Origin: Clostridia bacterium | Lineage (GTDB): Bacteria > Bacillota > Clostridia > Christensenellales > Aristaeellaceae | Reading direction: 5' to 3' | Length of the DNA: 64,000 bases | NCBI GenBank assembly: GCA_017543905.1 | Contig: JAFYFC010000025.1 | Span: 1-64,000, forward strand | Shown here: piece by piece, positions 1-64,000 of the stretch | How the letters are laid out: each line of letters begins with the position of its first letter | Position numbering within the stretch: position 1 is the first letter of the stretch | Translations under genes and position numbers: made by a program | Notes under the pieces: generated by a model | What the model was told of the DNA's origin: nothing | The model's database searches: none | What the model saw: the letters and a program-made list of their open reading frames with translations, nothing else

Positions 1-38
1 GTGGTAAATACCGCCTGTTTTGTGCTATAATATCCATG

Positions 39-99
39 CGATTGAATCCTTTCCGTAGTTTGTTTGGTCGTGCTCTCATTCTACCAGATTCAATCGCTT
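39..99. repeat. Inverted repeat, 11-bp arms
   Basis: Arms GCGATTGAATC (39-49) and GATTCAATCGC (89-99) are perfect inverted copies separated by 39 nt. A TATAAT lies just upstream at about 25-30. No gene is visible between 1 and 180. It could be an operator or an end structure of an element lying to the left; neither can be shown here. Confidence 0.4.
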
Positions 100-179
100 T
101 TGTATCCCTCTTTTTGTCTCACATCAATTGTATACCTACATGTAAACAAATCGTAATTTCGGTTGACTGCCTGAGTATT

Positions 180-340
180 CCGCGTCAGGTTGAGCATCGC
201 CACCGGGCAAATTGAGCGTCGTTTCCGCGCGGGTTGAGCAAGATTTCCGCGCCCGTTGAGCGTGCGGTAAAATGTAGGTATGCATCCATGCAGATGCAAA
301 TATCTACAGAGGAGGTCAGTCGAATGACGACCAATGAATT
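180..340 (+). mobile_element. End remnant of an IS21-like element (iterated 22-bp sites)
   Basis: The hexamer TTGAGC begins at 190, 212, 234 and 256, a strict 22-bp period, and three of the four units share a following TTTCCGCGC or CACCGGG segment. Downstream a GAGGAGGTC ribosome site precedes ATGACGACCAATGA at 325, a start that then runs directly into the interspersed hairpin repeat and stops after about 20 codons. Iterated transposase-binding sites at the ends, followed by the istA start, are typical of IS21-family elements. The sequence shows the array and the truncated start; the IS21 assignment is inference. Confidence 0.4.
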
Positions 341-344
341 GCGC

Positions 345-515
345 TTTACAGCGCATGAATTGCCTTGCGGCATGAATAGCGCCTGACGGCGCATGAAGTG
401 TCCTTCGGGCATGAAGCGCAATTCAAATCATGCGCGCAGCGCATTTCACGGCGCAGCCTTTTCACGGAGCGCAGCGAGAATTCATGCGCGCAGCGCATTT
501 CACTTCTCACCCTCG
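345..515 (+). repeat. Interspersed mini-hairpin array, family B, copy 1
   Basis: Short hairpins of the kind GCGCnTnACnGCGC and TGCCnnnCGGGCA are joined by ATGAA linkers, followed by GCGCGCAGCGCATTTCAC blocks. The same array occurs at 3452-3660 and, inverted, at 29195-29360. It has in-frame readings on both strands because the units are about 18 and 21 bp, but no coding signal or ribosome site of its own. The stretch from 515 to the MerR gene holds nothing else recognised. Confidence 0.7.
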
Positions 516-618
516 TTTCGGCTCCTTTTTTTACCATTTTGAAAAATCCCCCTGCGTAAGGTATTGCTTGTTACGCAGCGTCATGTTGTAGGATACATGG
601 CGAAAGGAGGCGAAGGCT

Positions 619-1344
619 ATGTCAAAATACACGACTGGAGAGATTGCGAAGCTCTGCGGCGTCACGGTCCGGACGGTCCAGTACTACGATACCAGAGGCA
701 TCCTGATTCCCAGCGAGCTTTCCGAAGGCGGGAGGCGGCTCTATTCGGACGGCGATCTGAAGCGCATGAAGATCATCTGCTTTCTGCGGGAGATGGACCT
801 TCCCATCGACGCTATCTCCCAGATTTTGAAAGAAGAGCATCCTGAGAATGTGATATCCCTGCTGATCGAGCAGCAGGAAACCGTTCTTACGGACGAGATT
901 TCCGAAAAACAGGAAAAGCTGGAAAAGCTCCGTGATCTTAAAAACGGGCTGAAGGGCAAAACAAACTTCTCTCTCGAAACCATCGGCGACATAGCCGTCA
1001 TTATGGAAAGCAAGAAAAAACTGAAAAGAATGCGCCGGATGCTGCTCCTGACCGGAAGCCCGGTAACGGCGCTGCAATGGTTTTCCATCGTTTTGTGGAT
1101 CGCGGGAGGCATCTGGTGGCCGTTCGTCGTCTGGGCATTGGCAGCTGCTGTCTGGGGAACAGCGGTCAGCCGTTACTACTTGAGTCATGTAAAATACATC
1201 TGTCCGGAATGCCACGAGACATTCAAGCCCGCTCTGAAGGAAGCCTTCCGGGCAAATCATACGCCGACCGCCCGCAAGCTGACCTGCACTGCCTGCGGCC
1301 ACAAGGGCTTCTGTGTCGAGGTCTGGGGAGGCGACGAGAATTGA
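619..1344 (+). CDS. MerR-family regulator with membrane segment and zinc ribbon
   Basis: A 241-residue protein starts behind GAAAGGAGG. Residues 1-70 form a MerR winged-helix domain (TGEIAKLCGVTVRTVQYYD), and residues 85-115 a predicted coiled coil, as in MerR dimers. Residues 152-183 are hydrophobic and should span or enter the membrane, and C195/C198 with C223/C226 form a zinc ribbon. MerR proteins bind DNA as dimers; the membrane part and ribbon in place of a ligand domain are unusual. The stop codon overlaps the start of the next gene, a membrane protease, so the two are probably one transcription unit and may act together. The inducing signal is not visible. Confidence 0.85.
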   Translation: MSKYTTGEIAKLCGVTVRTVQYYDTRGILIPSELSEGGRRLYSDGDLKRMKIICFLREMDLPIDAISQILKEEHPENVISLLIEQQETVLTDEISEKQEKLEKLRDLKNGLKGKTNFSLETIGDIAVIMESKKKLKRMRRMLLLTGSPVTALQWFSIVLWIAGGIWWPFVVWALAAAVWGTAVSRYYLSHVKYICPECHETFKPALKEAFRANHTPTARKLTCTACGHKGFCVEVWGGDEN

Positions 1345-2159
1345 CGGAATTTGAGAAAATCGTCGTCGGTAAAAGCAGCGTACCGTCGCTGATCGTCACC
1401 GTCGCTTTAATGATCGCGATCCCCGTCGCCTTCTTTATCTGCTGGCGCAGGAAGCATAAGCAGCAGACAAACGTCAGCTATCTGATCGCGGGCGCTCTCG
1501 GGTTTATCGTATCAGCGCGGGTGCTGGAGCTTGGCGTGCATTATTTCTGCATCGTTCGGGATAATCCTGTCTCCCGCTTCATTAACGGGAGCACGGCTGC
1601 CTATGTGCTTTACGGAAGCGTCATGGCAGGCGTTTTCGAAGAGTGCGGACGGCATGTCGTGCTTAAATACGTCATGAAAAAGAACCGTACCCGTGAAAAT
1701 GCGGTCCTGTACGGCATCGGTCACGGCGGCATCGAGATTTTGGCTGTCCTTCTGCCGTCCATGATCTCCTATCTTGTAATCGCGGCGCTGTTTTCTCAGG
1801 GAGACGCGGAACACGCACTTCGTTCCCTGAAGATCACGGAAGAAACTGCTGCCGCTGCGCTTCCGTCCGTGCAGGCAGCAGCTGCGTTCGATTACGGGGC
1901 GACGGCCATGAACGTCATCGAACGGCTGTTTGCGCTGCTCCTCCATATCGGGCTGACGGTCGTCGTGTATTACGGCGTCGTCAACGCAAAGAAGGCGTAT
2001 CTTCCGACGGCGGTCCTTCTGCATATGCTGATGGACACGTTCCCCGCGTTGTACCAAAGAGCTGCACTTCCGCTGTGGGCGGTCGAGATATGGGCCGCCG
2101 TATGGACTGCCGTGATCGTATTCATCGCCGGAAAACTGTACAGAAAAATGAAAGCATAA
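1341..2159 (+). CDS. YhfC-family putative intramembrane metalloprotease
   Basis: The 272-residue reading uses a TTG start at 1341 that overlaps the TGA of the MerR gene (TTGA) with GGGAG about 10 nt upstream. There is no ATG in a better position. About seven hydrophobic segments are present. Conserved family motifs are EECGR (E100, E101, R104), HGGIE (H128, E132) and a C-terminal HMLMD (H about 228), the histidine/glutamate set expected for YhfC-type (PF10086) membrane metallopeptidases. The substrate is unknown. Translational coupling to a membrane-anchored MerR regulator raises the possibility of regulated proteolysis of that regulator, which is inference. Confidence 0.75.
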   Translation: MTEFEKIVVGKSSVPSLIVTVALMIAIPVAFFICWRRKHKQQTNVSYLIAGALGFIVSARVLELGVHYFCIVRDNPVSRFINGSTAAYVLYGSVMAGVFEECGRHVVLKYVMKKNRTRENAVLYGIGHGGIEILAVLLPSMISYLVIAALFSQGDAEHALRSLKITEETAAAALPSVQAAAAFDYGATAMNVIERLFALLLHIGLTVVVYYGVVNAKKAYLPTAVLLHMLMDTFPALYQRAALPLWAVEIWAAVWTAVIVFIAGKLYRKMKA

Positions 2160-2212
2160 AGACGCCATGCGGCACCCGCACTGCCGTCGTCGGCGGGGAG
2201 CGGAATAATAAC

Positions 2213-2255
2213 AAAAGCACCTCTGAACCTGATCGGCTCGGAGGCGCTTTGGCAT
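2213..2255 (+). terminator. Weak terminator-like hairpin after yhfC-like gene
   Basis: AAAGC-CCTC at 2214-2223 pairs with GAGG-GCTTT at 2241-2250 across a 17-nt loop, with one mismatch. The T tract is poor, so termination is only likely, not certain. Confidence 0.35.
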
Positions 2256-2371
2256 CTTGGGTCTTATTCCTTTATCGTGTCGTCCTTACTGTCTCTGAAG
2301 GAAAACGGCTATTGTAAAATACTAATTTAGAATAGTCGAAATATGATTCGCGGCATGTTGTTCCAATAGCT

Positions 2372-2400
2372 TTGACATTATTCCGATAAAATGGTAAAAT
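2372..2400 (+). promoter_or_regulatory. Sigma-A promoter upstream of the fic remnant
   Basis: TTGACA at 2372-2377 and TAAAAT at 2395-2400 are separated by exactly 17 bp. The promoter reads into the truncated fic sequence and then the two small genes at 2662 and 3000, which may now depend on it. Confidence 0.7.
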
Positions 2401-2401
2401 A

Positions 2402-2659
2402 AAAAACGGTATTCATATCTGGTTTGAGGGCATCCATCCCTTTATCGACGGCAGCGGCAGGACCGTCAGACCGCTCATGAGTCTTGAACTGATGAAAGCG
2501 GGCTATCCGCTGATCGTCATCAGGTTTACGGGCAGGATCGCTTATTACAACGCCTTTGACGAATATCATGTGAAGCACGATCTTTCCGCTGTGGAAAGCC
2601 TGCTTGCCGGATACGTCAGCGCAAAGCTGGATATATTTCTGACGATTTTGAAGGATTGA
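2402..2659 (+). pseudogene. Fic/DOC-family C-terminal remnant
   Basis: The frame opens after a stop at 2387 and reads GIHPFIDGSGRTVRPL, a recognisable Fic active-site motif (HPFxDGNGRTGR in the family), followed by the usual LELMKAGYP and YYNAFDEY helices. The N-terminal two thirds of a Fic domain are missing and there is no start codon before the motif; the first ATG is at 2477. The motif is also altered, with serine for asparagine and TVR for TGR. Fic proteins transfer AMP to target proteins, so this piece alone should be inactive. A perfect promoter directly precedes it, which suggests deletion of the 5' part rather than random drift. Confidence 0.75.
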
Positions 2660-2661
2660 TC

Positions 2662-3003
2662 ATGAAGCTTTCAGTAATATTTGAAGAAAAGCCCGAAAGA
2701 TGGGGATTCAGAGGAGATCCGTACTTTTGGGATCACTTAAAGGAGCGCGCCGGGAATATGGATATTATTTCACCCGACGAACTGGAAAAGTGGATAAAAG
2801 AGGAATACTTCTCGCTTTCAGGCAAGCCTCTGACCGGCGAATATATGGACTTTGCGGTAATAAAGCAGTTTGCTCATGGAGGAATGAGCTCCGGCGGCGT
2901 CGATAACCGATGGTGGACGGAAGAAGGAATTCCACTGTTGAAAAGCCGACTGACTTCGCTCCGGAAAGACGCAGATACAGATTCAGAGGAGCTCCTGCAA
3001 TGA
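2662..3003 (+). CDS. Hypothetical protein, 113 residues
   Basis: The ATG at 2662 has AAGGA six nt upstream; a TTG at 2656 is a less likely start. The product is acidic, soluble and without signal peptide, beginning MKLSVIFEEKPERWGFRGD and rich in Trp and Phe in its first half, with a GGMSSGGV loop near residue 74. I do not recognise the family. Its stop overlaps the start of the acetyltransferase gene (ATGA), so the two are translationally coupled, and both probably share the promoter at 2372. Confidence 0.65.
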   Translation: MKLSVIFEEKPERWGFRGDPYFWDHLKERAGNMDIISPDELEKWIKEEYFSLSGKPLTGEYMDFAVIKQFAHGGMSSGGVDNRWWTEEGIPLLKSRLTSLRKDADTDSEELLQ

Positions 3004-3449
3004 TTTATAAAAACGCAGACACAAGTGACGCAGAGATACTGATAGAAATATATAATTCCGCCTTCCGTGAGGATTTCATCCGTTACGGACGATGTCAGGC
3101 ATACGGCCTTTCGCGTGAAAACATGGAACGGTCAATCACGGAGTACCCGAAGATCATTGCTTGGGAGCATGAAAAGCCTGTCGGTGTCATCTCTTATAAA
3201 GAGGAAGGGCCGGGCAAGTATTATATCGGCTGCCTGGCGGTGATCAAGGAAGCACAGGGGCGCGGAATCGGAACGTCGTTGCTGAAGCGGTTTATGAGCG
3301 AGCATCCTAAATGGCACGAGCTCACTCTGGTAACGCCCAAGGATAACGAACGCAACATCAGGTTTTATACCGAACGCTTCGGCTTCGAGATAGTCGGTGA
3401 AGAGGAAGACGGGGCGGAAACGGTGCTTTGGTTCAGGCGCAGAAGGTAA
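3000..3449 (+). CDS. GNAT-family N-acetyltransferase
   Basis: The 149-residue protein starts in the ATGA overlap with the preceding gene. The acetyl-CoA pyrophosphate loop is visible as EAQGRGIGTSLL, preceded by the beta strand YIGCLAVI and followed by LVTPKDNERNIRFYTERFGFE, the usual motif A and motif B region of GNAT enzymes. The fold transfers an acetyl group from acetyl-CoA to an amine; the substrate cannot be read from sequence. It is followed directly by the interspersed hairpin array, which probably ends the unit. Confidence 0.85.
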   Translation: MIYKNADTSDAEILIEIYNSAFREDFIRYGRCQAYGLSRENMERSITEYPKIIAWEHEKPVGVISYKEEGPGKYYIGCLAVIKEAQGRGIGTSLLKRFMSEHPKWHELTLVTPKDNERNIRFYTERFGFEIVGEEEDGAETVLWFRRRR

Positions 3450-3451
3450 GA

Positions 3452-3660
3452 ATGAAGCGCGCCTGCGGCGCATGAAGTGCCTTTCGGGCATGAAGAGCGC
3501 TTTACAGCGCATGAATTGCCTTTCGGGCATGAATTGCGCCTGACGGCGCATGATTTGCCCTGCGGGGAAGGAGGAGCAATTCAAATCATGCGCGCAGCGC
3601 ATTTCACGGCGAAGCCATTTCACGGAGCGCAGCGAGAAATCACGCGCGCAGCCCATTTCA
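3452..3660 (+). repeat. Interspersed mini-hairpin array, family B, copy 2
   Basis: This is the longest copy. Hairpins GCGCTTTACAGCGC, TGCCTTTCGGGCA and GCGCCTGACGGCGC alternate with ATGAA linkers, then CATGCGCGCAGCGCATTTC blocks follow as in copy 1. Between 3661 and 3997 there is no gene; the stretch holds a GC-rich hairpin near 3780-3812 (weak terminator) and the short sequence CCCTGATTAATTCGGCG at 3766-3782 that recurs inverted at 63578-63594. Confidence 0.7.
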
Positions 3661-3997
3661 TACGCGTCCCTCCGGATATTCGCCGCCGTTAAGACGGCGG
3701 AAGATTTTGCCGCTGCACAAGCGTCAATTATAGCGCATACCGGCGCGCAAGGCAAGTTAAGTAATCCCTGATTAATTCGGCGGCGCATCCGGCGGCGCCT
3801 TTTTCGCCGTCTACTTCTTGCAAATTCTTCGATTTACATCCAGTCCGCAGTAAAAAGAATACAAAAAATAACACAGTAAAACAGGAAAACAAAGCGTTTG
3901 CGTAGAAAAAGAATGTGGTGAATTTTGGGCAAAAACGCTTTGCGCTTTTCCTTTTGTTTTATACTTGCGGCAAATACTGCGCTCAGGGGTGACGGCG

Positions 3998-6166
3998 TTG
4001 AAAAGGTTCAGAAATCTGGTTATAGGCGGAATACAGAGCAAGGTGCTGGCGCTGATACTCGTATCGATGCTGCTGGTGGCGGCTGTATTTCTTTTGTCTA
4101 TGGTGGCGCAGAGCAATATGCTGACAGAGCTGACCAACGAGACCAACGAACGTCAGGTTTCCACGATGACCGGCACTACCGAAGACGTCATCGAGAATGT
4201 GATCACGCAAAACATGACGCGCGTATCGCTGCTGGAATCCGCGCTGACCGACAAGCTGTTTGGCAATCTGGCGATACGCGTGAAGATGGTGGGCGACTAC
4301 GCAAGGACGCTCCTCACACACGCCGACAGCGTGCCCCGCGCCGAATGGCGCAGGCCCGACGCCGCGCATGACGGCGAGCTGTTCGTAAAGGCGCTGTTTG
4401 CGCCGGGGCTTAACGAGGACGCGGCAGACGAGCGCCTGGGGATCATCGCTAATCTCGAGCCGATGATGCTCTCCGTGTGCGCGGCGTACGAAGCGGACAA
4501 CATATGGTTTACGCTGCCTGAGGGCGCGACGCTGATGGCCGATACGGTTCCCGGCAACTGGATAAACGAGGACGGCTCGTATGTCGCCTACGACGCGCCC
4601 GAGCGTTACTGGTATACGCAGGCGGTCGAGGCGGGCACGCTCATATATACGGACGTGGAGTACGACCGCCGGCGCGACGGAGAGCTGGCCCTTACCTGCG
4701 CGCTGCCTGTGTACGACGATAACGGTACGCTGCTGGGCGTGGCCGGAGCGGATTTCTACCTTAAGGAAATGCAGCAGTCCATAATCGAAGCGTCCCAAAG
4801 CGGCGGTTTTCTGGTGGTGGTCAATCAGTACGGCCACGTGATAATGTCGCCGGAGGAGCAGGGCGTGTTCCGCGTGGTGAATTCCGCGGACGCAGCGGAC
4901 CTGAGAATGTCCGAAAGCCCCGAGCTTGCCGCGCTGGTGCGGGACGCGATGCAGGGCAAAACGGACGTGCGGCTGGTATCCACTGCGGACGGAAACTATT
5001 ATATGCTCGGCGTACCGATGAAAACGGTGGGCTGGACGCTGCTTGCGTGCTGCAGCGAGATCGAAGCGGAGAAGCCCGTCAGGCAGCTGCAGGAGGATTA
5101 TCACGCGATACAGCAGGAAGCCGTCAGCCTGCACCGCAGCAAGAGCGCTCAAAACAAAACACAGATGTGGATAGTGCTTGCCGTGCTGCTGGTTTCGATG
5201 CTCGCGGGAGCGTACTATCTGGGCAAGCGGATAGTCAGGCCGCTCAATACCATAACGAGAAAGATAGCCCAGCTCAGCGAGACCAATCTCGAATTCAAAA
5301 TGGAGGACGCTTACCGCACCGGAGACGAGGTGGAGGAGCTGGCGCTGAGCTTCGCGGCGATCTCGCACAAGACGGTAGAATACCTGAACACCGTTAAAAG
5401 GGTCACCGCCGAAAAGGAACGCATCGGCACGGAGCTCGCTTTGGCTACGCAGATACAGGCGGCGATGCTGCCCCACGTAGTGCCCGCGTTCCCGGAGCGC
5501 AAGGATTTCGACATCATAGGCTGCATGGACCCCGCCAAGGAGGTGGGCGGCGATTTCTTCGACTACTTCCTTGTCGACAAGGATCATCTGTGCATGGTAA
5601 TGGCGGACGTATCCGGCAAGGGCATACCCGCGGCGCTGTTTATGATGGTCAGTAAGATAATCCTGCAAAGCGTGGCGATGCTGGGCGGCTCTCCCGCGGA
5701 GATACTGACCAAGACCAACGAAGCCATCTGCTCAAACAACGAAGCGCAGATGTTCGTCACGGTGTGGGTAGGCATACTGGAATTGTCCACCGGCAAGCTG
5801 ACGTGCGCGAACGCCGGCCACGAATACCCTGTGTTCAAGCGCCCGAACGGGAAATTCGAGCTCTTCAAGGACAAACACGGCTTCGTGATAGGCGCCTTCG
5901 ACGGCACTGAATACAAGGAATACGAAATGCAGCTCGAGCCCGGCACGAAGCTGTTCGTGTACACCGACGGCGTGCCGGAGGCGACGAACGCCGCCAAGGA
6001 GCTGTTCGGCACAGAGCGCATGCTTACGGCGCTGAACGGCGCCCCCGACGCCGCCCCGGCGGACATACTCAAAAACGTAAAAAAGGCCGTGGACGGCTTC
6101 GTAGAGGAAGCCGAGCAGTTCGACGACCTGACGATGATGTGCCTTGAATATAAAAAAATCGATTGA
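3998..6166 (+). CDS. Membrane Cache-HAMP sensor with PP2C (SpoIIE-type) phosphatase
   Basis: A TTG start at 3998 is preferred because AGGGGTG lies seven nt upstream and a TATACT at 3960-3965 would put transcription start beyond the alternative TTG at 3965. The 722-residue protein has a membrane segment at 14-37, an extracellular region of about 350 residues with a dCache pattern (WYTQAVE, GVAGADFYL), a second membrane segment at about 390-410, a HAMP linker to about 467 and a C-terminal PP2C domain. Metal-binding phosphatase motifs are EVGGDFFDYF, MADVSGKGIPAALF, YTDGVPEA and FDDLTMM. Such proteins dephosphorylate anti-anti-sigma factors in response to an external ligand; no partner gene is next to it here. 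Confidence 0.9.
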   Translation: MKRFRNLVIGGIQSKVLALILVSMLLVAAVFLLSMVAQSNMLTELTNETNERQVSTMTGTTEDVIENVITQNMTRVSLLESALTDKLFGNLAIRVKMVGDYARTLLTHADSVPRAEWRRPDAAHDGELFVKALFAPGLNEDAADERLGIIANLEPMMLSVCAAYEADNIWFTLPEGATLMADTVPGNWINEDGSYVAYDAPERYWYTQAVEAGTLIYTDVEYDRRRDGELALTCALPVYDDNGTLLGVAGADFYLKEMQQSIIEASQSGGFLVVVNQYGHVIMSPEEQGVFRVVNSADAADLRMSESPELAALVRDAMQGKTDVRLVSTADGNYYMLGVPMKTVGWTLLACCSEIEAEKPVRQLQEDYHAIQQEAVSLHRSKSAQNKTQMWIVLAVLLVSMLAGAYYLGKRIVRPLNTITRKIAQLSETNLEFKMEDAYRTGDEVEELALSFAAISHKTVEYLNTVKRVTAEKERIGTELALATQIQAAMLPHVVPAFPERKDFDIIGCMDPAKEVGGDFFDYFLVDKDHLCMVMADVSGKGIPAALFMMVSKIILQSVAMLGGSPAEILTKTNEAICSNNEAQMFVTVWVGILELSTGKLTCANAGHEYPVFKRPNGKFELFKDKHGFVIGAFDGTEYKEYEMQLEPGTKLFVYTDGVPEATNAAKELFGTERMLTALNGAPDAAPADILKNVKKAVDGFVEEAEQFDDLTMMCLEYKKID

Positions 6167-6560
6167 AATGAATCAAAGATTCATTTTGAACGGCTTGATT
6201 TTCTGCAGTTTAATAAGGTTCTTGGATAAAACGTTCGGCGGTGGGGTTTTCTGCAGCTGAGTAAGACTCTTGGATAAAACGTTCGGCTTTTGGATGGGCT
6301 GCAGCAGGTTTTGCAATTTTTGTCGAAATCTCCGCGGAGATTTCCGGGCGCAAGGCGCACCGCCTCAAATCGCCGATTTGAGCCGATGCGTCCCGCCGAA
6401 TGCGGGATTGATTTGCCAATGGCAAATCAACCTCAAATTGTAAGGAAGCGATTATTTGCTCCGGTCGTCTCCGCTGAGCTCCGCTCGACTTCGCAAAAAT
6501 CGCATCACCGCGCCGCGCAGCGCGACCTCTCCGGCTATAGCTAACCTCCCGTCCGTTCAG
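6163..6560. repeat. Composite palindromic repeat, family A, copy 1
   Basis: A chain of separate palindromes follows the phosphatase gene: an ATTGAAATGAA hairpin, two GGATAAAACGTTCGGC boxes (about 6227 and 6272), AAATCTCCGCGGAGATTT, CTCAAATCGCCGATTTGAG, GTCCCGCCGAATGCGGGA and GATTTGCCAATGGCAAATC. The same order is found at 35377-35580 and 46154-46470, with variants at 12700-13075 and 49905. The remaining bases up to 6678 hold no recognised gene. Confidence 0.7.
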
Positions 6561-6678
6561 ACGTTTCAGCGTCTGCGCGTATATTTCATTCGCAAACAGC
6601 CGCGTATGCCGCGCGGCAAGCCCTGCTTAGCAGCTCAGGCGCAGCGCTGACGCGTTATGCGAGCGCCCGCGCCGCGGC

Positions 6679-7506
6679 TTAATCCTTAAGTAAATCGGGG
6701 GCGTCTGAATAAGTGTATTTGTAATCGTTCTCCCGGCAGTATTGCGCGGCATATGAATCACGCTCGACCGTAAACGTCAGAGAGTCGGCGCAGTCTGCGA
6801 ACGCATCCTCGCCGATGCTCGTGACGCTGTCCGGAATGGTGACGGCGGTAAGGCTGCAGCAAAAGTAGAACGCATCCTCGCCGATGCTCGTGACGCTGTC
6901 CGGGATGGCGACGGCAGTAAGGCCACAGTTGGCAAACGCATCCTCGCCGATGCTCGTGACGCTGTCCGGGATGGCGACGTCAGCAAGGCTTCTGCAGTAG
7001 AAGAACGCACCATCGCCGATGCTCGTGACGCTGTCGGGGATGGCGACGGCAGTGAGGCTGCTGCAGCTCCTAAACGCATAATCGCCGATGCTCGTGACGC
7101 TGTCCGGGATGGCGACGGAGGTAAGGCGGCTGCAGCCGTCAAATACACCCTCACCGATGCTCGTAACGCTGTCCGGGACGGTGACAGAGGTAAGGCTGAT
7201 GCAAAGGTAAAACGCATAATCGCCAATGCTCGTGACGCTATTTGGGACGGTGACGGAGGTAAGGCTGAAGCATGCGGAAAACGCACGATCTCCGATTGCA
7301 GTCACTGTATGCCCGTCCAAAACAGACGGGATATCGAGCTCTTCGGCTTCGCCTTTGTATCTCGTGATCTCCGCCCCGCCGTCCGGCAGGAGCGCGTATT
7401 CGAAGTCTCCGCTTTTGAAAACCTCGCGCGCTTCGTCTTCTTCCGCGAGCGCGCAGAGGGTGAGTATTAGCAGGAAAACACCGAGCAAAACAAGCAGCTT
7501 TTTCAT
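6679..7506 (-). CDS. Secreted BspA-type leucine-rich-repeat protein
   Basis: The 275-residue reading begins MKKLLVLLGVFLLILTLCAL, a signal peptide cut after ALA; the longer open frame upstream has no support because the promoter at 7540-7568 lies inside it. Residues from about 65 carry eight LRR_5 units of 22-23 residues built on IPDSVTSIGxxAFxxCxSLT. The last unit is followed by a short cap ending YSDAPDLLKD. The protein should be exported; no anchor is visible. BspA-type repeats often mediate binding to host or bacterial surfaces, but the ligand is unknown. The repeats are almost identical at DNA level, pointing to recent expansion or gene conversion. Confidence 0.85.
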   Translation of the reverse strand: MKKLLVLLGVFLLILTLCALAEEDEAREVFKSGDFEYALLPDGGAEITRYKGEAEELDIPSVLDGHTVTAIGDRAFSACFSLTSVTVPNSVTSIGDYAFYLCISLTSVTVPDSVTSIGEGVFDGCSRLTSVAIPDSVTSIGDYAFRSCSSLTAVAIPDSVTSIGDGAFFYCRSLADVAIPDSVTSIGEDAFANCGLTAVAIPDSVTSIGEDAFYFCCSLTAVTIPDSVTSIGEDAFADCADSLTFTVERDSYAAQYCRENDYKYTYSDAPDLLKD

Positions 7507-7539
7507 CCGAACTACCGCCTTTCGGTTATTTATGCTGCA

Positions 7540-7568
7540 ATTATACAGCGTCAAACAGACCTTGTCAA
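7540..7568 (-). promoter_or_regulatory. Sigma-A promoter of the small LRR gene
   Basis: On the minus strand TTGACA (7568-7563) and TATAAT (7545-7540) are perfect consensus hexamers with a 17-bp spacer. Transcription should start about 25-30 nt before the ATG at 7506. Confidence 0.85.
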
Positions 7569-7681
7569 CGCGCCGAGCCGCCGTACGCGGCGCGGCAGCC
7601 TTGACAGGCGAAGGCGGCAAGACGCTCAGCCGTAATGCGGCGAGGCGCTTAAGCTGCCGCCGCGCGCGATTTGTTTTCGGA

Positions 7682-7710
7682 TTGCCATGCAGGGCAGTTT
7701 GGTGTATAAT
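7682..7710 (+). promoter_or_regulatory. Sigma-A promoter of the AMMECR1/MEMO gene
   Basis: TTGCCA at 7682-7687 and TATAAT at 7705-7710 with a 17-bp spacer. It lies about 75 nt before the ATG at 7786 and is divergent from the LRR promoter. Confidence 0.75.
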
Positions 7711-7785
7711 TGAGCGCGGGCGGCGCGGCTGGGACGCGGGGTTTGCCGTCCGCAGCGGGATTACTTGCCGAAGGGAAGTGTGAAC

Positions 7786-9171
7786 ATGCCTGTGCTCGCG
7801 GCGTATATGGTGCCCCATCCGCCTATGCTCGTGCCCGAGGTGGGCTGCGGCGGCGAAAAGCAGCTCGCAGCGACGAACGCGGCTTACCTGAAGGCGGCGG
7901 AGGACGTCGCAAGGCTCAAGCCGGATACCGTGATCGTTTCAAGTCCGCACGCCGTAATGTACGCGGATTACTTTCACATATCGCCCGGCGAGAGCGCGGA
8001 GGGCTCGTTTGCGCAGTTCGGAGCTAAGCAGCTGCGCGTAAGCGTCGCCTACGACGCCGCGCTGGTAAGCTGCATACAGGATATTGCGAAGGCGGAGGGC
8101 TTTCCGGCGGGGACGCGGGGAGAGCGCGAGCCGGCGCTTGACCACGGAACGCTGGTGCCGCTGTATTTTATACGCCGGAAATACACGGATTTCAGGCTCG
8201 TTCGCGTAGGACTGTCGGCTTTGCCGCTCGAGGCGCATTACCGTCTGGGGCAGCTTATAAGCCGCGCAGTCGCACAGACGGGACGGCGCGCCGTGTTCGT
8301 AGCCAGCGGAGACCTTTCCCACAAGCTGCAGGTTTACGGGCCTTACGGCTTCGCGCCGGAGGGGCCGGAGTACGACCGGCGCATAATGGACGTATGCGGC
8401 CGCGCAGCGTTCGGGGAGCTGTTCGCATTTGACGAGGCGTTCTGCGAACGCGCCGCCGAGTGCGGACACCGTTCGTTCGTTATGATGGCGGGCGCGCTGG
8501 ACGGGCAAAGGGTGGAGGCGCGCGCGCTTTCCCACCAGGACGTGACCGGCGTGGGCTACGGGGTGTGCGTATTTCATCCGCGCGGCGCGGACGCGAAAAG
8601 CCGTTTTCTGGATATATGGCAGCGCGCCGAGGAAAAGCGGCTGGCCGATAAGAGGGAGGCTTCCGACGCGTGGGTACGTCTGGCCCGGCAGTCTGTGGAA
8701 AGCTATGTGCTTGAGCGCCGGACGCTCGCCGCGCCTGAGGGACTGCCGGACGAGCTCATAAAAACGCGGGCGGGCGCGTTCGTTTCCATACATAAGCAGG
8801 GGCGGCTGCGGGGCTGCATAGGCACGGTCTCGCCCACGCGCGCGAGCCTTGCGGAGGAAATAATCCATAACGCCGTGAGCGCGGCGTCGAGGGATCCGCG
8901 CTTTAAGCCGATCACGCCGGAGGAGCTCAAGTGGCTGGAAATAAACGTGGACGTACTTGGCGAGCCGGAGGATATTAAGTCCGAGGCGGAGCTGGACGTA
9001 AAGCGCTACGGCGTGATCGTGACGAACGGGCTTCGCCGCGGGCTGCTGCTGCCCGACCTTGACGGAGTGGACAGCGTACATCAGCAGGTGGAGATCGCGC
9101 GGAAAAAGGCGGGCATCGGTCCCAATGAAGAAATATCCCTGCAGAGGTTCGAGGTGGTAAGACACTTCTGA
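7786..9171 (+). CDS. AmmeMemoRadiSam-type protein: MEMO/dioxygenase-like plus AMMECR1
   Basis: ATG at 7786 follows AAGGGA; a TTG 21 nt upstream is less likely. Residues 1 to about 270 form a class III extradiol dioxygenase-like (MEMO) domain with HPPMLVPEVG, SSPHAVMYADYF, ASGDLSHKL and DHGTLVPLYF, supplying conserved histidines and acids. Residues from about 280 to 461 are an AMMECR1 domain with GAFVSIHKQGRLRGCIGTV and the RDPRFKPITPEEL segment. This is the usual fusion of the three-part AmmeMemoRadiSam system. The expected radical SAM partner is not adjacent; the next genes are an ACT protein and an acetyltransferase. The reaction of this system is not established. Confidence 0.88.
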   Translation: MPVLAAYMVPHPPMLVPEVGCGGEKQLAATNAAYLKAAEDVARLKPDTVIVSSPHAVMYADYFHISPGESAEGSFAQFGAKQLRVSVAYDAALVSCIQDIAKAEGFPAGTRGEREPALDHGTLVPLYFIRRKYTDFRLVRVGLSALPLEAHYRLGQLISRAVAQTGRRAVFVASGDLSHKLQVYGPYGFAPEGPEYDRRIMDVCGRAAFGELFAFDEAFCERAAECGHRSFVMMAGALDGQRVEARALSHQDVTGVGYGVCVFHPRGADAKSRFLDIWQRAEEKRLADKREASDAWVRLARQSVESYVLERRTLAAPEGLPDELIKTRAGAFVSIHKQGRLRGCIGTVSPTRASLAEEIIHNAVSAASRDPRFKPITPEELKWLEINVDVLGEPEDIKSEAELDVKRYGVIVTNGLRRGLLLPDLDGVDSVHQQVEIARKKAGIGPNEEISLQRFEVVRHF

Positions 9172-9223
9172 CGCAGGGCGATACGGCAGGCGGCGGATTT
9201 TATTTATAAGAAAGGCAAAACAG

Positions 9224-9589
9224 ATGGAGCTTAAGAGACTCGGCCATAAGCTGACCGTGTGCAAGGTATCCGGCGTCACGGATATCGATCTGCAGGCCGA
9301 TTTTTATTTTATAGGGAAGACGGACGAGGAATTGTCGCTGGTGTGCAAAACGGAGGATACGCCTGAAAACGCTTTGGCGCGTGAGGACGGATGGCGAGGC
9401 TTCCGCATACAGGGCGAGCTCGACTTTGCGCTGATCGGCATTTTGGCGAAGCTTTCCGGCATACTCGCCGCGCATAAGATCGGCATTTTCGCGGTATCCA
9501 CGTACAACACGGATTATATCCTCGTAAAGGAAGAAAACTTCGCGCGGGCGCTGAGCATTTTGGCGTCCGAAGGCTATACGGTATCATAA
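9224..9589 (+). CDS. ACT-domain protein
   Basis: A 121-residue soluble protein. The C-terminal half, ELDFALIGILAKLSGILAAHKIGIFAVSTYNTDYILV, matches the ACT_7/CASTOR-like arrangement in which a beta-alpha-beta-beta unit binds an amino acid. The N-terminal half is a second, more divergent ACT-like unit. Small proteins of this type are thought to sense amino acids, but no ligand can be assigned. It lies 52 nt after the AMMECR1/MEMO gene and 25 nt before an acetyltransferase on the same strand, so the three are probably cotranscribed. Confidence 0.75.
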   Translation: MELKRLGHKLTVCKVSGVTDIDLQADFYFIGKTDEELSLVCKTEDTPENALAREDGWRGFRIQGELDFALIGILAKLSGILAAHKIGIFAVSTYNTDYILVKEENFARALSILASEGYTVS

Positions 9590-9614
9590 AGCGGGACAGG
9601 AGAGGAGCTTAAGC

Positions 9615-10130
9615 ATGATACGCACAGCTGCGGTCGCGGACGCAAAACGGCTTATCGAAATATATTCCTATTACGTAAAAAACACCGCCGTTACCTTCGA
9701 GTACGACGTGCCGTCTGTGGAGGAGTTTGCTCGGCGCATAGAAAGGACTCTCAAAAATTATCCGTATCTCGTGCTTGAAGAAAACGGCATAATACAGGGC
9801 TATGCCTATGCAGGCGCGTTTGTAGGCAGAGCCGCCTATGGCCGCTCCTGTGAAACGACGATATATCTGGATCACGATTCCAAAGGCCGCGGCTACGGGC
9901 GCGCTTTGTACGAAGCTCTGGAAAAGGAGCTTAAGCGCAGGGGCATACTTAACCTGTACGCCTGTATAGGCGATCCCGTCACTGAGGACGAATACCTTAC
10001 ACGCGACAGCGAACGCTTCCACAGCCGCTTAGGCTACACCAAAGTCGGCACGTTTCATAAATGCGGATACAAATTCGGCAGATGGTACAACATGATCTGG
10101 ATGGAAAAAATAATCGGAGAACACGCGTGA
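9615..10130 (+). CDS. GNAT acetyltransferase, phosphinothricin/amino-acid type
   Basis: The 171-residue protein starts after GGAGAGGAGC. It has the layout of the Pat/MnaT group: IRTAAVADAKRLIEIYSYYV at the N terminus, NTAVTFEYDVPS, the acetyl-CoA loop DSKGRGYGRALYEALE and the C-terminal RFHSRLGYTKVGTFHKCGYKFG with WYNMIWMEK. Family members acetylate the amino group of phosphinothricin, methionine sulfone or related compounds; here the exact substrate is open. It is the last gene of the probable unit that begins at 7786. Confidence 0.87.
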   Translation: MIRTAAVADAKRLIEIYSYYVKNTAVTFEYDVPSVEEFARRIERTLKNYPYLVLEENGIIQGYAYAGAFVGRAAYGRSCETTIYLDHDSKGRGYGRALYEALEKELKRRGILNLYACIGDPVTEDEYLTRDSERFHSRLGYTKVGTFHKCGYKFGRWYNMIWMEKIIGEHA

Positions 10131-10190
10131 CGCTTGCGCTCCGGCGGGATGCGGCTTAGCGGGAGATAAAGTTTTTGCGGCAACAATACG

Positions 10191-10237
10191 CAATATTACA
10201 CAAACCCATTGACTTCGTGTGTAATATTGTGTATAAT
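10191..10237 (+). promoter_or_regulatory. hicAB promoter with a 12-bp inverted-repeat operator
   Basis: TTGACT (10209-10214) and TATAAT (10232-10237) are spaced by 17 bp. CAATATTACACA (10191-10202) and TGTGTAATATTG (10218-10229) are perfect inverted copies separated by 15 nt; the right arm fills the spacer between the two hexamers. HicB antitoxins repress their own operon through a DNA-binding C-terminal domain, so this is the expected operator position. Confidence 0.8.
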
Positions 10238-10261
10238 TATATTGGTTGGGAAGGAAGCGAA

Positions 10262-10441
10262 ATGAAGCGGCGCGATGTTATCAAAAGGCTGGAAGAAAAC
10301 GGATACGTACTCAAACTCAACGGGCACGACCACGACATCTACTGGAGTTCCAAGCTGAAACGAACGATTCCGGTCAAGAGACACCGCGAGATAACGGATA
10401 ATGACGCACAGAAAATATTCAAAGAGGCGGGGCTTAAATAA
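10262..10441 (+). CDS. hicA: HicA-type mRNA interferase toxin
   Basis: ATG at 10262 follows AAGGAAG and lies about 20 nt after the expected transcription start, so the longer upstream frame is rejected. The 59-residue product has the HicA double-stranded-RNA-binding-like fold: KRRDVIKRLEENGYVLK, the catalytic-type histidine in LNGHDHDIYW (the family usually has GSHH), and a C-terminal IPVKRHREITDNDAQKIFKEAGL. HicA cleaves mRNA and is neutralised by HicB, encoded 39 nt downstream. The motif GHDHD in place of GSHH is a variant and may affect activity. Confidence 0.85.
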   Translation: MKRRDVIKRLEENGYVLKLNGHDHDIYWSSKLKRTIPVKRHREITDNDAQKIFKEAGLK

Positions 10442-10480
10442 GGCCCGAAGCTCTCGACCATAAAAAGGAGGCTAAAAACG

Positions 10481-10879
10481 ATGTCTGTTTATGTGGCGAT
10501 TTTTGAGCCGAGAGAACCCGGTTATTACGTATCCGTTCCCGACGTGCCGGGCTGCGTGACCTCCGGCGACACTTTTGAAGACGCTATAGCGTCAGCGAAG
10601 GACGCGCTGTGCGGCTGCCTGTGCGTATACGAGGACGAGGGTACAGACCTGCCTGCTCCTCATATGCCAAAAGAGATCGATGTACAGGAAGGCGCATTCG
10701 CGCTCGCTCTGGACGTCGATCTGAACGCATACCGCAGGGAAACAGATAACCGCGCGGTCAGAAAAAACGTCTCCCTGCCCGCATGGATGGCCAATATGGC
10801 GGACAAAAGGGGCATAAACTGCTCTCAGGTTTTGCAGGAAGCGCTCGCAAAAAAGATGGGCGTGGCGGTTTATCGCTGA
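10481..10879 (+). CDS. hicB: HicB-type antitoxin
   Basis: The 132-residue protein starts behind AAAAAGGAGG. Residues 1-70 show the partly degraded RNase H-like HicB fold (GYYVSVPDVPGCVTSGDTF, then ASAKDALCGCL). The C-terminal part, VSLPAWMANMADKRGINCSQ followed by a LQEAL helix, is a ribbon-helix-helix DNA-binding domain. It should bind HicA and repress the operon at the inverted repeat at 10191-10229. The toxin-first order is typical of hicAB. Confidence 0.88.
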   Translation: MSVYVAIFEPREPGYYVSVPDVPGCVTSGDTFEDAIASAKDALCGCLCVYEDEGTDLPAPHMPKEIDVQEGAFALALDVDLNAYRRETDNRAVRKNVSLPAWMANMADKRGINCSQVLQEALAKKMGVAVYR

Positions 10880-10887
10880 AGCAAGCG

Positions 10888-10922
10888 GCGCTCTCCGTAA
10901 AGCGGAGGGCGTTTCGTTTTTT
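10888..10922 (+). terminator. Terminator after hicB
   Basis: GCGCTCTCCG pairs with CGGAGGGCG across a TAAAG loop, followed by TTTCGTTTTTT. One stem position is mismatched. Confidence 0.6.
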
Positions 10923-11005
10923 GAAAACGCAAAAGGATAAAGCCTATCTGTTGCAGTGCGAACGACGTCTGACGCACTTTTTTCTTTGCAGCCGCCTCCC
11001 GAATA

Positions 11006-11034
11006 TTGAATAAACGTATGTTTTGCTGTATAAT
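11006..11034 (+). promoter_or_regulatory. Sigma-A promoter of the phosphofructokinase gene
   Basis: TTGAAT (11006-11011) and TATAAT (11029-11034) with a 17-bp spacer, 31 nt before the ATG at 11066. Confidence 0.8.
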
Positions 11035-11065
11035 AGCTTCAGGCTAAAATTGGGAGGGTATATTT

Positions 11066-12121
11066 ATGAAGCGGATAGGAGTACTTACCTCCGGCGGGGA
11101 CGCGCCGGGCATGAATGCCGCGGTGCGCGCCGTGGTCAGAACCGCGCTGTCGAACAATATGAGCGTGGTGGGCTTCAAAAGGGGCTTTAACGGCATGCTG
11201 ATGAACTCGCTCACAAGCACGGACGACTTTTTCGACATGACCTCCCGCTCGGTTTCGGGTATAATCCACAAGGGCGGCACGTCGCTGATGACCGCGCGCT
11301 GCATGGAGTTTTACAAGCCGAGCTACCAGAAAAAGGCCGTGCGCAACGCGAAGGCGCTGGGCATAGAGGGCATGGTGTGCATAGGCGGAAACGGCACGTT
11401 CAAGGGCGCGGAGGCGCTGAACGCGTGCGGCCTGCCCTCGGTGGGCGTGCCCGCCACGATAGACAACGACCTTGCCTACAGCGAGTTTACTATCGGCTTC
11501 GACACTGCGCTTAACACCGCCGTGGACGCCGTAAACCGCATCCGCGACACGGGCGACGCGCACGAAAGAGCCTCCATCGTCACCGTAATGGGGCGCGACT
11601 GCGGAGACCTCGCGCTGCATACCGCGCTCGCGTGCGGCGCGGAGGCCGCCGTGGTGCCGGAGGTGCCGTGGAGCATAATCGAGATCGGTGAAATGGTGCA
11701 CAGGGGCGTTATTAGCGGCAAGCGTTCAATGATACTCATATTCGCCGAGGGCGCGCAGAAGTCCCTTAAGGAGGACGTGAAGGACCTGCGCAAAAAATTC
11801 CCCAAGCTGCACATAAACAGCGACAAGCTGTCCTCCAGCCAGTACGCGGAAATAATCGAGGCGGTAAGCGGCCACGAGACGCGCGCGACCGTGCTGGGCT
11901 ATACGCAGCGCGGCGGCTCGCCCACGGCGAACGACCGCATACTCGCCACCCGCACCGGCTCCTACGCGGTGAAGCTGCTTTTAAACGACATAGGCGGCCG
12001 CGCGGTGGGCATACAGGGCAACAAGATAATCGACGTCCCGCTCTGCGACGCGATGGTCGGCTCCACCTTCGAGGAGGACTTCTACGAGCTGGTAGGAATA
12101 ACGGGGTATACGAGGAAATAA
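11066..12121 (+). CDS. pfkA: 6-phosphofructokinase
   Basis: This 351-residue enzyme of the PfkA family should phosphorylate fructose 6-phosphate in glycolysis. Visible motifs are GVLTSGGDAPGMNAAVRA, the catalytic ATIDNDL (about 130-136), MGRDCGDLA and the substrate loop GYTQRGGSPTANDRILA. The nucleotide loop is GGNGTFKGA (about 107-115), where bacterial ATP enzymes have GGDGS and pyrophosphate enzymes GGDDT; the magnesium-binding aspartate is therefore an asparagine. About 30 extra residues compared with the usual 320 lie between FAEGAQ and ETRATVLG. It is monocistronic, with its own promoter and a following hairpin. Phosphodonor is uncertain. Confidence 0.9.
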   Translation: MKRIGVLTSGGDAPGMNAAVRAVVRTALSNNMSVVGFKRGFNGMLMNSLTSTDDFFDMTSRSVSGIIHKGGTSLMTARCMEFYKPSYQKKAVRNAKALGIEGMVCIGGNGTFKGAEALNACGLPSVGVPATIDNDLAYSEFTIGFDTALNTAVDAVNRIRDTGDAHERASIVTVMGRDCGDLALHTALACGAEAAVVPEVPWSIIEIGEMVHRGVISGKRSMILIFAEGAQKSLKEDVKDLRKKFPKLHINSDKLSSSQYAEIIEAVSGHETRATVLGYTQRGGSPTANDRILATRTGSYAVKLLLNDIGGRAVGIQGNKIIDVPLCDAMVGSTFEEDFYELVGITGYTRK

Positions 12122-12142
12122 AACGACTGCCATGCAAACGCG

Positions 12143-12170
12143 TGCCGCCTCAATCGCTTTTGAGGCGGCA
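12143..12170. terminator. Hairpin after pfkA
   Basis: TGCCGCCTCAA (12143-12153) and TTGAGGCGGCA (12160-12170) form a perfect 11-bp stem with a 6-nt loop 20 nt after the pfkA stop. Only TTTAA follows, so it is a weak intrinsic terminator or an mRNA-stabilising hairpin. A 56-codon open frame starts inside it at 12132 and has no ribosome site. Nothing else is recognised up to 12394. Confidence 0.55.
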
Positions 12171-12394
12171 TTTAAGTACGGCACCAATATCACAAAAGAA
12201 GGCCTTTTTACTGCTTCTCTGTTAATGGACTGCGCCGGTTATTCAGGCGATTACATGGCGCCGGATAATCTGATAATTACTCAGTTATTTATGGGAACAT
12301 AGATTTATAAAGAAAACACAAAGAACACCCAAATCTGAAACAGAGCGCGCAAAGCGCTACAGGGCTGATTATCTGAACAGAGAAGGCAAATAGT

Positions 12395-12667
12395 ATGACT
12401 AAGTTTGATGATTTTTTGGCACAGCAGCTTAAGGACGAAGAATTCCGCAGGGAATACGACGCGCTTGAACCCGAATTTGAGATCATACAGGCGCTGATCG
12501 ACGCCCGCGTCGCGCAGGGGCTTACACAAAAAGAGCTCGCAAAACGCTCCGGTATCGCTCAGGGCGATATCAGCAAGCTTGAAAACGGGATAGCCAACCC
12601 GTCGCTGAAAACGCTGCGCAGACTGGCGGCGGCAATGGGAAAAAAGCTGAAGATAGAATTTTCGTAA
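12395..12667 (+). CDS. XRE-family HTH protein, HigA-like orphan
   Basis: The 90-residue protein follows GAGAAGGC. Residues 30-85 are a helix-turn-helix of the XRE type (LTQKELAKRSGIAQGDISKL, NPSLKTLRRLAAAMGKKL). The N-terminal extension, DEEFRREYDALEPEFEIIQAL, is the arrangement seen in HigA-type antitoxins and related regulators encoded after a HigB toxin. No HigB-like frame exists in the 270 nt upstream, so this is an orphan or a gene whose toxin was lost. Its target is unknown. Confidence 0.8.
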   Translation: MTKFDDFLAQQLKDEEFRREYDALEPEFEIIQALIDARVAQGLTQKELAKRSGIAQGDISKLENGIANPSLKTLRRLAAAMGKKLKIEFS

Positions 12668-12699
12668 GTGCTTATACCGCCACCACGGCGACCGCTGCA

Positions 12700-13075
12700 G
12701 AAGCAGAAGCCCCGCAGGATGGTTTGGAGAGGCGCTACCCCTCAGGCTTCATTGCGCAGCGGCGGCAAGGCGCTTTGTCTCAAATTCTATTTGAGACAAA
12801 GCGTCCCGTATAGCGGGATCAACTTGCCAGCAGGCAAGTTGACCTCGTACGCCGCGAGGAACGATTTTTGCGTCGGAAGAGCAGCGGAGACGACCAGAGC
12901 AAAAATCGTTTCCTTACAGTTTGAGGTCGATTTGCCACGGCAAGTCAACCTTATCTCAGCAAAAACTGCAAACCGGCTGCACGGCTTGCCAAAGGTCTGG
13001 CGGTTTTGAGTACGATCTTTATAATTCGGCGTAACTCGACCGTTCAAAATGAAATCCTGTTTCATTTAAAACGAA
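12700..13075. repeat. Composite palindromic repeat, family A, inverted-pair variant
   Basis: This gap contains GTCTCAAATTCTATTTGAGAC, GTCCCGTATAGCGGGA and ACTTGCCAGCAGGCAAGT in the order seen at 6340-6430, then an inverted section ending in AAAATGAAATCCTGTTTCATTTT. The two halves face each other around 12860-12905, so this copy looks like a head-to-head pair. No gene is recognised between the HTH gene and dapB. Confidence 0.6.
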
Positions 13076-13082
13076 GGAGCCG

Positions 13083-13802
13083 TTAATCGGCTCCCTTTAT
13101 CACATCCTCCATCGTATACATCCCCGCCGGTTTTCCGGCGAGGGTCAGGGCGGCGCGGAGGGCGCCGGAGGCGAAGATGCGTCTCGACTGGGCCTCGTGG
13201 CGGATCTCCACCGTTTCGCTGTCGCCCAGAAACAGCACCCTGTGCTCGCCCGCCGCGCTGCCGCCGCGCACGGCGTGTATGCCGATCTCGCGGCCACGCG
13301 CGCCCGGGCGTCCCTCGCGGCCGTACACGCGGGGCTTGTCGCCGCGCACGTCCGCGGCCTCGGCAAGCGAAAGCGCGGTGCCGCTGGGCGCGTCGGCTTT
13401 TTTGTTGTGATGGGTCTCGATTATCTCTATGTCGAAATCCTCTCCCAGCGCGAGCGCGGCCTCCCGCACGGCCTTTTTAATTACGGCGATTCCGAGGGAG
13501 TAGTTCGAGGAGCAGATCACGGGTATGCGCCCGGACGCTGCGCTTATCGCCAGACGCGCGTCCTCAGACAGCGCGGTGGTGCCTATCACGAGCGCGCAGG
13601 AATATCTGAGCGCGAGGTCAAGGGAGGTCTGTACGCCCTCCGGCGCGGAAAAATCCAGTATCGCGTCCGGCGTCTCTTTTTCGTCCCACGCGGGCAGCAG
13701 CGGGTCGATCTTGCCTATCACGCGCACGTCCCCGCGCTCCCGCGCAGCCTCCTCTATCATTTTTCCCATGCGGCCGTAGCCGATTATAAGCAGCTTAGTC
13801 AT
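13083..13802 (-). CDS. dapB: 4-hydroxy-tetrahydrodipicolinate reductase
   Basis: The 239-residue enzyme reduces hydroxy-tetrahydrodipicolinate with NAD(P)H in lysine and diaminopimelate synthesis. The N-terminal nucleotide loop is IIGYGRMGKMI, and the signature ETHHNKKADAPSGTAL holds the catalytic His-His and Lys. FSAPEGV and VIGTTALSED are also conserved. It is slightly short for the family, with a compact N-terminal domain. It starts 16 nt after the dapA stop and is controlled with it by the upstream lysine riboswitch. No other lysine gene is visible nearby. Confidence 0.95.
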   Translation of the reverse strand: MTKLLIIGYGRMGKMIEEAARERGDVRVIGKIDPLLPAWDEKETPDAILDFSAPEGVQTSLDLALRYSCALVIGTTALSEDARLAISAASGRIPVICSSNYSLGIAVIKKAVREAALALGEDFDIEIIETHHNKKADAPSGTALSLAEAADVRGDKPRVYGREGRPGARGREIGIHAVRGGSAAGEHRVLFLGDSETVEIRHEAQSRRIFASGALRAALTLAGKPAGMYTMEDVIKGAD

Positions 13803-13818
13803 GCCTGACCTCTCGCAA

Positions 13819-14706
13819 TCATGCTTTTAAAAGCCCGTACTTTGCAAGCACACGCGTGAGCTTTTCCCTGTGCTCCGGCTCCATTTCGCACAGCGGCATG
13901 CGCAGCGGGCCCACGTTCATGCCCATCAGGTTCAGGGCTTCTTTGACTGGTATGGGGTTTACCTCCATGAACAGCGCGTGGATGAGCTCAAGGTATTCAA
14001 GCTGCAGCGCGAGCGCCGTTTTGGCGTCTCCCGCCAGATACGCGTGCACCATGTCCGCGGTCTCGCGCGGGCACACGTTCGCAAGCACGCTTATAACGCC
14101 CGTGCCGCCCGCCGCCATCACGGGCACGGTGATGTCGTCGTTTCCGGACACGATGGCAAAGTCGTCGCTTGCCAGATGCGCTATGTTCATGACGTAGGAC
14201 ATATCGCCGGAGGCTTCCTTTATGCCGATTATGTTTTTATGCGCGGAAAGCTTTTCCACGCTTCCCACCGAGAGCGCGCAGCCCGTGCGCCCGGGCACGT
14301 TGTACACGATTATGGGCGCGCTTACCCTGTCCGCCACGTCCGTAAAATGGCGCACCATGCCCGTCTGGTTGGCCTTGTTGTAATAGGGCGTGATAAGCAA
14401 AAGGCCGTCCACGCCCAATTTGTCGTAGGCCACGGATTTCATTATCGCGGTCTCGGTGGAGTTCGAGCCGCTGCCTGCGATCAGCGCGCATCTGCCGCTT
14501 ATCGCGGAGAGCGCGCACCTTACCACGTCCTCGTCCTCCTCGTGGCTCATGGTGCTGGATTCGCCCGTCGTGCCCAGCACGACTATGCCGTCCGTGCCGT
14601 TTGAAATCTGAAATTCGCACAGCTCCTCGAGCTTTTTGAAATTCACGCTGCCGTCTTCGTTGAACGGCGTGATCAGCGCCACGTAGCTGCCCCTGAGTTT
14701 AAGCAT
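13819..14706 (-). CDS. dapA: 4-hydroxy-tetrahydrodipicolinate synthase
   Basis: The ATG at 14706 is chosen because CTGGAGGTA lies directly upstream and the longer frame would run through the riboswitch. The 295-residue aldolase condenses pyruvate with aspartate semialdehyde, the first committed step to diaminopimelate and lysine. The Schiff-base lysine is in GIKEASGDMSYV, the tyrosine in VYNVPGRTG, and the substrate loop is GTTGESSTMSHEE. It is the first gene of dapA-dapB and is preceded by a lysine riboswitch with terminator. Confidence 0.96.
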   Translation of the reverse strand: MLKLRGSYVALITPFNEDGSVNFKKLEELCEFQISNGTDGIVVLGTTGESSTMSHEEDEDVVRCALSAISGRCALIAGSGSNSTETAIMKSVAYDKLGVDGLLLITPYYNKANQTGMVRHFTDVADRVSAPIIVYNVPGRTGCALSVGSVEKLSAHKNIIGIKEASGDMSYVMNIAHLASDDFAIVSGNDDITVPVMAAGGTGVISVLANVCPRETADMVHAYLAGDAKTALALQLEYLELIHALFMEVNPIPVKEALNLMGMNVGPLRMPLCEMEPEHREKLTRVLAKYGLLKA

Positions 14707-14726
14707 GCGTATACCTCCAGTAATAT

Positions 14727-14762
14727 ACAAAAACCGGCCTGCGCGCACAGCGTTCGGCCGGA
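14727..14762 (-). terminator. Riboswitch terminator (expression platform) of dapA
   Basis: On the minus strand CCGGCC (14761-14756) pairs with GGCCGG (14739-14734) around a 16-nt loop, followed by TTTTTGT. It lies after the lysine aptamer and ends 20 nt before the dapA start, so lysine binding should favour termination. Confidence 0.8.
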
Positions 14763-14774
14763 AATAACCGCATC

Positions 14775-14930
14775 CGATAGCTCTCCCGCGCACGCGGACA
14801 GTACGGCGGATGTTCTCCGCAATACCATCGAAACAGGCCGCCGCCCGCCCCGATTCGGCAGATTCGCCGCCCGTACGGCTCCATCGCCCGCCGGCTCGCC
14901 GCACGTTTATCTCCTCTGCGCCTCTATCAC
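14775..14930 (-). promoter_or_regulatory. Lysine riboswitch (L-box) aptamer
   Basis: The minus-strand leader begins with GATAGAGGCGC, the conserved 5' element of L-box RNAs, and closes with TACTGTCCGCG and GGAGAGCTATC, its conserved 3' partner. GATAG and CTATC form the P1 stem. Internal GCCGG and GCGGCG stems fit the five-helix junction. The aptamer binds L-lysine and controls dapA-dapB by transcription termination. The individual helices were placed by eye. Confidence 0.85.
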
Positions 14931-14937
14931 GCGCATA

Positions 14938-14965
14938 ATTATACACACAATTTAAATATATGCAA
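14938..14965 (-). promoter_or_regulatory. Promoter of the dapA-dapB leader
   Basis: Minus-strand TTGCAT and TATAAT with a 16-bp spacer. Transcription should start directly before the riboswitch. Confidence 0.7.
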
Positions 14966-15070
14966 TTACGATAAGGTTAATTTATGTGTGGAACGGCGCG
15001 CCGCTCAGTATATGCATAAGCGCGAAACGGCCATGAAGGCGTTTTCCTTACCGCGCAGGATTTAACTGTG

Positions 15071-15107
15071 AAAATTATCGCCGGACGGCTTAAACAGCGG
15101 TCCGGCG
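15071..15107 (-). terminator. Terminator after the secreted protein at 15148
   Basis: CGCCGGAC and GTCCGGCG form an 8-bp stem with a 13-nt loop, followed on the minus strand by ATAATTTT. It sits 41 nt after the stop codon. Confidence 0.6.
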
Positions 15108-15147
15108 ATAAAAACGCGCTTATGTCCGCCTGAAGGGCGAAATTGCA

Positions 15148-15933
15148 TTACAGCCCGTCTACGTCCCCTATGTCCGTCTGCTGCGCGCTGTTTAACGCCG
15201 CCAGCGCGGCCTGGGCGTATTCGTCGGCGGCTTTCGTGCCGTATTTTACGTACAGAAGGCTGCTCGATACGTATTTTGCCAGATACACGCTTACCATCGT
15301 GCCTTCCTGACCGTACCAGAGATTCATGTAATAGCTTATATAGCCGGGCTTGGCGATCTGCAGGCCGACGTCTCCGTACAGCGAGGAGAGCTTCGCGGTA
15401 AGGTCGTCGAACGCCGCGTCACAGTCCGCGCACCTTATCTGATAAGCGCCGTAACAAAACGCGGTATGCTCCTCGTCGTATACGAGCCTTCCCTCTGCGT
15501 CCGCGGTATGAGCAAAGTTAAGGCTTATGCCGTCTAACTCGTAGCCCGCGACCTTCACGCCCTTAAGGCTTTCAGGCTCGGCGCTTACGCTGCAGCCGAT
15601 CTCTGCGTCCTGACGCTCCAAATAGTTGTACATCATCGATTCGATAGGATACCAGACGATCAGTTCCGTCACGGGCTTTAACATGACGCCCTCGGGCAGG
15701 CATTTAAGCACGCTGTCGATCGCCGCGCCCCATTCGGCCCCGCGGAAGTATATGGGCTTGTCGTATACCGGAGGGGCGATTTCCGCCTCTTCAGGTTCTT
15801 CGGCAGTCTCATCTGTGATTTCGGCGTCGGTCCGGCTGTCTGCTTCCGGGTTGCTGCCTGCAGCTTCTTCGGCAAGCGCGCCGGTGCAGAAAAGCAGCGC
15901 AAGCACGAGCAGCAAAGCTGTTGTCTTATTCAT
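15148..15933 (-). CDS. Secreted protein of unknown function
   Basis: The 261-residue product begins MNKTTALLLVLALLFCTGALA, a signal peptide with a cleavage site after ALA; the cysteine lies inside the hydrophobic core and is not a convincing lipobox. A Glu/Thr/Asp-rich linker (residues 24-50) precedes a globular region starting at YFRGAEWGAAIDSVLKCL, which resembles small extracytoplasmic proteins that pair with cell-surface lipoproteins. Four cysteines in the mature region (CLPEG, GCSVS, FCYGAYQIRCADC) could form disulfides. I do not recognise a family. It stands alone between two leftward units. Confidence 0.7.
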   Translation of the reverse strand: MNKTTALLLVLALLFCTGALAEEAAGSNPEADSRTDAEITDETAEEPEEAEIAPPVYDKPIYFRGAEWGAAIDSVLKCLPEGVMLKPVTELIVWYPIESMMYNYLERQDAEIGCSVSAEPESLKGVKVAGYELDGISLNFAHTADAEGRLVYDEEHTAFCYGAYQIRCADCDAAFDDLTAKLSSLYGDVGLQIAKPGYISYYMNLWYGQEGTMVSVYLAKYVSSSLLYVKYGTKAADEYAQAALAALNSAQQTDIGDVDGL

Positions 15934-16055
15934 AAAGCATTGTCTCCTGAAATTTTGTTTGCAAAACCGCGCCGGAGCAGCCTCCCGCGCGGCCCGCCTG
16001 GCGGCATTATACCTTATACGGCTAAAAAGTCATAGCGCAGAAGGTATATTTTTTG

Positions 16056-17297
16056 TCAAAAGCTCATTAGCGGGGGTTTGAAGCGCACGGTGACGATATA
16101 CTGCTTTTCGCCCTGCGTCCACGCGCCGTAGGTGGTGGCGGCCACGGTGCCGTCGTTTAATACCAGCACGCCCGGATACGCGCAGTCGCAGCCGCTGTAA
16201 TTTTTCATTAGTCGCACGCGGTATTCCCCCTCGCGTCCGTTTGCTATGTCGTCATACGTGCCAACCCAGCCGCACCAGTCTCCGCGCGTGGGCGATTCGT
16301 GACACATGTCGCGGAAGGAGACGAACAGGCGTCCGTCCTTCAGATAGCGGATCGTGTGCCTGTCCCCGGTGAGCGCGCCGGGCATCTCGCGCGGCTCGCT
16401 CCACGTTTCGCCGTTGTCGTCCGAAAAACACACGAACGAATTGTACTTGCGGGAGTTTTCCCTGAGCAGCATCGCCAGCTGCGTGCCGTCCGGCGAGCGT
16501 ACCACGCCCGGCTCGCACAGGCTCGCGCTTTCGTGAGTGCATACGGGCCTTAATTCGCCCCACGTGAGTCCGCCGTCCCGGCTGCGCACGCTGTAAACCG
16601 TAAAGCGCCCGCGCCGCGCCGCGGAGCCTTCAAAGTCCGCCAGGGTGACAAAGCGCTTTTCCCACATATTGCCCGGCACGTTCTCCGCCTTCGGGGACGA
16701 ATTCCACACGCTTGTGGGCACCCAGCCGCCCTTGCCGTCGGACGCGGAATACACTATGCGGGAGCAGATGTCCGCGCCCTCGCCCGTCACATAGACCTCA
16801 ATCAGGTTGACGCTGTCGGGCTTTATAAAGCGGCCGTCGTCGTGGAAAAACGCCAGATATTCGCCCTTTCCCACATGCGTCACGTCGCCCATCGCCACTA
16901 TGCCGCCGAAATCGCCAATGGGCGCAAGCTCGCTCCAGCTTTCGCCCTCGTCCTCGGAATGCGCCATGCGGATCGGATACATTCCGCTGAACATGATTAT
17001 GTGCCGTTTTCCTTCCGCGTCTGTTGTGCGGTACAGCGTAGGCACCTCCAGGGACGTCGCCCACGACTCCGGCACGCGCAGACGCTCCGTCCACGTTTTG
17101 CCGCCGTCATAGCTCTTTTTGAGCGCTATCGGGCCCTTGCCGTGGCTTTTGGGATAAACCGTGATTATCGTTTGGCCGTCGTCCAGCAGCACGGTAGTGG
17201 GATGGCCGAGATACTGACCCTCTTCCCTGTCCACCACGTATTGGCGAAACGTGTCGTTCGCCAGATCGAGCAGCGGTATCGTGTAACCTCTCAGCAT
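16056..17297 (-). CDS. Sialidase-fold (BNR/Asp-box) protein
   Basis: The 413-residue protein starts after CAGGAGGC. It has four Asp-boxes, SYDGGKTW (62-69), SEDEGESW (114-121), SRDGGLTW (239-246) and SDDNGETW (292-299), which mark the blades of a six-bladed sialidase propeller. Candidate active-site residues include R110 in MYPIRMAH and E/D pairs around the boxes, but a complete arginine triad was not confirmed. There is no signal peptide, so it should be cytoplasmic, unlike most secreted sialidases. It may cleave imported sialosides or another sugar conjugate. The helicase gene ends 19 nt upstream and is probably unrelated. Confidence 0.75.
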   Translation of the reverse strand: MLRGYTIPLLDLANDTFRQYVVDREEGQYLGHPTTVLLDDGQTIITVYPKSHGKGPIALKKSYDGGKTWTERLRVPESWATSLEVPTLYRTTDAEGKRHIIMFSGMYPIRMAHSEDEGESWSELAPIGDFGGIVAMGDVTHVGKGEYLAFFHDDGRFIKPDSVNLIEVYVTGEGADICSRIVYSASDGKGGWVPTSVWNSSPKAENVPGNMWEKRFVTLADFEGSAARRGRFTVYSVRSRDGGLTWGELRPVCTHESASLCEPGVVRSPDGTQLAMLLRENSRKYNSFVCFSDDNGETWSEPREMPGALTGDRHTIRYLKDGRLFVSFRDMCHESPTRGDWCGWVGTYDDIANGREGEYRVRLMKNYSGCDCAYPGVLVLNDGTVAATTYGAWTQGEKQYIVTVRFKPPLMSF

Positions 17298-17316
17298 GGT
17301 TTTGCCTCCTGTGTGA

Positions 17317-18906
17317 TTATATTGTACTGTTTTCTTTTCTTCTTTGTTCGAAATACTTCTTCACTTCATCAAGTTTATCAGCCGGTATCAATGCCGCCAT
17401 TTTTTCAAGTTTCAGATCACTTTCTCGTATTCTTGCATAATGCTTCGGATTTTGCGTACAAATCCAACGTGGTTCTGCTTTCATCGCAAATGTATATGAC
17501 CCTCCACATTTGCATCTTAAAATCCCATCCCTGGGATATTGTTGATCAGTATTCCTTTTGTATCCACATACAACGCATTCCCAATAAACTCTATCGTCTG
17601 AGCTATTCCGTAGTATTAGTTCGTTGTTACATATTGGGCAAATATACTCGTCCTGTTCTACTGTATTAATGATCTGTTCAATATCAGGATACATTTTTTT
17701 GAATGTAGCAATTGCTGTGGGGTCTTCTACACGTTCCATGTATTCTCCCGTAGAACCTGTGAAACTAAGCGCGTTCAATGAACCGTTCCAGTACGTAGTA
17801 TTGTCAATAAAGATGAGTTTTTCATGCATGTTTTTCTTATAGATTATTTTCACACCTAAAGCTTTCAATTCTTTTTCACACTGACTATAACGGTTTACTT
17901 CTCCTTTTGCTCGATCTGAAATGCTTTTTGTTACAATGATAATCTTCCTGCCGCTATTTATCGCATCAATAAAATATGGTTGTAATTCCGCTATCCGGTT
18001 CTGGGTCATAAAAGCGGAGAAAATCAGCATAGTTCTTTTGAAATTTCGCAGATCCCATCTAAAGTAAACATCGAAAGATTCCCCTGTACAAGATAGCTTT
18101 TTACCTGTTGGTTCTTCGTCTGTAGAAAAGCTCGTTTCTCTTACAAAAACAATTTCCGGTATAAGTTGCTTTACATCAATTATCTTCAGTTTCATTTTTG
18201 TGATCAAATGATCGAGAAAAGCCGCAAGTGCGTTATTTTTAGCCTTTCTCTGACAATAAGAGAAATTGCCAATTATATACATTTTGAACTTTGCTCGTGT
18301 GATAGCTACGTTGAACATTTTCTTTAATGCCTCATTTGCTTCCTCATCTGAAATAAAAAGATTTGTTTTCCAGTGAGGCTCATCAACAACAAGATCAAAT
18401 ATAACAATATCTGCTTCTGTTCCTTGAAATCTGTGTATTGTTCCAGCGTCAATAAAATATGGATGATCACCATGAAAACCACGCTCTCTGTATTCCAATT
18501 CAATCAGTTGTTTTATATATGTAATATGTGCTTTATAAGGAGCTATAATAAGTATAGAAGCTCCATTTTCAGTATCCGTTTCTTTTTGATAGTTTTCAGG
18601 ATCAATCTGACTTAGCTTTTTCTCAATTAATTTAAATGCAATCTCCACATCTATGGCTGCTGAAAGAATATTCAATCTGCTGTGCCCTTTTCCTTGCGGA
18701 ACGCCTGTTACCCAAGCATGGAGGCTTTCAGTATCAACAAGGTGGATATTATTCTTCGTTTGTTTACCTGCATACCATCCATAGAACTCTTCTCTTTCTC
18801 TTATTTGTTTATTTGAAGAAGGAGACTCAAGTCCTCCATATTCTCCATAATACATATTAGCTACACCAGCAATATCTTTTTCCATTCTGAACTGTTTTTT
18901 TAGCAT
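17317..18906 (-). CDS. SF1 helicase C-terminal half with PLD nuclease and zinc ribbons
   Basis: This 529-residue frame is the downstream part of the gene that begins at 21263. It opens with LKKQFRM, helicase motif IV, and continues with the Upf1-type motifs GTIHRFQGTEADIVIFDLV (V) and NVAITRAKFKMYIIG (VI). From about residue 270 a phospholipase D-type nuclease follows, with the HKD signature HEKLIFID and NGSLN near 360-377. The C terminus has CPIC/CVVC and RCKCGG/ICTQ cysteine pairs, zinc ribbons of the topoisomerase type. Frame -1 relative to the upstream part continues back past the ATG (KSRRNTAQNFI), so a 1-nt deletion near 18950-18985 splits a single gene. Confidence 0.85.
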   Translation of the reverse strand: MLKKQFRMEKDIAGVANMYYGEYGGLESPSSNKQIREREEFYGWYAGKQTKNNIHLVDTESLHAWVTGVPQGKGHSRLNILSAAIDVEIAFKLIEKKLSQIDPENYQKETDTENGASILIIAPYKAHITYIKQLIELEYRERGFHGDHPYFIDAGTIHRFQGTEADIVIFDLVVDEPHWKTNLFISDEEANEALKKMFNVAITRAKFKMYIIGNFSYCQRKAKNNALAAFLDHLITKMKLKIIDVKQLIPEIVFVRETSFSTDEEPTGKKLSCTGESFDVYFRWDLRNFKRTMLIFSAFMTQNRIAELQPYFIDAINSGRKIIIVTKSISDRAKGEVNRYSQCEKELKALGVKIIYKKNMHEKLIFIDNTTYWNGSLNALSFTGSTGEYMERVEDPTAIATFKKMYPDIEQIINTVEQDEYICPICNNELILRNSSDDRVYWECVVCGYKRNTDQQYPRDGILRCKCGGSYTFAMKAEPRWICTQNPKHYARIRESDLKLEKMAALIPADKLDEVKKYFEQRRKENSTI

Positions 18907-18941
18907 AATAAAGTTCTGAGCTGTGTTTCTCCTGCTTTTGG

Positions 18942-21263
18942 CTATTTTCTGTATGCCGCTATGATGGAAAATATCTGTGCCGAGCCATTTTTTGCAATAG
19001 GTGTTTCAGCCAAGAAAATAGGGGGCAATTGTAAAAAATCTCCGACAATAACAAGACTTTTTTCTGCCAAATAACTTGCACACCACAGGGCTGGTATAGG
19101 CGCCATCGATGCTTCATCCAGTATTACAGTATCAAAGCTTCGTTGCCTAAGTATATCGCTTATATAACTTTTAACTAATGTTACGCCAACAATCTTTGCA
19201 GAATCTATTACTTGCTTTTCAAGCCCTTGTAATTTCGCTTGTATATCATTAAGCTCGTGGCTAACGGCTGCTAAATCAGATTCTGCCTTTTCTTTTTTTC
19301 TATTTAAAGAATCAAAGTCAATTTCTTTTATCTCTGCTTCGACTTTGTAGGATAATTGATTTAGTTCTTCATACTGTGATTCTATCTCTTCAGTCTTAAT
19401 TTTGTATGCAAAAGCGTTTACAAGAGCCGACTCTTGCTGTAAATAAGACAAACAGTTTTCGGTATTCTTTTGCAACAACTCCTGTTGTTCTTTCAAATCT
19501 TGTTTAGCCTCCAGCAGCTTTTCTTCAAGTCCGTTTATTGAGTTGAAGATTATTCGCATGCTTTCGATTTTTTCATTAACTGTTTTTATCTGACTCTCTA
19601 TGAATTCAATCTTTTCTTTGTAATTTAAGATTTTTTGTTTTTTATTTTCAAATTCTGCCGTTGTGCTTATAAGTTCTTCTTTCCAGTATTCGACATTTTT
19701 TAAAGGTACCAAAGCAGATAATTGTGCATTAATAAGCTCAACCTCATCAATTTGTCTTTTATATTCTTTTCCCAATTCGACAGTTTTTTCATATTCTGTT
19801 TCTAATTCTTTTATACTCTTTTTTATTTCAGAGCGCTTTTCTTTTGCTTGTTCAAAAGTTTTTTTGCTCGAAAATAATCTGGACAAAGAGTTTTTGTTCT
19901 CATAATCACGCAATACCTGATCATGTTTTCTTTTGTTCTCTTTCAGCTTCTTAATTTCACAGTCTATTGATGCAATAACTGCGTCGGCTTTTTCTTTTTC
20001 TGTTTTCAGGAAGTTCAATGATTTATATTTTTCCTGCTTTGTTCGTAATTCGTTGTATATAGTGTGTTTTTTTATTTCTTCTTGCACGCTTTCCATATGT
20101 TTTTTTATTGCATTTAGATTATTCTCTGTTTTATTTCTTTCGCTTATTCGTACTTCCAGTTCCAAATACAAGGATGACAAATCAGCTAACATCGAATTAT
20201 AAGCTTCGTATTCAGGATGCGCAGCACATTCTTTCTTTTTTTCTGTTTCAAGATTATTGATTCTCTCTTGAAACACACCGATTTGTTTTTTATACATTTT
20301 ACGAGTAGTTACCAAAAACTCCAATTTACCGATTTGGCTTGTTTTTATCCACGTATATTTTGCCACAGCAATCGATATATTGGCAATTATCTTACTAATA
20401 TCTGCTTTTTGTTTTTCAAGATTTTCCTGTTTAGCGTACAGTTCGGCACCAAGTTCGTCTATGTGACTCTTTAATAACACTCTTTCGGGTAATTGTCTGC
20501 TTGGGGTACCGAGTCGCAGAATAGGATAAGGTAAAATCGAGCGTTCATCTGTTTTACTGTCACTGAACGACTTGTCAGCCTGAGCTATAGCTGCATCGAC
20601 AGCAGTATTTGTGTGTGACACTATAAGAACAGAACGATTATGTTTAAATAATTCGTTGACGATTTTCCCGATAACCGTAGTCTTTCCCGTGCCCGGCGGT
20701 CCCCAAATGTATGTTACATCGTAGGTTAATGCCGCTGATATTGCTCTGTTTTGTTCTGCGTTGTTTTCTGTATAATCTAATTCCAAATCATCATAAAAAT
20801 AGATTTGCTTTGCAAGATAAACACTCCCATTCTCTTTGAACAAATGGTTGCCTAATGTATTCTCTTTGTTTGAGTTTTCTTCTATGCAATGAATCAGTTT
20901 TTCCATTAAGATGGTTGAACCATTCTCAAGACGTGCTTTTGCTAAAGACTCGTTGATAATCTTATTCGATACTACTATAACAGAATTGTCGTCGAATTGC
21001 ACTACTGTTACTTCATATTCAGCAGTGCCCAATATGATTTTACAAGGAGTATCCGGTGGCATTGCCGGAACGTATGTCGTACTAAAACGATACCAAAAAC
21101 CCTGACCAGGATGATCAAGTCTTTGCCCATTAGACAAGAGAATAGAAGACTGACCTGATTTTTCAATCTCCTTAATCTCATCTTCGAGCGCATTTCTGAA
21201 CTCTTCTAGAATACCAGTAAGAGCAACTCTCTCTGTACCATCTTGTGAATATCTTTTTTTCAT
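18942..21263 (-). CDS. SF1 (Upf1/COG1112-type) helicase N-terminal half, frameshifted
   Basis: The 773-residue frame starts behind AAGGAG. Residues 1-160 form an N-terminal domain, IWGPPGTGKTTV (187-198) is Walker A, SHTNTAVDAA motif Ia, and residues 270-680 are a long coiled coil rich in Lys and Glu. Motif II is VILDEASMAP (about 713-722) and motif III GDFLQLPP. It ends at a stop (IIAAYRK) just where the next helicase segment continues in another frame. With the downstream part it would be about 1,310 residues: helicase, PLD nuclease and zinc ribbons. That order matches type II Mokosh-like antiphage proteins. The gene is clearly AT-rich compared with its neighbours. Confidence 0.85.
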   Translation of the reverse strand: MKKRYSQDGTERVALTGILEEFRNALEDEIKEIEKSGQSSILLSNGQRLDHPGQGFWYRFSTTYVPAMPPDTPCKIILGTAEYEVTVVQFDDNSVIVVSNKIINESLAKARLENGSTILMEKLIHCIEENSNKENTLGNHLFKENGSVYLAKQIYFYDDLELDYTENNAEQNRAISAALTYDVTYIWGPPGTGKTTVIGKIVNELFKHNRSVLIVSHTNTAVDAAIAQADKSFSDSKTDERSILPYPILRLGTPSRQLPERVLLKSHIDELGAELYAKQENLEKQKADISKIIANISIAVAKYTWIKTSQIGKLEFLVTTRKMYKKQIGVFQERINNLETEKKKECAAHPEYEAYNSMLADLSSLYLELEVRISERNKTENNLNAIKKHMESVQEEIKKHTIYNELRTKQEKYKSLNFLKTEKEKADAVIASIDCEIKKLKENKRKHDQVLRDYENKNSLSRLFSSKKTFEQAKEKRSEIKKSIKELETEYEKTVELGKEYKRQIDEVELINAQLSALVPLKNVEYWKEELISTTAEFENKKQKILNYKEKIEFIESQIKTVNEKIESMRIIFNSINGLEEKLLEAKQDLKEQQELLQKNTENCLSYLQQESALVNAFAYKIKTEEIESQYEELNQLSYKVEAEIKEIDFDSLNRKKEKAESDLAAVSHELNDIQAKLQGLEKQVIDSAKIVGVTLVKSYISDILRQRSFDTVILDEASMAPIPALWCASYLAEKSLVIVGDFLQLPPIFLAETPIAKNGSAQIFSIIAAYRK

Positions 21264-21318
21264 GTTTGCTCCTTATTATAAGTACGACAAGAAAACTTTG
21301 TTCGATGAAACAAAGCAT

Positions 21319-21481
21319 TCATTTCTCCGTGATTTTAAGCGTTTTTAGGTGGTTTTTGAGTTCCGGAGTGCGTACGCCGACGATACTCTCCGCCGCTGCG
21401 CCTGATACGAGCCTAATTAACCGCGGCGTACTCCGCGTTCCGCAGGCTGAAGATTTCCGCCCGTATCGCGTCAACGTCCAT
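21319..21481 (-). pseudogene. Truncated, frameshifted alkD-type DNA alkylation repair gene
   Basis: From ATG at 21481 the reading is MDVDAIRAEIFSLRNAEYAA and then a stop; a second frame continues RLVSGAAAESIVGVRTPELK and ends at 21319. Joined, these give the N terminus of AlkD-family glycosylases (…KL…ilGVRTPEL). A small indel at about 21412-21418 breaks the frame and everything after the first 55 residues is missing. It follows the mannitol dehydrogenase-like gene by 21 nt, so it was the last gene of that unit. The helicase gene begins just beyond the break, which makes an insertion/deletion at this point likely. Confidence 0.65.
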
Positions 21482-21502
21482 TTGCCGCCTCCGCCGTCCC
21501 GG

Positions 21503-22657
21503 TCACAGGCGGCTTTCGAGCACGAGCTCGTACAGGCCGTCCCCGGGGGTGAGGGAGCTGTACTTCGTGAGCGCCGCTTCGAGTCCTTGCGTTTTGACGA
21601 AGGCGCGCACCTCGCGCGTGCCCGCGTCGTCGTTTTCGTATTCGTAGCCCGCCCTGAGAGCGCGCGCAAGGCTGACGGGCGCGCCGCCCGCCTTAAGGCA
21701 CAGCCGCGCCGGACCGGCCAGGCGGTCGAAGGCGCCCAGCTTGCGGCGGGAATCCGCGCCCAGCCGCTGCAGATCGTCCTCGATATACGGGTTTTCCAGA
21801 AGCGAGAGTATCGTTTCGCGCCACGCATTCATTTCCGCGTCCGTAAAGCCGAATTCGTGTATAAGCCCCAGACTCGCCTCCATAAGCGCAGTTTCGAGCG
21901 CGCGTCTCATGGCGGGGTCTGATACCGCTTCGAGCGCGGTTTTGAAGCCCGCGGGCAGGCCGAGATAGCACAAAAACGCGTGCGCCATGTTGAGGGTGTA
22001 GAGCTTGCGGGTCTCCTCGCGTTCGATGTCGTGCGTCAGGCGCAGCCGGGGCAGCACGGGCGGCGGGCAGACAAGCGCGTCCGCGCTGATCGCCTGCTCG
22101 CTCCAGCCGTTGTTCCACAGCGCGAGGGGGTCCTCGGCTTTGAGCCAGTCGGGCGCGAAGGGGGATATGCACATGGCGAATATGCCGCTTATGCCCACTC
22201 CGCGGGCGAGATATTCCCGTCCCGCCGCGCTCAGGCGCGCGTTCAGCAGCTGCCTGAAGCGCACGTCCGGACGCGCCATGTTCACGTTCATCAGTATGTC
22301 CATGGGCAGAGCGTTTATCGCGCGGCGCTCGATAAACGGACACAGCATGTCCGCGGCCTCTTCCAGCACCGGCGCGTGCAGGGCGATATCCAAAAGCAGC
22401 TCCGGCTCGTCGAAATACGCCTGTATCGCCGCGCTTTCAGAGGTGTGCAGCGCCGTAAAGCCGCCCTCGACACGCGTGCGAAAAATGCCCTCCCGCGCGG
22501 CTTTGGCTACGGTATACGCGCCCCGCGCGCGCAGCGCGTCAACCAGTCGCGCGTCCTTGTCCACGAATACAAGGCGGAAATCCGGCGACTGCCTGAAAAT
22601 GTCCGCCACGAAGCCCCTGCCGATGCGTCCCGCGCCCCAGACGATAAGTGTACGCAT
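21503..22657 (-). CDS. Mannitol-1-phosphate 5-dehydrogenase-like oxidoreductase
   Basis: The 384-residue protein has the N-terminal NAD loop VWGAGRIGRGFVADIF and the FVDKDARLVDAL acidic strand end, then the C-terminal helical domain with KLYTLNMAH, in which K, N and H are the catalytic triad of the long-chain mannitol dehydrogenase family. Family members oxidise mannitol 1-phosphate, fructuronate or tagaturonate; substrate is uncertain because no sugar transporter or PTS gene is nearby. It starts 12 nt after the upstream radical SAM gene and is part of the same leftward unit, an unusual partnership. Confidence 0.85.
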   Translation of the reverse strand: MRTLIVWGAGRIGRGFVADIFRQSPDFRLVFVDKDARLVDALRARGAYTVAKAAREGIFRTRVEGGFTALHTSESAAIQAYFDEPELLLDIALHAPVLEEAADMLCPFIERRAINALPMDILMNVNMARPDVRFRQLLNARLSAAGREYLARGVGISGIFAMCISPFAPDWLKAEDPLALWNNGWSEQAISADALVCPPPVLPRLRLTHDIEREETRKLYTLNMAHAFLCYLGLPAGFKTALEAVSDPAMRRALETALMEASLGLIHEFGFTDAEMNAWRETILSLLENPYIEDDLQRLGADSRRKLGAFDRLAGPARLCLKAGGAPVSLARALRAGYEYENDDAGTREVRAFVKTQGLEAALTKYSSLTPGDGLYELVLESRL

Positions 22658-22669
22658 ATTGTCCTCTCC

Positions 22670-23740
22670 TTATGCCAGATGCCGGTTCAAAAGGTACATA
22701 CGGTAATCCTCCGGCTCGAATACTCTGTCCGAGCATGGGTCGCCGTAGCGGCGCGTCAGCTCGCCCAGCGTAATATCGCGCGCTTTTCTGAGCGCGGGGA
22801 TGTCCTCCTGCACGATGCGGCGCACGAGCTCGCCAATCGGATCGGTCTTAAGATTGCCTATCCGCCATTCGGGCCGCATATGCGTGAAATTGAAAAACAG
22901 GTCGTATGTGTTCGATACGTATATCACTATCTCGTTTTCGTTGTGGGGCAGAACAGGGGTCTGCTCGCGCGCCCACATTTTGCAAAGCTCCCGTTCGGTA
23001 AACAGCTTGTCGTAATCCAGATAATACGGTATAAGCTCGCGGGGTATATGCTGCCTGCATATGCGGATGCCGTACAGCTTTTGGTTTTCGCCGTCGCAGC
23101 TGCCCGCGTGCACGAAAAAGCGGAACACGCCTTTAAACGCCTCCGCGCGGCGCTTAAGCTCCAATTCCTCCGAAAGACTGAGAAGATACGCTATTTCGCC
23201 CTTGTTTTCCTCGTTTATGAACGCCTGCCAGCGGGGGCTTATCCCGTGCTCGAGCAGCACGTCCGTGGCCTTCAGCAGCTCCTTAAACGCGCCCTTGCGC
23301 CCGACGTACTTATCCGTGGTCTGCTCCCCGCCGAAAAACGTAAGCTGCACGCAGCCCACGCCCGCCTGCTTAAGGAACGCGGCGTATTCGCTCTCCCGCG
23401 CCAGACGCCAAAAGCTTGCAAGCTCGAAGCGCGGCGGCACGGCGTTTACGCACAGCGCCTTGTCTCTTTCCCAACGCGCGCGGTAATCGGGGCAGAAATC
23501 CGGCTCCCGCAGCCAGCTGAAAAACGTGATTTTATCAAAATACGGCCTGAATTTGTCCACTATCCAGCTGTCCGCGCCGGATTCCATGACGCGGCTTGGC
23601 ATATGCCCCAGCCAGCAGTGCAGGCAGCGGTTCGGGCAGCCGTACATGTCTGCCGCGACGACGAGCGGCTTCATGACGCGTAAAGCGCGTACGTCCGCGC
23701 TGAAATCGAAAGAATGACGATTCCGGTCTTCATGATACAT
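22670..23740 (-). CDS. Radical SAM protein
   Basis: ATG at 23740 lies immediately behind AAAGGAGG; the spacing is tight, and an in-frame ATG near residue 23 is the alternative. The 356-residue protein has the cluster motif CPNRCLHCW (CxxxCxxC) near its N terminus, then VQLTFFGGEQTTD, a glycine-rich element of the radical SAM barrel. The C terminus lacks a clear SPASM set but has scattered cysteines (GSCDGENQ, ICRQH, DPCSD). Substrate unknown. The gene follows a second radical SAM gene by eight nt and is probably cotranscribed and functionally linked with it. Confidence 0.82.
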   Translation of the reverse strand: MYHEDRNRHSFDFSADVRALRVMKPLVVAADMYGCPNRCLHCWLGHMPSRVMESGADSWIVDKFRPYFDKITFFSWLREPDFCPDYRARWERDKALCVNAVPPRFELASFWRLARESEYAAFLKQAGVGCVQLTFFGGEQTTDKYVGRKGAFKELLKATDVLLEHGISPRWQAFINEENKGEIAYLLSLSEELELKRRAEAFKGVFRFFVHAGSCDGENQKLYGIRICRQHIPRELIPYYLDYDKLFTERELCKMWAREQTPVLPHNENEIVIYVSNTYDLFFNFTHMRPEWRIGNLKTDPIGELVRRIVQEDIPALRKARDITLGELTRRYGDPCSDRVFEPEDYRMYLLNRHLA

Positions 23741-23748
23741 ATCCTCCT

Positions 23749-24858
23749 TTAAACAGCCTTGCCAGCTAAAATGCTCTCGACAAGCTCGCGCTTTTCGTAA
23801 AGGACGCAGCCGCCCTCGTGCTCGTCCATCAGTATGCCTCCGTCGCGCAGCGCCGTAAAAAGCGGCGAGTGCAGCGCCTCGCACAGGGAGGCGTTTCTGA
23901 CGTTTATATCCGAATACGGCGAGAAAGGACACGGCTCCGCCCCGCCGTGGGAGTTTATATGGAAGAAGCCGCGCCCTGCCGCCACGCAGCCGCCGGAGCT
24001 TTTTTCGTCGCCCGGGAAGGAGATGTATACCATTTCCGGACGCTCCCTGCGCAGACGGTCGATTTCGCCTGCCAGATATTCCCGCTCACTGTCTCCCGGG
24101 GCAAGCTCCCTGCTTTCCTCCGTTACGGGAACGAATTCCACGAATATCACGACCTTGCAGCCGCGCTCGGAAAGCGAATTCATAAACTTCTCGTTCGTGA
24201 CCTCGCGGACGTTTTCCGTCGTCACCGTGACGGACGCGCCGAATATCAGTCCGCGCCGCTTAAGCTCCTCCATGTTCTGAATCAGGCGGTCGTAAACGCC
24301 CTTGCCGCGCCTTGAATCCGTTATCTCGCATCCGCCCTCTATGCTCATTACCGGCAGCAGATTACGGCAGCGGCCGAACAGTTCGAAATACCGCTCGTCC
24401 ATAAACGTCCCGTTCGTAAAGATCGGGAACATGATATTTGGCTGCTTTCCGGCTGCCTCGATAATGTCCCGCCTGAGCAGCGGCTCCCCGCCGGCCAGAA
24501 GGATGAAGCTGACGCCCAGCTCCTCCGCCTCGTTAAATATGCGCAGCCACTCTTCGTCCGTAAGCTGGCTGACCGGCTCTGCGTCCACGGTTGCGTGATT
24601 GCAGCGCGAATAGCAGCCCGCGCAGTGCAGGTTGCACTTGCTGGTGATGCTGGCGATAAGGAAGGTGGGCACGTGCTCGCCGGCGTCCTCAAGCTTTCTG
24701 CGTTTTTTGGACGCCGCCTTGGCCGCAGACGCGAATTTCAGCATGAACGCGCTTTCTCTGGGGTTTTTCAAGGTCGCCCTGACCGCTTCGGCGATCACGC
24801 CCTCCACGCCTTGTGTCAGGTATTCCTGCAGATCGAAATTGTTATTGATGTTGCTCAT
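23749..24858 (-). CDS. Radical SAM protein with SPASM-like C terminus
   Basis: The 369-residue protein has the iron-sulfur motif CNLHCAGCYSRCNH, followed by ILLAGGEPLLRRDI and IFTNGTFMD, the classic PqqE/SkfB-type barrel. The C-terminal region GGCVAAGRGFFHINSHGG then AEPCPFSPYSD and a late GGCVLYEK provides extra cysteines for an auxiliary cluster or Twitch/SPASM-like domain. Proteins of this kind often modify peptides, but this subfamily has no established reaction. The N terminus (residues 1-60) is a helical extension. It lies between a small Imm32-like gene upstream and another radical SAM gene downstream. Confidence 0.85.
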   Translation of the reverse strand: MSNINNNFDLQEYLTQGVEGVIAEAVRATLKNPRESAFMLKFASAAKAASKKRRKLEDAGEHVPTFLIASITSKCNLHCAGCYSRCNHATVDAEPVSQLTDEEWLRIFNEAEELGVSFILLAGGEPLLRRDIIEAAGKQPNIMFPIFTNGTFMDERYFELFGRCRNLLPVMSIEGGCEITDSRRGKGVYDRLIQNMEELKRRGLIFGASVTVTTENVREVTNEKFMNSLSERGCKVVIFVEFVPVTEESRELAPGDSEREYLAGEIDRLRRERPEMVYISFPGDEKSSGGCVAAGRGFFHINSHGGAEPCPFSPYSDINVRNASLCEALHSPLFTALRDGGILMDEHEGGCVLYEKRELVESILAGKAV

Positions 24859-24937
24859 GTATCCGCCTCTGTCCGTATCCGCCTCTTATCCCGCCGCCTG
24901 TGAGGGCGGCGCGGCAGTACGTTTTATAAATAAGTAT

Positions 24938-25147
24938 TTACCGAACTTTTTCGATTATCAATTCCGCCGAGCCTGCAACAAGTGCGTTGTGCTCGTCATA
25001 ATGAACGTGATCTCCGGGCTTTCCCTCCGCAAGCGCCTTAAGATGCTCCGCCAGCGAGAGCAGTCCCTCTCTGTTTGCAGAGATCACGGCTTCGCCGTTT
25101 TCGGAAATGACCTTGATTTCAAAGCCGCCCATCCATTTGGTTTCCAT
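24938..25147 (-). CDS. Small Imm32-like protein
   Basis: The 69-residue product, METKWMGGFEIKVISENGEA then ISANREGLLSLAEHLKALAE and DHVHYDEHNALVAGSAELII, looks like a compact alpha/beta protein. The pattern resembles the Imm32 immunity-protein family, but I cannot confirm this by alignment. It has no signal peptide. It is encoded between the CTHGCC peptide gene and the first radical SAM gene on the same strand, so it could be an accessory or immunity protein of that unit. Confidence 0.5.
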   Translation of the reverse strand: METKWMGGFEIKVISENGEAVISANREGLLSLAEHLKALAEGKPGDHVHYDEHNALVAGSAELIIEKVR

Positions 25148-25208
25148 TCTCCTGCCCTCCGCAAGCCCTTTCCGGGCGCCGCTCCCGTCGCCTGTTACGG
25201 CAGCGAGG

Positions 25209-25243
25209 GCGCATGCTGAGCTTATTTCAGCTTCAGACCGTCC
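25209..25243. repeat. 35-bp direct repeat, left copy
   Basis: This 35-bp segment, starting GCGCATGCTGAGCTTATTTC, is identical to 26871-26905. It covers the stop codon and last residues (DGLKLK) of the small peptide gene plus the following bases. The two copies flank the DUF3990 toxin-antitoxin cassette. Confidence 0.85.
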
Positions 25244-25337
25244 TTAAACGCGTCGCCGACTCTGCCGCCGACCATGCAGCAGCCGTGGGTGCAGGGATCG
25301 AAGGCAATCGCCTGCGTGGTTTTGATTTCCTTTTCAT
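25222..25337 (-). pseudogene. 38-residue Cys-rich peptide gene with a 1-nt deletion
   Basis: CAGGAG lies eight nt before an ATG at 25337. Reading from that ATG gives an Arg/Ala-rich peptide, whereas the -1 shifted frame gives EKEIKTTQAIAFDP, CTHGCCMVGG and GRVGDAFKDGLKLK and ends at 25222. The coding length is 116 nt, one short of 39 codons, so one G after the ATG seems to be missing. The shifted frame is the real one: its tail is also present in a second copy at 26884. The CTHGCC core, small size and position at the head of a radical SAM unit are what one would expect of a modified-peptide precursor. Function is inference. Confidence 0.55.
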
Positions 25338-25384
25338 TGTGATATCTCCTGCGTGTTTTTGCTTATAACAGGGACAAAAACTAT

Positions 25385-25415
25385 AACTTGTTTGTACAGT
25401 CGATACAAACAAGTT
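25385..25415. repeat. Palindrome at the downstream end of the toxin-antitoxin cassette
   Basis: AACTTGTTTGTA (25385-25396) and TACAAACAAGTT (25404-25415) are perfect inverted arms with a 7-nt centre. It touches the antitoxin stop codon and on the minus strand is followed by ATAGTTTTTGT, so it can act as a terminator. The left arm and centre start are the same as in the operator at 26779-26809. Confidence 0.75.
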
Positions 25416-25894
25416 TAATAATCGCCTCGGGCGTATATCGCTGCTTTCAATCTGAGGTTATTGTCAAAGACATTTTCGCTTCGGCCGTTCATTTCCAGTA
25501 AGCTTTGTACGCACCATTCAGGGTCCTGAGTGTGAAACGAGTAATAAACGTTATTTAACTGCTTATAAGGAAACAGCTTCATCGCAAACTTAGTCGTAAC
25601 TCCCCTCGTATATGAAAGATATCTGTACATATAGCCCATCCAAAACATTGCGCTTTTTGAGTATTTTATTCTGCCGTAATCAGATTTCCCAAATTGATTC
25701 TGAATGCTTTCTATTCCTTCGTTTACATCCAGTGTCAGAAGTGTTGCGTCGTTTTTGTCCAGCTTCCTGACAAGCTCCGAATGCAGAAACCTTCTGAGAA
25801 AAACTGCGGAAGAACAGCTTAATTCTGTCGATCTTTCAAACAGCTTTCCCTGATATTCCGCCAATAAAAGGCCGTCGTGATCAAACTTTTTCAT
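25415..25894 (-). CDS. Antitoxin of the DUF3990 toxin pair
   Basis: A 159-residue soluble protein whose start overlaps the toxin stop by four bases. It is not a DNA-binding protein by sequence; it is rich in Tyr and Phe (FWMGYMYRYLSYTRGVTTKF, FHTQDPEWCVQSLLE) and conserved as a whole with proteins that are regularly encoded after DUF3990 toxins in Clostridia, as far as I recall. The likely role is neutralising the ADP-ribosyltransferase-like toxin. Base composition is AT-rich like the toxin gene and unlike the neighbouring radical SAM genes, suggesting transfer as a pair. Confidence 0.7.
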   Translation of the reverse strand: MKKFDHDGLLLAEYQGKLFERSTELSCSSAVFLRRFLHSELVRKLDKNDATLLTLDVNEGIESIQNQFGKSDYGRIKYSKSAMFWMGYMYRYLSYTRGVTTKFAMKLFPYKQLNNVYYSFHTQDPEWCVQSLLEMNGRSENVFDNNLRLKAAIYARGDY

Positions 25895-26739
25895 TTTAAC
25901 AGCTCCTCGATGTACAGGCCCTCTTTAAACTGCCTTTTTGCCAGCTTGAGCTTTGTATCTATCACATAGCCTCTCTCTATCAGCGTGCTTCTGCAATCCT
26001 CCCGTTCCGGTACGGAAAGATAATACCTCTCTATCGGGATACATTTGCTTAATGCTTTCTCTGTTTTTATAATATACTGAGAGCCTAAGCCGGATGCCGA
26101 CAACGAATGAAGAGCTGCGTCTGCATTGATCTCTCCCTCCGCAAATTGTGACATCACATAAAACATCTTATTGTCCGCTATCGGCGCAATCACGATATCC
26201 GCATCTTTTACTTTATTGACGATCTGCTGAACCATGCTGCTTTGAGCGTATTGTTTTATCGTGCCCCTGAAATAGCAAATCGCAAGCATCCAGTCCAACG
26301 AACAGTCAAATTCTATCTTTTTCAGTCCATCAAACGAATACCTGAACGAATACACCGAAGATTTATCATATTCACACACAAACGATAACGCCTGGCGATA
26401 GGTCTGACCTAAATAAAAACCGTTTCCAAAATCACAATTGTTTCTCGAGCCTGAAACCGTCACTTCCGACAGACCGTATTTTGAACCATGGAACAACACG
26501 TTTCCATACTTTTCTTTTATCAGCTCTTCTTTAACCGAATTCAGCCGATAATCCTGTTCGTATATATATGAATACAGCTTTTCACAGACTTCATTAGTGG
26601 CAGTGCCCTTTTTTTCTATCGAATCGAGCGTCGTTCTCGATAACCCGGTCGCCTCTGACAGCTCAAGCTTGTTTATTCCTTCAGCTTCGAGAATAAAACC
26701 TATGTCGTCTCTGATTTTGTATTCACAATCAACGGTCAT
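25891..26739 (-). CDS. XRE-DUF3990 toxin (ADP-ribosyltransferase-like)
   Basis: The 282-residue protein has an N-terminal helix-turn-helix (residues about 10-65, GINKLELSEATGLSRTTLDS) and then a DUF3990 domain with VLFHGSKYGLSEVTV, CDFGNGFYLGQTYRQALSF and YSFRYSFD. DUF3990 resembles ADP-ribosyltransferase toxins; H85-G and the FGNGFY turn correspond to NAD-binding elements of that fold. The fused HTH probably lets the toxin gene product take part in autoregulation at the palindrome upstream. The partner antitoxin follows with an ATGA overlap. Target unknown. Confidence 0.75.
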   Translation of the reverse strand: MTVDCEYKIRDDIGFILEAEGINKLELSEATGLSRTTLDSIEKKGTATNEVCEKLYSYIYEQDYRLNSVKEELIKEKYGNVLFHGSKYGLSEVTVSGSRNNCDFGNGFYLGQTYRQALSFVCEYDKSSVYSFRYSFDGLKKIEFDCSLDWMLAICYFRGTIKQYAQSSMVQQIVNKVKDADIVIAPIADNKMFYVMSQFAEGEINADAALHSLSASGLGSQYIIKTEKALSKCIPIERYYLSVPEREDCRSTLIERGYVIDTKLKLAKRQFKEGLYIEELLK

Positions 26740-26763
26740 CTTTCAGCATCCCTTTTTACCCGT

Positions 26764-26809
26764 ATTATATACCAAAACAACTTGTTTGTACAGTCTGTTC
26801 AAACAAATT
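26764..26809 (-). promoter_or_regulatory. Promoter and palindromic operator of the toxin-antitoxin unit
   Basis: Minus-strand TATAAT is at 26769-26764. A 12-7-12 palindrome, AACTTGTTTGTA (26779-26790) and TTCAAACAAATT (26798-26809), with two mismatches, covers the expected -35 position. The same palindrome closes the cassette at 25385-25415, so the HTH-containing protein may bind both ends. Confidence 0.7.
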
Positions 26810-26870
26810 TTATTATTTGGTGATTTTAGTATTCCGCGCCTCTTCCGCCCCCGTGAGGGCAGCGGAAGAA

Positions 26871-26905
26871 GCGCATGCTGAGCTTATTTCAGCTTCAGAC
26901 CGTCC
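26871..26905. repeat. 35-bp direct repeat, right copy
   Basis: Identical to 25209-25243. Beyond the repeat the two copies stay related (AACGCnTnnCC) but have diverged, so this is an old partial copy of the peptide gene tail. Confidence 0.85.
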
Positions 26906-26937
26906 CTGAACGCATTTCCGTCTCTGCCCCTGAGTCG
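26884..26937 (-). pseudogene. Tail remnant of the CTHGCC peptide gene
   Basis: The minus strand reads GRDGNAFRDGLKLK and a stop at 26884, clearly homologous to GRVGDAFKDGLKLK at 25222. The N-terminal two thirds with the cysteines are absent. It begins directly after the stop of the AbiEii remnant. Confidence 0.6.
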
Positions 26938-27072
26938 TCACAAAAGCAATTTCCGCAGTGCTTTCATGATATCCGTATACCCGATTCCACCCGCATAGGT
27001 AAACCTTTGCCGATACTTTTCCCACATGTTTTGGAGCTCGTTGGCTTTCAGACTCATCGCCTTTGAGCTCAT
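26938..27072 (-). pseudogene. AbiEii toxin reduced to its two ends
   Basis: The ATG overlaps the AbiEi stop (ATGA at 27069-27072), as expected for abiEii. The 44-residue frame reads MSSKAMSLKA at the start and then ELQNMWEKYRQRFTYAGGIG and YTDIMKALRKLL. The first part fits an AbiEii N terminus and the second its C terminus (xLWxxYxxxxxYAxxIxYxDI). About 200 residues with the nucleotidyltransferase core are missing, apparently by an in-frame deletion. The product cannot be an active toxin. Confidence 0.6.
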
Positions 27073-27665
27073 AGCAGCACCTCCAAATATTTTCTGAGTT
27101 CTCCGTCCACTTTGAATACCTCAGCATAGGCGGAAAGCCTGTTCAGATCCTTCTTGTCAGAAGCCGCGAAGTTTTTGATGGCAGAGATCACCGTTTCCTT
27201 GTCACAGCGATCCCGGGTCTGCAAAAAATCGCAGATCGTGCGCTCAACGTCATAACATCTTACCAGATGTCCGAATGTGGTCGGCTTTTCCGTTAAACCG
27301 AGCTTGTGCCACGCAGGTTTTATATAAAAACAGACACACTCATCCTTAATCGAACCCGGTACGGATTTGTTGCTGGGCATGGTGATCGTATGCACGAACG
27401 GAGTCCGGTCGGAAATGCCATGCAGAAACAAAGCGCTTTCATGCGAAAATACGATGCTTTCAGACCTGAGCATCAGCGTGTACATATCGTCGTGCACAGC
27501 GTCAGGGATAATATAAACACCCTGTCTGACCCTTTCCAGCAGTCCTGCTTTCACATAATTGGTCAGAGTCTGCTTGGAAAATCCGAGCTTCTGAACAAGC
27601 GAGGTGGTAATCATGTTGTCGTTATCTGACAGCGCGTTCATAATAATCGGATTGATGCTGCTCAT
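27069..27665 (-). CDS. AbiEi-family antitoxin
   Basis: ATG at 27665 follows AAGGGGGTGG; the longer frame would include the promoter. The 198-residue protein has an N-terminal winged helix (LVQKLGFSKQTLTNYVKAGL followed by ERVRQGVYIIP) and the AbiEi antitoxin domain with FSHESALFLHGISDRTPF and VRCYDVERTICDFLQTRD. AbiEi proteins neutralise the AbiEii nucleotidyltransferase and repress their operon through inverted repeats. Here the toxin gene downstream has been deleted to a stub, so the antitoxin is an orphan that could still neutralise related toxins. Confidence 0.88.
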   Translation of the reverse strand: MSSINPIIMNALSDNDNMITTSLVQKLGFSKQTLTNYVKAGLLERVRQGVYIIPDAVHDDMYTLMLRSESIVFSHESALFLHGISDRTPFVHTITMPSNKSVPGSIKDECVCFYIKPAWHKLGLTEKPTTFGHLVRCYDVERTICDFLQTRDRCDKETVISAIKNFAASDKKDLNRLSAYAEVFKVDGELRKYLEVLL

Positions 27666-27682
27666 AGAACCACCCCCTTGCA

Positions 27683-27729
27683 GTTGACTTTCGTTTGGAA
27701 TTATATCGTTTTTCCTTTTAAAAGTCAAC
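27683..27729 (-). promoter_or_regulatory. abiEi promoter with inverted-repeat operator
   Basis: Minus-strand TTGACT (27728-27723) and TATAAT (27705-27700) have a 17-bp spacer. GTTGACTTT (27683-27691) and AAAGTCAAC (27721-27729) are perfect inverted 9-bp copies flanking the -10; the upstream copy contains the -35. This fits AbiEi autorepression. Between 27730 and 27863 nothing is recognised. Confidence 0.75.
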
Positions 27730-27863
27730 CCAAACAAAGCCTTCAGCGCAGGAACCGCTGACCTCGAAGCTCATCTGCTGCTTCAGTCGATACCTTAAAA
27801 CCGCAGCCGTCCCCTTCCCCGCCCGGTTCAGGCTGCGCCCCGCTTTTCCGTCACGCTTCGACC

Positions 27864-28991
27864 TTAAGCAGCGTCCGCCTCCGGCGCGTTATACTGCGTG
27901 TCGGCCTTGGTTATTCCCTCTGCATAGATACGCACGAAGTCGTTTTTCATGGAGATCGGGATATAGCCCTTTGCGCGATGATCCGCCGACTTTGCTTCCC
28001 AGTCCTGCGTGCCCCATTCTCTTACGTCGTCGTCCGCGACGATCATGTAGGCCTGCGCGGGATAGGGGTTTCTGCTGTCGACGGTGTAATTCATCATGCT
28101 CGTATCGCTGCCGCTGTTGCCGAAGGCCAGCACCGGCCGCTGCCCGATCTCCCGCTCTATCCATATGGCTTTGTTGCCGTTTAAGTTTTTCTGGATAAAG
28201 CCGCCGGTCAGGATCAGCTCGTCGCCGTTTTCATATTTGAAATTCATGTTGGACGATTCGTTTTCGTGTCCGGCCTGCTTTACTTCAAAAGCCGTTCCGA
28301 TAACGTGATTGGGCGTCACGTAAGCGCTGATAGGGGAATTTGCCACTATCGCGCGCGTGGTCGTGCGCTCCGTGCCGCTGATCACATAGATCGTGAAGCC
28401 GTTGTCGTAGAGGTATTTTACCAGCTCCACCATCGGGATATAGCAGCCGTCCATGTAGCGCATGTTCTCGAAGCTTTCGGTTTTCTTCTGTCCGAACTCG
28501 AGCGCGTAGTTATACAGCTCCTCCACCGTCATCCCCGCGTAGGCCTTGGCAAAGCTTCTGGCGAGGTTTTCGTCCGCGACGTAGCCGGGCTTTATGGACG
28601 CGGCGATCTGCTTCAATTCGTCGGATACTCTTTCCGGATGGTCATAAAGACAGTACTCTATAAACATCATCGTGTCGTAATAGGTATAATACGTCTCGCA
28701 CGTCAGCGTACCGTCCATGTCGAACACGGCGATGCGGTCTTTTATGGGAATAAAATCTTCGCCGCCTTCCTTTGTTACAGCGTTTACGTAGGAAATGAGC
28801 TTGTCTCTGGCCTCGGAATCAGACGCCCAGGAAGACAGCGCCTCCTCGCCGCTTGTCGGCTTTGCGGCGGCGGGCTTACTTTTCAGGCTCAAGGCCGCCC
28901 AGCAGGCAGCAAGCGCCACACAGAGTATCAGCGCCGTTATGGCGACGACGCGCCAGATGTTTTTTTCCGAGCTCCGCTTTTCGTTCTCCAT
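27864..28991 (-). CDS. Membrane-anchored HAD-superfamily phosphatase
   Basis: The 375-residue protein has a single membrane segment at about 12-36, then an extracytoplasmic-looking linker and a haloacid dehalogenase domain. Motif I is FDMDGTLT (90-97; nucleophile D91, acid/base D93), motif II VISGTERTTTRA, motif III K in FIQKNLNGNK, and motif IV FGNSGSDTSMM. A helical cap lies between motifs I and II. The orientation predicts a surface or lipid-facing enzyme; the substrate is unknown. A strong promoter lies about 130 nt upstream with a long structured leader. The C terminus is a short Ala/Asp tail. Confidence 0.85.
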   Translation of the reverse strand: MENEKRSSEKNIWRVVAITALILCVALAACWAALSLKSKPAAAKPTSGEEALSSWASDSEARDKLISYVNAVTKEGGEDFIPIKDRIAVFDMDGTLTCETYYTYYDTMMFIEYCLYDHPERVSDELKQIAASIKPGYVADENLARSFAKAYAGMTVEELYNYALEFGQKKTESFENMRYMDGCYIPMVELVKYLYDNGFTIYVISGTERTTTRAIVANSPISAYVTPNHVIGTAFEVKQAGHENESSNMNFKYENGDELILTGGFIQKNLNGNKAIWIEREIGQRPVLAFGNSGSDTSMMNYTVDSRNPYPAQAYMIVADDDVREWGTQDWEAKSADHRAKGYIPISMKNDFVRIYAEGITKADTQYNAPEADAA

Positions 28992-29126
28992 GTCAGTTCA
29001 TATCTCCTTTTCGTCAAATACGGTTGTTCAGTTCGGATGTTCGTCTCATGCGGCTTATTTGTTTTATCGAAACACCCGAACTGCCTACACCTTTACCGCA
29101 ACTGCAGTTTCTGTCGTTCTGAAATC

Positions 29127-29155
29127 ATTATATAGTAACGGCCTTCCCTTGTCAA
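29127..29155 (-). promoter_or_regulatory. Sigma-A promoter of the HAD phosphatase gene
   Basis: Perfect TTGACA and TATAAT with a 17-bp spacer on the minus strand. The leader to the ATG at 28991 is about 130 nt and contains CAGTTCGG and CCGAACTG, which can pair. Confidence 0.85.
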
Positions 29156-29194
29156 TCGTCACTCCCGCCCCGGAAATCGGGAAAAAGGAACGAA

Positions 29195-29360
29195 TCGGCT
29201 GCGCCGTGAATTGCGCTGCGCTCATGCTTTCTCGCTGCGCTCCGTTATTGATTTGCGCCTCATGCCCCGCAGGGCATTTCACGCGCCGCAGGCGCAATTC
29301 ATGCCCGAAGGGCACTTCATGCACGCAGTGCACTTCATGCGCCGCAGGCGCACTTCATTC
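29195..29360 (-). repeat. Interspersed mini-hairpin array, family B, copy 3 (inverted)
   Basis: The units TTCATGCCCGAAGGGCAC, TTCATGCGCCGCAGGCGC and TTCATGCACGCAGTGCAC are reverse complements of those at 345-515 and 3452-3660, and CGGCTGCGCCGTGAATTGCG marks the distal block. From 29361 to 29602 no gene is recognised apart from the palindrome listed separately. Confidence 0.7.
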
Positions 29361-29451
29361 TTTGATATCGCTCCTCTTCGCATTCCTTCTTGTAGAAGGA
29401 GCGTTCCAGTGGATCATATATCTTCAATAGTTCTACATAATGGCTCCAGGT

Positions 29452-29480
29452 CAAAAAGTCAGACAGTGTCTGACTTTTTG
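29452..29480. terminator. Perfect 29-bp palindrome, probable bidirectional terminator
   Basis: CAAAAAGTCAGACA and TGTCTGACTTTTTG flank a single G. The stem ends in A/T runs on both sides, so it can terminate transcription in both directions, including the leftward glycosidase unit ending at 29603. Confidence 0.7.
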
Positions 29481-29602
29481 GAAGGTAGGAACAGCTTCCA
29501 CATGTAGAAGAATATCACAAAAAGAACGGCTTTCCCGCCTTCTGCGTGGGCTTGCCGTCCCTTTTCTGTGGGATTTTTACGTCCCCGTCGGCGCAGAAGT
29601 CG

Positions 29603-31180
29603 TTATCTCCAGTCGTACTCTGTTTCTTCGCCGTTTATAAGCCATCTTTCGGGGCAGCAGGTGTCCATCCAGTCGAGGGGGACCGCGCTGTCGGTCTGGG
29701 TCTGCGCGCGGCGCAGCGCCTCTGAAAGCTCGCTTAGCTGCGCGTCCGTGGGCACGTCCGGGTCTACCGACACGAACAGCGGCGTGCCGGTTTTGGAGAC
29801 CAGCTCCAGCCATTTGCGGTTCTTTTCCCACGGTATCTGACCCGTCACGCCCACGCAGTCGTGATCCGCCTTGTAAAACGCGCCGTCGTACATAAAGCGG
29901 AACGCCGTGCTGTTTACGCCCATGCGGCGCGTGCGCTCCCAGCTTTTGCCGCTGGTGTCGTCGCCCGCGCGGTTTATGTGGCACAGCCCCGCGGTGAGGA
30001 AGCCGGGCGCGTTGCACGCGAGTATCACCGTGCCGGGCGCGGCGCTTTCGTATACGGTTTTATAAAGCTTAACCGCGATCTCCGCAGAGGTGCGCGTTTC
30101 GTCAAAGAAGCTCTCTTTGTATTCCGCCAGCCAGCTCGGGCGTCTGAAGCCCCAGTCCCCGAACATGTCGTGGCAGGAAAAATCGTGCTTTATCAGCTTA
30201 TAGCCCCATTCCTGCGTGAGCAGGCGGGTTATGCGCTTTACCTCCGAAAGCACCTCGGGATGCGAGGGATCGAGGTATCTTCTGTCCCGCTTCTGCCGCC
30301 ACGCATCCGGTATATCCTTAAGCGCGCCGTCCTCGTCCGAAAGATAGCGCACCCATATGCCCGGTATCGCGCCGCGCGCTGCTATCTCCTGCGCGAGAGT
30401 GCGCATGTCGCCGAATTCGCGGTTGCCCGCGTCCCACGGCGCGCTGCCCCAGTGTTCGCTCCAGCCCGCGTCTATCACCATGTAGGGGCGGTTCTGATTG
30501 CCCGCGCACAGGCGGGAGATCAGCTCCGCGTCCCGCAGTATCTGCGCGCGGCTGCTTTTGCCGTAGGCGTAATACCAGTTGTTGGAGCCGTATACGGGCT
30601 TTTCGGGCGTGAGCGCGTCGCTGCACAGGCCCGCGTAAAAGCGTTTAAGCGCCATGTACGCGCTCATGCAGCGGTATTCGCCGGTTTTTACCTCGCACAC
30701 GGCAAGCTCGCGCCCCATAAGGCGCACGCCCGCGCCGCCGCATCTTATATCCAGCGTGAGCGTCACGCCCCGCCTTTCGTACTGCCACGCGCAAAACGCC
30801 TTCGGGCGTACGCTTACGCCCCAGCACTCGGTGTAGCGCGTGCTTACGTCGCGCGCGCTGTCGGTGCCGTTCGACACCGCGAACGCCCACGGCATCAGCT
30901 TATACGGCTGCACGCTGCCCCACGCGAGGTCTCCGTAGCTGCGCTCCCAGCAGTCGGACAGCACCCTGACCGGCTCCGTGCGCATTTCCGAGGGCGTAAA
31001 ATCCCACGTAAGCTTTACGAACATAAGCGGCGTATCGCCGCCGGTCAGATTTACCCTGAGCGCGTCGCCTGCCAGCTCGCACGTTACGCACGCGTCAGCG
31101 GATGCAAGGCGTCTGTCCGTGCCGGAATACGTGCCGCCGTCTGTTTCGAGGCTTATGACGTCAGGTATGCGTATCCTCAT
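29603..31180 (-). CDS. Clan GH-D (alpha-galactosidase-like) glycoside hydrolase
   Basis: The 525-residue protein lacks a signal peptide. The N-terminal part is a beta-sandwich; the catalytic barrel begins near PVYGSNNWYYAYG with YMVIDAGWSEHWG. The likely nucleophile is the Asp in KLIKHDFSCHDMFG (about 333) and the acid/base the Asp in HINRAGDDTSG (about 408), the layout of GH27/GH36-type alpha-galactosidases, which release sugars with retention. Overall similarity to classical alpha-galactosidases is limited, so the sugar is open. Its start overlaps the oxidoreductase stop (ATGA) and it is the last gene of a three-gene unit. Confidence 0.75.
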   Translation of the reverse strand: MRIRIPDVISLETDGGTYSGTDRRLASADACVTCELAGDALRVNLTGGDTPLMFVKLTWDFTPSEMRTEPVRVLSDCWERSYGDLAWGSVQPYKLMPWAFAVSNGTDSARDVSTRYTECWGVSVRPKAFCAWQYERRGVTLTLDIRCGGAGVRLMGRELAVCEVKTGEYRCMSAYMALKRFYAGLCSDALTPEKPVYGSNNWYYAYGKSSRAQILRDAELISRLCAGNQNRPYMVIDAGWSEHWGSAPWDAGNREFGDMRTLAQEIAARGAIPGIWVRYLSDEDGALKDIPDAWRQKRDRRYLDPSHPEVLSEVKRITRLLTQEWGYKLIKHDFSCHDMFGDWGFRRPSWLAEYKESFFDETRTSAEIAVKLYKTVYESAAPGTVILACNAPGFLTAGLCHINRAGDDTSGKSWERTRRMGVNSTAFRFMYDGAFYKADHDCVGVTGQIPWEKNRKWLELVSKTGTPLFVSVDPDVPTDAQLSELSEALRRAQTQTDSAVPLDWMDTCCPERWLINGEETEYDWR

Positions 31181-32250
31181 AATACGACCTCCCGTCCGCT
31201 GCGGGCGGATTCGTATATCGCTTCAAGTATCTTTATCATGTTAAGCCCCTGCTCGGGCACGAACATAGGCGCGGCGCCGTCCAGCAGCACGCTTACGAAG
31301 TGCTCGAGGTTCGCGCCGTGTATCGAATAGGCCTTATTGTCTATGTTCGGCATGAAATCCGCGGTCTTGCCGTATTCCTCGGTGAATATCGACAGGCGCT
31401 CCGCGCGGTCGGACCAGCTCGCGCCCGCCTGAGTGCCGCGAAGCTCGAAAAAGCGCGTTTCTTTTTCTATGTTCGACGCCCAGGAGAATTCTATCTGCAT
31501 GCACGCGCCGTTTTCAAAGCGTATGAAGCCCATCGCGAGGTCCTCCACGTCGAACGTGCCGCCCGCCTTCTTCTCGCCGAAATCGGAGTTCACGCTGTCG
31601 CTTATGTCGGAGGAGGCGAACTTGTTGTACGTGCAGCCCGACACGCTCACGGGCTTCGGATTGCCCATCAGCCACATAGTCAGGTCTATCATGTGCACGC
31701 CCAGATCGATCAGCGGCCCGCCGCCCGACTGCGCCTTCGTGGTGAACCAGCCGCCCTTGCCGGGTATGCCGCGCCGGCGTATCCAGCCGCAGCGCGCGGC
31801 GTATATCTCGCCCAGCTTGCCGTCCTCTATGTATCTTTTCAGAAACGCGCTCACGGGCATGTAGCGGTTGTTGCGCATGACCATAAGAACCTTGCCGCTT
31901 AATTCGGCGGCGGCCTTCATGCGCTCGGCCTCGCTCACGCTCACGGCGTCCGGCTTTTCGCAAAATACGTTCAGTCCCCTGTTTAACGCCTTCACCGCGA
32001 TTATGCTGTGCAGGTAGTTGGGCGTGCACACGTCCACCGCGTCCAGGCCCGGTATATCGAACACGTCCTCGTAGTTTTCGTATACCGAGGGTATGCCGTA
32101 TTTGAGCGCGGCCGCCTCGGCCTTTTCGCGCACGACGTCGCATACGGCGACGAGCTTTACCCTGTCCCCCATGCGGGCGTAAGCGGGGAAGTGCACCGCG
32201 TTTGCTATGCCTCCCGCGCCGATCACCGCGATATTAAGCGTCTTCTTCAT
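31177..32250 (-). CDS. Gfo/Idh/MocA-family oxidoreductase
   Basis: ATG at 32250 is used because the longer frame lies in the preceding gene. The 357-residue protein has the N-terminal NAD(P) loop IAVIGAGGIANAVHFPAY, the EKP motif in GLNVFCEKPDAVS, and a C-terminal domain with GGGPLIDLGVHMIDLTMWLMG, where Asp and His are the catalytic pair of the family. Such enzymes oxidise or epimerise sugars and cyclitols. It overlaps the AraC-type gene upstream and the glycosidase downstream, so it most likely acts on the sugar released by that glycosidase. Confidence 0.9.
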   Translation of the reverse strand: MKKTLNIAVIGAGGIANAVHFPAYARMGDRVKLVAVCDVVREKAEAAALKYGIPSVYENYEDVFDIPGLDAVDVCTPNYLHSIIAVKALNRGLNVFCEKPDAVSVSEAERMKAAAELSGKVLMVMRNNRYMPVSAFLKRYIEDGKLGEIYAARCGWIRRRGIPGKGGWFTTKAQSGGGPLIDLGVHMIDLTMWLMGNPKPVSVSGCTYNKFASSDISDSVNSDFGEKKAGGTFDVEDLAMGFIRFENGACMQIEFSWASNIEKETRFFELRGTQAGASWSDRAERLSIFTEEYGKTADFMPNIDNKAYSIHGANLEHFVSVLLDGAAPMFVPEQGLNMIKILEAIYESARSGREVVL

Positions 32251-34420
32251 GCTGCGTCTCCTCCCCGGGCGTTGTCTGCCCCTCCTTCGCGCTCTGCCTG
32301 TAGGCAAGCGGCGTCATACCTGTGTAAAGCCTGAACCTGCGGGTAAAGGAGGACGCGTCCGCATAGCCGGACAGCCCGCATACGTCGCCTACCGCGAGAT
32401 CCGTCTGCGCGAGCAGCTTTTTGGCCTCCTCCATCCTGAGCATCGTCAGATAATCGTTGGGCGTCATGCCCATATTGGTTTTGAGCTCTGCCGCCAGCCG
32501 TCCCGGCGTCACGCCGGAAAGCTCCGCCGCGCGGCTTATGCTGAAATCGCTGGCCGTGTAGTTTTCGGTCATCACGCGCATGATTTTTTGTATCAGGGGC
32601 GAACGCTCCGCGCTTGAGCGCGCGTTTATCACGCTTTCGCACACGCTGCGCAGTATCCCGTCCAGCTCGTCCAGACTCCTGCAGCCGGACAGCGAGAACA
32701 GGTTATATATCTCCGCCCCGCTGTAGCCGGAATCGCCCGCCTCGGCGAGTATCGCGTTTATTATGTCGTTGTACACCTGCCGGAACGTGAACAGGTTCAT
32801 TTCGCCGCCCTTCAAAAACGCGGTCAGCTCGCCTATCGCTTCGTCCACGCGCGTACGGTCGCCCTCCGCGAGCGCCTCCTTTATGCCGCGCGCGTATTCC
32901 GCGGCGGCGGGCACCGTCCTGCCGCCCGCAAAGGCGATCTCACTGAAGCTTAAAAGGTGCGCGTCGCCCATCACGAAGCGGCTTTCGTAGGCGCTGGTGG
33001 CCTCCAAAAACGCAGCCGGCAGCTTTTTGAAATCGTCGTGCACGCCGCTCATCGCCGCGGCGATATGCTGCGCGCGCACGCGGGGCAGCGCGCTCACCGC
33101 GCGCGCGTACTCGTCCAGCAGCTTTACCTCGTCCGAAAACGCCACCACCAGCATCTGCTCGTTTTCAAGCAGCTCCGTGCCCGCGCACACCACGCCCTCG
33201 GGCGCGGGAGACAGCACGCTGTCGAGATACACGTCCCGTCCGCGCTCGCGCGGCGCGCCTATCAGCAGCACGCAGAAGTACTGCTTCGCTATGTCCAGAC
33301 CGATCTCCGCGCCCGCCTCGCGCGCGCTTTCGGCGTCTTCGTACCTGCCCAGCGCGAGCTCGCGCGCGAACATATGCCGCCGCGCGGCGAGGGAGCGGGT
33401 TTCAAGCTCCATATTGCGGCTTTCGAGCTCGCTTATTCCGCGCGAGATCGCCTGTATGTCGTCAGTGCGCGCGCCCGACACGGTGCCGAAGTGCGAGCTC
33501 ATGCGCTGTATCGGCGCAAGATTACGCCGCGATATGATTATCATGAATATCACGCAGGGCAGCGCTATCGAAAGCAGCACCGCCGTGAAGCCCAGCCACA
33601 CGCTCGCGGCCTTCGTGTATATGCCCGTAAGCGTCAGTACCGACGTGTACACGCTCTCGCCCTGCGCGCCCGCAAGGACGATAAACACGTGCTCGCGTCC
33701 GTTCATGCGCCGCGTCTCGGTGTATATCTCCTCCTCGCTGTTTACATGACGGCTCACGCGCAGGATTATCTCGTCGCTCACGGAAAAGCTGTCGCCGCGC
33801 GTGATTATGCGCCCGCCGCTTATCACGTAGCGGCTGCACGCGGTGCTCACGTCGCGCGTGTCGGGCACGTCGAACGCGCCAAGCGGCAGCAGGCACACCA
33901 CGCTGCCGCCGGTAAAGGGATATACCGCGGGCACGTATTCGTTTTCCTCGCCGTACACGCTTATCCTCTGCGCGGGCGAAAGCGTGAATTCGCGCGTTTC
34001 GAGCAGCGCTTTTAAATCCGCGTCGTTAAGCTCCGAAAAGCTTACCTCGCGCGCAAATTCGGAAAAGCCCGTTCCGCCCTGCGCGCTTATAACGCGCCCG
34101 CTGTCAAGATAAACGTATGTATGCGCGCCCTCGCAGGGCAGGTAAAAGCTTTGAAGCGCCTGCGCGCGCGCGTTTTCGCCGGGCTGCGCGTCCATGCGGG
34201 AGGCGAAATTTCCCAGCGCGGAAAAATATCCGTCCGTCATGTATTTTATCTGCCACGCCAGTGAGGTCTCCCCGGAGATCACGGACGAATACACGCTTTT
34301 GCGGTAATAGCTGTACATGTACAGCGTGATACCGCCCACCAAAAGCGCCGTAAGCAGTATGTAAGACACGATATAACGCACGAACGTGCTTTTGAAAAAC
34401 GAACGCAGCTTTTTGGGCAT
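32234..34420 (-). CDS. AraC-family regulator with membrane sensor domain
   Basis: ATG at 34420 has CGGAG upstream. The 728-residue protein has a membrane segment at about 16-40, an extracellular region of about 240 residues with a Cache-like pattern, a second membrane segment at about 290-312, then a cytoplasmic region and two helix-turn-helix motifs of the AraC type at the C terminus (FSISRAAELSGVTPGRLAAEL, then DVCGLSGYADASSFTRRFRL). One-component membrane regulators of this kind sense external sugars and activate adjacent catabolic genes. Its 3' end overlaps the oxidoreductase gene by 17 nt, so the three are one unit. No transporter is included. Confidence 0.88.
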   Translation of the reverse strand: MPKKLRSFFKSTFVRYIVSYILLTALLVGGITLYMYSYYRKSVYSSVISGETSLAWQIKYMTDGYFSALGNFASRMDAQPGENARAQALQSFYLPCEGAHTYVYLDSGRVISAQGGTGFSEFAREVSFSELNDADLKALLETREFTLSPAQRISVYGEENEYVPAVYPFTGGSVVCLLPLGAFDVPDTRDVSTACSRYVISGGRIITRGDSFSVSDEIILRVSRHVNSEEEIYTETRRMNGREHVFIVLAGAQGESVYTSVLTLTGIYTKAASVWLGFTAVLLSIALPCVIFMIIISRRNLAPIQRMSSHFGTVSGARTDDIQAISRGISELESRNMELETRSLAARRHMFARELALGRYEDAESAREAGAEIGLDIAKQYFCVLLIGAPRERGRDVYLDSVLSPAPEGVVCAGTELLENEQMLVVAFSDEVKLLDEYARAVSALPRVRAQHIAAAMSGVHDDFKKLPAAFLEATSAYESRFVMGDAHLLSFSEIAFAGGRTVPAAAEYARGIKEALAEGDRTRVDEAIGELTAFLKGGEMNLFTFRQVYNDIINAILAEAGDSGYSGAEIYNLFSLSGCRSLDELDGILRSVCESVINARSSAERSPLIQKIMRVMTENYTASDFSISRAAELSGVTPGRLAAELKTNMGMTPNDYLTMLRMEEAKKLLAQTDLAVGDVCGLSGYADASSFTRRFRLYTGMTPLAYRQSAKEGQTTPGEETQHEEDA

Positions 34421-34447
34421 AATCGCACTCCGCAGCTTGATAAACCG

Positions 34448-34476
34448 ATTATAACACGAATTTCCCGAACGCACAA
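34448..34476 (-). promoter_or_regulatory. Promoter of the AraC-Gfo-glycosidase unit
   Basis: Minus-strand TTGTGC and TATAAT with a 17-bp spacer, 28 nt before the start codon at 34420. The rest of the gap to 34640 holds a TATAAT at 34611-34616 for the rightward SH3b gene, without a clear -35. Confidence 0.7.
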
Positions 34477-34640
34477 GTGGAAACTCGAAATCCGCCTCTG
34501 TGACAGACTTCGGTATGTTGTTAAGAAATTATTGAGATTTATATCCGCGCATATACTGAATGTTATTAGATTGGTTATAGGAAAGTAAATAAAGCTTACT
34601 TGCTATAAGGTATAATATCGCACGATGGAGGTGTATACAT

Positions 34641-35348
34641 ATGACAAAGAAAATCGTATCGATCATACTAATGATCTGCATGACGTTTACGATGCTGCTG
34701 TTTGCAGACGCCGAAACCGTCAAGCTGGCGCATAAGTCCGGTTCCATAACGCTGCGCAAGGGTCCCGGCACGAAATACGGCGCCGCGGGTTATCTGAAGG
34801 ACGGCGACAGCATCACCGTGACCTCGGCCGGCTCGATCTGGAGCAAGGTCAAGACCTCAGACAGCAAGGAAGGCTACATCAAGAACCTTTACATAAGCGG
34901 CAACGGCAGCGAATACGCGTCCGGCACGACCTACACGGGCAGCAAGTCCGCCAAGATCAAGTGCAGCGGCAGCGCGAACCTGCGCGCGGGCGCGAGCATG
35001 TCCAGCGCGATAATCACCACTCTCAAAAACGGCGCGTCCATTAAGATACTCGGCACGAACGGCGAGTTCTATCTTGTGGAAAAGGGCGGCACGCAGGGCT
35101 TCGTGCATAAGTCGCTGGTAAGCACGAGCTCCGGCGGAAGCGGCGGCGGCGGCTCCACCAGCACCTACGCCAGAGTGACTGCGTCCGCGCTGGTGCTGCG
35201 CGCGGGCAAGAGCAAGGACACCAAGAAGCTGGGCTCCGCACCCAAGGGCGCGAAGGTCAAGGTGCTGAGCAGCGCCTCCTCCTGGTGGCACGTAACGTAC
35301 AACGGCAAGACCGGCTATATGTACGGAGGATATCTTAAGAAAATCTAA
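34641..35348 (+). CDS. Secreted triple SH3b-domain protein
   Basis: The 235-residue protein follows ATGGAGGTG and starts with a signal peptide (MTKKIVSIILMICMTFTMLL, cut after ADA). Three bacterial SH3 domains follow: KSGSITLRKGPGTKYGAAGY, SANLRAGASMSSAIITTLKN and ASALVLRAGKSKDTKKLGSA, each ending in a Trp or Tyr-Gly segment (GYIKNLYI, GFVHKSLV, GYMYGGYL). A Ser/Gly linker (SSGGSGGGGSTS) separates the second and third. SH3b domains bind peptidoglycan peptides; with no catalytic domain it is probably a wall-binding or targeting protein. Confidence 0.85.
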   Translation: MTKKIVSIILMICMTFTMLLFADAETVKLAHKSGSITLRKGPGTKYGAAGYLKDGDSITVTSAGSIWSKVKTSDSKEGYIKNLYISGNGSEYASGTTYTGSKSAKIKCSGSANLRAGASMSSAIITTLKNGASIKILGTNGEFYLVEKGGTQGFVHKSLVSTSSGGSGGGGSTSTYARVTASALVLRAGKSKDTKKLGSAPKGAKVKVLSSASSWWHVTYNGKTGYMYGGYLKKI

Positions 35349-35353
35349 AAAAC

Positions 35354-35373
35354 GGGGCTGCTTGCGCAGCCCC
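35354..35373 (+). terminator. Hairpin after the SH3b gene
   Basis: GGGGCTGC and GCAGCCCC form a perfect 8-bp stem with a TTGC loop, followed by TTCGATT. A second hairpin, GATTGAAATGAAGC with its inverted copy at 35394-35407, follows at once and opens the repeat element. Confidence 0.6.
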
Positions 35374-35376
35374 TTC

Positions 35377-35580
35377 GATTGAAATGAAGCTGCGCTTCAT
35401 TTCAATCGGGGGGGGCTTTTTTGTAGCTCAATAAGGTGCTTGGATAAAACGTTCGGCTTTTGGATGGGCTGCAGCAGGTTTGCAATTTTTGCTGAAATTT
35501 CTGCGGAAATTTCCGGGTGCAAGGCGCAGCGCCTCTAATCGCAGATTTGAGGCGCTGCGTCCTGTTTTTAGCGGGACTCC
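35377..35580. repeat. Composite palindromic repeat, family A, partial copy
   Basis: The copy begins with the 14-bp GATTGAAATGAAGC hairpin, then GGATAAAACGTTCGGC, GGATGGGCTGCAGCAGG, AAATTTCTGCGGAAATTT and CAAATCtgcagATTTG-like palindromes, and ends at the stop of the giant LRR gene. The later units found at 6163-6560 are absent. Confidence 0.65.
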
Positions 35581-35581
35581 C

Positions 35582-38500
35582 TCACTGCAGCGCGGCGTTG
35601 CAGGCGCTTATGCAGGCGTTCCAGGCTTCTTCGAAGTTCGCGCCTTTTACCACGTTTTTCACGAAGCTTGACAGATTACTGCGCACCGCGGCCGCGCCTT
35701 TTACGTTTGGCAGCGCGCCCGCTTTGTCCATGTTCGCGTTTACCGCTCTCAGGCTCTGGGCAGCGATCGTTTCTCCGGAAAGATAAGTGCTGTAAGCAGG
35801 CAGCGCGCGCGTGCCCGCGTACGGCGACAGGCCCTGCACGGCCTGCACCCAGCCGAAATTGACCTCGGGAGATATGAAGTATTTAACGAACTCATAGGCG
35901 CCCTGCACGCGCGCGGAGTCGTCGTAGTCGAACACGATAGGCCCGCGGTTCCACGTGGGATACCAGTTGTCGCAGGGCATCGGCGCTATAGCGAATTCGA
36001 AGTCCTCAGGCATTATATACGCATAGCCCGCGGACGAGCCGATATACGCCGCGCACGCGCCTTCCGTAAAATCATTGGAGAAGTAGTCCATCGTCGCTTC
36101 TGTCAGGAACAGGCCCTCGTTTACGCAGTCTATCAGCCACTCAAGCTGTTCCTTCGCAGCATTTGTGTCGAACGCGACGCAGTTGTTCTGCACGTCTATA
36201 TACCCGCTGCCGCTTTCCATTATGAGCGCCTGTATGCAGTCGGTCAGCGAATCCAGGCCCACGCCGGGTATGCCCTTCTGCTGCCTGATTTCGCGGCAGG
36301 CGGCCTCAAGCTCTGTCCAGCTGGTCGGAACGCTCAGCGCCAGCTCGTCGAACAGCGTTTTATTGTAGTACAGCACGGGCCCCGTGGTATACGCGGGCAG
36401 GAAATGGATATGGCCGTCGGAGAAGCCGTTTATCTCGCCCTCCAGTATGCCCTCAGGCAGGCTTTCGTCGAAGCCGGCTATGCCCGCTGAGCCGGAATAG
36501 ATGTACGCGTCGAGATTCGCCGCGCGTCCCGACTCCACGTACTCCGTCGCGGCGGAGGCGTAATTGAGTATGATGTCGGGGCCGGTTCCGTCAAGCACGG
36601 CTTCCTCCAGTTCGCTTGTAAACGAGCCGTTATTCTTCGATACGAGCTCCACCTGATACCCGTCGTGCGCGGAATTGAAGCTGTCCGCGCAGCTCTGCAG
36701 ATAAGCGCTCTGCCCGCTCGAAAGCGTGTGCCAGATGGTGACGGTAACGGCGTCTGAAAGCGCTTCGAAGGGAATGTTGTTGTCGTTTGCATAGGTTTCG
36801 GCGTAGGAGCCCGCCGGAGCGGTGATCGTAACGTTGTCAGTGTTATTAAAGGCATTTCCCTCGATGAAGGTCACGGACGCGGGCAGGATGATTTGGGTCA
36901 GATTAGTGCAGGATTCGAACGCATGTTTGCCTATGCTCAATACTCCGTTTGGGATGGTTATGCTGGTCAGGCTGGAGCAGTTGGAAAACGCGCCCTCTCT
37001 GATTTCCGTCACGCTGTTTGGGATAGTCAAGTCAGTCAAACCGCTGCAGCCTGTGAACGCCCAATCAGTCACGCTCGTTACGCCGTAAGGGATCGTTATT
37101 TCGGTCAGACCGCTACAGAAGCAGACCGCGCCCATACCAAGGCTCGTCACACTGTCAGGGATAGTTATGCTCGTAAGACCCGTGCAGTAATAGAACGCCT
37201 CTGTACCTATGCTCGTCACCCCATCCGGGATAGTTACGCTCGTCAGGCTGCCTGAGGATGCGAATGCACGGTCTCCTATTGCGGTCACCGTGAGTCCATC
37301 CGGGGACAGCTGCGGCAGAACCAGCACCGTATCGCTGCCCGTATAGCCGGTGATCTCGCAGGTATTTTCGTCTATGACTTCGAATGTGTAATCGCTCGTG
37401 TCCGGCACTTCTTCGCTTATGTAGGCATAGTTAATATTGTTTTCTATCGCGTAGGTCTCGGCATAGCTGCCTTCCACGCAGTAGATCACAAGGTTTTCGC
37501 TGTTGCCATATAAAGCCGTATCTGCGTCTATAAACGTTACGCTGGCCGGGATGGTCAGGCTCGTCAGGCTTGAGCAGTTGCAGAACGTATTGTATTCTAT
37601 CAACTGTACGCCGTTGGGAATTACGAAGCTAACCAGACCCGAGCATCCGCGGAACGCCTCGCCCTCTATCGTGGTAACGCTCGCGGGCAGACTGATTTCC
37701 GTCAGGTTGACGCAGTCCGCAAACGCGGCATATGCTATCGTATTTACGCTTACGGGAACCGACACGCTCGTTTTGCCCGCAGGGCAGCAGATCAGGCGCG
37801 TTTTATCATTATTGTACAGCACGCCGTCTTCTGACGCATAATACTCGCTGCCTGCAGAAACCGTTATACTGCTCAGGCTGCTGCAGCCGTTTATTCCGTC
37901 TCTTTCAAAGTATGTAATGCCCGATGACAGATGTATGCTCGTTAGGCTGCTGCAGTCCAAGAACGCGCCGCCGTAGATGGTAATTACGCTTTCCGGTATG
38001 GTTATTTCAGTCAGATTGCGGCATCCCGTGAACGCAAAGTCCCCTATCTCCGTCACACTCTCCGGAATGGAAACGCTTGTTTTGCCCGAAGCGCAGCGGA
38101 TCAGGCTTGTTTTGTTCTTATTATACACCACACCGTCTTCGCTCGAATAGCATGGATTGCCCTCGGCAACGATTATTTCCGTCAGGGAATCATCGTAACC
38201 AAACACATACATTCCTATGTAGGTTATACTTTCCGGTATGGTTACGGAAATGAGATTCGGATTATTAGACAGCGCATTGCTTTCCAGACCTACAACGTTT
38301 CTCGTTACCCCGAATTCGTCCGTCCAGCTGCTGGGCAGTATCAGTTCTGTTTCGCTGCCTGTATAGCCAGAAATAGAGCATTCATCTTCGCTATTAATAT
38401 CAAAGACATAGTCTCCAATAATAAAGCAGCTTATATTGTTCTGAATAGCATAAGTCTCGGCATAGCTGCCTTCATGGCAGCAGATGACGAATCCGTCTTT

Positions 38501-40060
38501 ACAGCCTGTAAAGGCATTCATGCCAATCTGTGTTACGCTGTCAGGGATAGTGATGCTTGCCAAATTTGCACAGTTGTAAAATGCATATTGTGCTATTGCC
38601 GTTACGTTTTCTTTCATGACAACTCTGGTCAAGCCTGAGCAGTGCGCAAATGCATACATCCCGATATAGGTGACGTTGGAGGGCAGATTGATCTCTGTCA
38701 GGCCTGTACACTGAAGAAATGCCGAAAATCCGATGTACGTTACGCTGTCCGGCAGCCATATATAGTTCAGTTTGTCGCAGCCATAAAATGCATTATTCTC
38801 TATCCGGGTCACACTTCCAAGAACATCTGCGTAATCCCGGCCAGGAGGACAGCAAACCAGAACGGTCTTGTTTTTATTGTACACCACACCATCATAAGTC
38901 GAAAAAAACTCATTATCATTAGAGATATTGATTTCGGTCAGGTTTTTACAGTCCATAAACAGGTCGTTGTCCAGCGACGTCACACTGGCAGGGATATCGA
39001 TGCTTCTTAAGTTGTAGCAGAAGCCGAAAGCATTGCTGCCGATTGAGATGACGCCATAGGGGATATCAATATGAGACAGGCCTGTGCAGCCCATAAACGC
39101 AGTACCGCCGATCGTGGTGATACTGTCTGGCAGCATGATAGACGTGAGCGATTCATTGGTGTAGAACGCTCCGGTACCAATCGCCGTCACGCTTTCCGGC
39201 AGGGAAAAATCGCTCTTTCCGGCAGGCCAGGTGTGAAGGGTGGTCACGTCTTTGTCGTACAGAACACCGTCTATAGAAACATAATTGGGGTTGTCGGTGT
39301 CAACCGTTATCTGCGTCAGAGCGCCGCGGGAAGCAAACGCATGGTAGTTGATAAATGTGACGGAAGCAGGTACTGCAATCTCTGTCAGGCTGTCGCAATA
39401 CTGGAATACACCTATACCGATCCGTACTACTCCTTCCGGGATAACTACGTTGGTAAGGCCGCTGCACCAAGCAAACGCATAATCGTCTAAAGAGGTTACG
39501 CTTGCAGGAATGATAACTGAAGTAATCGCTCTGTTATAGCCAAACGCATACTGACCGATAGCAGTGACGGTCCTGGTCACTCCCCCATCGTCCGTCCATT
39601 CGGAGGGAAGCGTTAATCCGGTCTCGCTGCCGGTGTAGCCGGTGATACGGCAGGTGGTATCGTCTATGATATCGAATGTGTAGTCGCTCGTGTCTTCTCC
39701 GCTTTCGTCTATCGCAACAAACGTGATATTGTGCTCTGTCGCATAGGTCTCGGCGCAGGAGCCGGAATAGCCGTAAATCGTAAGCCCCGTCACATACTCG
39801 AACGCGTCGTCCGCGATGTACGTAAGCGACGAAGGCAGGCTTATTTCGCTCAGGGAGCTGTATGCGAACGCCCCGGCGCGTATCTCCTGCGCGCCCTCGG
39901 GCACTGTTACGCTCTCAAGCGAGGCGCTGCCGTAAAACGCCCTCTCGCCTACTACGCTGAGCCCCGCGGGCAATTGCAGCGTGTTTTCCGCCGGCGCGGA
40001 CGCGCAGAGCGCCACAGCCGCGATCAGCGCAAGTACGAATATCGCCTTTATAAGCCTCAT
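35582..40060 (-). CDS. Giant BspA-type LRR protein fused to a sugar-binding-protein domain
   Basis: ATG at 40060 follows GAGGATGGG and begins a signal peptide (MRLIKAIFVLALIAAVALCA). The 1,492-residue protein has about 35 LRR_5 units of 23 residues (IPxSVTxIGxxAFxxCxxLT) in several blocks to about residue 1,090, each block bounded by an insert such as ITGYTGSET. Residues about 1,103-1,492 are a full type 1 extracellular solute-binding domain: VTIWHTLSSGQSAYLQSCAD, GTGPDIILNY, LPAYTTGPVLYYNKTLFDEL and VPTSWTELEAACREI. No ABC permease genes are nearby and no lipobox or anchor is seen. The function of this fusion is unknown. Confidence 0.9.
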   Translation of the reverse strand: MRLIKAIFVLALIAAVALCASAPAENTLQLPAGLSVVGERAFYGSASLESVTVPEGAQEIRAGAFAYSSLSEISLPSSLTYIADDAFEYVTGLTIYGYSGSCAETYATEHNITFVAIDESGEDTSDYTFDIIDDTTCRITGYTGSETGLTLPSEWTDDGGVTRTVTAIGQYAFGYNRAITSVIIPASVTSLDDYAFAWCSGLTNVVIPEGVVRIGIGVFQYCDSLTEIAVPASVTFINYHAFASRGALTQITVDTDNPNYVSIDGVLYDKDVTTLHTWPAGKSDFSLPESVTAIGTGAFYTNESLTSIMLPDSITTIGGTAFMGCTGLSHIDIPYGVISIGSNAFGFCYNLRSIDIPASVTSLDNDLFMDCKNLTEINISNDNEFFSTYDGVVYNKNKTVLVCCPPGRDYADVLGSVTRIENNAFYGCDKLNYIWLPDSVTYIGFSAFLQCTGLTEINLPSNVTYIGMYAFAHCSGLTRVVMKENVTAIAQYAFYNCANLASITIPDSVTQIGMNAFTGCKDGFVICCHEGSYAETYAIQNNISCFIIGDYVFDINSEDECSISGYTGSETELILPSSWTDEFGVTRNVVGLESNALSNNPNLISVTIPESITYIGMYVFGYDDSLTEIIVAEGNPCYSSEDGVVYNKNKTSLIRCASGKTSVSIPESVTEIGDFAFTGCRNLTEITIPESVITIYGGAFLDCSSLTSIHLSSGITYFERDGINGCSSLSSITVSAGSEYYASEDGVLYNNDKTRLICCPAGKTSVSVPVSVNTIAYAAFADCVNLTEISLPASVTTIEGEAFRGCSGLVSFVIPNGVQLIEYNTFCNCSSLTSLTIPASVTFIDADTALYGNSENLVIYCVEGSYAETYAIENNINYAYISEEVPDTSDYTFEVIDENTCEITGYTGSDTVLVLPQLSPDGLTVTAIGDRAFASSGSLTSVTIPDGVTSIGTEAFYYCTGLTSITIPDSVTSLGMGAVCFCSGLTEITIPYGVTSVTDWAFTGCSGLTDLTIPNSVTEIREGAFSNCSSLTSITIPNGVLSIGKHAFESCTNLTQIILPASVTFIEGNAFNNTDNVTITAPAGSYAETYANDNNIPFEALSDAVTVTIWHTLSSGQSAYLQSCADSFNSAHDGYQVELVSKNNGSFTSELEEAVLDGTGPDIILNYASAATEYVESGRAANLDAYIYSGSAGIAGFDESLPEGILEGEINGFSDGHIHFLPAYTTGPVLYYNKTLFDELALSVPTSWTELEAACREIRQQKGIPGVGLDSLTDCIQALIMESGSGYIDVQNNCVAFDTNAAKEQLEWLIDCVNEGLFLTEATMDYFSNDFTEGACAAYIGSSAGYAYIMPEDFEFAIAPMPCDNWYPTWNRGPIVFDYDDSARVQGAYEFVKYFISPEVNFGWVQAVQGLSPYAGTRALPAYSTYLSGETIAAQSLRAVNANMDKAGALPNVKGAAAVRSNLSSFVKNVVKGANFEEAWNACISACNAALQ

Positions 40061-40142
40061 GTTCCCATCCTCCTGTATTCCGGCGCGAACGCGCCCTCCC
40101 CGCCGTTTGCAAGCGCCCGGCAGTAAGTTTTGCTTTCTATTA

Positions 40143-40171
40143 ATTTTACCATAATATAAGCCAACCGTCAA
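40143..40171 (-). promoter_or_regulatory. Promoter of the LRR-SBP fusion gene
   Basis: Minus-strand TTGACG and TAAAAT with a 17-bp spacer, about 80 nt before the start codon. Confidence 0.7.
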
Positions 40172-40260
40172 CGTTTATTTGTGTTTTCAGCGGTTTTAAG
40201 AGGGAAATTCGGGTGGTTTTCAAAAGGAATTTTATCTGGAAAGGGAATAATGGCTTTGTT

Positions 40261-40364
40261 GAGGGGCGCGTGCTCATGCCTTCTCGCCTGCGGGCTCGGT
40301 CACGGTTCAGCTCTGACAGTCCACTGGACTGTCATTCACTACCGAACCGCGCTGCGCGCCCCTC
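40261..40364. repeat. Nested three-level palindrome
   Basis: GAGGGGCGCG (40261-40270) pairs with CGCGCCCCTC (40355-40364); inside, CGGTTC pairs with GAACCG; in the centre TGACAGTCCA (40314-40323) and TGGACTGTCA (40325-40334) flank one base. There is no gene between 40172 and 40419. The structure could be an RNA hairpin or a non-autonomous mobile unit. Confidence 0.65.
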
Positions 40365-40419
40365 AAGGGGAAGCCTTTACTCGGTCGCGCTCGTGCCATT
40401 CCGCGGCTTCGCGCCCCTC

Positions 40420-42153
40420 CTACCCTTCCCTCCTGAGCCTATACACCTTTTCCTCTTCTGCGAAGGTGCGTCTTATTTCTATGGTGTCGTCGTTCAGGGC
40501 GCGGATCAGGGTTTCGCCTTGTTTCAGCGCTTTGGAGGCGTTTCTTTCGCATATTAAGCGTTTTATCTCGCTGTGCAGCTCGCTGTCCCCGCGTCCCCAG
40601 GGGTACGTGCCGCGGCAGAACGGGTCGCCCATGCCGGTCAGGCCCGCGTCGTCGCCGTAATACAGCATAGGCATGCCGGGCAGGCTGCACACCAGCGCGA
40701 AGGCCTGTATGAAGCGCGCCTTTCCGCGCTCGTAATCAGACCTCGAAAGGGGTATAAAGCGTCTGTGCTCGCGCGGGGGCTCGAGATTCTGCTGTCCGGC
40801 GAGCACGTTTATAATGCGGGGCTTGTCGTGACTGCCCAGCAGGTTCATCATCGAATACAGCATCGGACGCGGCAGCGTGCTGTGCTGATAGTTCAGAAAT
40901 TCCTCGAACACGCGGGCGTTTTCGCGCCCGAGCAGGAAGTTTATCACGTTTTCGCGCAGCGGGTAGTTCATCGCGGAATCCAGCGTGTCGCCTGTAGCGT
41001 AGCACCTTTGTCTGCCGTAGGCGATTTTGTTGGTGACGTCCTCCCACACCTCGCCTATCACGCACGCATCGGGGTTTTCTTGCTTTACACGCGCGCGCAC
41101 GGCGCGGATGAACTCCATCGGCAGCTCGTCCGCCACGTCCAGCCGCCAGCCGGACACGCCGCACCTAAGATAATGCGAAATCACGCTGTCTCGTCCCGTC
41201 ACCGCGAACTCCATAAACGAGGGCTCGGTCTGGTTGAGCTTGGGCAGCGTGTGTATGCCCCACCAGCTGTCGTAATCATCCCGCCCGTCCAAAAAGCGGT
41301 ACCACGGCGAATACGGGGACTCGCCGTATTTGTTGTACGCGCCCTTCGTGCGGTAGGTGCCGTATTTGTTGAAATAGCGGCTGTCCGCGCCGGTATGGGA
41401 AAATACGCCGTCCAGCACCACGTGCATGCTTTCCGCCGCCGCGTCCGCGCAGAGCCCCTTAAGGTCCTCCTCCGTGCCGAAGGAGGGGTCTATCTGCATA
41501 TAGTCCGCGGTGTCGTATTTGTGGTTCGAGCGCGCGCGGAATATGGGCGTAAGGTACACGGCGCGCACGCCCATGTCCTTAAGGAAGGGCAGCTTTTCGC
41601 GTATACCGTTTAACGTGCCGCCGAAAAAATCCACGGCCTCCTCGTCGTCGCCGTTTCGGCACAGATCCGGCGGTTCGTACCAGCTTTCGTGCAGATACGC
41701 GCCCCGCCCGTGGGGAGGCACTTTGCCGCGCGAGCCGATATAAAAGCGATCCGGCATTATCTGCATCATCACGCTTTCGCGCATCCATTCGGGGCTTGTA
41801 AACGCCGCCGAGTACACGGTTATCTGAAAGGAGGGCGGCTCGTGATCGTACAGCGCGCACGCGCCGCCTATCGGCTTGCCCAGATAAAAGCGCTCCCCGC
41901 CGCAAAGGTCTATAACGAAATAGTACCACAAAAGCCCCGCGTTCGTGCCCACGCTCACGTGCGCCTCGTACATGCCGCCGCTCACGGGCCGCATGGGCAG
42001 CCATTCCTCGTCCACGCCCCGCCACAGGCGCACGTACACGTTCTGCGGCGCGTCGGGACAATTCACGCGCAAACAAACAACGCTCCCCGCAGCGCACGCG
42101 CCCTGCGGGAAGCGGTCGATAAACGAATACGGATCGTGGCGGGCGCGTATCAC
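40420..42153 (-). CDS. GH13 alpha-amylase-family enzyme, neopullulanase/cyclomaltodextrinase-like
   Basis: The start is a GTG at 42153 overlapping the glgP stop (GTGA). The 577-residue protein has an N-terminal beta domain of about 120 residues (CBM34-like) and then the GH13 barrel. Conserved regions are VVLDGVFSHTG (I), GWRLDVADELP (II, nucleophile Asp), CVIGEVWED (III, Glu) and LLGSHDKPRI (IV). Regions I and IV carry Ser where the family usually has Asn (DGVFNH, NHD). There is no signal peptide. Coupled to glycogen phosphorylase, it should cut branched or cyclic maltodextrins in the cytoplasm. Confidence 0.88.
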   Translation of the reverse strand: MIRARHDPYSFIDRFPQGACAAGSVVCLRVNCPDAPQNVYVRLWRGVDEEWLPMRPVSGGMYEAHVSVGTNAGLLWYYFVIDLCGGERFYLGKPIGGACALYDHEPPSFQITVYSAAFTSPEWMRESVMMQIMPDRFYIGSRGKVPPHGRGAYLHESWYEPPDLCRNGDDEEAVDFFGGTLNGIREKLPFLKDMGVRAVYLTPIFRARSNHKYDTADYMQIDPSFGTEEDLKGLCADAAAESMHVVLDGVFSHTGADSRYFNKYGTYRTKGAYNKYGESPYSPWYRFLDGRDDYDSWWGIHTLPKLNQTEPSFMEFAVTGRDSVISHYLRCGVSGWRLDVADELPMEFIRAVRARVKQENPDACVIGEVWEDVTNKIAYGRQRCYATGDTLDSAMNYPLRENVINFLLGRENARVFEEFLNYQHSTLPRPMLYSMMNLLGSHDKPRIINVLAGQQNLEPPREHRRFIPLSRSDYERGKARFIQAFALVCSLPGMPMLYYGDDAGLTGMGDPFCRGTYPWGRGDSELHSEIKRLICERNASKALKQGETLIRALNDDTIEIRRTFAEEEKVYRLRREG

Positions 42154-44606
42154 AGACGCACCTCGTCCAGATGCCAGATCTTCTCGTTGTATTCCTTGAT
42201 GACGCGGTCGGAGGCGAATATCCAGCTTCGCGCCACGTTCACTATCGCCTTTCTGACCCAGCTGTCGCGGTCGGCGTAATCCCTTACGAGATTTTCGCGC
42301 GCGCGCACGTAACCGGGCAGATCGCTCAGCACGAAGTACTGATCCGCGAAGCTGCTGCCCTCGCCGAAGAGCAGCGAATGGTAAATGTCGCGGAACAGCC
42401 CCGGCTGCTCGGGACACAGCGTGCCGTCTATCAGCTGCGTGAGCACGCGGCGTATCTCGGGATTGGTCTCGAATATCGCGCTCGCGCGGCTGGGCTGCAT
42501 GCTCGCGGCCTCCACCTGCTCGGCGGTCATACCGAAAATGTGTATGTTCTCGCTGCCCACCGCGTCGAGTATCTCCACGTTCGCGCCGTCCAGCGTGCCC
42601 AGCGTTATCGCGCCGTTCATCATGAACTTCATGTTGCCGGTGCCGCTGGCCTCCTTGCCCGCGGTGGAAAGCTGCTCAGACACGTCCGCCGCCGGGATCA
42701 GGTCCTCCGCCACGGACACGCAGTAGTTTTCCACGAACACCACCTTCATGTATCTGGACGCGACGGGATCGTTGTTGACCAGGCGGCCTATCTCGTTTAT
42801 CAGGCGGATTATGAGCTTCGCCCTGTAATAGCCGGGCGCGGCCTTCGCGCCGAATACGTACGTGCGCGGCTGCACGTTCGCGCTGGCGTCGGGATTGTCC
42901 TTTATGCGGTTGTACAGTATGAGTATGGACAGCGCGTTCAGAAGCTGGCGCTTGTACTCGTGCAGCCGCTTCGCCTGCACGTCGAACATGTCGTCCGTGC
43001 GCAAAGCGGTGTTCTGCGAGGCGGTCAGGCGCTTTGAAAGCCTTTCTTTATTGGCCTTTTTGACCTCGAAAAACTTCTGCCTGAAAGCTGCGTCGTCCTT
43101 GAAGCGCTCAAGCTCCGCGAGCTTTTCGTAATCCTTGCGCCACGCGTCGCCTATCGCCTCGTCTATCAGCGTGGACAGGCGGTAATTCGCCATCATCAGC
43201 CAGCGGCGGTGGGTTATGCCGTTCGTGATCGCGATGAACTTCGAGGGCTCGGTCAGGTAGAAATCGTGGAAAACGCTTTTTTTGAGTATGTCGGTGTGTA
43301 TCTTGCTCACGCCGTTCACGCTGTGGCCCATGTACACGCACAGATTTGCCATGTTCACGTAGCCGTAGCCGATCACCGCCATGCGTCCGATGCGCTCCCA
43401 CTGGCCGGGGAAATACTCCCACAGCGCCGCGCACTCGCGCCGGTTGATCTCCTGCAGTATCATGTAAATGCGGGGCAGCAGCCGGCTGACCATGTCCTCC
43501 GGCCACTTTTCGAGCGCCTCCGCCATAACGGTGTGGTTGGTATAGGCGAACGTGCGGCGGGTTATATCCTCCGCCTTTTCCCAGGAAAGCCCCTCCTCGT
43601 CCATGAGTATGCGCATGAGCTCGGGTATCGCCATGCCGGGATGGGTATCGTTTACGTGCAGGGCGACCTTATCCGGGAATATATCGAAATTCCGGCCGTA
43701 TACCTTAATAAAGTCCTCCACCGCGTACTGTACGGACGCGCTGGACAGGAAGTACTGCTGCTTAAGGCGCAGCTCCTTGCCCTCGATGTGGTTGTCGTCG
43801 GGATAAAGCACCTTGCTGATAACCTCGGCAAGCTCCTTTTCCTCTATCGCGCGGGTGTATTCGCCGCGGTTGAAGGAGGGCATGTCGAGGGTCTTCGTGG
43901 CCTTCGCCGACCAGCATCTGAGCATGTTCACCATATTGGAATCGTAGCCCAGCGTAGGCACGTCGTAGGGCACCGCCTGCACGGTGGTATAATCCTTAAG
44001 GCGGTATTTCACGACTCCGTTCTGCTCGTATCTTTCGACGTAGCCGCCGAAGCGCACCTCCTGGGTCTGATCCGGACGGCAAACCTCCCACATCGAGCCG
44101 TTTTCAAGCCAGTTGTCGGGCAGCTCCACCTGATAGCCGTCCACTATCTTCTGGCGGAACAGGCCGTATTCGTAGCGAATGGTGCAGCCCATCGCGGGCA
44201 GGCGCAGCGAGGACAGACTGTCCAGAAAGCATGCCGCCAGACGCCCCAGACCGCCGTTTCCCAGCCCAGGCTCCGGCTCCTCCTCGAATATCTTGGAGGG
44301 GTCCAGCCCCAGCTCGTGCAGCGCGACCGCGTAGGCCTCCTCGTTTACCAGCGCCACCATGTTGTTGTGCAGCGCGCGGCCTACCAGAAATTCCGCGCTC
44401 AGATAATACAGCTTTTTGCAATGCTGCTTTTTGCGCTCTCCGCGCGAGGCGGTGCGGCGCTTCATTACCTCGTCCCTTACCGTCTGCGCAAGCGCGTCGT
44501 AAATCTGCGCTTTGGTCGCGTCGCTTATTTCACAGCCGTAATTTCTTTCGAGCTTGCCCTTTATGGAAGCCTTGATCTCGTCAACCGTCAGTCTTTTAAC
44601 AATCAT
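42150..44606 (-). CDS. glgP: Glycogen/starch/alpha-glucan phosphorylase
   Basis: The 818-residue enzyme has the full family length. It removes glucose as glucose 1-phosphate from the non-reducing end of alpha-1,4-glucans. The pyridoxal phosphate lysine is in the signature EASGTGNMKFMMNGAITLGT (about residue 660), and LYYLSAEFLVGRAL and GNGGLGRLAACFLDSL are the N-terminal signatures. The next gene, a GH13 enzyme, overlaps its stop. It is transcribed leftward from its own promoter at 44640-44668. Confidence 0.96.
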   Translation of the reverse strand: MIVKRLTVDEIKASIKGKLERNYGCEISDATKAQIYDALAQTVRDEVMKRRTASRGERKKQHCKKLYYLSAEFLVGRALHNNMVALVNEEAYAVALHELGLDPSKIFEEEPEPGLGNGGLGRLAACFLDSLSSLRLPAMGCTIRYEYGLFRQKIVDGYQVELPDNWLENGSMWEVCRPDQTQEVRFGGYVERYEQNGVVKYRLKDYTTVQAVPYDVPTLGYDSNMVNMLRCWSAKATKTLDMPSFNRGEYTRAIEEKELAEVISKVLYPDDNHIEGKELRLKQQYFLSSASVQYAVEDFIKVYGRNFDIFPDKVALHVNDTHPGMAIPELMRILMDEEGLSWEKAEDITRRTFAYTNHTVMAEALEKWPEDMVSRLLPRIYMILQEINRRECAALWEYFPGQWERIGRMAVIGYGYVNMANLCVYMGHSVNGVSKIHTDILKKSVFHDFYLTEPSKFIAITNGITHRRWLMMANYRLSTLIDEAIGDAWRKDYEKLAELERFKDDAAFRQKFFEVKKANKERLSKRLTASQNTALRTDDMFDVQAKRLHEYKRQLLNALSILILYNRIKDNPDASANVQPRTYVFGAKAAPGYYRAKLIIRLINEIGRLVNNDPVASRYMKVVFVENYCVSVAEDLIPAADVSEQLSTAGKEASGTGNMKFMMNGAITLGTLDGANVEILDAVGSENIHIFGMTAEQVEAASMQPSRASAIFETNPEIRRVLTQLIDGTLCPEQPGLFRDIYHSLLFGEGSSFADQYFVLSDLPGYVRARENLVRDYADRDSWVRKAIVNVARSWIFASDRVIKEYNEKIWHLDEVRL

Positions 44607-44639
44607 CCCGTAACCCCCGAATAAACGCGTTGTCGGAAG

Positions 44640-44668
44640 ATTATAACACCTGCGGAAAAATCACGCAA
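44640..44668 (-). promoter_or_regulatory. glgP promoter
   Basis: Minus-strand TTGCGT and TATAAT with a 17-bp spacer, 34 nt before the glgP start. The gap between glgP and pepC (44607-44802) otherwise only holds the divergent pepC promoter. Confidence 0.75.
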
Positions 44669-44743
44669 GCAAATTTGCCTTTAAGTTGTTAACAAAACGC
44701 GGCTTTATACGCAAAAGAACCTGTTTTTTACGTGTTTTCAATA

Positions 44744-44772
44744 TTGCAACGCGCGTTCGGACGTGGTATACT
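44744..44772 (+). promoter_or_regulatory. pepC promoter
   Basis: TTGCAA (44744-44749) and TATACT (44767-44772) with a 17-bp spacer, 30 nt before the ATG. Confidence 0.75.
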
Positions 44773-44802
44773 TAGATCAACCTGTAAAATGGAGGATTGT
44801 TT

Positions 44803-46134
44803 ATGATCATCAGCAAAAGCGAATACGAGCGCATGAACGCGGTATACGCGTCCCGTCCCGCGCTGCGCGCCGCCGCGCTCGCGATGGGCCGGCAGGATCT
44901 GAACGAGGTTATTTACGACAGCGCGCAGGGCGCGAAATGCAGCTTCGTGTTCAATCACGAGCTGGAAACGCTGCCCGTGACCAACCAGAAGCGCTCCGGG
45001 CGCTGCTGGCTGTTCGCGGCGCTGAACCTGTTCCGCGAAACGGCGGCGAAAAAGCTGAACGCGGACAAATTCGAGCTTTCGCAAAACTACATCGCCTACT
45101 TCGACAAGCTGGAAAAGGCGAACTATTTCCTTGACAGCATTATGAAAACGCTGGACCTTTACAAGGACGACCGGCTGGTAAACTATATCGTCACAACCGG
45201 CATACAGGACGGCGGCCAGTGGGACATGATGGCGAACCTCGTAAAAAAATACGGGCTCGTGCCCAAGGACGCGATGCCCGAGACCCATATGTCCTCGAGC
45301 ACCCACTCCATAAACGCGGCGGTCAACGTGAAGCTGCGCCGCGCGGCGGCGATACTGCGCCGCGAGCACGCACGCGGCGCCGGCGCGGAGGAGCTGGAAA
45401 AGATACAGCGCGACACGCTGACCGACATACACAACATGCTCACCGCGGCGTTCGGCTGCCCGCCGGAGAAATTCGACCTCGAATACCGCGACAAGGACAA
45501 AAACTTCGTGCGCATAGAGGGTCTGACGCCCAAGACCTTCTGGGACGAATACATAGCCTTCCCATTTGACGAGTACGTATCCCTGATAAACTCCCCCACC
45601 GATGACAAGCCCTACGACAAGGCCTACACCATCCGCTTCCTCGGAAACGTGGTAGAGGGCGATCCCGTGTGCTACCTGAACACCGACATGGCCACGATCA
45701 AAAAGGCGGTCATGCAGACCATCGACTCAGGCGAAAGCGTATGGTTCGGCTCTGACGTGGGCTGGTTTATGGACAGGGAGACCGGCGCGCTGATAAACGA
45801 CCTGAACGACTATTCGCCCCTGTTCGGCGGCATGGAGTTCAAGTGCAGCAAAGAGGACAAGCTCGATTACCGCATGAGCGCGATGAACCACGCGATGACC
45901 ATAACCGGCTACCACGAGGTGAACGGCACGCCCGTCAGATGGAAGATACAGAACTCCTGGGGCGACGAAAGGGGCTGCAAAGGCTACTACATGATGAACG
46001 ACGAATGGTTCGACGAATACGTCTATCAGGCGGTAGTCAAAAAAAGCCTGCTGCCTGGTAAGCTCCTTGACGCGCTCAAGGCCGAAAAGCAGGTGCTCGA
46101 GCCCTGGGACCCGATGGGGACGCTGGCGGAGTAG
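44803..46134 (+). CDS. pepC: Aminopeptidase C (bleomycin hydrolase family, C1B)
   Basis: ATG at 44803 follows TGGAGG. The 443-residue cytosolic cysteine peptidase removes N-terminal residues from peptides and forms hexamers in characterised members. Catalytic residues are Q and C in TNQKRSGRCW, H in AMNHAMTITGY (about 362) and N in IQNSWGDE (about 383). QNYIAYFDKLEKANYF, also typical, precedes them. The C-terminal tail is longer than usual in lacking the terminal short arm residue pattern that trims activity, but this cannot be judged by eye. The gene is monocistronic. Confidence 0.95.
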   Translation: MIISKSEYERMNAVYASRPALRAAALAMGRQDLNEVIYDSAQGAKCSFVFNHELETLPVTNQKRSGRCWLFAALNLFRETAAKKLNADKFELSQNYIAYFDKLEKANYFLDSIMKTLDLYKDDRLVNYIVTTGIQDGGQWDMMANLVKKYGLVPKDAMPETHMSSSTHSINAAVNVKLRRAAAILRREHARGAGAEELEKIQRDTLTDIHNMLTAAFGCPPEKFDLEYRDKDKNFVRIEGLTPKTFWDEYIAFPFDEYVSLINSPTDDKPYDKAYTIRFLGNVVEGDPVCYLNTDMATIKKAVMQTIDSGESVWFGSDVGWFMDRETGALINDLNDYSPLFGGMEFKCSKEDKLDYRMSAMNHAMTITGYHEVNGTPVRWKIQNSWGDERGCKGYYMMNDEWFDEYVYQAVVKKSLLPGKLLDALKAEKQVLEPWDPMGTLAE

Positions 46135-46153
46135 GGCTGCTTGCGCAGCCTAT

Positions 46154-46186
46154 CGATCGAAATGAAGCGTTGCTTCATTTCGATCG
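46154..46186. terminator. Terminator-like 15-bp hairpin after pepC
   Basis: CGATCGAAATGAAGC (46154-46168) and GCTTCATTTCGATCG (46172-46186) form a perfect 15-bp stem with a GTT loop, followed by GTTTGGTTTTC. A shorter GGCTGC/GCAGCC hairpin precedes it at 46135-46150. The same structure opens other family A repeat copies. Confidence 0.7.
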
Positions 46187-46560
46187 GTTTGGTTTTCTGT
46201 AGTTTAATAAGGTTTTTGGATAAAACGGCGGGCGTTCGGCAGATTACGTAACTGGTTTACAATTTTTGCTGAAATCTCTGCGGAGATTTCCGGGCGCAAG
46301 GCGCACCGCCTCAAATCGCAGATTTGAGCCGATGCGTCCCGCCGAAGGCGGGATTGATTTGCCAATTGCTAATCAACCTCAAACTGTAAGGTAGCGATTA
46401 TTTGCTCCGGTCGTCTTCGCTCCCTGCGCAAAAATCGCTCCTCGGGCGGGCAAAGCTCGCCCTGCGGAATGAAGTTGGAGGGGCTCGGCCCCTCCAAGCC
46501 TCCCCTTACGGGCTTATACGCTTCGCTGAAGCCCGCGGGGGTTGCGTTGGTTTTATAATG
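46154..46560. repeat. Composite palindromic repeat, family A plus family C
   Basis: The order of palindromes is that of 6163-6560, including AAATCTCTGCGGAGATTT, CTCAAATCGCAGATTTGAG, GTCCCGCCGAAGGCGGGA and GATTTGCCAATTGCTAATC. It continues into a family C unit, TTGGAGGGGCTCGGCCCCTC with GGCTTATACGCTTCGCTGAAGCCC, which recurs at 50010-50085. No gene is seen from 46561 to 46819 other than a TATAAT at 46784-46789 for the LRR gene. Confidence 0.7.
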
Positions 46561-46819
46561 ATTATCCTCTGAAACGGCAGGGTTTTGGTGATAGAGGCGA
46601 TTGATAATAATAATTAGCTTGGTACAAGCCGCATTTGCGGCAATGCCAAACTAACTTTTATTTAGCGGTTATTAAGTCTTCAGTTTTCAGTATTCATTCT
46701 GAGGGAAAGCCTTGCAGACCTTGCATACCTCCCATCTCCATTTAATTTAACACGTTATTAACAGAGCGGCGCCCTTATCGGTGTATAATTACATCATATA
46801 CATCGAAGGGGTGCTTCTT

Positions 46820-49800
46820 ATGAAAAAGCTGATACTCGCTTCTGTATTGGCGGTCGCGCTGATCGCTTTGCTCTCGTTCGCGTGCGCCGAACACAGCGGC
46901 ACGTGGGGGTCGCTCAGCTGGACGCTGAACGCTGCGGGCGTGCTTACGATAAGCGGCTCAGGCGATATAGCCGATCTCGAATTCTACGGTGAAGACGCCT
47001 GGCTTGCGTACACAGACGACATCACGCAAGTAATCGTTTCAGAAGGCATAACAAGCATCGGCGACAACGCGTTTCAGAACGCCTTTAATCTCACTGGCAT
47101 ATCGCTTCCTTCCGGGCTGACGAGGATAGGCGACGCCGCGTTTTATAGTTGTGAAAGTCTGGGGAGCATCTCGATCCCCGGCACTGTTGCAAGCATCGGC
47201 AAAGATGCCTTCCGTTGGTGCTCAGCTCTTACTGGAATAACCATTCCGAACGGTGTTACGGAAATCGCAGCCGACACTTTTTACCACTGCGAGAGCCTGA
47301 CAAACATAATCATTCCGGGCAGCGTTACGAATATCAGGAGTAATGCTTTTGCCTACTGTTCCGCGTTGGAGAACATTGCCATTCCGAACAGCGTGACCAG
47401 TATAGGCGAATATGTCTTCGAAGGCTGCTCAAGCTTGAAAAACATTAGTATTCCTAACAGTGTGACAAGTATCGGCTACGGCGCGTTTTATAATTGTTCT
47501 TCCTTAACCTATCTGCCCCTGCCGGACAGTATTACTGATATTAGACGTAACATGTTCTATGGCTGCGACGGCCTGACCGAAATAACGATCCCGTCCGGCA
47601 TAAAAAGTATTGGATACGATGCTTTCTATCTCTGCGAAAACCTTACAAAAGTCTCGATACCGGCAAGCGTCTCTACCATTGATGTCAGAGCCTTTCAAAA
47701 CTGCACAAGCCTTACGGAAATCGTCGTGGACACAGGCAACAGCGTATATGCTTCATATTTAGGCGCAGTGTATAACACAGCGCTTACCGAGCTCCTGCTC
47801 TGTCCGGACGGAAAGACGAGCATTACCTTCCCGAACAGCTTAACCGGGATAGGAAACTACGCTTTCAGTTATTACAGCCGCCTTGCAAGTATAACCATTC
47901 CCTCAGGGTTAACGAGTATCAACTGCGACGAGGTTTTTGATAACTGCCACGAGCTTACGAATATTACCGTGGACAGCGCCAATCCCGCTTTTGCCTCTTA
48001 CCTCGGCATGCTTTACGACAAAACGCTCACGCAGCTGATCAAATGCCCAAACGGCAAAACCTACGCTATCGTCGCGGACAGCGCGGTGAGCGCCGCTCCC
48101 GGTGCTTTCAACGGCTGCTATAAGCTGACCACGCTGAACATAGCCAACCTTACGGATATAGACAGTAATACTTTTTCCTATTGCTACGCGCTGAATACAC
48201 TCAAGGTAAATCCGGCCAATCCGCAGTACGCCTCGCGCGGCGGCCTGCTCTGCGATAAGGCGGGCAGCGCAGTGATCCTGTGTCCCAAAGGACTTACGAG
48301 CGTCACTGTCCCGGATGGCATAACCGAGATACAAAATAGTGCATTTGCATACGGCAGTATAGTCAGCGTTACGCTTCCGGACAGCCTTACGCGCATCTGG
48401 GATAATGCTTTTTACGAATGTGAAGAGCTTACAGGTATACGTATACCCGAAAGCGTGACCGAGATCGGCGACGACGCGTTCGCAGGCTGCTGGAAACTTA
48501 AAACGCTCACTCTGCCCGCACATATGGAGCACATAGGCGCCGAAGCGTTTGCAAACTGCGGCATCGACAGACTGGTGCTTCCGGAAGGGATCACCGAGAT
48601 AGCTCTTGGCGCATGTACGGCGAGTTACGTGTATATCCCCGCGAGTCTGGAGGAAATCGATGTATACAGCTTTCACAGCAGTATTGACGAAATAGAGGTT
48701 TCCTCCGCCAGCCGGTATTTCGCGGTATATTCGGGCATGCTGTTCAACAAAGACCTGACCGAGCTTATTTACGTCCCAAGTTCAGCCGTATTCTCGCTGC
48801 CCGCAAGCTATACGGTTATCGGGGACTCGGCGTTTTCTGGAACATATTTTGAAAACGTGGTCATTCCCGGCCACGTTACGGCGATCGGAGACGATGCCTT
48901 CCACGACTGTTATTCTTTACGCAGCGTATCCATACCCGGCAGCGTCGCAAGCATCGGCGCATATGCATTTTACTCGTGTGGGAATCTTTCAAACGTCACT
49001 CTCGGAAACGGCGTCACGACGATAGGCGATTATGCGTTCTGGAACACAAGTATAAGCAGCATAGTATTGCCGGACAGCGTCGTGAGCATAGGCGATCATG
49101 CGTTCGACGATTGCTACAGCCTGGTAAAGATACTCATTCCCGCAAGCGTCACGTCGATAGGAGAAGAATGCGTACCGGCAGGAACGACGATACGCTGTTA
49201 CGAAAACTCTTACGCGGCAGAGTGGGCAAGCGAAAACGGCTGCACGACCGAGTACATAGTAGAGTGCGCGCACGGGCACACCGAAGAAATAACGACGCAG
49301 GAAGCAACCTGCGGCAGCGACGGCTTAAAGCTTATCGTATGCTCGGACTGCGGCGCGGTGCTCGACGAAGAGGTCATCCCGGCGACCGGCGAGCATGTCT
49401 TTTATACCGAGTCGGGCGATCCGACCTGTACGGAAGGAGGGTATGTGGTCGATAACTGTGAAAACTGCGGTTATTACATAATCAGAGCCGAATATCCCCC
49501 GCTCGGGCATACCGCGGTCACGGACCGCGCGGTCGCGCCCACGTGGAACGAGCCGGGCCTGACCGAGGGCAGCCACTGCTCCGTGTGCGAGGAGATCATC
49601 GTAAGGCAGACGGCGCTCGTGCCCCTTAAGTACAGCGACGCGCTGCTCACCCTTCCGGCGAATCTGAGCGTAATAAACGCCGGCGCGTTTACGGGTATTT
49701 CGCAAATCGACGCGATAGTGCTCCCCGCGGGCGTGACCTCTATCGCCGCAAACGCGTTTGAGCCCGGCACGCTGCTCGTGGTGCCCGCAGGCAGCCCGTG

Positions 49801-49849
49801 GGCGCAGTGGGCGTGCGACAACGGATACACCGCGATCGAAATGAATTGA
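46820..49849 (+). CDS. Secreted BspA-type LRR protein with Cys-rich modules
   Basis: ATG at 46820 follows GAAGGGG; the TATAAT at 46784-46789 rules out the upstream ATG. The signal peptide is MKKLILASVLAVALIALLSF with a cut near ACA. After a short GTWGSLSWTLNAAGVLTISG domain (bacterial Ig-like opening of LRR_5 proteins), about 30 LRR_5 units of 22-23 residues extend to about 800. Residues 813-935 contain three modules with paired cysteines (VCSDCGAVLDEEVIPATGEH, NCENCGYYI, HCSVCEEII), as in other clostridial surface proteins. A partial LRR closes the chain at 1,009. No anchor is seen, so it is secreted or weakly surface-bound. Confidence 0.88.
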   Translation: MKKLILASVLAVALIALLSFACAEHSGTWGSLSWTLNAAGVLTISGSGDIADLEFYGEDAWLAYTDDITQVIVSEGITSIGDNAFQNAFNLTGISLPSGLTRIGDAAFYSCESLGSISIPGTVASIGKDAFRWCSALTGITIPNGVTEIAADTFYHCESLTNIIIPGSVTNIRSNAFAYCSALENIAIPNSVTSIGEYVFEGCSSLKNISIPNSVTSIGYGAFYNCSSLTYLPLPDSITDIRRNMFYGCDGLTEITIPSGIKSIGYDAFYLCENLTKVSIPASVSTIDVRAFQNCTSLTEIVVDTGNSVYASYLGAVYNTALTELLLCPDGKTSITFPNSLTGIGNYAFSYYSRLASITIPSGLTSINCDEVFDNCHELTNITVDSANPAFASYLGMLYDKTLTQLIKCPNGKTYAIVADSAVSAAPGAFNGCYKLTTLNIANLTDIDSNTFSYCYALNTLKVNPANPQYASRGGLLCDKAGSAVILCPKGLTSVTVPDGITEIQNSAFAYGSIVSVTLPDSLTRIWDNAFYECEELTGIRIPESVTEIGDDAFAGCWKLKTLTLPAHMEHIGAEAFANCGIDRLVLPEGITEIALGACTASYVYIPASLEEIDVYSFHSSIDEIEVSSASRYFAVYSGMLFNKDLTELIYVPSSAVFSLPASYTVIGDSAFSGTYFENVVIPGHVTAIGDDAFHDCYSLRSVSIPGSVASIGAYAFYSCGNLSNVTLGNGVTTIGDYAFWNTSISSIVLPDSVVSIGDHAFDDCYSLVKILIPASVTSIGEECVPAGTTIRCYENSYAAEWASENGCTTEYIVECAHGHTEEITTQEATCGSDGLKLIVCSDCGAVLDEEVIPATGEHVFYTESGDPTCTEGGYVVDNCENCGYYIIRAEYPPLGHTAVTDRAVAPTWNEPGLTEGSHCSVCEEIIVRQTALVPLKYSDALLTLPANLSVINAGAFTGISQIDAIVLPAGVTSIAANAFEPGTLLVVPAGSPWAQWACDNGYTAIEMN

Positions 49850-49904
49850 AAAACCATTTTGGTCATGCAGGGCCGCGTTATCGGGCTGTCAGACCGCAAG
49901 ACGT

Positions 49905-50085
49905 AAGGCTTTGACAGCTATCAGGCAGGTTTTGCGATTTTTACAGAAATCTCTGCGGAGATTTCCCAGCGCAAAAACCGCTCCTCACGGCGTACACGCC
50001 GCTGCGGAACTAACTTGGAGGGGCTTGCCCCTCCAAGTCTTCCCCGCGGGCTTGCGCGCATTGCCGAAGCCTGCGGGGTTTTCTT
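49905..50085. repeat. Family A fragment joined to a family C repeat
   Basis: AAATCTCTGCGGAGATTT (about 49949) belongs to family A; TTGGAGGGGCTTGCCCCTCC (about 50010) and CCCGCGGGCTTGCGCGC to family C, as at 46475-46550. There is no gene between 49850 and 50113. The C hairpin is GGAGGGGC/GCCCCTCC. Confidence 0.65.
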
Positions 50086-50113
50086 ATCGAAGTCGGTATT
50101 TTGGGAGATAAAT

Positions 50114-50587
50114 ATGCTCAGAAGCAGTCTTATTTACATAGACGACGGCGCGCGCTATCTTATGCTGCACCGCGTGAAAAAGCTTGCCGACGTGAACCGG
50201 GACAAGTGGCTCGGCGTGGGCGGCAAGCTGGAAGCGGGCGAAACGCCCGAGGTCTGCGCCGCGCGCGAAATGCGCGAGGAAACGGGCCTGACGCCCGCCG
50301 CGCTTTTATACCGCGGGATCGTGTATTTTTCCTCGAACGAAGCCGAGGACGAGGAAATGCACCTGTTCACCTGCAATAAATATTCGGGCGCGCTCGCTCA
50401 GTGCGACGAGGGCACGCTCGAATGGGTAGACAAAACGCAGGTCACGCGCCTGAACATCTGGGAGGGCGACAAGATATTTTTGCGCCTGCTCGCCGAAAAC
50501 GCCCCCTTCTTCCGCCTGAAGCTGACATACGAGGGCAATACCCTCACGGGCAGCAGGCTGCTTAAGGAGGATGAGAACGGGTTTTGA
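50114..50587 (+). CDS. NUDIX hydrolase, 8-oxo-dGTP diphosphatase-like
   Basis: ATG at 50114 follows GGGAGAT. The 157-residue protein has a complete NUDIX box at 37-59 (GKLEAGETPEVCAAREMREE then TGL), with the metal-binding REMREE glutamates. RDKWLGVGGKLEAGE and the later KIFLRLL segment match the MutT/YtkD-type bacterial 8-oxo-dGTP diphosphatases that cleanse the nucleotide pool. Substrate cannot be fixed from sequence. It stands alone between a repeat region and an opposite-strand gene. Confidence 0.88.
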   Translation: MLRSSLIYIDDGARYLMLHRVKKLADVNRDKWLGVGGKLEAGETPEVCAAREMREETGLTPAALLYRGIVYFSSNEAEDEEMHLFTCNKYSGALAQCDEGTLEWVDKTQVTRLNIWEGDKIFLRLLAENAPFFRLKLTYEGNTLTGSRLLKEDENGF

Positions 50588-50610
50588 GCATTAAAGTATA
50601 GCTGTGTTTT

Positions 50611-51408
50611 CTAATCCATAGTATTAGCCACATCCAACAGCATACGATTAATACGGTATTGTACCTCGTTGTAGTACCTTAACTCAGCTGCTGTCAAATC
50701 CTCATCATCAGGTAAGCTGTCCCATTTTTCCATATTTGTCTCAAACTTTTTAAGCCATTTATAATAATCATACAGCATCGCTATGTCGTTCGACGACTCT
50801 GAATACTTTTTTATGAAATTTGCATAGTCAATAAAGAATTCCTCATATGCGTCTATTGCCTCTTTTACTTCTTTCCTGACGCCGTTGATAGTTGTTTCGG
50901 CGGTCGGTGTAGGCTTCGGCGTCGGTGTGGGCTTCGGCGTCGGTGTGGGCTTCGGCGTAACTTCTTCAGTTTCAAAAGCCGATTCAGGCGCAGTAGTTTC
51001 CGTTTCCGCTTTAGGAGCTTCGGTTGGTTTACTGGTGGGAGCAGCAGTTGCTTCTATATTTATATTTATCTGATCTGATTTCTGCTTATCTTCCATCCGT
51101 GTCTTTACTTCATCGATTACATTATCAAAAATTTCGCGAATTTCCGTGAAAATCGCTTTAGTGCCACTGTTCCCTATTGCATTATTCAGTTTACTGGTTG
51201 CAAAAGCGAACAATATGACCAAAATTACAAATAACCATATATATGATCTCGCGTAATTTCTTCTATTTATGTTTTTGTTTGAAACGCTGAATACTAATAT
51301 CAGAATCAAGCCCAGAATTGGTATTGAAAACAGTATCGTATAAAAAATGTATCCTAAAGAAGATATAGGTTTATACTCAGCCGAATCATAATTTCTGTCT
51401 CTTCCCAT
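50611..51408 (-). CDS. Membrane protein with PT-rich linker and DUF6591-like domain
   Basis: The 265-residue protein has two membrane segments (about 18-42 and 56-72), a Glu-rich segment, then a Pro/Thr linker with tandem PTPTPKPTPTPKPTPT and a C-terminal helical domain (VRKEVKEAIDAYEEFFIDYA, FIKKYSESSNDIAMLYDYYK, NMEKWDSLPD). The last part resembles DUF6591, a domain of unknown function common in gut Clostridia. The region is AT-rich compared with its neighbours. A perfect TTGACA promoter precedes it. Function unknown. Confidence 0.65.
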   Translation of the reverse strand: MGRDRNYDSAEYKPISSLGYIFYTILFSIPILGLILILVFSVSNKNINRRNYARSYIWLFVILVILFAFATSKLNNAIGNSGTKAIFTEIREIFDNVIDEVKTRMEDKQKSDQININIEATAAPTSKPTEAPKAETETTAPESAFETEEVTPKPTPTPKPTPTPKPTPTAETTINGVRKEVKEAIDAYEEFFIDYANFIKKYSESSNDIAMLYDYYKWLKKFETNMEKWDSLPDDEDLTAAELRYYNEVQYRINRMLLDVANTMD

Positions 51409-51455
51409 GCTTCATTTCCTCTTTCCATTTTCTTATAAGCTTTGTTATATAAACA

Positions 51456-51484
51456 ATAATAACATATATATTTGGTTTTGTCAA
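51456..51484 (-). promoter_or_regulatory. Promoter of the DUF6591-like gene
   Basis: Minus-strand TTGACA and TATTAT with a 17-bp spacer, about 50 nt before the start codon. Confidence 0.75.
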
Positions 51485-51553
51485 TTCAAACGTCCAATAA
51501 AATTATGCATCTCTGATTGAAAAATCTGATATTATTGGCGTGAGGTGTTATAA

Positions 51554-51862
51554 ATGACAGAGGATTTTGTACGGGAAAGAATCACGCAGCTGCGCATCCG
51601 AAAGGGTGTTTCAGAGTATCAGATGAGTTATGATCTGGGACACAGCCGCAGCTATATTTACAATTTCTCCTCTGGCAGAGCACTTCCTCCGCTGAACGAG
51701 CTGTTTGCTATCTGTGAGTATTTTGATCTTTCGCCATCAGAATTCTTCGATGATTCTACACAGGTGCCTGAATTGGTTAAACAAATATGTTCAGAAATAA
51801 AAAGCTTCAACGAACACGACCTAAATTTGCTGCTTGCACTGATTAAGCGTATCAAAGAATAA
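51554..51862 (+). CDS. XRE-family HTH regulator
   Basis: The 102-residue protein follows GTGAGGTG. Residues 8-65 are a helix-turn-helix (RITQLRIRKGVSEYQMSYDL, then SRSYIYNFSSGRALPPLNEL), and FFDDSTQVPELVKQICSEI begins a C-terminal helical tail. It is divergent from the membrane-protein gene at 50611 and could regulate it across the shared AT-rich gap. A strong terminator follows. Target unknown. Confidence 0.85.
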   Translation: MTEDFVRERITQLRIRKGVSEYQMSYDLGHSRSYIYNFSSGRALPPLNELFAICEYFDLSPSEFFDDSTQVPELVKQICSEIKSFNEHDLNLLLALIKRIKE

Positions 51863-51874
51863 GCAACAAATGCT

Positions 51875-51902
51875 AAAAAAGAGGCACCAGTTGCCTCTTT
51901 TA
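51875..51902. terminator. Bidirectional terminator after the HTH gene
   Basis: AAAAGAGGCA and TGCCTCTTTT form a perfect 10-bp stem with a 5-nt loop, flanked by A and T runs. It probably also ends transcripts entering from the opposite side. Confidence 0.85.
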
Positions 51903-51942
51903 CCATATATCTCTGTATTTTGTTTAGCTGCGCAGATTAAGC

Positions 51943-53622
51943 TTATTCCTCTTCGTCCCCGAATATCTTGCTTAGCACCTCTTCGCTGGCGTCCACGTCC
52001 ACTTCTTCTACGTCTGCCAGTATGTTCTGCGCGGCCGTGAGCGTGCGGGATTTTATTATAAGTTCCTTTAGATTCGCGCCGGCGAATGCGAATTCGCGGA
52101 TTTCGCTCGTGCTTTCGGGCAGGGTCAGCTTTTCGTATTTAGCGCCCGCGAACGCGTACGCGCCGATTATCTTTATGCCGTACGGCACGATAAATTCATT
52201 CGGTACAGAAAGATTTGCGCTTATCACACGCGCTTCCTCCGTATCCACGAGCAGACCGTTTTGCAGGCTGAAGCGCGCGTTTTCCGCGTCCACGCTGAGC
52301 CGTTTCAGGTCGAACAGGTACGAAAGCGCGCCGTCGCCGATATAGCGCACGTTTTTGGGTATGCGCAGCTCCGTAAGCGACGTGCACGCCGAAAGCGCGT
52401 TTTCGGCGATAAGCTGCACGCTTTCCGGCAAAATCAGCGTTTTGAGCGCCGTGCAGCCCTCCAGGGCGCGCTCCCATATGCTTTCGAGCGTGTCCGGCAG
52501 CGTGAGCGCTTCAAGCTCTGTGCAGCCGCGCAGCACGTCCGACTGGAGTTCCGTGCCGTGCGCGGGCAGCTTTATGCGCTTAAGCCCGCAGCCCGAAAAC
52601 GCGCTCTGCGCGATATACGTATCCGCGCCCTCGAACGCGGCCTCCTCCAGCGCGTAGCAGCCCGAAAACGCGCCTTCGCCCACGCTTTCGAGCCCGGCCG
52701 GCAGTCTAATCGCTTTAAGACCGCTCGCGCTGGTCATGTCGCCCCGGCGCACGCGCGCGTAAGACGGGCGTCCCTCGCTCTGGCCGCAGCCCGAAAACGC
52801 GCCCCGGTCGATAAATTTAAGGCTCTCGGGGAACGTAAGCTCCTCTATACCGCTGCAGCCCGCAAACGCGAGCTCGTCGATGCGGACGAGCCGCGCGGGC
52901 AGGCGCACGCTTTCAAGATACGCGAACATCGCGAACACCCGCGGCCCGATCTCAGTAACGTCTTCGCCGTCCACCGCGTCGTCCAGCGCAAGGCGCACTT
53001 CGTGACCCGCGTACGCGGCCAGACACAGCCCGCTTTCGACGCGCTTATAAAGCATGTCGAAGCCTTCCGGAACCGCGCCTTCATAGCCTTCGGGCAGTAT
53101 CAGCTTAAGCTGCGCTCCCGCGCCCTTGAACGCGTTTTCCGCGATCTGCTTAACGCCCGATCCCATGTCCGCCGCGCAAAGCGACGCGCACTGTGCGAAC
53201 GCGCCGTCTCCCACCTCTGTGACCGTATCCGGCAGCTTTATGCGCGTAAGCGCGCGGCATTTTTCAAACGTGCCCGCGCTGATTTTCGGAAGACCCGCGG
53301 GCAGACGTATCTCTTCGAGGCTTTTGCAGGAGGCGAACGCGTAATCGCCGATCTCCCGCACAGCGTCCGGCACGTTCACGCAGATAAGCGCCGCGCAGCC
53401 GCGAAACGCGCCCGTGCCGATACGCTTCAGGCTTTGCGGCAGCGTGAGCGTCTGCATGTGCGCGCAGTCGTAAAACGCGTTGTCGCCGATCTCCGCGACC
53501 GGCAGACCCTCGTATTCGTCAGGCATGCACACGCTTTCCTGTCTGCCCGAATACCGCGTCAGCACGGCGCAGGCGTCTTTCTTTTCAAAGCGGAACGTTT
53601 CCTTCGCGCGTCCGAACAGCAT
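51943..53622 (-). CDS. BspA-type LRR protein without signal peptide
   Basis: Of two close ATGs the second (53622) is preferred, with GGAGGG eight nt upstream; the first lies too close to it. The product of 559 residues starts MLFGRAKETFRFEKKDACAV, with no signal peptide or membrane segment, so it should stay in the cytoplasm, unlike the other three LRR proteins of the window. About 16 LRR_5 units follow the pattern LPxSLxxIGxGAFxGCxxL, with higher GC codon usage and more divergence than in the secreted copies. The C terminus is acidic (FGDEEE). Function unknown. Confidence 0.85.
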   Translation of the reverse strand: MLFGRAKETFRFEKKDACAVLTRYSGRQESVCMPDEYEGLPVAEIGDNAFYDCAHMQTLTLPQSLKRIGTGAFRGCAALICVNVPDAVREIGDYAFASCKSLEEIRLPAGLPKISAGTFEKCRALTRIKLPDTVTEVGDGAFAQCASLCAADMGSGVKQIAENAFKGAGAQLKLILPEGYEGAVPEGFDMLYKRVESGLCLAAYAGHEVRLALDDAVDGEDVTEIGPRVFAMFAYLESVRLPARLVRIDELAFAGCSGIEELTFPESLKFIDRGAFSGCGQSEGRPSYARVRRGDMTSASGLKAIRLPAGLESVGEGAFSGCYALEEAAFEGADTYIAQSAFSGCGLKRIKLPAHGTELQSDVLRGCTELEALTLPDTLESIWERALEGCTALKTLILPESVQLIAENALSACTSLTELRIPKNVRYIGDGALSYLFDLKRLSVDAENARFSLQNGLLVDTEEARVISANLSVPNEFIVPYGIKIIGAYAFAGAKYEKLTLPESTSEIREFAFAGANLKELIIKSRTLTAAQNILADVEEVDVDASEEVLSKIFGDEEE

Positions 53623-53672
53623 AAGCATTTCCCTCCATATGAAATCAGCGCACGCGTCGTGCGTGCGCGGAA

Positions 53673-53688
53673 TGTTTCACGTGAAACA
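53673..53688. other. parS-type site 1
   Basis: TGTTTCACGTGAAACA is a perfect 16-bp palindrome identical to the consensus parS site bound by ParB/Spo0J, which organises the origin region. Confidence 0.8.
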
Positions 53689-53698
53689 TTTAGTAATA

Positions 53699-53714
53699 TG
53701 TTTCACGTGAAACA
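53699..53714. other. parS-type site 2
   Basis: A second perfect TGTTTCACGTGAAACA, 26 bp from site 1, in the gap between the LRR gene and the cvpA-like gene. Confidence 0.8.
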
Positions 53715-53720
53715 CAGGTT

Positions 53721-54266
53721 TTATTTGAGCTTCGAAAGCTTATCGCCGATACCGAACAGGTCGGCGAGCTTTTTCTCTCCGCCGAAGAAGCCGCCCAGCT
53801 TACTCTCGTCAAGCAGCGCGCCCGCCAGGTCGCCCTGCAGGGGCTTAAACACGATGCGGATGACCGCGACGGTAAAGCAGATAATAAGATATGCGCTGAT
53901 TATGCCGATCACGCCGCCCAGCACACCGTCGCCCACGCGCAGCTTCGGCATACGGAATACGTTGTTCAGCAGATTTACAATAAGCTGCAGCGCCGCCCAC
54001 GCGATCAGGAACACGATCACGAAGCTCAGCACGTGGCAGATGGTCTCCCATTCGCCAGGACCGAAGTCCATGTTCGTTTTCATCCAGTCCTGATACAGAT
54101 CCGCGTTTATCAGCCGCGCGGCGAGCGTGCCTTCGAGGCTGCCCGCGATCAGCGACGCGCCCATTATCGCCACGAGCGAAAGCGCGCTGGTTATAAGACC
54201 CTTCTGCAGACCGGAAATAAACCCGATCGCTATGACCGCAATAAATACGATATCGATAATGCCCAT
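53721..54266 (-). CDS. CvpA-family membrane protein
   Basis: The 181-residue protein has four membrane segments, starting with the family pattern IIDIVFIAVIAIGFISGLQK and GLITSALSLVAIMGAS, followed by a GWVGDGVLGGVIGI-like turn (VGDGVLGGVIGII). CvpA proteins are widespread small membrane proteins, first linked to colicin V secretion; their precise role is not settled. The C terminus is a charged tail (GGEKKLADLFGIGDKLSKLK). It follows a DUF5711 gene by 12 nt, a recurrent pair in Clostridia, and lies next to the parS sites. Confidence 0.82.
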   Translation of the reverse strand: MGIIDIVFIAVIAIGFISGLQKGLITSALSLVAIMGASLIAGSLEGTLAARLINADLYQDWMKTNMDFGPGEWETICHVLSFVIVFLIAWAALQLIVNLLNNVFRMPKLRVGDGVLGGVIGIISAYLIICFTVAVIRIVFKPLQGDLAGALLDESKLGGFFGGEKKLADLFGIGDKLSKLK

Positions 54267-54278
54267 AAGATTTCCTCC

Positions 54279-55373
54279 TTATTCTTCAGGCAAATTGATC
54301 AGATATATGGAGCTGCCGCTGGAGGCGACCGCCACGCGGTTTTCGGTCACGCCGAGCACCTCGTTTACCGCAACCGGCAGGTTGTAAAGCTTCACCCCGC
54401 CGCCGGAATACGATCCCACGGCGACCTGCGTCTGCGAAAAGCCGTAAACCGTGTCGCCGTAGCACTGCAGACCCGTGCATTTTACCGGCATGTGCAGCGA
54501 ACGGAAGCTGCTGCCGCGCAGGCAGCGCACGTCGCTTATCTCGCCCGCATTCTGACTGTTCGGCACGAACAGCATAAGCGGGTCCTCGCTGTTTTGGTCA
54601 AGCGCGGTAAGATAGAAGCCCGTGACCATCTGAGAGCTCTTTTCCGCGCCCGTATAGTCGTATTCGCGCAGATAATCCGTGCCTACCGCGCAAATGAAGC
54701 TCGAACGGAACATAACGGAGTACAGCACCTGCTCCATATCGATTATAGAGCCGGTTTCCTTTTTGCCGGGCTTGTAGGTCTTTATCCGGCAGGTGGGCAG
54801 GCTGCCCGTGGCGTCCAGCGTCATTATCCAGAACAGCTCCCGTCCCTCGAAAAACCCGCAGTCCAGCACCGTTACGCCCTTGAATTCCGTAAGCGTGTCT
54901 ATCACGGAGCCGTAGCGGTCGGTAAGCACGACGTTCGATTCGTGCTCCGGCCCCAGCACCGCCGCGGCGTACACGTCGCCGACTATGGCGGAAAGTATCT
55001 CGCCCTGCGCGCTGTAGGAGCCGATCACCACTCCCGTGTTTCTGTCGAATATGCTAAGGCGCGAGCCGCTCCATACCGCCAAGCCGCGGTTTGATACCCG
55101 AAAGCCCGCGTTCGGGTCTACGCTCACGTTCCATACGAATTTGCCGCTTTCGTCTATGCAGCGCAGCGTGCCTCCGTTTTCGAGGCAGTAGATCCTGTCG
55201 CCCTGCACCTGCACGTCGCGTATCATGCCCACGTTCACGCGCACGGCGCTGTCCAGCGGGATGTCCCGCGCGTTTTCAGCTATCAGCGCGGCGAGAAACG
55301 CGAGCGCCGTGATTATCACCGCAAGCAGCAGCGCCGTCAGTCGGTTGAGCGGTCTGGTTATGTCGATCCTCAT
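54279..55373 (-). CDS. DUF5711-family membrane-anchored beta-propeller protein
   Basis: ATG at 55373 follows TGCGGAGGAAATTG. The 364-residue protein has one N-terminal membrane segment (residues 9-30, LTALLLAVIITALAFLAALI) and an extracytoplasmic part made of repeated beta-propeller strands (GDRIYCLENGGTLRCIDESG, GLAVWSGSRLSIFD), the DUF5711/PQQ-like pattern. Function is unknown; its regular association with cvpA suggests a shared membrane process. Its promoter overlaps the divergent promoter of the gene at 55548. Confidence 0.78.
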   Translation of the reverse strand: MRIDITRPLNRLTALLLAVIITALAFLAALIAENARDIPLDSAVRVNVGMIRDVQVQGDRIYCLENGGTLRCIDESGKFVWNVSVDPNAGFRVSNRGLAVWSGSRLSIFDRNTGVVIGSYSAQGEILSAIVGDVYAAAVLGPEHESNVVLTDRYGSVIDTLTEFKGVTVLDCGFFEGRELFWIMTLDATGSLPTCRIKTYKPGKKETGSIIDMEQVLYSVMFRSSFICAVGTDYLREYDYTGAEKSSQMVTGFYLTALDQNSEDPLMLFVPNSQNAGEISDVRCLRGSSFRSLHMPVKCTGLQCYGDTVYGFSQTQVAVGSYSGGGVKLYNLPVAVNEVLGVTENRVAVASSGSSIYLINLPEE

Positions 55374-55427
55374 CAATTTCCTCCGCAGAATATGGAAGCG
55401 GCGCGCGGAGTTTAACCCGTTTTTCAC

Positions 55428-55456
55428 TTGTGCCGCATTCCCCTTTATATTATAAT
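55428..55456 (+). promoter_or_regulatory. Rightward promoter of the pseudo-phosphoesterase/ABC unit
   Basis: TTGTGC (55428-55433) and TATAAT (55451-55456) with a 17-bp spacer. Confidence 0.75.
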
Positions 55457-55477
55457 ATATAAATGTGAAGAGTGCAA
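55449..55477 (-). promoter_or_regulatory. Leftward promoter of the DUF5711-cvpA unit
   Basis: Minus-strand TTGCAC (55477-55472) and TATAAT (55454-55449) with a 17-bp spacer. Its -10 shares bases with the -10 of the divergent promoter. Confidence 0.75.
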
Positions 55478-55508
55478 CACTCAGACGAAATTTTGCAGAG
55501 CGTCACCA

Positions 55509-55524
55509 TGTTTCACGTGAAACA
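55509..55524. other. parS-type site 3
   Basis: A third perfect TGTTTCACGTGAAACA, in the leader of the gene at 55548. Confidence 0.8.
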
Positions 55525-55547
55525 TCGTCCCGCCCCGAGAGGAGCTC

Positions 55548-56456
55548 ATGAGCAACAACGCGGAAGGCCGCGCCGCAGGGAAAATTCTGCTTTTTCTGTT
55601 ACTTGTATCGACTGCCGTATTGCTGGCAGGCGTCATCAACGCGCGTACAGTGCGCCTTGAGTATTCCGACGCGCGCATCCGCGGTCTGGACGCGCGCCTC
55701 GAGGGCGTAAAAGTACTGTACGTCAGCGATCTTAAAATTTCCTCACCGGCAGACGCAAGACGCGCCGTGCGCATGATACGCACCTTGTGCGAATGCGAGC
55801 CGGACGTACTGCTTATAGGCGGGGACATCTGCTCTAAGAGCCTTACAGACACTATAAAAGAACGCTTTTTCGGCCGGACCGCGCAGGAGACCGCCGAAAG
55901 GCTCTCCCTCGCGCGCGACGAATTTTTGTCCGGGCTTAACGGCATACTCGTCAAATACGGCGTGTACGCGGTATACGGGGACGCCGACACAGCGCTCGGC
56001 GCGCAGCAGCAGGCGGCGTACAGCACCCGTTTTTTGAACAACAGCACCCACAGCATAAACATAAACGGCGCGCGCCTGTGCATAGCCGGCTACGCGGACA
56101 TAGGCGTGAACGCGTACGGCGCGTTCAGGTTTTCGCCTGACGCAGCGGGCGCGGGCGCGACGCTTGTAATGTTCCACGATCCCCGCATATACAATACCGC
56201 CGTGCTCGAGGCCAAAAAGCAAAAGGGCGCGTATCTGTTTTTAAGCGGGCACACGCTGGACGGACAGATAAAGCTCGGCGGCAGGGCCCTGCTGTATCCC
56301 GATATAAGCGCTGCGTATCCAAGCGGCGTGTATTCCGACGAAAGCGGGCTTGCGATGCTGGTTTCCTCCGGCGCGGGCAGCGAGGGCTTTCCCTTCCGGC
56401 TGGGCACCCGCGCGCGCGCGTATCTGATCACGCTGAACAGGGGGGTGGGCGAATGA
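55548..56456 (+). CDS. Metallophosphoesterase-fold protein with degenerate active site
   Basis: ATG at 55548 follows GAGAGGAGC. The 302-residue protein has one N-terminal membrane segment (about 12-30) and a calcineurin-like phosphoesterase scaffold. Where active family members have DLH, GDxxD, GNHD and GHTHGGQ, this one has SDLKI (D61, K63), GGDICS (D93, S96), YGDADT (144-149) and SGHTLDGQIK (from about 231). At least four of the metal ligands are substituted, so it is probably an inactive, binding-only protein. It overlaps the first ABC gene by four nt and forms one unit with the transporter. Confidence 0.75.
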   Translation: MSNNAEGRAAGKILLFLLLVSTAVLLAGVINARTVRLEYSDARIRGLDARLEGVKVLYVSDLKISSPADARRAVRMIRTLCECEPDVLLIGGDICSKSLTDTIKERFFGRTAQETAERLSLARDEFLSGLNGILVKYGVYAVYGDADTALGAQQQAAYSTRFLNNSTHSININGARLCIAGYADIGVNAYGAFRFSPDAAGAGATLVMFHDPRIYNTAVLEAKKQKGAYLFLSGHTLDGQIKLGGRALLYPDISAAYPSGVYSDESGLAMLVSSGAGSEGFPFRLGTRARAYLITLNRGVGE

Positions 56457-58180
56457 CGAAGGCCTTCTTTAAAAAATACGGCTTCAATTATATTCCGGGC
56501 TTCGTACTTATGATCGCCTGCTCCTGGATACAGACGCGCGCGCCCCTCGCGCTGGGAGAAGCGATCAGCGCGGTGAACGACGGACGCAGAGCCGAATTCG
56601 TGCATCAGGCGCTTATGATACTCGTGATCGCCGCCGCCACGTTCGTGACGCGTTTTGGCTGGCGCTGGTTCATAATCCGCACCTCACGCGAGCTTGAGGT
56701 ATACCTGCGCGACGAATTGTACACGCACTGGCTGAACCTGCCTGTCGGCTATTTCGGCACGGCGCGCTCGGGCGACCTGATGGCCTACGCTATAAACGAC
56801 GTAAACGCCGTACGGCTGCTGTTCGGCATGGTGTTCGCGCAGTTTATAAACGCGGTGTCATCTCTTATATTCTCCGTGGGCGAGATGGCAAGCGGGATAG
56901 ACCTGCGCCTGACGCTGTATTCGCTGCTGCCCGTGCCGGTCGCGCTGGTGACGGTAATACTGCTGGGCCGCCTCGTACAGGCGCGCGCGCGCCGCGCGCA
57001 GGAGCTGTTTTCCACGATCTCCGGCCATGTGCAGGAGAACATAAACGGCATGCGCGTAATAAAAGCCTTCGCGCAGGAGGAGCCGCAGTACAAGGAATAC
57101 GAAAGCGAAAGCGACAAAAAGCGCCGCGCCAACATACAGTGGTACTTTACCGCCGCCTACATGGACCCGATAATCCGCGTGGTGTTCGGCATAAGCTACG
57201 CGGTGGGGCTGGTTTACGGCGGGCAGCTGGTAATGAATAAAACGATCACTCTCGCGGACTACATCGCCTTCAACTCCTTCCTTACGATGATAGTCATGCC
57301 CATTATGATGATAGGCCGCATAAACAACAATCTCCAGCGCGGCATCGCGAGCTACAAGCGCCTGAAGGAACTGATGGACGTGCAGGAGACTCCTGCCTTC
57401 GACCTGACCGACGACGGGCGCACGATCAAGCCCGCCGTGAGCGCGAGGCAGCTGTCGTTTTCCTATCCGGGCAGCAGCGACTGCGCGCTTACGGACATAT
57501 CCTTCGACCTGCCCGAGGGCGGGGTGCTGGGCATAGCGGGCCCCACGGGCAGCGGCAAAACTACGCTGCTTTCGCTGATACTAAAGCTCGTGCCCTGCGC
57601 GGACGGAGAGCTGTTCGTGGGCGGCGAGGACATAAACAAAGTGCCCGCCGCGGTCATACGCCGCCAGACGGGCTACGTGCCGCAGGACGGTTTTCTGTTC
57701 GACGAGAGCATACGCGAAAACGTCCGCTTTTTCTCTGACGCCACTGACGCAGACATCACCCACGCGCTGGACACCGCGGGCATGACGGGGGACATAGCCG
57801 GCATGCCCGCGGGGCAGGACACCATATGCGGCGAACGCGGCAACCATCTTTCGGGCGGACAGAGGCAGCGCGTGTCGCTTGCGCGCGCGCTTATCAGAAA
57901 GCCGGACCTGCTGCTGCTTGACGACACGCTCTCCGCCGTGGACAGCGCGACGGAGGAAAGGATACTTGCAAACCTTAAGGGCGAGCTCAGGGGGCGCTCC
58001 TGCATAGTCATCTCGCACCGCCTGAGCGCCGTCAAGGACGCGGACGAGATACTCTATCTTGAGGGCGGCAGGATAATCGAGCGCGGCACTCACGCTCATC
58101 TTATGGCGCTGGGCGGAAAATACTGCGAAATGTACACTCTGCAAAGCCGCGCGCAGGACGCGGACGATAAACACGCATGA
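56453..58180 (+). CDS. ABC exporter half-transporter A
   Basis: The 575-residue protein has an N-terminal six-helix exporter domain (to about 330) and a C-terminal nucleotide-binding domain: Walker A GPTGSGKTT (about 362), Q-loop in GYVPQDGFLFDES, signature LSGGQRQR, Walker B LLLLDDTLSAVD and the H-loop SHRLSAV. Walker B is followed by Asp rather than the catalytic Glu, the mark of the degenerate site half of heterodimeric exporters. It overlaps the next gene by four nt. The substrate is unknown; multidrug or lipid exporters are typical of this family. Confidence 0.92.
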   Translation: MTKAFFKKYGFNYIPGFVLMIACSWIQTRAPLALGEAISAVNDGRRAEFVHQALMILVIAAATFVTRFGWRWFIIRTSRELEVYLRDELYTHWLNLPVGYFGTARSGDLMAYAINDVNAVRLLFGMVFAQFINAVSSLIFSVGEMASGIDLRLTLYSLLPVPVALVTVILLGRLVQARARRAQELFSTISGHVQENINGMRVIKAFAQEEPQYKEYESESDKKRRANIQWYFTAAYMDPIIRVVFGISYAVGLVYGGQLVMNKTITLADYIAFNSFLTMIVMPIMMIGRINNNLQRGIASYKRLKELMDVQETPAFDLTDDGRTIKPAVSARQLSFSYPGSSDCALTDISFDLPEGGVLGIAGPTGSGKTTLLSLILKLVPCADGELFVGGEDINKVPAAVIRRQTGYVPQDGFLFDESIRENVRFFSDATDADITHALDTAGMTGDIAGMPAGQDTICGERGNHLSGGQRQRVSLARALIRKPDLLLLDDTLSAVDSATEERILANLKGELRGRSCIVISHRLSAVKDADEILYLEGGRIIERGTHAHLMALGGKYCEMYTLQSRAQDADDKHA

Positions 58181-59961
58181 CGAAAAACGACAAAAAACAG
58201 CAAAGCAAACGCCGCTCTCCGGCGATGTGGCTGGTGGGGCTTATGAAGCCCTACGCGCATAAAATACTTTTTTCCACGCTGCTTATCGTGCTTGCGAACC
58301 TGGCGGACCTCACGAAGCCCCGCATATATGCGATAATCATAGACGATTTTCTTAAAAACGGCGGAAATCCCGACGGCAATTTCATAACGAGCTCGCTTAC
58401 CAACCTCGGCATCAGCTATTTCGCTGTGATATTCGTAAGCGCGGTGTGCTCGCTGTGGCAAAGCCGCATAATCACGCGCATCTGCCAGAAGATACTGCAC
58501 GAGACGCGCATGAAGCTGTTCGACCGCATACACAGGATGAAGCTTAAGGACCTGGACGAAATGGGCAGCGGCCGTCTGCTCACGCGCGCGACCAACGACG
58601 TGGAGGCGCTCGACGAGTTTTACGGAGACGTGCTAAGCGGCCTGTTCCGGGACGTGATACTGCTTGCGGGCATCATTTACATGATGCTTTCGATGAACGT
58701 GCGTCTCGCGCTGGCGGGCTTTGCGGCGCTGCCGGTCATCGCGGCGATAACGCTGTTGTGCCGCGGCGCGCTTAAACGCAACTTTACCAAAATGAAAGCC
58801 ATTATAGGCAAAATAAATGGTTTCATTGCGGAAAGTCTCTCCGGCATATGCGTGATACGCTCCTTCTCGCGCGAAAAAGAAAAGTGCGAACAGCTGTATA
58901 AGCTCGACCGCGATTACCGAAAGACCACCATGTTTCAGGTGCTTATAAACGGCATAATGCGCCCGATAATGGAGGTAGTTAATTCCGCGGCGATCGTGCT
59001 GGTGCTGATAAGCGGCTTTCGCCTGGCGGGGATAGACACCTCCTTCGCGGAGGCGGGCGTACTGGTCGCGATGACCACGTACATAAAGCAGTTTTTCCAG
59101 CCCATAAACGACCTTGCGGAAAAATACAACACGGTGCAGTCCTCGCTGGTCTCCGCAGACCGCATAAAGACGCTGCTGGACAGAGACGGCGATCTCGAAT
59201 ACGAGGACGAAAGCGCCTACGCCGCGCCGATGCGGGGCGACATAGAGTTCAGAAACGTGTATTTCGCCTACAGCGGCGAGGACTGGGTGCTCAAAAACGT
59301 GACGTTTCACGTGAAACCCGGCGAGCGCGCGGCGTTCGTGGGCGCGACCGGCGCGGGCAAAACCACGATAATCTCGCTGCTGTCCCGCTTTTACACCGTG
59401 CAGAGGGGCGAGATCCTTATAGACGGCGTAAACGTGAACGACTGGCGGCTTTCCTCGCTCAGAAGCCAGATCGGCGTGGTGCTGCAGGACGTGTTTCTGT
59501 TCGTGGGCACGATAGGGGACAACGTGCGCATACACGCGCCGATTTCGGACGCGGAGGTGGAGGAGGCGCTGCGCGTATCCCGCGCGGACACGTTCGTAAG
59601 CCGTCTGCCGGGAGGTATAAACCACATGGTTTCCGAGCGCGGCGCCACGTTCTCGACCGGCGAGCGGCAGCTTATCTCCTTCGCCCGCGCCATCGCCCAC
59701 AAGCCCGCGATACTCGTGCTGGACGAGGCCACCGCGAACATCGATTCCGGCACCGAGGCGCTGATACAGGAGTCCATAAACACTATTTCTCAGGGCAAGA
59801 CAGCGGTGTTCATAGCCCACCGCCTTTCCACCATACAAAACAGCGACTGCATCTATTACCTCGAGCACGGCGAAATTAAGGAGCAGGGCACTCACGACGC
59901 ACTCATGCGCAAAAACGGCCTGTACGCCGCGCTGGTCAGGGCAGGGGACGAGCAGAAATAA
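58177..59961 (+). CDS. ABC exporter half-transporter B
   Basis: The 594-residue partner has the same layout with Walker A GATGAGKTT (about 388), Walker B ILVLDEATANID with catalytic Glu, H-loop AHRLSTI, and a signature FSTGERQ that departs from LSGGQ. Together the altered Walker B of subunit A and the altered signature of subunit B produce one degenerate and one catalytic site, as in TM287/288-type heterodimers. A parS-like palindrome lies inside this gene at 59303-59318. Confidence 0.92.
   Translation: MTKNDKKQQSKRRSPAMWLVGLMKPYAHKILFSTLLIVLANLADLTKPRIYAIIIDDFLKNGGNPDGNFITSSLTNLGISYFAVIFVSAVCSLWQSRIITRICQKILHETRMKLFDRIHRMKLKDLDEMGSGRLLTRATNDVEALDEFYGDVLSGLFRDVILLAGIIYMMLSMNVRLALAGFAALPVIAAITLLCRGALKRNFTKMKAIIGKINGFIAESLSGICVIRSFSREKEKCEQLYKLDRDYRKTTMFQVLINGIMRPIMEVVNSAAIVLVLISGFRLAGIDTSFAEAGVLVAMTTYIKQFFQPINDLAEKYNTVQSSLVSADRIKTLLDRDGDLEYEDESAYAAPMRGDIEFRNVYFAYSGEDWVLKNVTFHVKPGERAAFVGATGAGKTTIISLLSRFYTVQRGEILIDGVNVNDWRLSSLRSQIGVVLQDVFLFVGTIGDNVRIHAPISDAEVEEALRVSRADTFVSRLPGGINHMVSERGATFSTGERQLISFARAIAHKPAILVLDEATANIDSGTEALIQESINTISQGKTAVFIAHRLSTIQNSDCIYYLEHGEIKEQGTHDALMRKNGLYAALVRAGDEQK
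59303..59318. other. Near-perfect parS-type site 4, within a coding region
   Basis: CGTTTCACGTGAAACC keeps the GTTTCACGTGAAAC core, with changes only at the two end positions. It codes for VTFHVKPG in the ABC protein. Confidence 0.55.
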
Positions 59962-59995
59962 AACGCTTTAGGATTTACAGTGCCCTTAAGACAGA

Positions 59996-60037
59996 ACACT
60001 GAAAATTTGCGGCCAGATGGCCGCAAATTTTCAGTGT
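59996..60037. repeat. Perfect 20-bp-arm palindrome after the ABC unit
   Basis: ACACTGAAAATTTGCGGCCA (59996-60015) and its exact inverse (60018-60037) flank GA. It lies between the ABC stop and the ATPase stop, and the core CTGAAAATTTGCGGCC recurs on the other side of the ATPase gene. Confidence 0.85.
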
Positions 60038-60071
60038 GATTTGAAAAGATAGTAAAACGGCATCTGTCCGC

Positions 60072-61325
60072 TCAAATATCCAGACTATTTTCGTTCAGCA
60101 AAAAATCGTACAGATTCATGGTGGTTATGCCGTGCTCGTCCCTGCGGACGTTCAGCGTGTCGTTGACTATCACCAGCTTTTTGAACGAATCGTCCACGTT
60201 CAGCAGGGACGCCTTTTCCTGCTTCGTCTTATTTTCGTCCGGCAGGCTGAAGGCGGATTGCAGATAGTATTTCTTGCTGCCCATATTGGCCACGAAATCG
60301 ATTTCCAGCTGCGCCCTTTCCCTTTTGCCGCTTCCGTTCGTGAGCCTGACCGGCACCACGCCTACGTCTACCTTATAGCCCCGCATGCGCAGCTCGTTAT
60401 AAATAACGTTCTCCATAAGATGCGTTTCTTCGGTTTGCCTGAAGCCGAGTCTCGCGTTTCTGAGCCCCGTGTCCTCAAAGTAGTATTTGAGCGGCGTGCC
60501 TATGTATTTTCTGCCCTTCACGTCGTAACGGTTCGCTTCGCTTATCAGAAACGCGTCCTCGAGATATTTTATATACTGGCTGATCGTGTTTACGGAAATA
60601 TCGGAGCGTAAGCTGCTTCTGAACGTCGCTTCGATTTTGGAGGGATTTGTAAGCGAGCCTACGGCGGAGGCCAGCACGTTTATAATATCGTTCAGCTCCT
60701 GCAGTTTTTCGATACGGTTTCTTTCGCATATATCCTTTATATACGTCTCTTCGAACAGCGTCGTGAGATACTGTATCTTCTGCTGCTCCGTTTTCATCGA
60801 AAGTATCTGCGGCAGAGCGCCGTAGGTCATATAATCAGCAAAGCCCTGATACCTGTCTGAAGGATACGCGCTCATGTATTCCTTGAATGAAAGCGGATAA
60901 ACGCGTATTTCGTCGCCTCTGCCGCGAAACTCCGTAATCACGTCCCTCGACAGAAATTTCGAATTGCTGCCGGTCACGCAGATGTCCAGATTCGGCGTGT
61001 GCAGCAGGGAATTCAGGACCTCCTCGAAATCCTCCAGCAGCTGCACCTCGTCCAGCAGCAGGTAGTATTCCCCGCTGCCAGTAAGCCGGCCTTCTATATA
61101 GGCTAAGATCGCGTCCGCCTTTCTGTATTCCCTGTTTTTTCTTTCGTCCAGAGCTATCCCGATAATATGATCCTCCGGAACGCCGCTTTCCAGCAGATAA
61201 TTTCTGTACAGCTTGAATACGAGGTAGGATTTGCCTGAGCGTCTTACGCCGGTGACGACCTTTATCATGCCGTTGTGAAGCCTGTTTTTTAAGTTGTCAA
61301 GATACTTGTCACGTCTGATCTCCAT
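60072..61325 (-). CDS. AAA_14/DUF4143 ATP-binding protein
   Basis: The 417-residue protein has an AAA domain with Walker A TGVRRSGKSYL (G26-S33), Walker B YYLLLDEVQLLEDFEEVLNS and sensor-like TGSNSKFLSRD, then a DUF4143 domain with YFEDTGLRNARLGF and the C-terminal EIDFVANMGSKKYYLQSAFS, a PD-(D/E)XK-like nuclease pattern. Such genes are numerous in gut bacteria and their role is unknown. It has its own consensus promoter and is bracketed by three copies of one palindrome, so it may behave as a cassette. Confidence 0.85.
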   Translation of the reverse strand: MEIRRDKYLDNLKNRLHNGMIKVVTGVRRSGKSYLVFKLYRNYLLESGVPEDHIIGIALDERKNREYRKADAILAYIEGRLTGSGEYYLLLDEVQLLEDFEEVLNSLLHTPNLDICVTGSNSKFLSRDVITEFRGRGDEIRVYPLSFKEYMSAYPSDRYQGFADYMTYGALPQILSMKTEQQKIQYLTTLFEETYIKDICERNRIEKLQELNDIINVLASAVGSLTNPSKIEATFRSSLRSDISVNTISQYIKYLEDAFLISEANRYDVKGRKYIGTPLKYYFEDTGLRNARLGFRQTEETHLMENVIYNELRMRGYKVDVGVVPVRLTNGSGKRERAQLEIDFVANMGSKKYYLQSAFSLPDENKTKQEKASLLNVDDSFKKLVIVNDTLNVRRDEHGITTMNLYDFLLNENSLDI

Positions 61326-61371
61326 AACGCTTCCTCTGAAAATTTGCGGCCGTTTGCCCGCTTTTTTTCAG

Positions 61372-61400
61372 ATTATACCACACTCCGCATTCCCTGACAA
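61372..61400 (-). promoter_or_regulatory. Promoter of the AAA_14 gene
   Basis: Minus-strand TTGTCA and TATAAT with a 17-bp spacer. A third, imperfect copy of the palindrome (CTGAAAATTTGCGGCC) sits in the leader at 61336-61371. Confidence 0.8.
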
Positions 61401-61407
61401 CAAAAAA

Positions 61408-61445
61408 ACTGAAAATTTATGGCCATTTGGCCACAAATTTTCAGT
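61408..61445. repeat. Palindrome upstream of the AAA_14 promoter
   Basis: ACTGAAAATTTATGGCCA (61408-61425) and TGGCCACAAATTTTCAGT (61428-61445) match as inverted arms with one mismatch and a two-base loop, and share the core of 59996-60037. Confidence 0.8.
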
Positions 61446-61537
61446 ATAGCGGACGCGGCGGTTATAGCATACGGCGCGCGCGTTTCCGTATCTTAATTGT
61501 CTGACGAAATCGGCTTCTTCCGCTTTTGCCCCTCTGT

Positions 61538-63523
61538 TTAATACAGCTTCGCGCCGGCGGGGATGTGGGGATCGACCATCAGCAGATGCAGTTTTTCCTC
61601 GTCGCCTTCCTTATGCAGGGCGCTTATCAGCATGCCGCAGGAATCCACGCCCATCATCTGGCGGGGCGGCAGGTTGACTATGGCGATGCAGGTCTTGCCG
61701 ACAAGCTCTTCCGGCTCGTAATACGCGTGTATGCCGCTTAAAATCGTGCGGTTTTGTCCGCTGCCGTCGTCCAGCGTGAATTTTAAGAGCTTTTTGGACT
61801 TCGGCACCGCTTCGCAATCAAGCACCTTCACCGCGCGGAAATCGCTCTTCGAGAAGGTCTCGAAATCCACCTGCTCCTCAAATAAGGGTTCGATCACGAC
61901 GTTGGAGAAGTCGATTTTCTCTTCAACAGGTGCAGCTTTTTCAGCTTCCTGTGTTGCCTTGCAGGCCTCCTGAGAGGGGCAGGTAAAGCAGGCGCATTCG
62001 AATTCCGCGGGCTTTGCCTCTGCCTTTTCGGGCTTCTCCTTGTCCAAAGGTTTCATCGTGGGGAACAAAAGCACGTCCCTTATGCTGGGGCTGTCGGTCA
62101 GCAGCATTACCAGCCGGTCTATGCCGAAGCCGAGGCCGCCGGTGGGGGGCATGCCGTATTCGAGCGCGTTTATAAAGTCGTAGTCCACCTGCGCCTTCGT
62201 GGCGGGGTCGAGCATTCTGCGCTCCGCGACCTGACGCTCGAATCTCGCGCGCTGGTCGATGGGGTCGTTAAGCTCTGAGAACGCGTTTCCGAACTCAGTG
62301 GCGTTTATAAAGTATTCGAACCTCTCCGTGAACGCGGGATCATCCGGCTTGCGCTTGGCAAGGGGGCTGATCTCCACGGGATAGTCGTAAATGAAGGTGG
62401 GCTGTATAAGCTTTTCCTCTACGAAGGCGTCGAAGAATTCCGCCAGTATCGCGCCCTTCGTGGGTATTTCGGGCAGCTCCACGTTATGCGCCTTCGCGCA
62501 GGCGATCGCGTCCGCGTCGGTCTGCCACGCGTCGTAATCCACGCCCGAATACTGCTTTACCGCTTCCTTCATCGTAAGCCTGCGCCAGCAGCCCAGGTCT
62601 ATCTGATTTCCCTGATACGGCACCACCAGCGCGCCGCACACCTTCTGCGCCACGTGCTTCATCATGTCCTCTACCAGGTCCATCATGCCGTGAAAGTCCG
62701 TATACGCCTGATACAGCTCTATCGAGGTGAACTCGGGGTTGTGCTTGGTGTCCATGCCCTCGTTTCTGAATATCCTGCCCACCTCGTACACGCGCTCCAT
62801 GCCGCCCACTATCAGGCGCTTAAGGTAGAGCTCGGTCTCTATCCTTAATACCATGTCCATGTCCAGCGTGTTGTGATGGGTATAGAAGGGACGCGCGGAC
62901 GCGCCTATCTCGAAGGGCGTGAGTATGGGGGTGTCTACCTCCAGAAAGCCCCGCCCGTCCAAAAACGCGCGCAGCTCGCGCAGTATAAGGCTGCGCTTCA
63001 CGAACGTGTCCTGCACCTCGCGGTTCATAATGAGGTCCAGATACCTCTGGCGGTAGCGCAGGTCCGTGTCCGTAAGGCCGTGAAACTTTTCGGGCAGCGG
63101 ATGCAGGCTCTTGGTAAGCAGCGTGAGCTTCTCCGCGTGCACGCTGATCTCGCCCGTCTTGGTTTTGAACACGCGGCCGGTCACGCCGATTATGTCGCCG
63201 ATGTCCCAGTCCTTGAACGCGGCGTACATGTCCTCGCCCACGTCCTCGCGGCGCGCGTAAAACTGTATCTCGCCGTCGCGGTCGGATAGGTGCGCGAAGG
63301 CCGCCTTGCCCATAACGCGGCGCGACATCATGCGTCCGGCTATCGTCACGTCCTGCCCCTCGAGGCTTTCGAAGCCTTCCAGTATGTCGCGGGAGGAATG
63401 CGTGCGGTCGAATACGGTTATCACGTAAGGGCTTTTGCCCTGCGCCGTCAGCGCGTTCAGCTTGTCCAGCCTTATCTGCTCCTGCTCGGACAGCGCGCGC
63501 GCGGGAATGCTGTTTTCAGCCAT
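61538..63523 (-). CDS. lysS: Lysyl-tRNA synthetase with C-terminal tRNA-binding domain
   Basis: ATG at 63523 follows AGGAGA. The 661-residue class II enzyme has an N-terminal OB-fold anticodon domain and a class II core: motif 2 FRNEGMDTKHNPEFTSIEL, and motif 3 GGLGFGIDRLVMLL. After the core ends near residue 500 there is a linker with four cysteines (FECACFTCPSQEACKA, about 509-523) and a complete EMAPII/Trbp111-type tRNA-binding domain (about 545-661; FSKSDFRAVKVLDCEAVPKS, NRTILSGIHAYYEPEELVGK). This domain is usual in MetRS, not LysRS. It probably increases tRNA binding. The gene follows greA on the same strand. Confidence 0.95.
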   Translation of the reverse strand: MAENSIPARALSEQEQIRLDKLNALTAQGKSPYVITVFDRTHSSRDILEGFESLEGQDVTIAGRMMSRRVMGKAAFAHLSDRDGEIQFYARREDVGEDMYAAFKDWDIGDIIGVTGRVFKTKTGEISVHAEKLTLLTKSLHPLPEKFHGLTDTDLRYRQRYLDLIMNREVQDTFVKRSLILRELRAFLDGRGFLEVDTPILTPFEIGASARPFYTHHNTLDMDMVLRIETELYLKRLIVGGMERVYEVGRIFRNEGMDTKHNPEFTSIELYQAYTDFHGMMDLVEDMMKHVAQKVCGALVVPYQGNQIDLGCWRRLTMKEAVKQYSGVDYDAWQTDADAIACAKAHNVELPEIPTKGAILAEFFDAFVEEKLIQPTFIYDYPVEISPLAKRKPDDPAFTERFEYFINATEFGNAFSELNDPIDQRARFERQVAERRMLDPATKAQVDYDFINALEYGMPPTGGLGFGIDRLVMLLTDSPSIRDVLLFPTMKPLDKEKPEKAEAKPAEFECACFTCPSQEACKATQEAEKAAPVEEKIDFSNVVIEPLFEEQVDFETFSKSDFRAVKVLDCEAVPKSKKLLKFTLDDGSGQNRTILSGIHAYYEPEELVGKTCIAIVNLPPRQMMGVDSCGMLISALHKEGDEEKLHLLMVDPHIPAGAKLY

Positions 63524-63605
63524 ATGCTTCTCCTGTAAATGTATTTGCCTTTTCGCGCAAAGCGCAGGCGAAGGCATCGCCGAATTAATCAGGGATTCAT
63601 TAAGC

Positions 63606-63643
63606 CCCAAAAATAAGGCCTGCCCCAAACAGGCAGGCCCTTA
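63606..63643 (-). terminator. Terminator after greA
   Basis: GGCCTGCC and GGCAGGCC form an 8-bp stem (arms 63617-63624 and 63632-63639), followed on the minus strand by TTATTTTT. It lies between greA and lysS. Confidence 0.8.
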
Positions 63644-63656
63644 TGCGAACCTGCTG

Positions 63657-64000
63657 TTATCTGCGTTTTATTGCGCGTACTTCCATTTTTACCGCGCCGG
63701 CGGGAGTTTCCGCGGTCACCACGTCGCCCACGTGCGCGTTCATAAGCGCCGCGCCGATGGGGGATTCGCTGGATATAAACAGCTTCGCGGGATCGCTCTC
63801 AGTAAAGCCCACTATCGTATAATCGTCCTCTTCCTCGTATTCCATGTCGTATACCGTTACCACCGTGCCCAGCGATACAATGTCCGCGGTCGCGTCGTCC
63901 TCGTCCACTATAGTCGCGTTCGCGAGCAGGTCCTCCAGCTGCACAATGCGGCCCTGTACGCGCGCCTCTTCGTTTTTGGCTTCGTCGTATTCCGCGTTTT
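63657..64000 (-). CDS. greA: Transcription elongation factor GreA, C-terminal part
   Basis: The frame continues beyond the end of the window. The visible 114 residues read NAEYDEAKNEEARVQGRIVQ (end of the coiled coil) and then the FKBP-like C-terminal domain with VSLGTVVTVYDMEYEEEDD, ISSESPIGAALMNAHVGDVV and VKMEVRAIKR, the signature GreA/GreB end. GreA rescues stalled RNA polymerase by stimulating transcript cleavage. The N-terminal part of the coiled coil is outside the window. Confidence 0.95.
   Translation of the reverse strand, partial: NAEYDEAKNEEARVQGRIVQLEDLLANATIVDEDDATADIVSLGTVVTVYDMEYEEEDDYTIVGFTESDPAKLFISSESPIGAALMNAHVGDVVTAETPAGAVKMEVRAIKRR

What the first reader, a model, noticed from the sequence alone, without database searches (positions are those of the whole stretch)
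35582..40060. Leucine-rich-repeat protein fused to a complete sugar-binding protein
A secreted chain of about 35 BspA-type repeats ends in a full type 1 solute-binding domain of 390 residues. Solute-binding proteins normally are lipoproteins working with an ABC permease; here there is no lipobox and no permease nearby. The fusion could be a capture device that holds a ligand on surfaces or polymers. I know of no described protein with this arrangement.
Basis: partly seen in the sequence, partly recalled or inferred. Interest (0 to 1): 0.75.

Follow-up and report, generated by a model that had tools for sequence, protein, structure and literature searches.

The report
LRR scaffold carrying a sugar-binding domain
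A gut bacterium has fused a copied and fast-changing version of the sugar-catching part of one of its own sugar transporters onto the end of a long secreted leucine-rich-repeat protein, which probably turned a transport component into an extracellular sugar-binding surface protein; the fusion is real but known from one genome only.

Summary
The fusion is real. One uninterrupted 1,492-codon gene (35582-40060, minus strand) with its own promoter-like site, RBS and terminator-like hairpin encodes a signal peptide, a BspA-type LRR array of four capped blocks, and a complete type-1 solute-binding protein (SBP). The join lies exactly at the LRR cap and the mature SBP start, with no near-identical DNA elsewhere that could cause a misjoin. 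The SBP is a paralogue of a standalone SBP in the same genome (60% identity), which sits in a conserved SBP-ATPase-permease-permease operon. The fused copy groups with the genus's standalone SBPs but has an about eightfold longer branch; it keeps the fold and 61 of 63 invariant positions. The window holds no importer permease. The missing lipobox is not special: nearly all relatives of this SBP in the lineage lack one. No other LRR fusion was found in 308 family genomes, but a coiled-coil stalk and membrane-anchored spacers occur on SBPs there. Best reading: a transport SBP exapted as an extracellular, probably alpha-gluco-oligosaccharide-binding module on an LRR scaffold. Ligand, anchoring and loss of transport are inferred, not shown. 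New variant of a known kind; moderate interest.

The parts
35582..40060 (-). LRR-SBP fusion gene, 1,492 aa, single ORF
   Evidence: Pfam
40143..40171 (-). promoter-like site TTGACG-17-TAAAAT with TG before the -10 (10 of 12 matches)
   Evidence: consensus match only
40069..40074 (-). Shine-Dalgarno AGGAGG, 8 nt before the ATG
   Evidence: sequence
39989..40060 (-). signal peptide MRLIKAIFVLALIAAVALCASAPA (residues 1-24), no lipobox; cleavage site inferred by eye
   Evidence: translation; resembles signal peptides of other LRR proteins of the genome
36758..39988 (-). BspA-type LRR array, residues 25-1101, four blocks each closed by a GS[YC]AETYA end cap
36769..36829 (-). last LRR end cap (GSYAETYANDNNIP...), natural C-terminus of LRR proteins in this genome
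36749..36757 (-). three-residue linker (SDA, residues 1102-1104) between LRR cap strand and first SBP strand
   Evidence: AlphaFold2 model
35585..36748 (-). complete mature type-1 solute-binding domain (residues 1105-1492), mean pLDDT 94.9 on its own
35354..35373 (-). intrinsic-terminator-like hairpin GGGGCTGCGCAAGCAGCCCC + GTTTTTT downstream of the gene
   Evidence: consensus match only
40420..42417 (-). upstream neighbour: GH13 enzyme of neopullulanase/cyclomaltodextrinase/maltodextrin glucosidase type (not clearly co-transcribed; 359-nt gap, fusion gene has its own promoter-like site)
42150..44606 (-). upstream neighbour: glycogen/maltodextrin phosphorylase, paired with the GH13 gene across the genus

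Best explanation
A standard ABC-importer SBP (the one in the conserved SBP-MalK-MalF-MalG operon of this lineage) was duplicated. The copy lost its own signal peptide and was joined at its mature N-terminus to the capped C-terminus of a secreted multi-block BspA-type LRR protein, downstream of the phosphorylase-GH13 gene pair. The fused SBP is no longer tied to a transporter and works as an extracellular carbohydrate clamp at the tip of an LRR scaffold. The LRR array provides reach and contacts to a surface or polymer, and the SBP domain binds an oligosaccharide, most likely an alpha-gluco-oligosaccharide. Shown: fusion, paralogy, orphaning, accelerated but constrained divergence; predicted with high confidence: an intact fold. 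Inferred: ligand, attachment through the LRR, and loss of transport function.
For: Intact ORF and domain-exact junction. Sister SBP in the same genome at 60% identity in a full transporter operon, syntenic in the genus genomes G001, G004 and G005 where I read the flanks. 46 of 51 related loci with enough flank have the MalK-like ATPase directly downstream, while the window has no importer permease. Tree: fused copy inside the genus clade (98/96), end branch 0.73 against 0.09 for the standalone copy. It breaks 16 of 116 close-group invariant positions (others 0-6 of about 100), yet keeps 61 of 63 strictly invariant ones. dN/dS on its branch is about 0.2-0.3 with dS near saturation, so selection still seems to act. 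Changes include F13L/T14S, aligned to MBP G13/D14, a site known to me from suppressor genetics as touching MalFG. Closest folds are a cyclic maltosyl-maltose binding protein and GacH. Neighbours are an alpha-glucan phosphorylase and a cyclomaltodextrinase-like GH13.
Against: Only one genome has it, so conservation of the fusion cannot be tested. No cell-wall anchor motif was found, so how it stays near the cell is unknown. F13L/T14S are conservative changes, and that loop also lines the ligand site in MBP. Fold similarity does not fix the ligand: other close PDB matches bind dinucleotides, glycerol phosphate and xylo-oligosaccharides. The GH13-phosphorylase pair exists in the genus without the fusion, so adjacency may be accidental.
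Confidence: 0.5

Rival explanations
1. Stalked transport receptor: the LRR array is only a long spacer, and the SBP still hands its ligand to the sister transporter on contig C15 or to another importer.
For: SBPs of this family in related genera carry membrane-anchored spacers, and one second copy has a coiled-coil stalk of about 560 residues. The fold and most invariant positions are kept.
Against: No N-terminal membrane anchor (signal peptide looks cleavable), own promoter-like site away from the transporter, eightfold longer branch, changed residues at the MBP G13/D14-equivalent loop. The second stalked copy (L059) shows no such acceleration.
Confidence: 0.25
2. Passenger domain: an SBP copy was captured by an LRR gene and is drifting without a function of its own.
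For: Long branch; 16 of 116 close-group invariant positions broken, more than in any relative; present in a single genome.
Against: No stop in 1,492 codons, dN/dS about 0.2-0.3, 61 of 63 strictly invariant residues kept, confident fold.
Confidence: 0.15
3. Sensor or decoy: the SBP domain binds a sugar and signals to or competes with other proteins rather than capturing substrate.
For: An AraC-type regulator with an apparently membrane-embedded N-terminal region lies 1.1 kb beyond the stop codon (32234-34474); SBPs act as receptors in other systems (own knowledge).
Against: The regulator is separated by an SH3 gene on the other strand and terminator-like sites and sits next to an oxidoreductase-like and a glycosidase-like gene; nothing links it to the fusion.
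Confidence: 0.08
4. Assembly artefact joining two genes.
For: The genome is a draft in 55 contigs; LRR DNA is repetitive.
Against: In-frame join exactly at both domain borders, no second signal peptide, no near-identical junction DNA elsewhere (best 72% over 298 bp), no other SBP copy in the genome that the fused half could be taken from (60% to the nearest).
Confidence: 0.02

Closest known systems
Type-1 carbohydrate solute-binding proteins of the SBP_bac_8/SBP_bac_1 kind (7BVT cyclic maltosyl-maltose binding protein, GacH, UgpB)
   Same: Full-length fold (TM 0.85 to 7BVT), Pfam above cut-off, conserved invariant residues
   Different: C-terminal part of a 1,492-residue LRR protein, no linked permease or ATPase
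BspA-type LRR proteins (PF13306; structures 4GT6, 4FS7, 4H09)
   Same: 23-residue repeats, capped blocks, signal peptide; many paralogues in the same genome end in the same kind of GSYAETYA cap
   Different: The last cap is followed by a complete SBP instead of the protein's end
Standalone SBP of the C15 ABC importer in the same genome (L021 6512-7765)
   Same: 60% identity over the whole domain, also without lipobox
   Different: Has its own signal peptide, lies in an SBP-ATPase-permease-permease operon, evolves slowly
Coiled-coil-stalked second SBP copy in a related genus (L059 2-2665)
   Same: Same SBP family, extra copy beside a canonical one, long N-terminal extracellular extension
   Different: Coiled coil with a signal-anchor instead of LRRs; not accelerated; C-terminus cut by the contig end
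957-residue SBP with N-terminal modules next to two permeases (L022 5122-7995)
   Same: SBP as C-terminal domain of a much larger extracellular protein in the same genome
   Different: Different SBP subfamily, lipobox-like cysteine present, transporter genes adjacent

Membership tests
BspA-type LRR protein (PF13306) | LRR_5 profile match over the curated cut-off | tested here: met
   612 bits against 27.7, nine stretches
BspA-type LRR protein (PF13306) | 23-residue repeat period | tested here: met
   26 strict matches, spacing 23 within blocks
BspA-type LRR protein (PF13306) | surface exposure and binding to host or polymer | not testable with these tools
   only a signal peptide is visible; no LPXTG motif
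HupY/LrrG adhesin (NF047961) | score over the equivalog cut-off | tested here: not met
   232.5 bits against 1250
Carbohydrate ABC-importer SBP (SBP_bac_8) | profile match and complete two-lobe fold | tested here: met
   89 bits against 27; pLDDT 94.9, TM 0.85 to 7BVT
Carbohydrate ABC-importer SBP (SBP_bac_8) | linked permease and ATPase genes | tested here: not met
   no importer permease in the window; 46 of 51 relatives have the ATPase downstream
Carbohydrate ABC-importer SBP (SBP_bac_8) | lipoprotein anchor in Gram-positive-type bacteria | tested here: not met
   no lipobox, but nearly all related standalone SBPs of the lineage also lack it
Carbohydrate ABC-importer SBP (SBP_bac_8) | ligand binding | not testable with these tools
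   inferred from fold and conserved residues only
Carbohydrate ABC-importer SBP (SBP_bac_8) | docking on the permease | tested here: inconclusive
   positions aligned to MBP G13/D14 are changed (F13L invariant elsewhere, T14S), conservative changes

The most novel reading that the evidence does not exclude
Transport SBPs in this bacterial lineage are repeatedly duplicated and mounted on long extracellular scaffolds (LRR array here, coiled coil in another genus), creating a transporter-independent class of secreted glycan clamps for adhesion to, or retention of, soluble oligosaccharides.
Probability: 0.25. Interest if true: 0.55.

Novelty: new variant of a known kind. Interest (0 to 1): 0.37.

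Why it matters
Solute-binding proteins are almost always studied as transporter parts. A copy released from its transporter and mounted on an LRR scaffold would be a clear case of exaptation into an adhesin or capture protein, with the unreleased sister copy in the same genome as a natural control. It would also caution against counting every SBP_bac domain as an importer when predicting diets of gut and rumen bacteria. The weight is limited because the fusion is known from one draft genome.

Tried and rejected
A genome-contig scan with the single fused SBP found nothing; the alignment-based scan worked. No second LRR-SBP fusion turned up in the genus, the 308-genome family, or samples of 396 order and 391 class genomes; frames of about 1,010-1,020 aa in three distant class members had weak SBP matches and were not read. 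The class and order searches score only a few candidates per genome, so rare fusions of other SBP subfamilies could be missed. Long 'open frames' (G110, G136) were upstream open sequence rather than extra domains. An operon with the GH13-phosphorylase pair was considered and rejected: 359-nt gap, own promoter-like site, and the pair stands without the fusion in relatives. Misassembly was considered and rejected. The 'no lipobox' argument was dropped as uninformative. Paper searches gave no described case.

Full report
Observation. The reported ORF exists exactly as described: 40060 to 35582, minus strand, 1,492 codons, no internal stop. It has a Shine-Dalgarno AGGAGG 8 nt before the ATG, a good promoter-like site (TTGACG-17-TAAAAT, with TG before the -10) at 40171-40143, and a terminator-like hairpin with a T-run at 35373-35354, so it looks monocistronic. 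Pfam places LRR_5 (612 bits) over the first 1,100 residues and SBP_bac_8/SBP_bac_1 (89 and 71 bits) at 1119-1413.

Anatomy. The LRR array consists of four blocks, each ending in the cap GS[YC]AETYA... (residues 100, 531, 864, 1084). The same kind of cap is the natural C-terminus of many other LRR proteins of this genome. After the last cap the model shows a short strand, a three-residue linker and then the first SBP strand (mean pLDDT 92 for residues 890-1492, pTM 0.68). The SBP starts where the mature standalone SBPs start after their signal peptide, so the fusion joins two complete units at their natural borders. The SBP domain alone is modelled at pLDDT 94.9; its best structural match is the cyclic maltosyl-maltose binding protein 7BVT (TM 0.85), then GacH.

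Origin. The genome has a second SBP of this subfamily on contig C15 (60% identity), in an operon SBP - MalK-like ATPase - MalF-like - MalG-like. In the genus genomes G001, G004 and G005 this operon sits in the same place beside the same rRNA-methyltransferase-like gene. Of 51 related loci with enough flank, 46 have the ATPase gene just downstream. Named relatives are rumen and gut Clostridia and Christensenella-like MAGs, with more distant ones in Treponema, Erysipelotrichia and rumen Chloroflexi. In the tree the fused domain groups with the genus's standalone SBPs plus one sister genus (98/96) but has an end branch of 0.73 changes per site against 0.09 for the standalone copy. It is therefore a duplicate that diverged about eight times faster. 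Its position inside the clade is not resolved (43/29), so the duplication may predate the genus.

Constraint. Leave-one-out counts show that the fused copy keeps 61 of 63 strictly invariant positions but breaks 16 of 116 positions invariant in its closer group, where other members break 0-6. NG86 estimates for its branch give dN about 0.25 and dS 0.8-1.3, so dN/dS about 0.2-0.3, with dS near saturation. This suggests changed constraint rather than no constraint. E70 (A in the fused copy) falls on MBP R66, a sugar contact (own knowledge). These hints allow altered docking, altered ligand, or both.

Context. The window holds no importer permease; the nearest on the contig is about 40 kb beyond the gene, at 80.4 kb. 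The upstream neighbours are an alpha-glucan phosphorylase and a GH13 of cyclomaltodextrinase/neopullulanase type, a pair kept in the genus without the fusion. Together with the fold matches this makes an alpha-gluco-oligosaccharide ligand the best guess, no more.

Is it an artefact? The junction DNA has no near-identical copy in the genome (best 72% over 298 bp, all within LRR sequence or short SBP stretches), the frame is kept, and no signal peptide remains at the SBP start. GC at third positions rises gradually from LRR-like to SBP-like values (0.67 to about 0.75) across the junction, as expected from other LRR and non-LRR genes here. Misassembly is very unlikely.

How special is it? In all 308 family genomes held only this one SBP of the subfamily is LRR-fused. 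Absence of a lipobox is shared by nearly all relatives in the lineage, whereas Erysipelotrichia and Treponema relatives have one. Some relatives instead have an uncleaved-looking N-terminal anchor plus spacers, and genus g30 has a second copy on a coiled-coil stalk of about 560 residues. The same genome also carries a 957-residue SBP with N-terminal modules beside permeases. Extension of SBPs at the N-terminus is thus recurrent here; the LRR version is the extreme one and, of those examined, the only one that is both orphaned and fast-evolving.

Function. Best reading: an extracellular sugar clamp at the end of an LRR scaffold, derived from a transport SBP (confidence 0.5). Rivals: stalked transport receptor (0.25), passenger (0.15), sensor or decoy (0.08), artefact (0.02). 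No paper describing such a fusion was found, within an open-access library only.

Noticed in passing
L059:2-2665 (G117:C109; also L095): Second copy of the same SBP family fused to an N-terminal signal-anchor and coiled coil of about 560 residues, beside a canonical copy (L065) in the same genome; cut by the contig end.
   Followed up: partly
L022:5122-7995, L148:4148-7012, L153:4041-7736: A class of SBPs of about 950-1,040 residues with N-terminal modules of unassigned fold, next to two ABC permeases and an NHL-repeat protein; at least four in this genome.
   Followed up: partly
L066-L131: Nearly the whole SBP subfamily in these Clostridia lacks a lipobox although it belongs to ABC importers; relatives in Treponema and Erysipelotrichia have one. 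How these SBPs are retained is unclear.
   Followed up: partly
L021:3720-5309: MalF-like permease with an extra N-terminal transmembrane segment and an extracytoplasmic domain of about 150 residues (by eye) in the conserved operon; could hold the non-lipidated SBP.
   Followed up: no
L163:3058-5718 (G000:C41): Another LRR protein with a C-terminal region of about 430 residues without a Pfam match.
   Followed up: no
window 25415-26739: HTH protein with a mono-ADP-ribosyltransferase-like motif (FHGSKYGL...GNGFYLG, by eye) next to a small overlapping gene; could be a toxin-antitoxin-like pair.
   Followed up: no
window 46781-49849, 51943-53628, 6679-7818: Three further BspA-type LRR proteins in the window, without extra domains by Pfam.
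   Followed up: partly
window 22670-24858: Two adjacent genes that read like radical-SAM proteins (by eye, CxxxCxxC motifs); not analysed.
   Followed up: no
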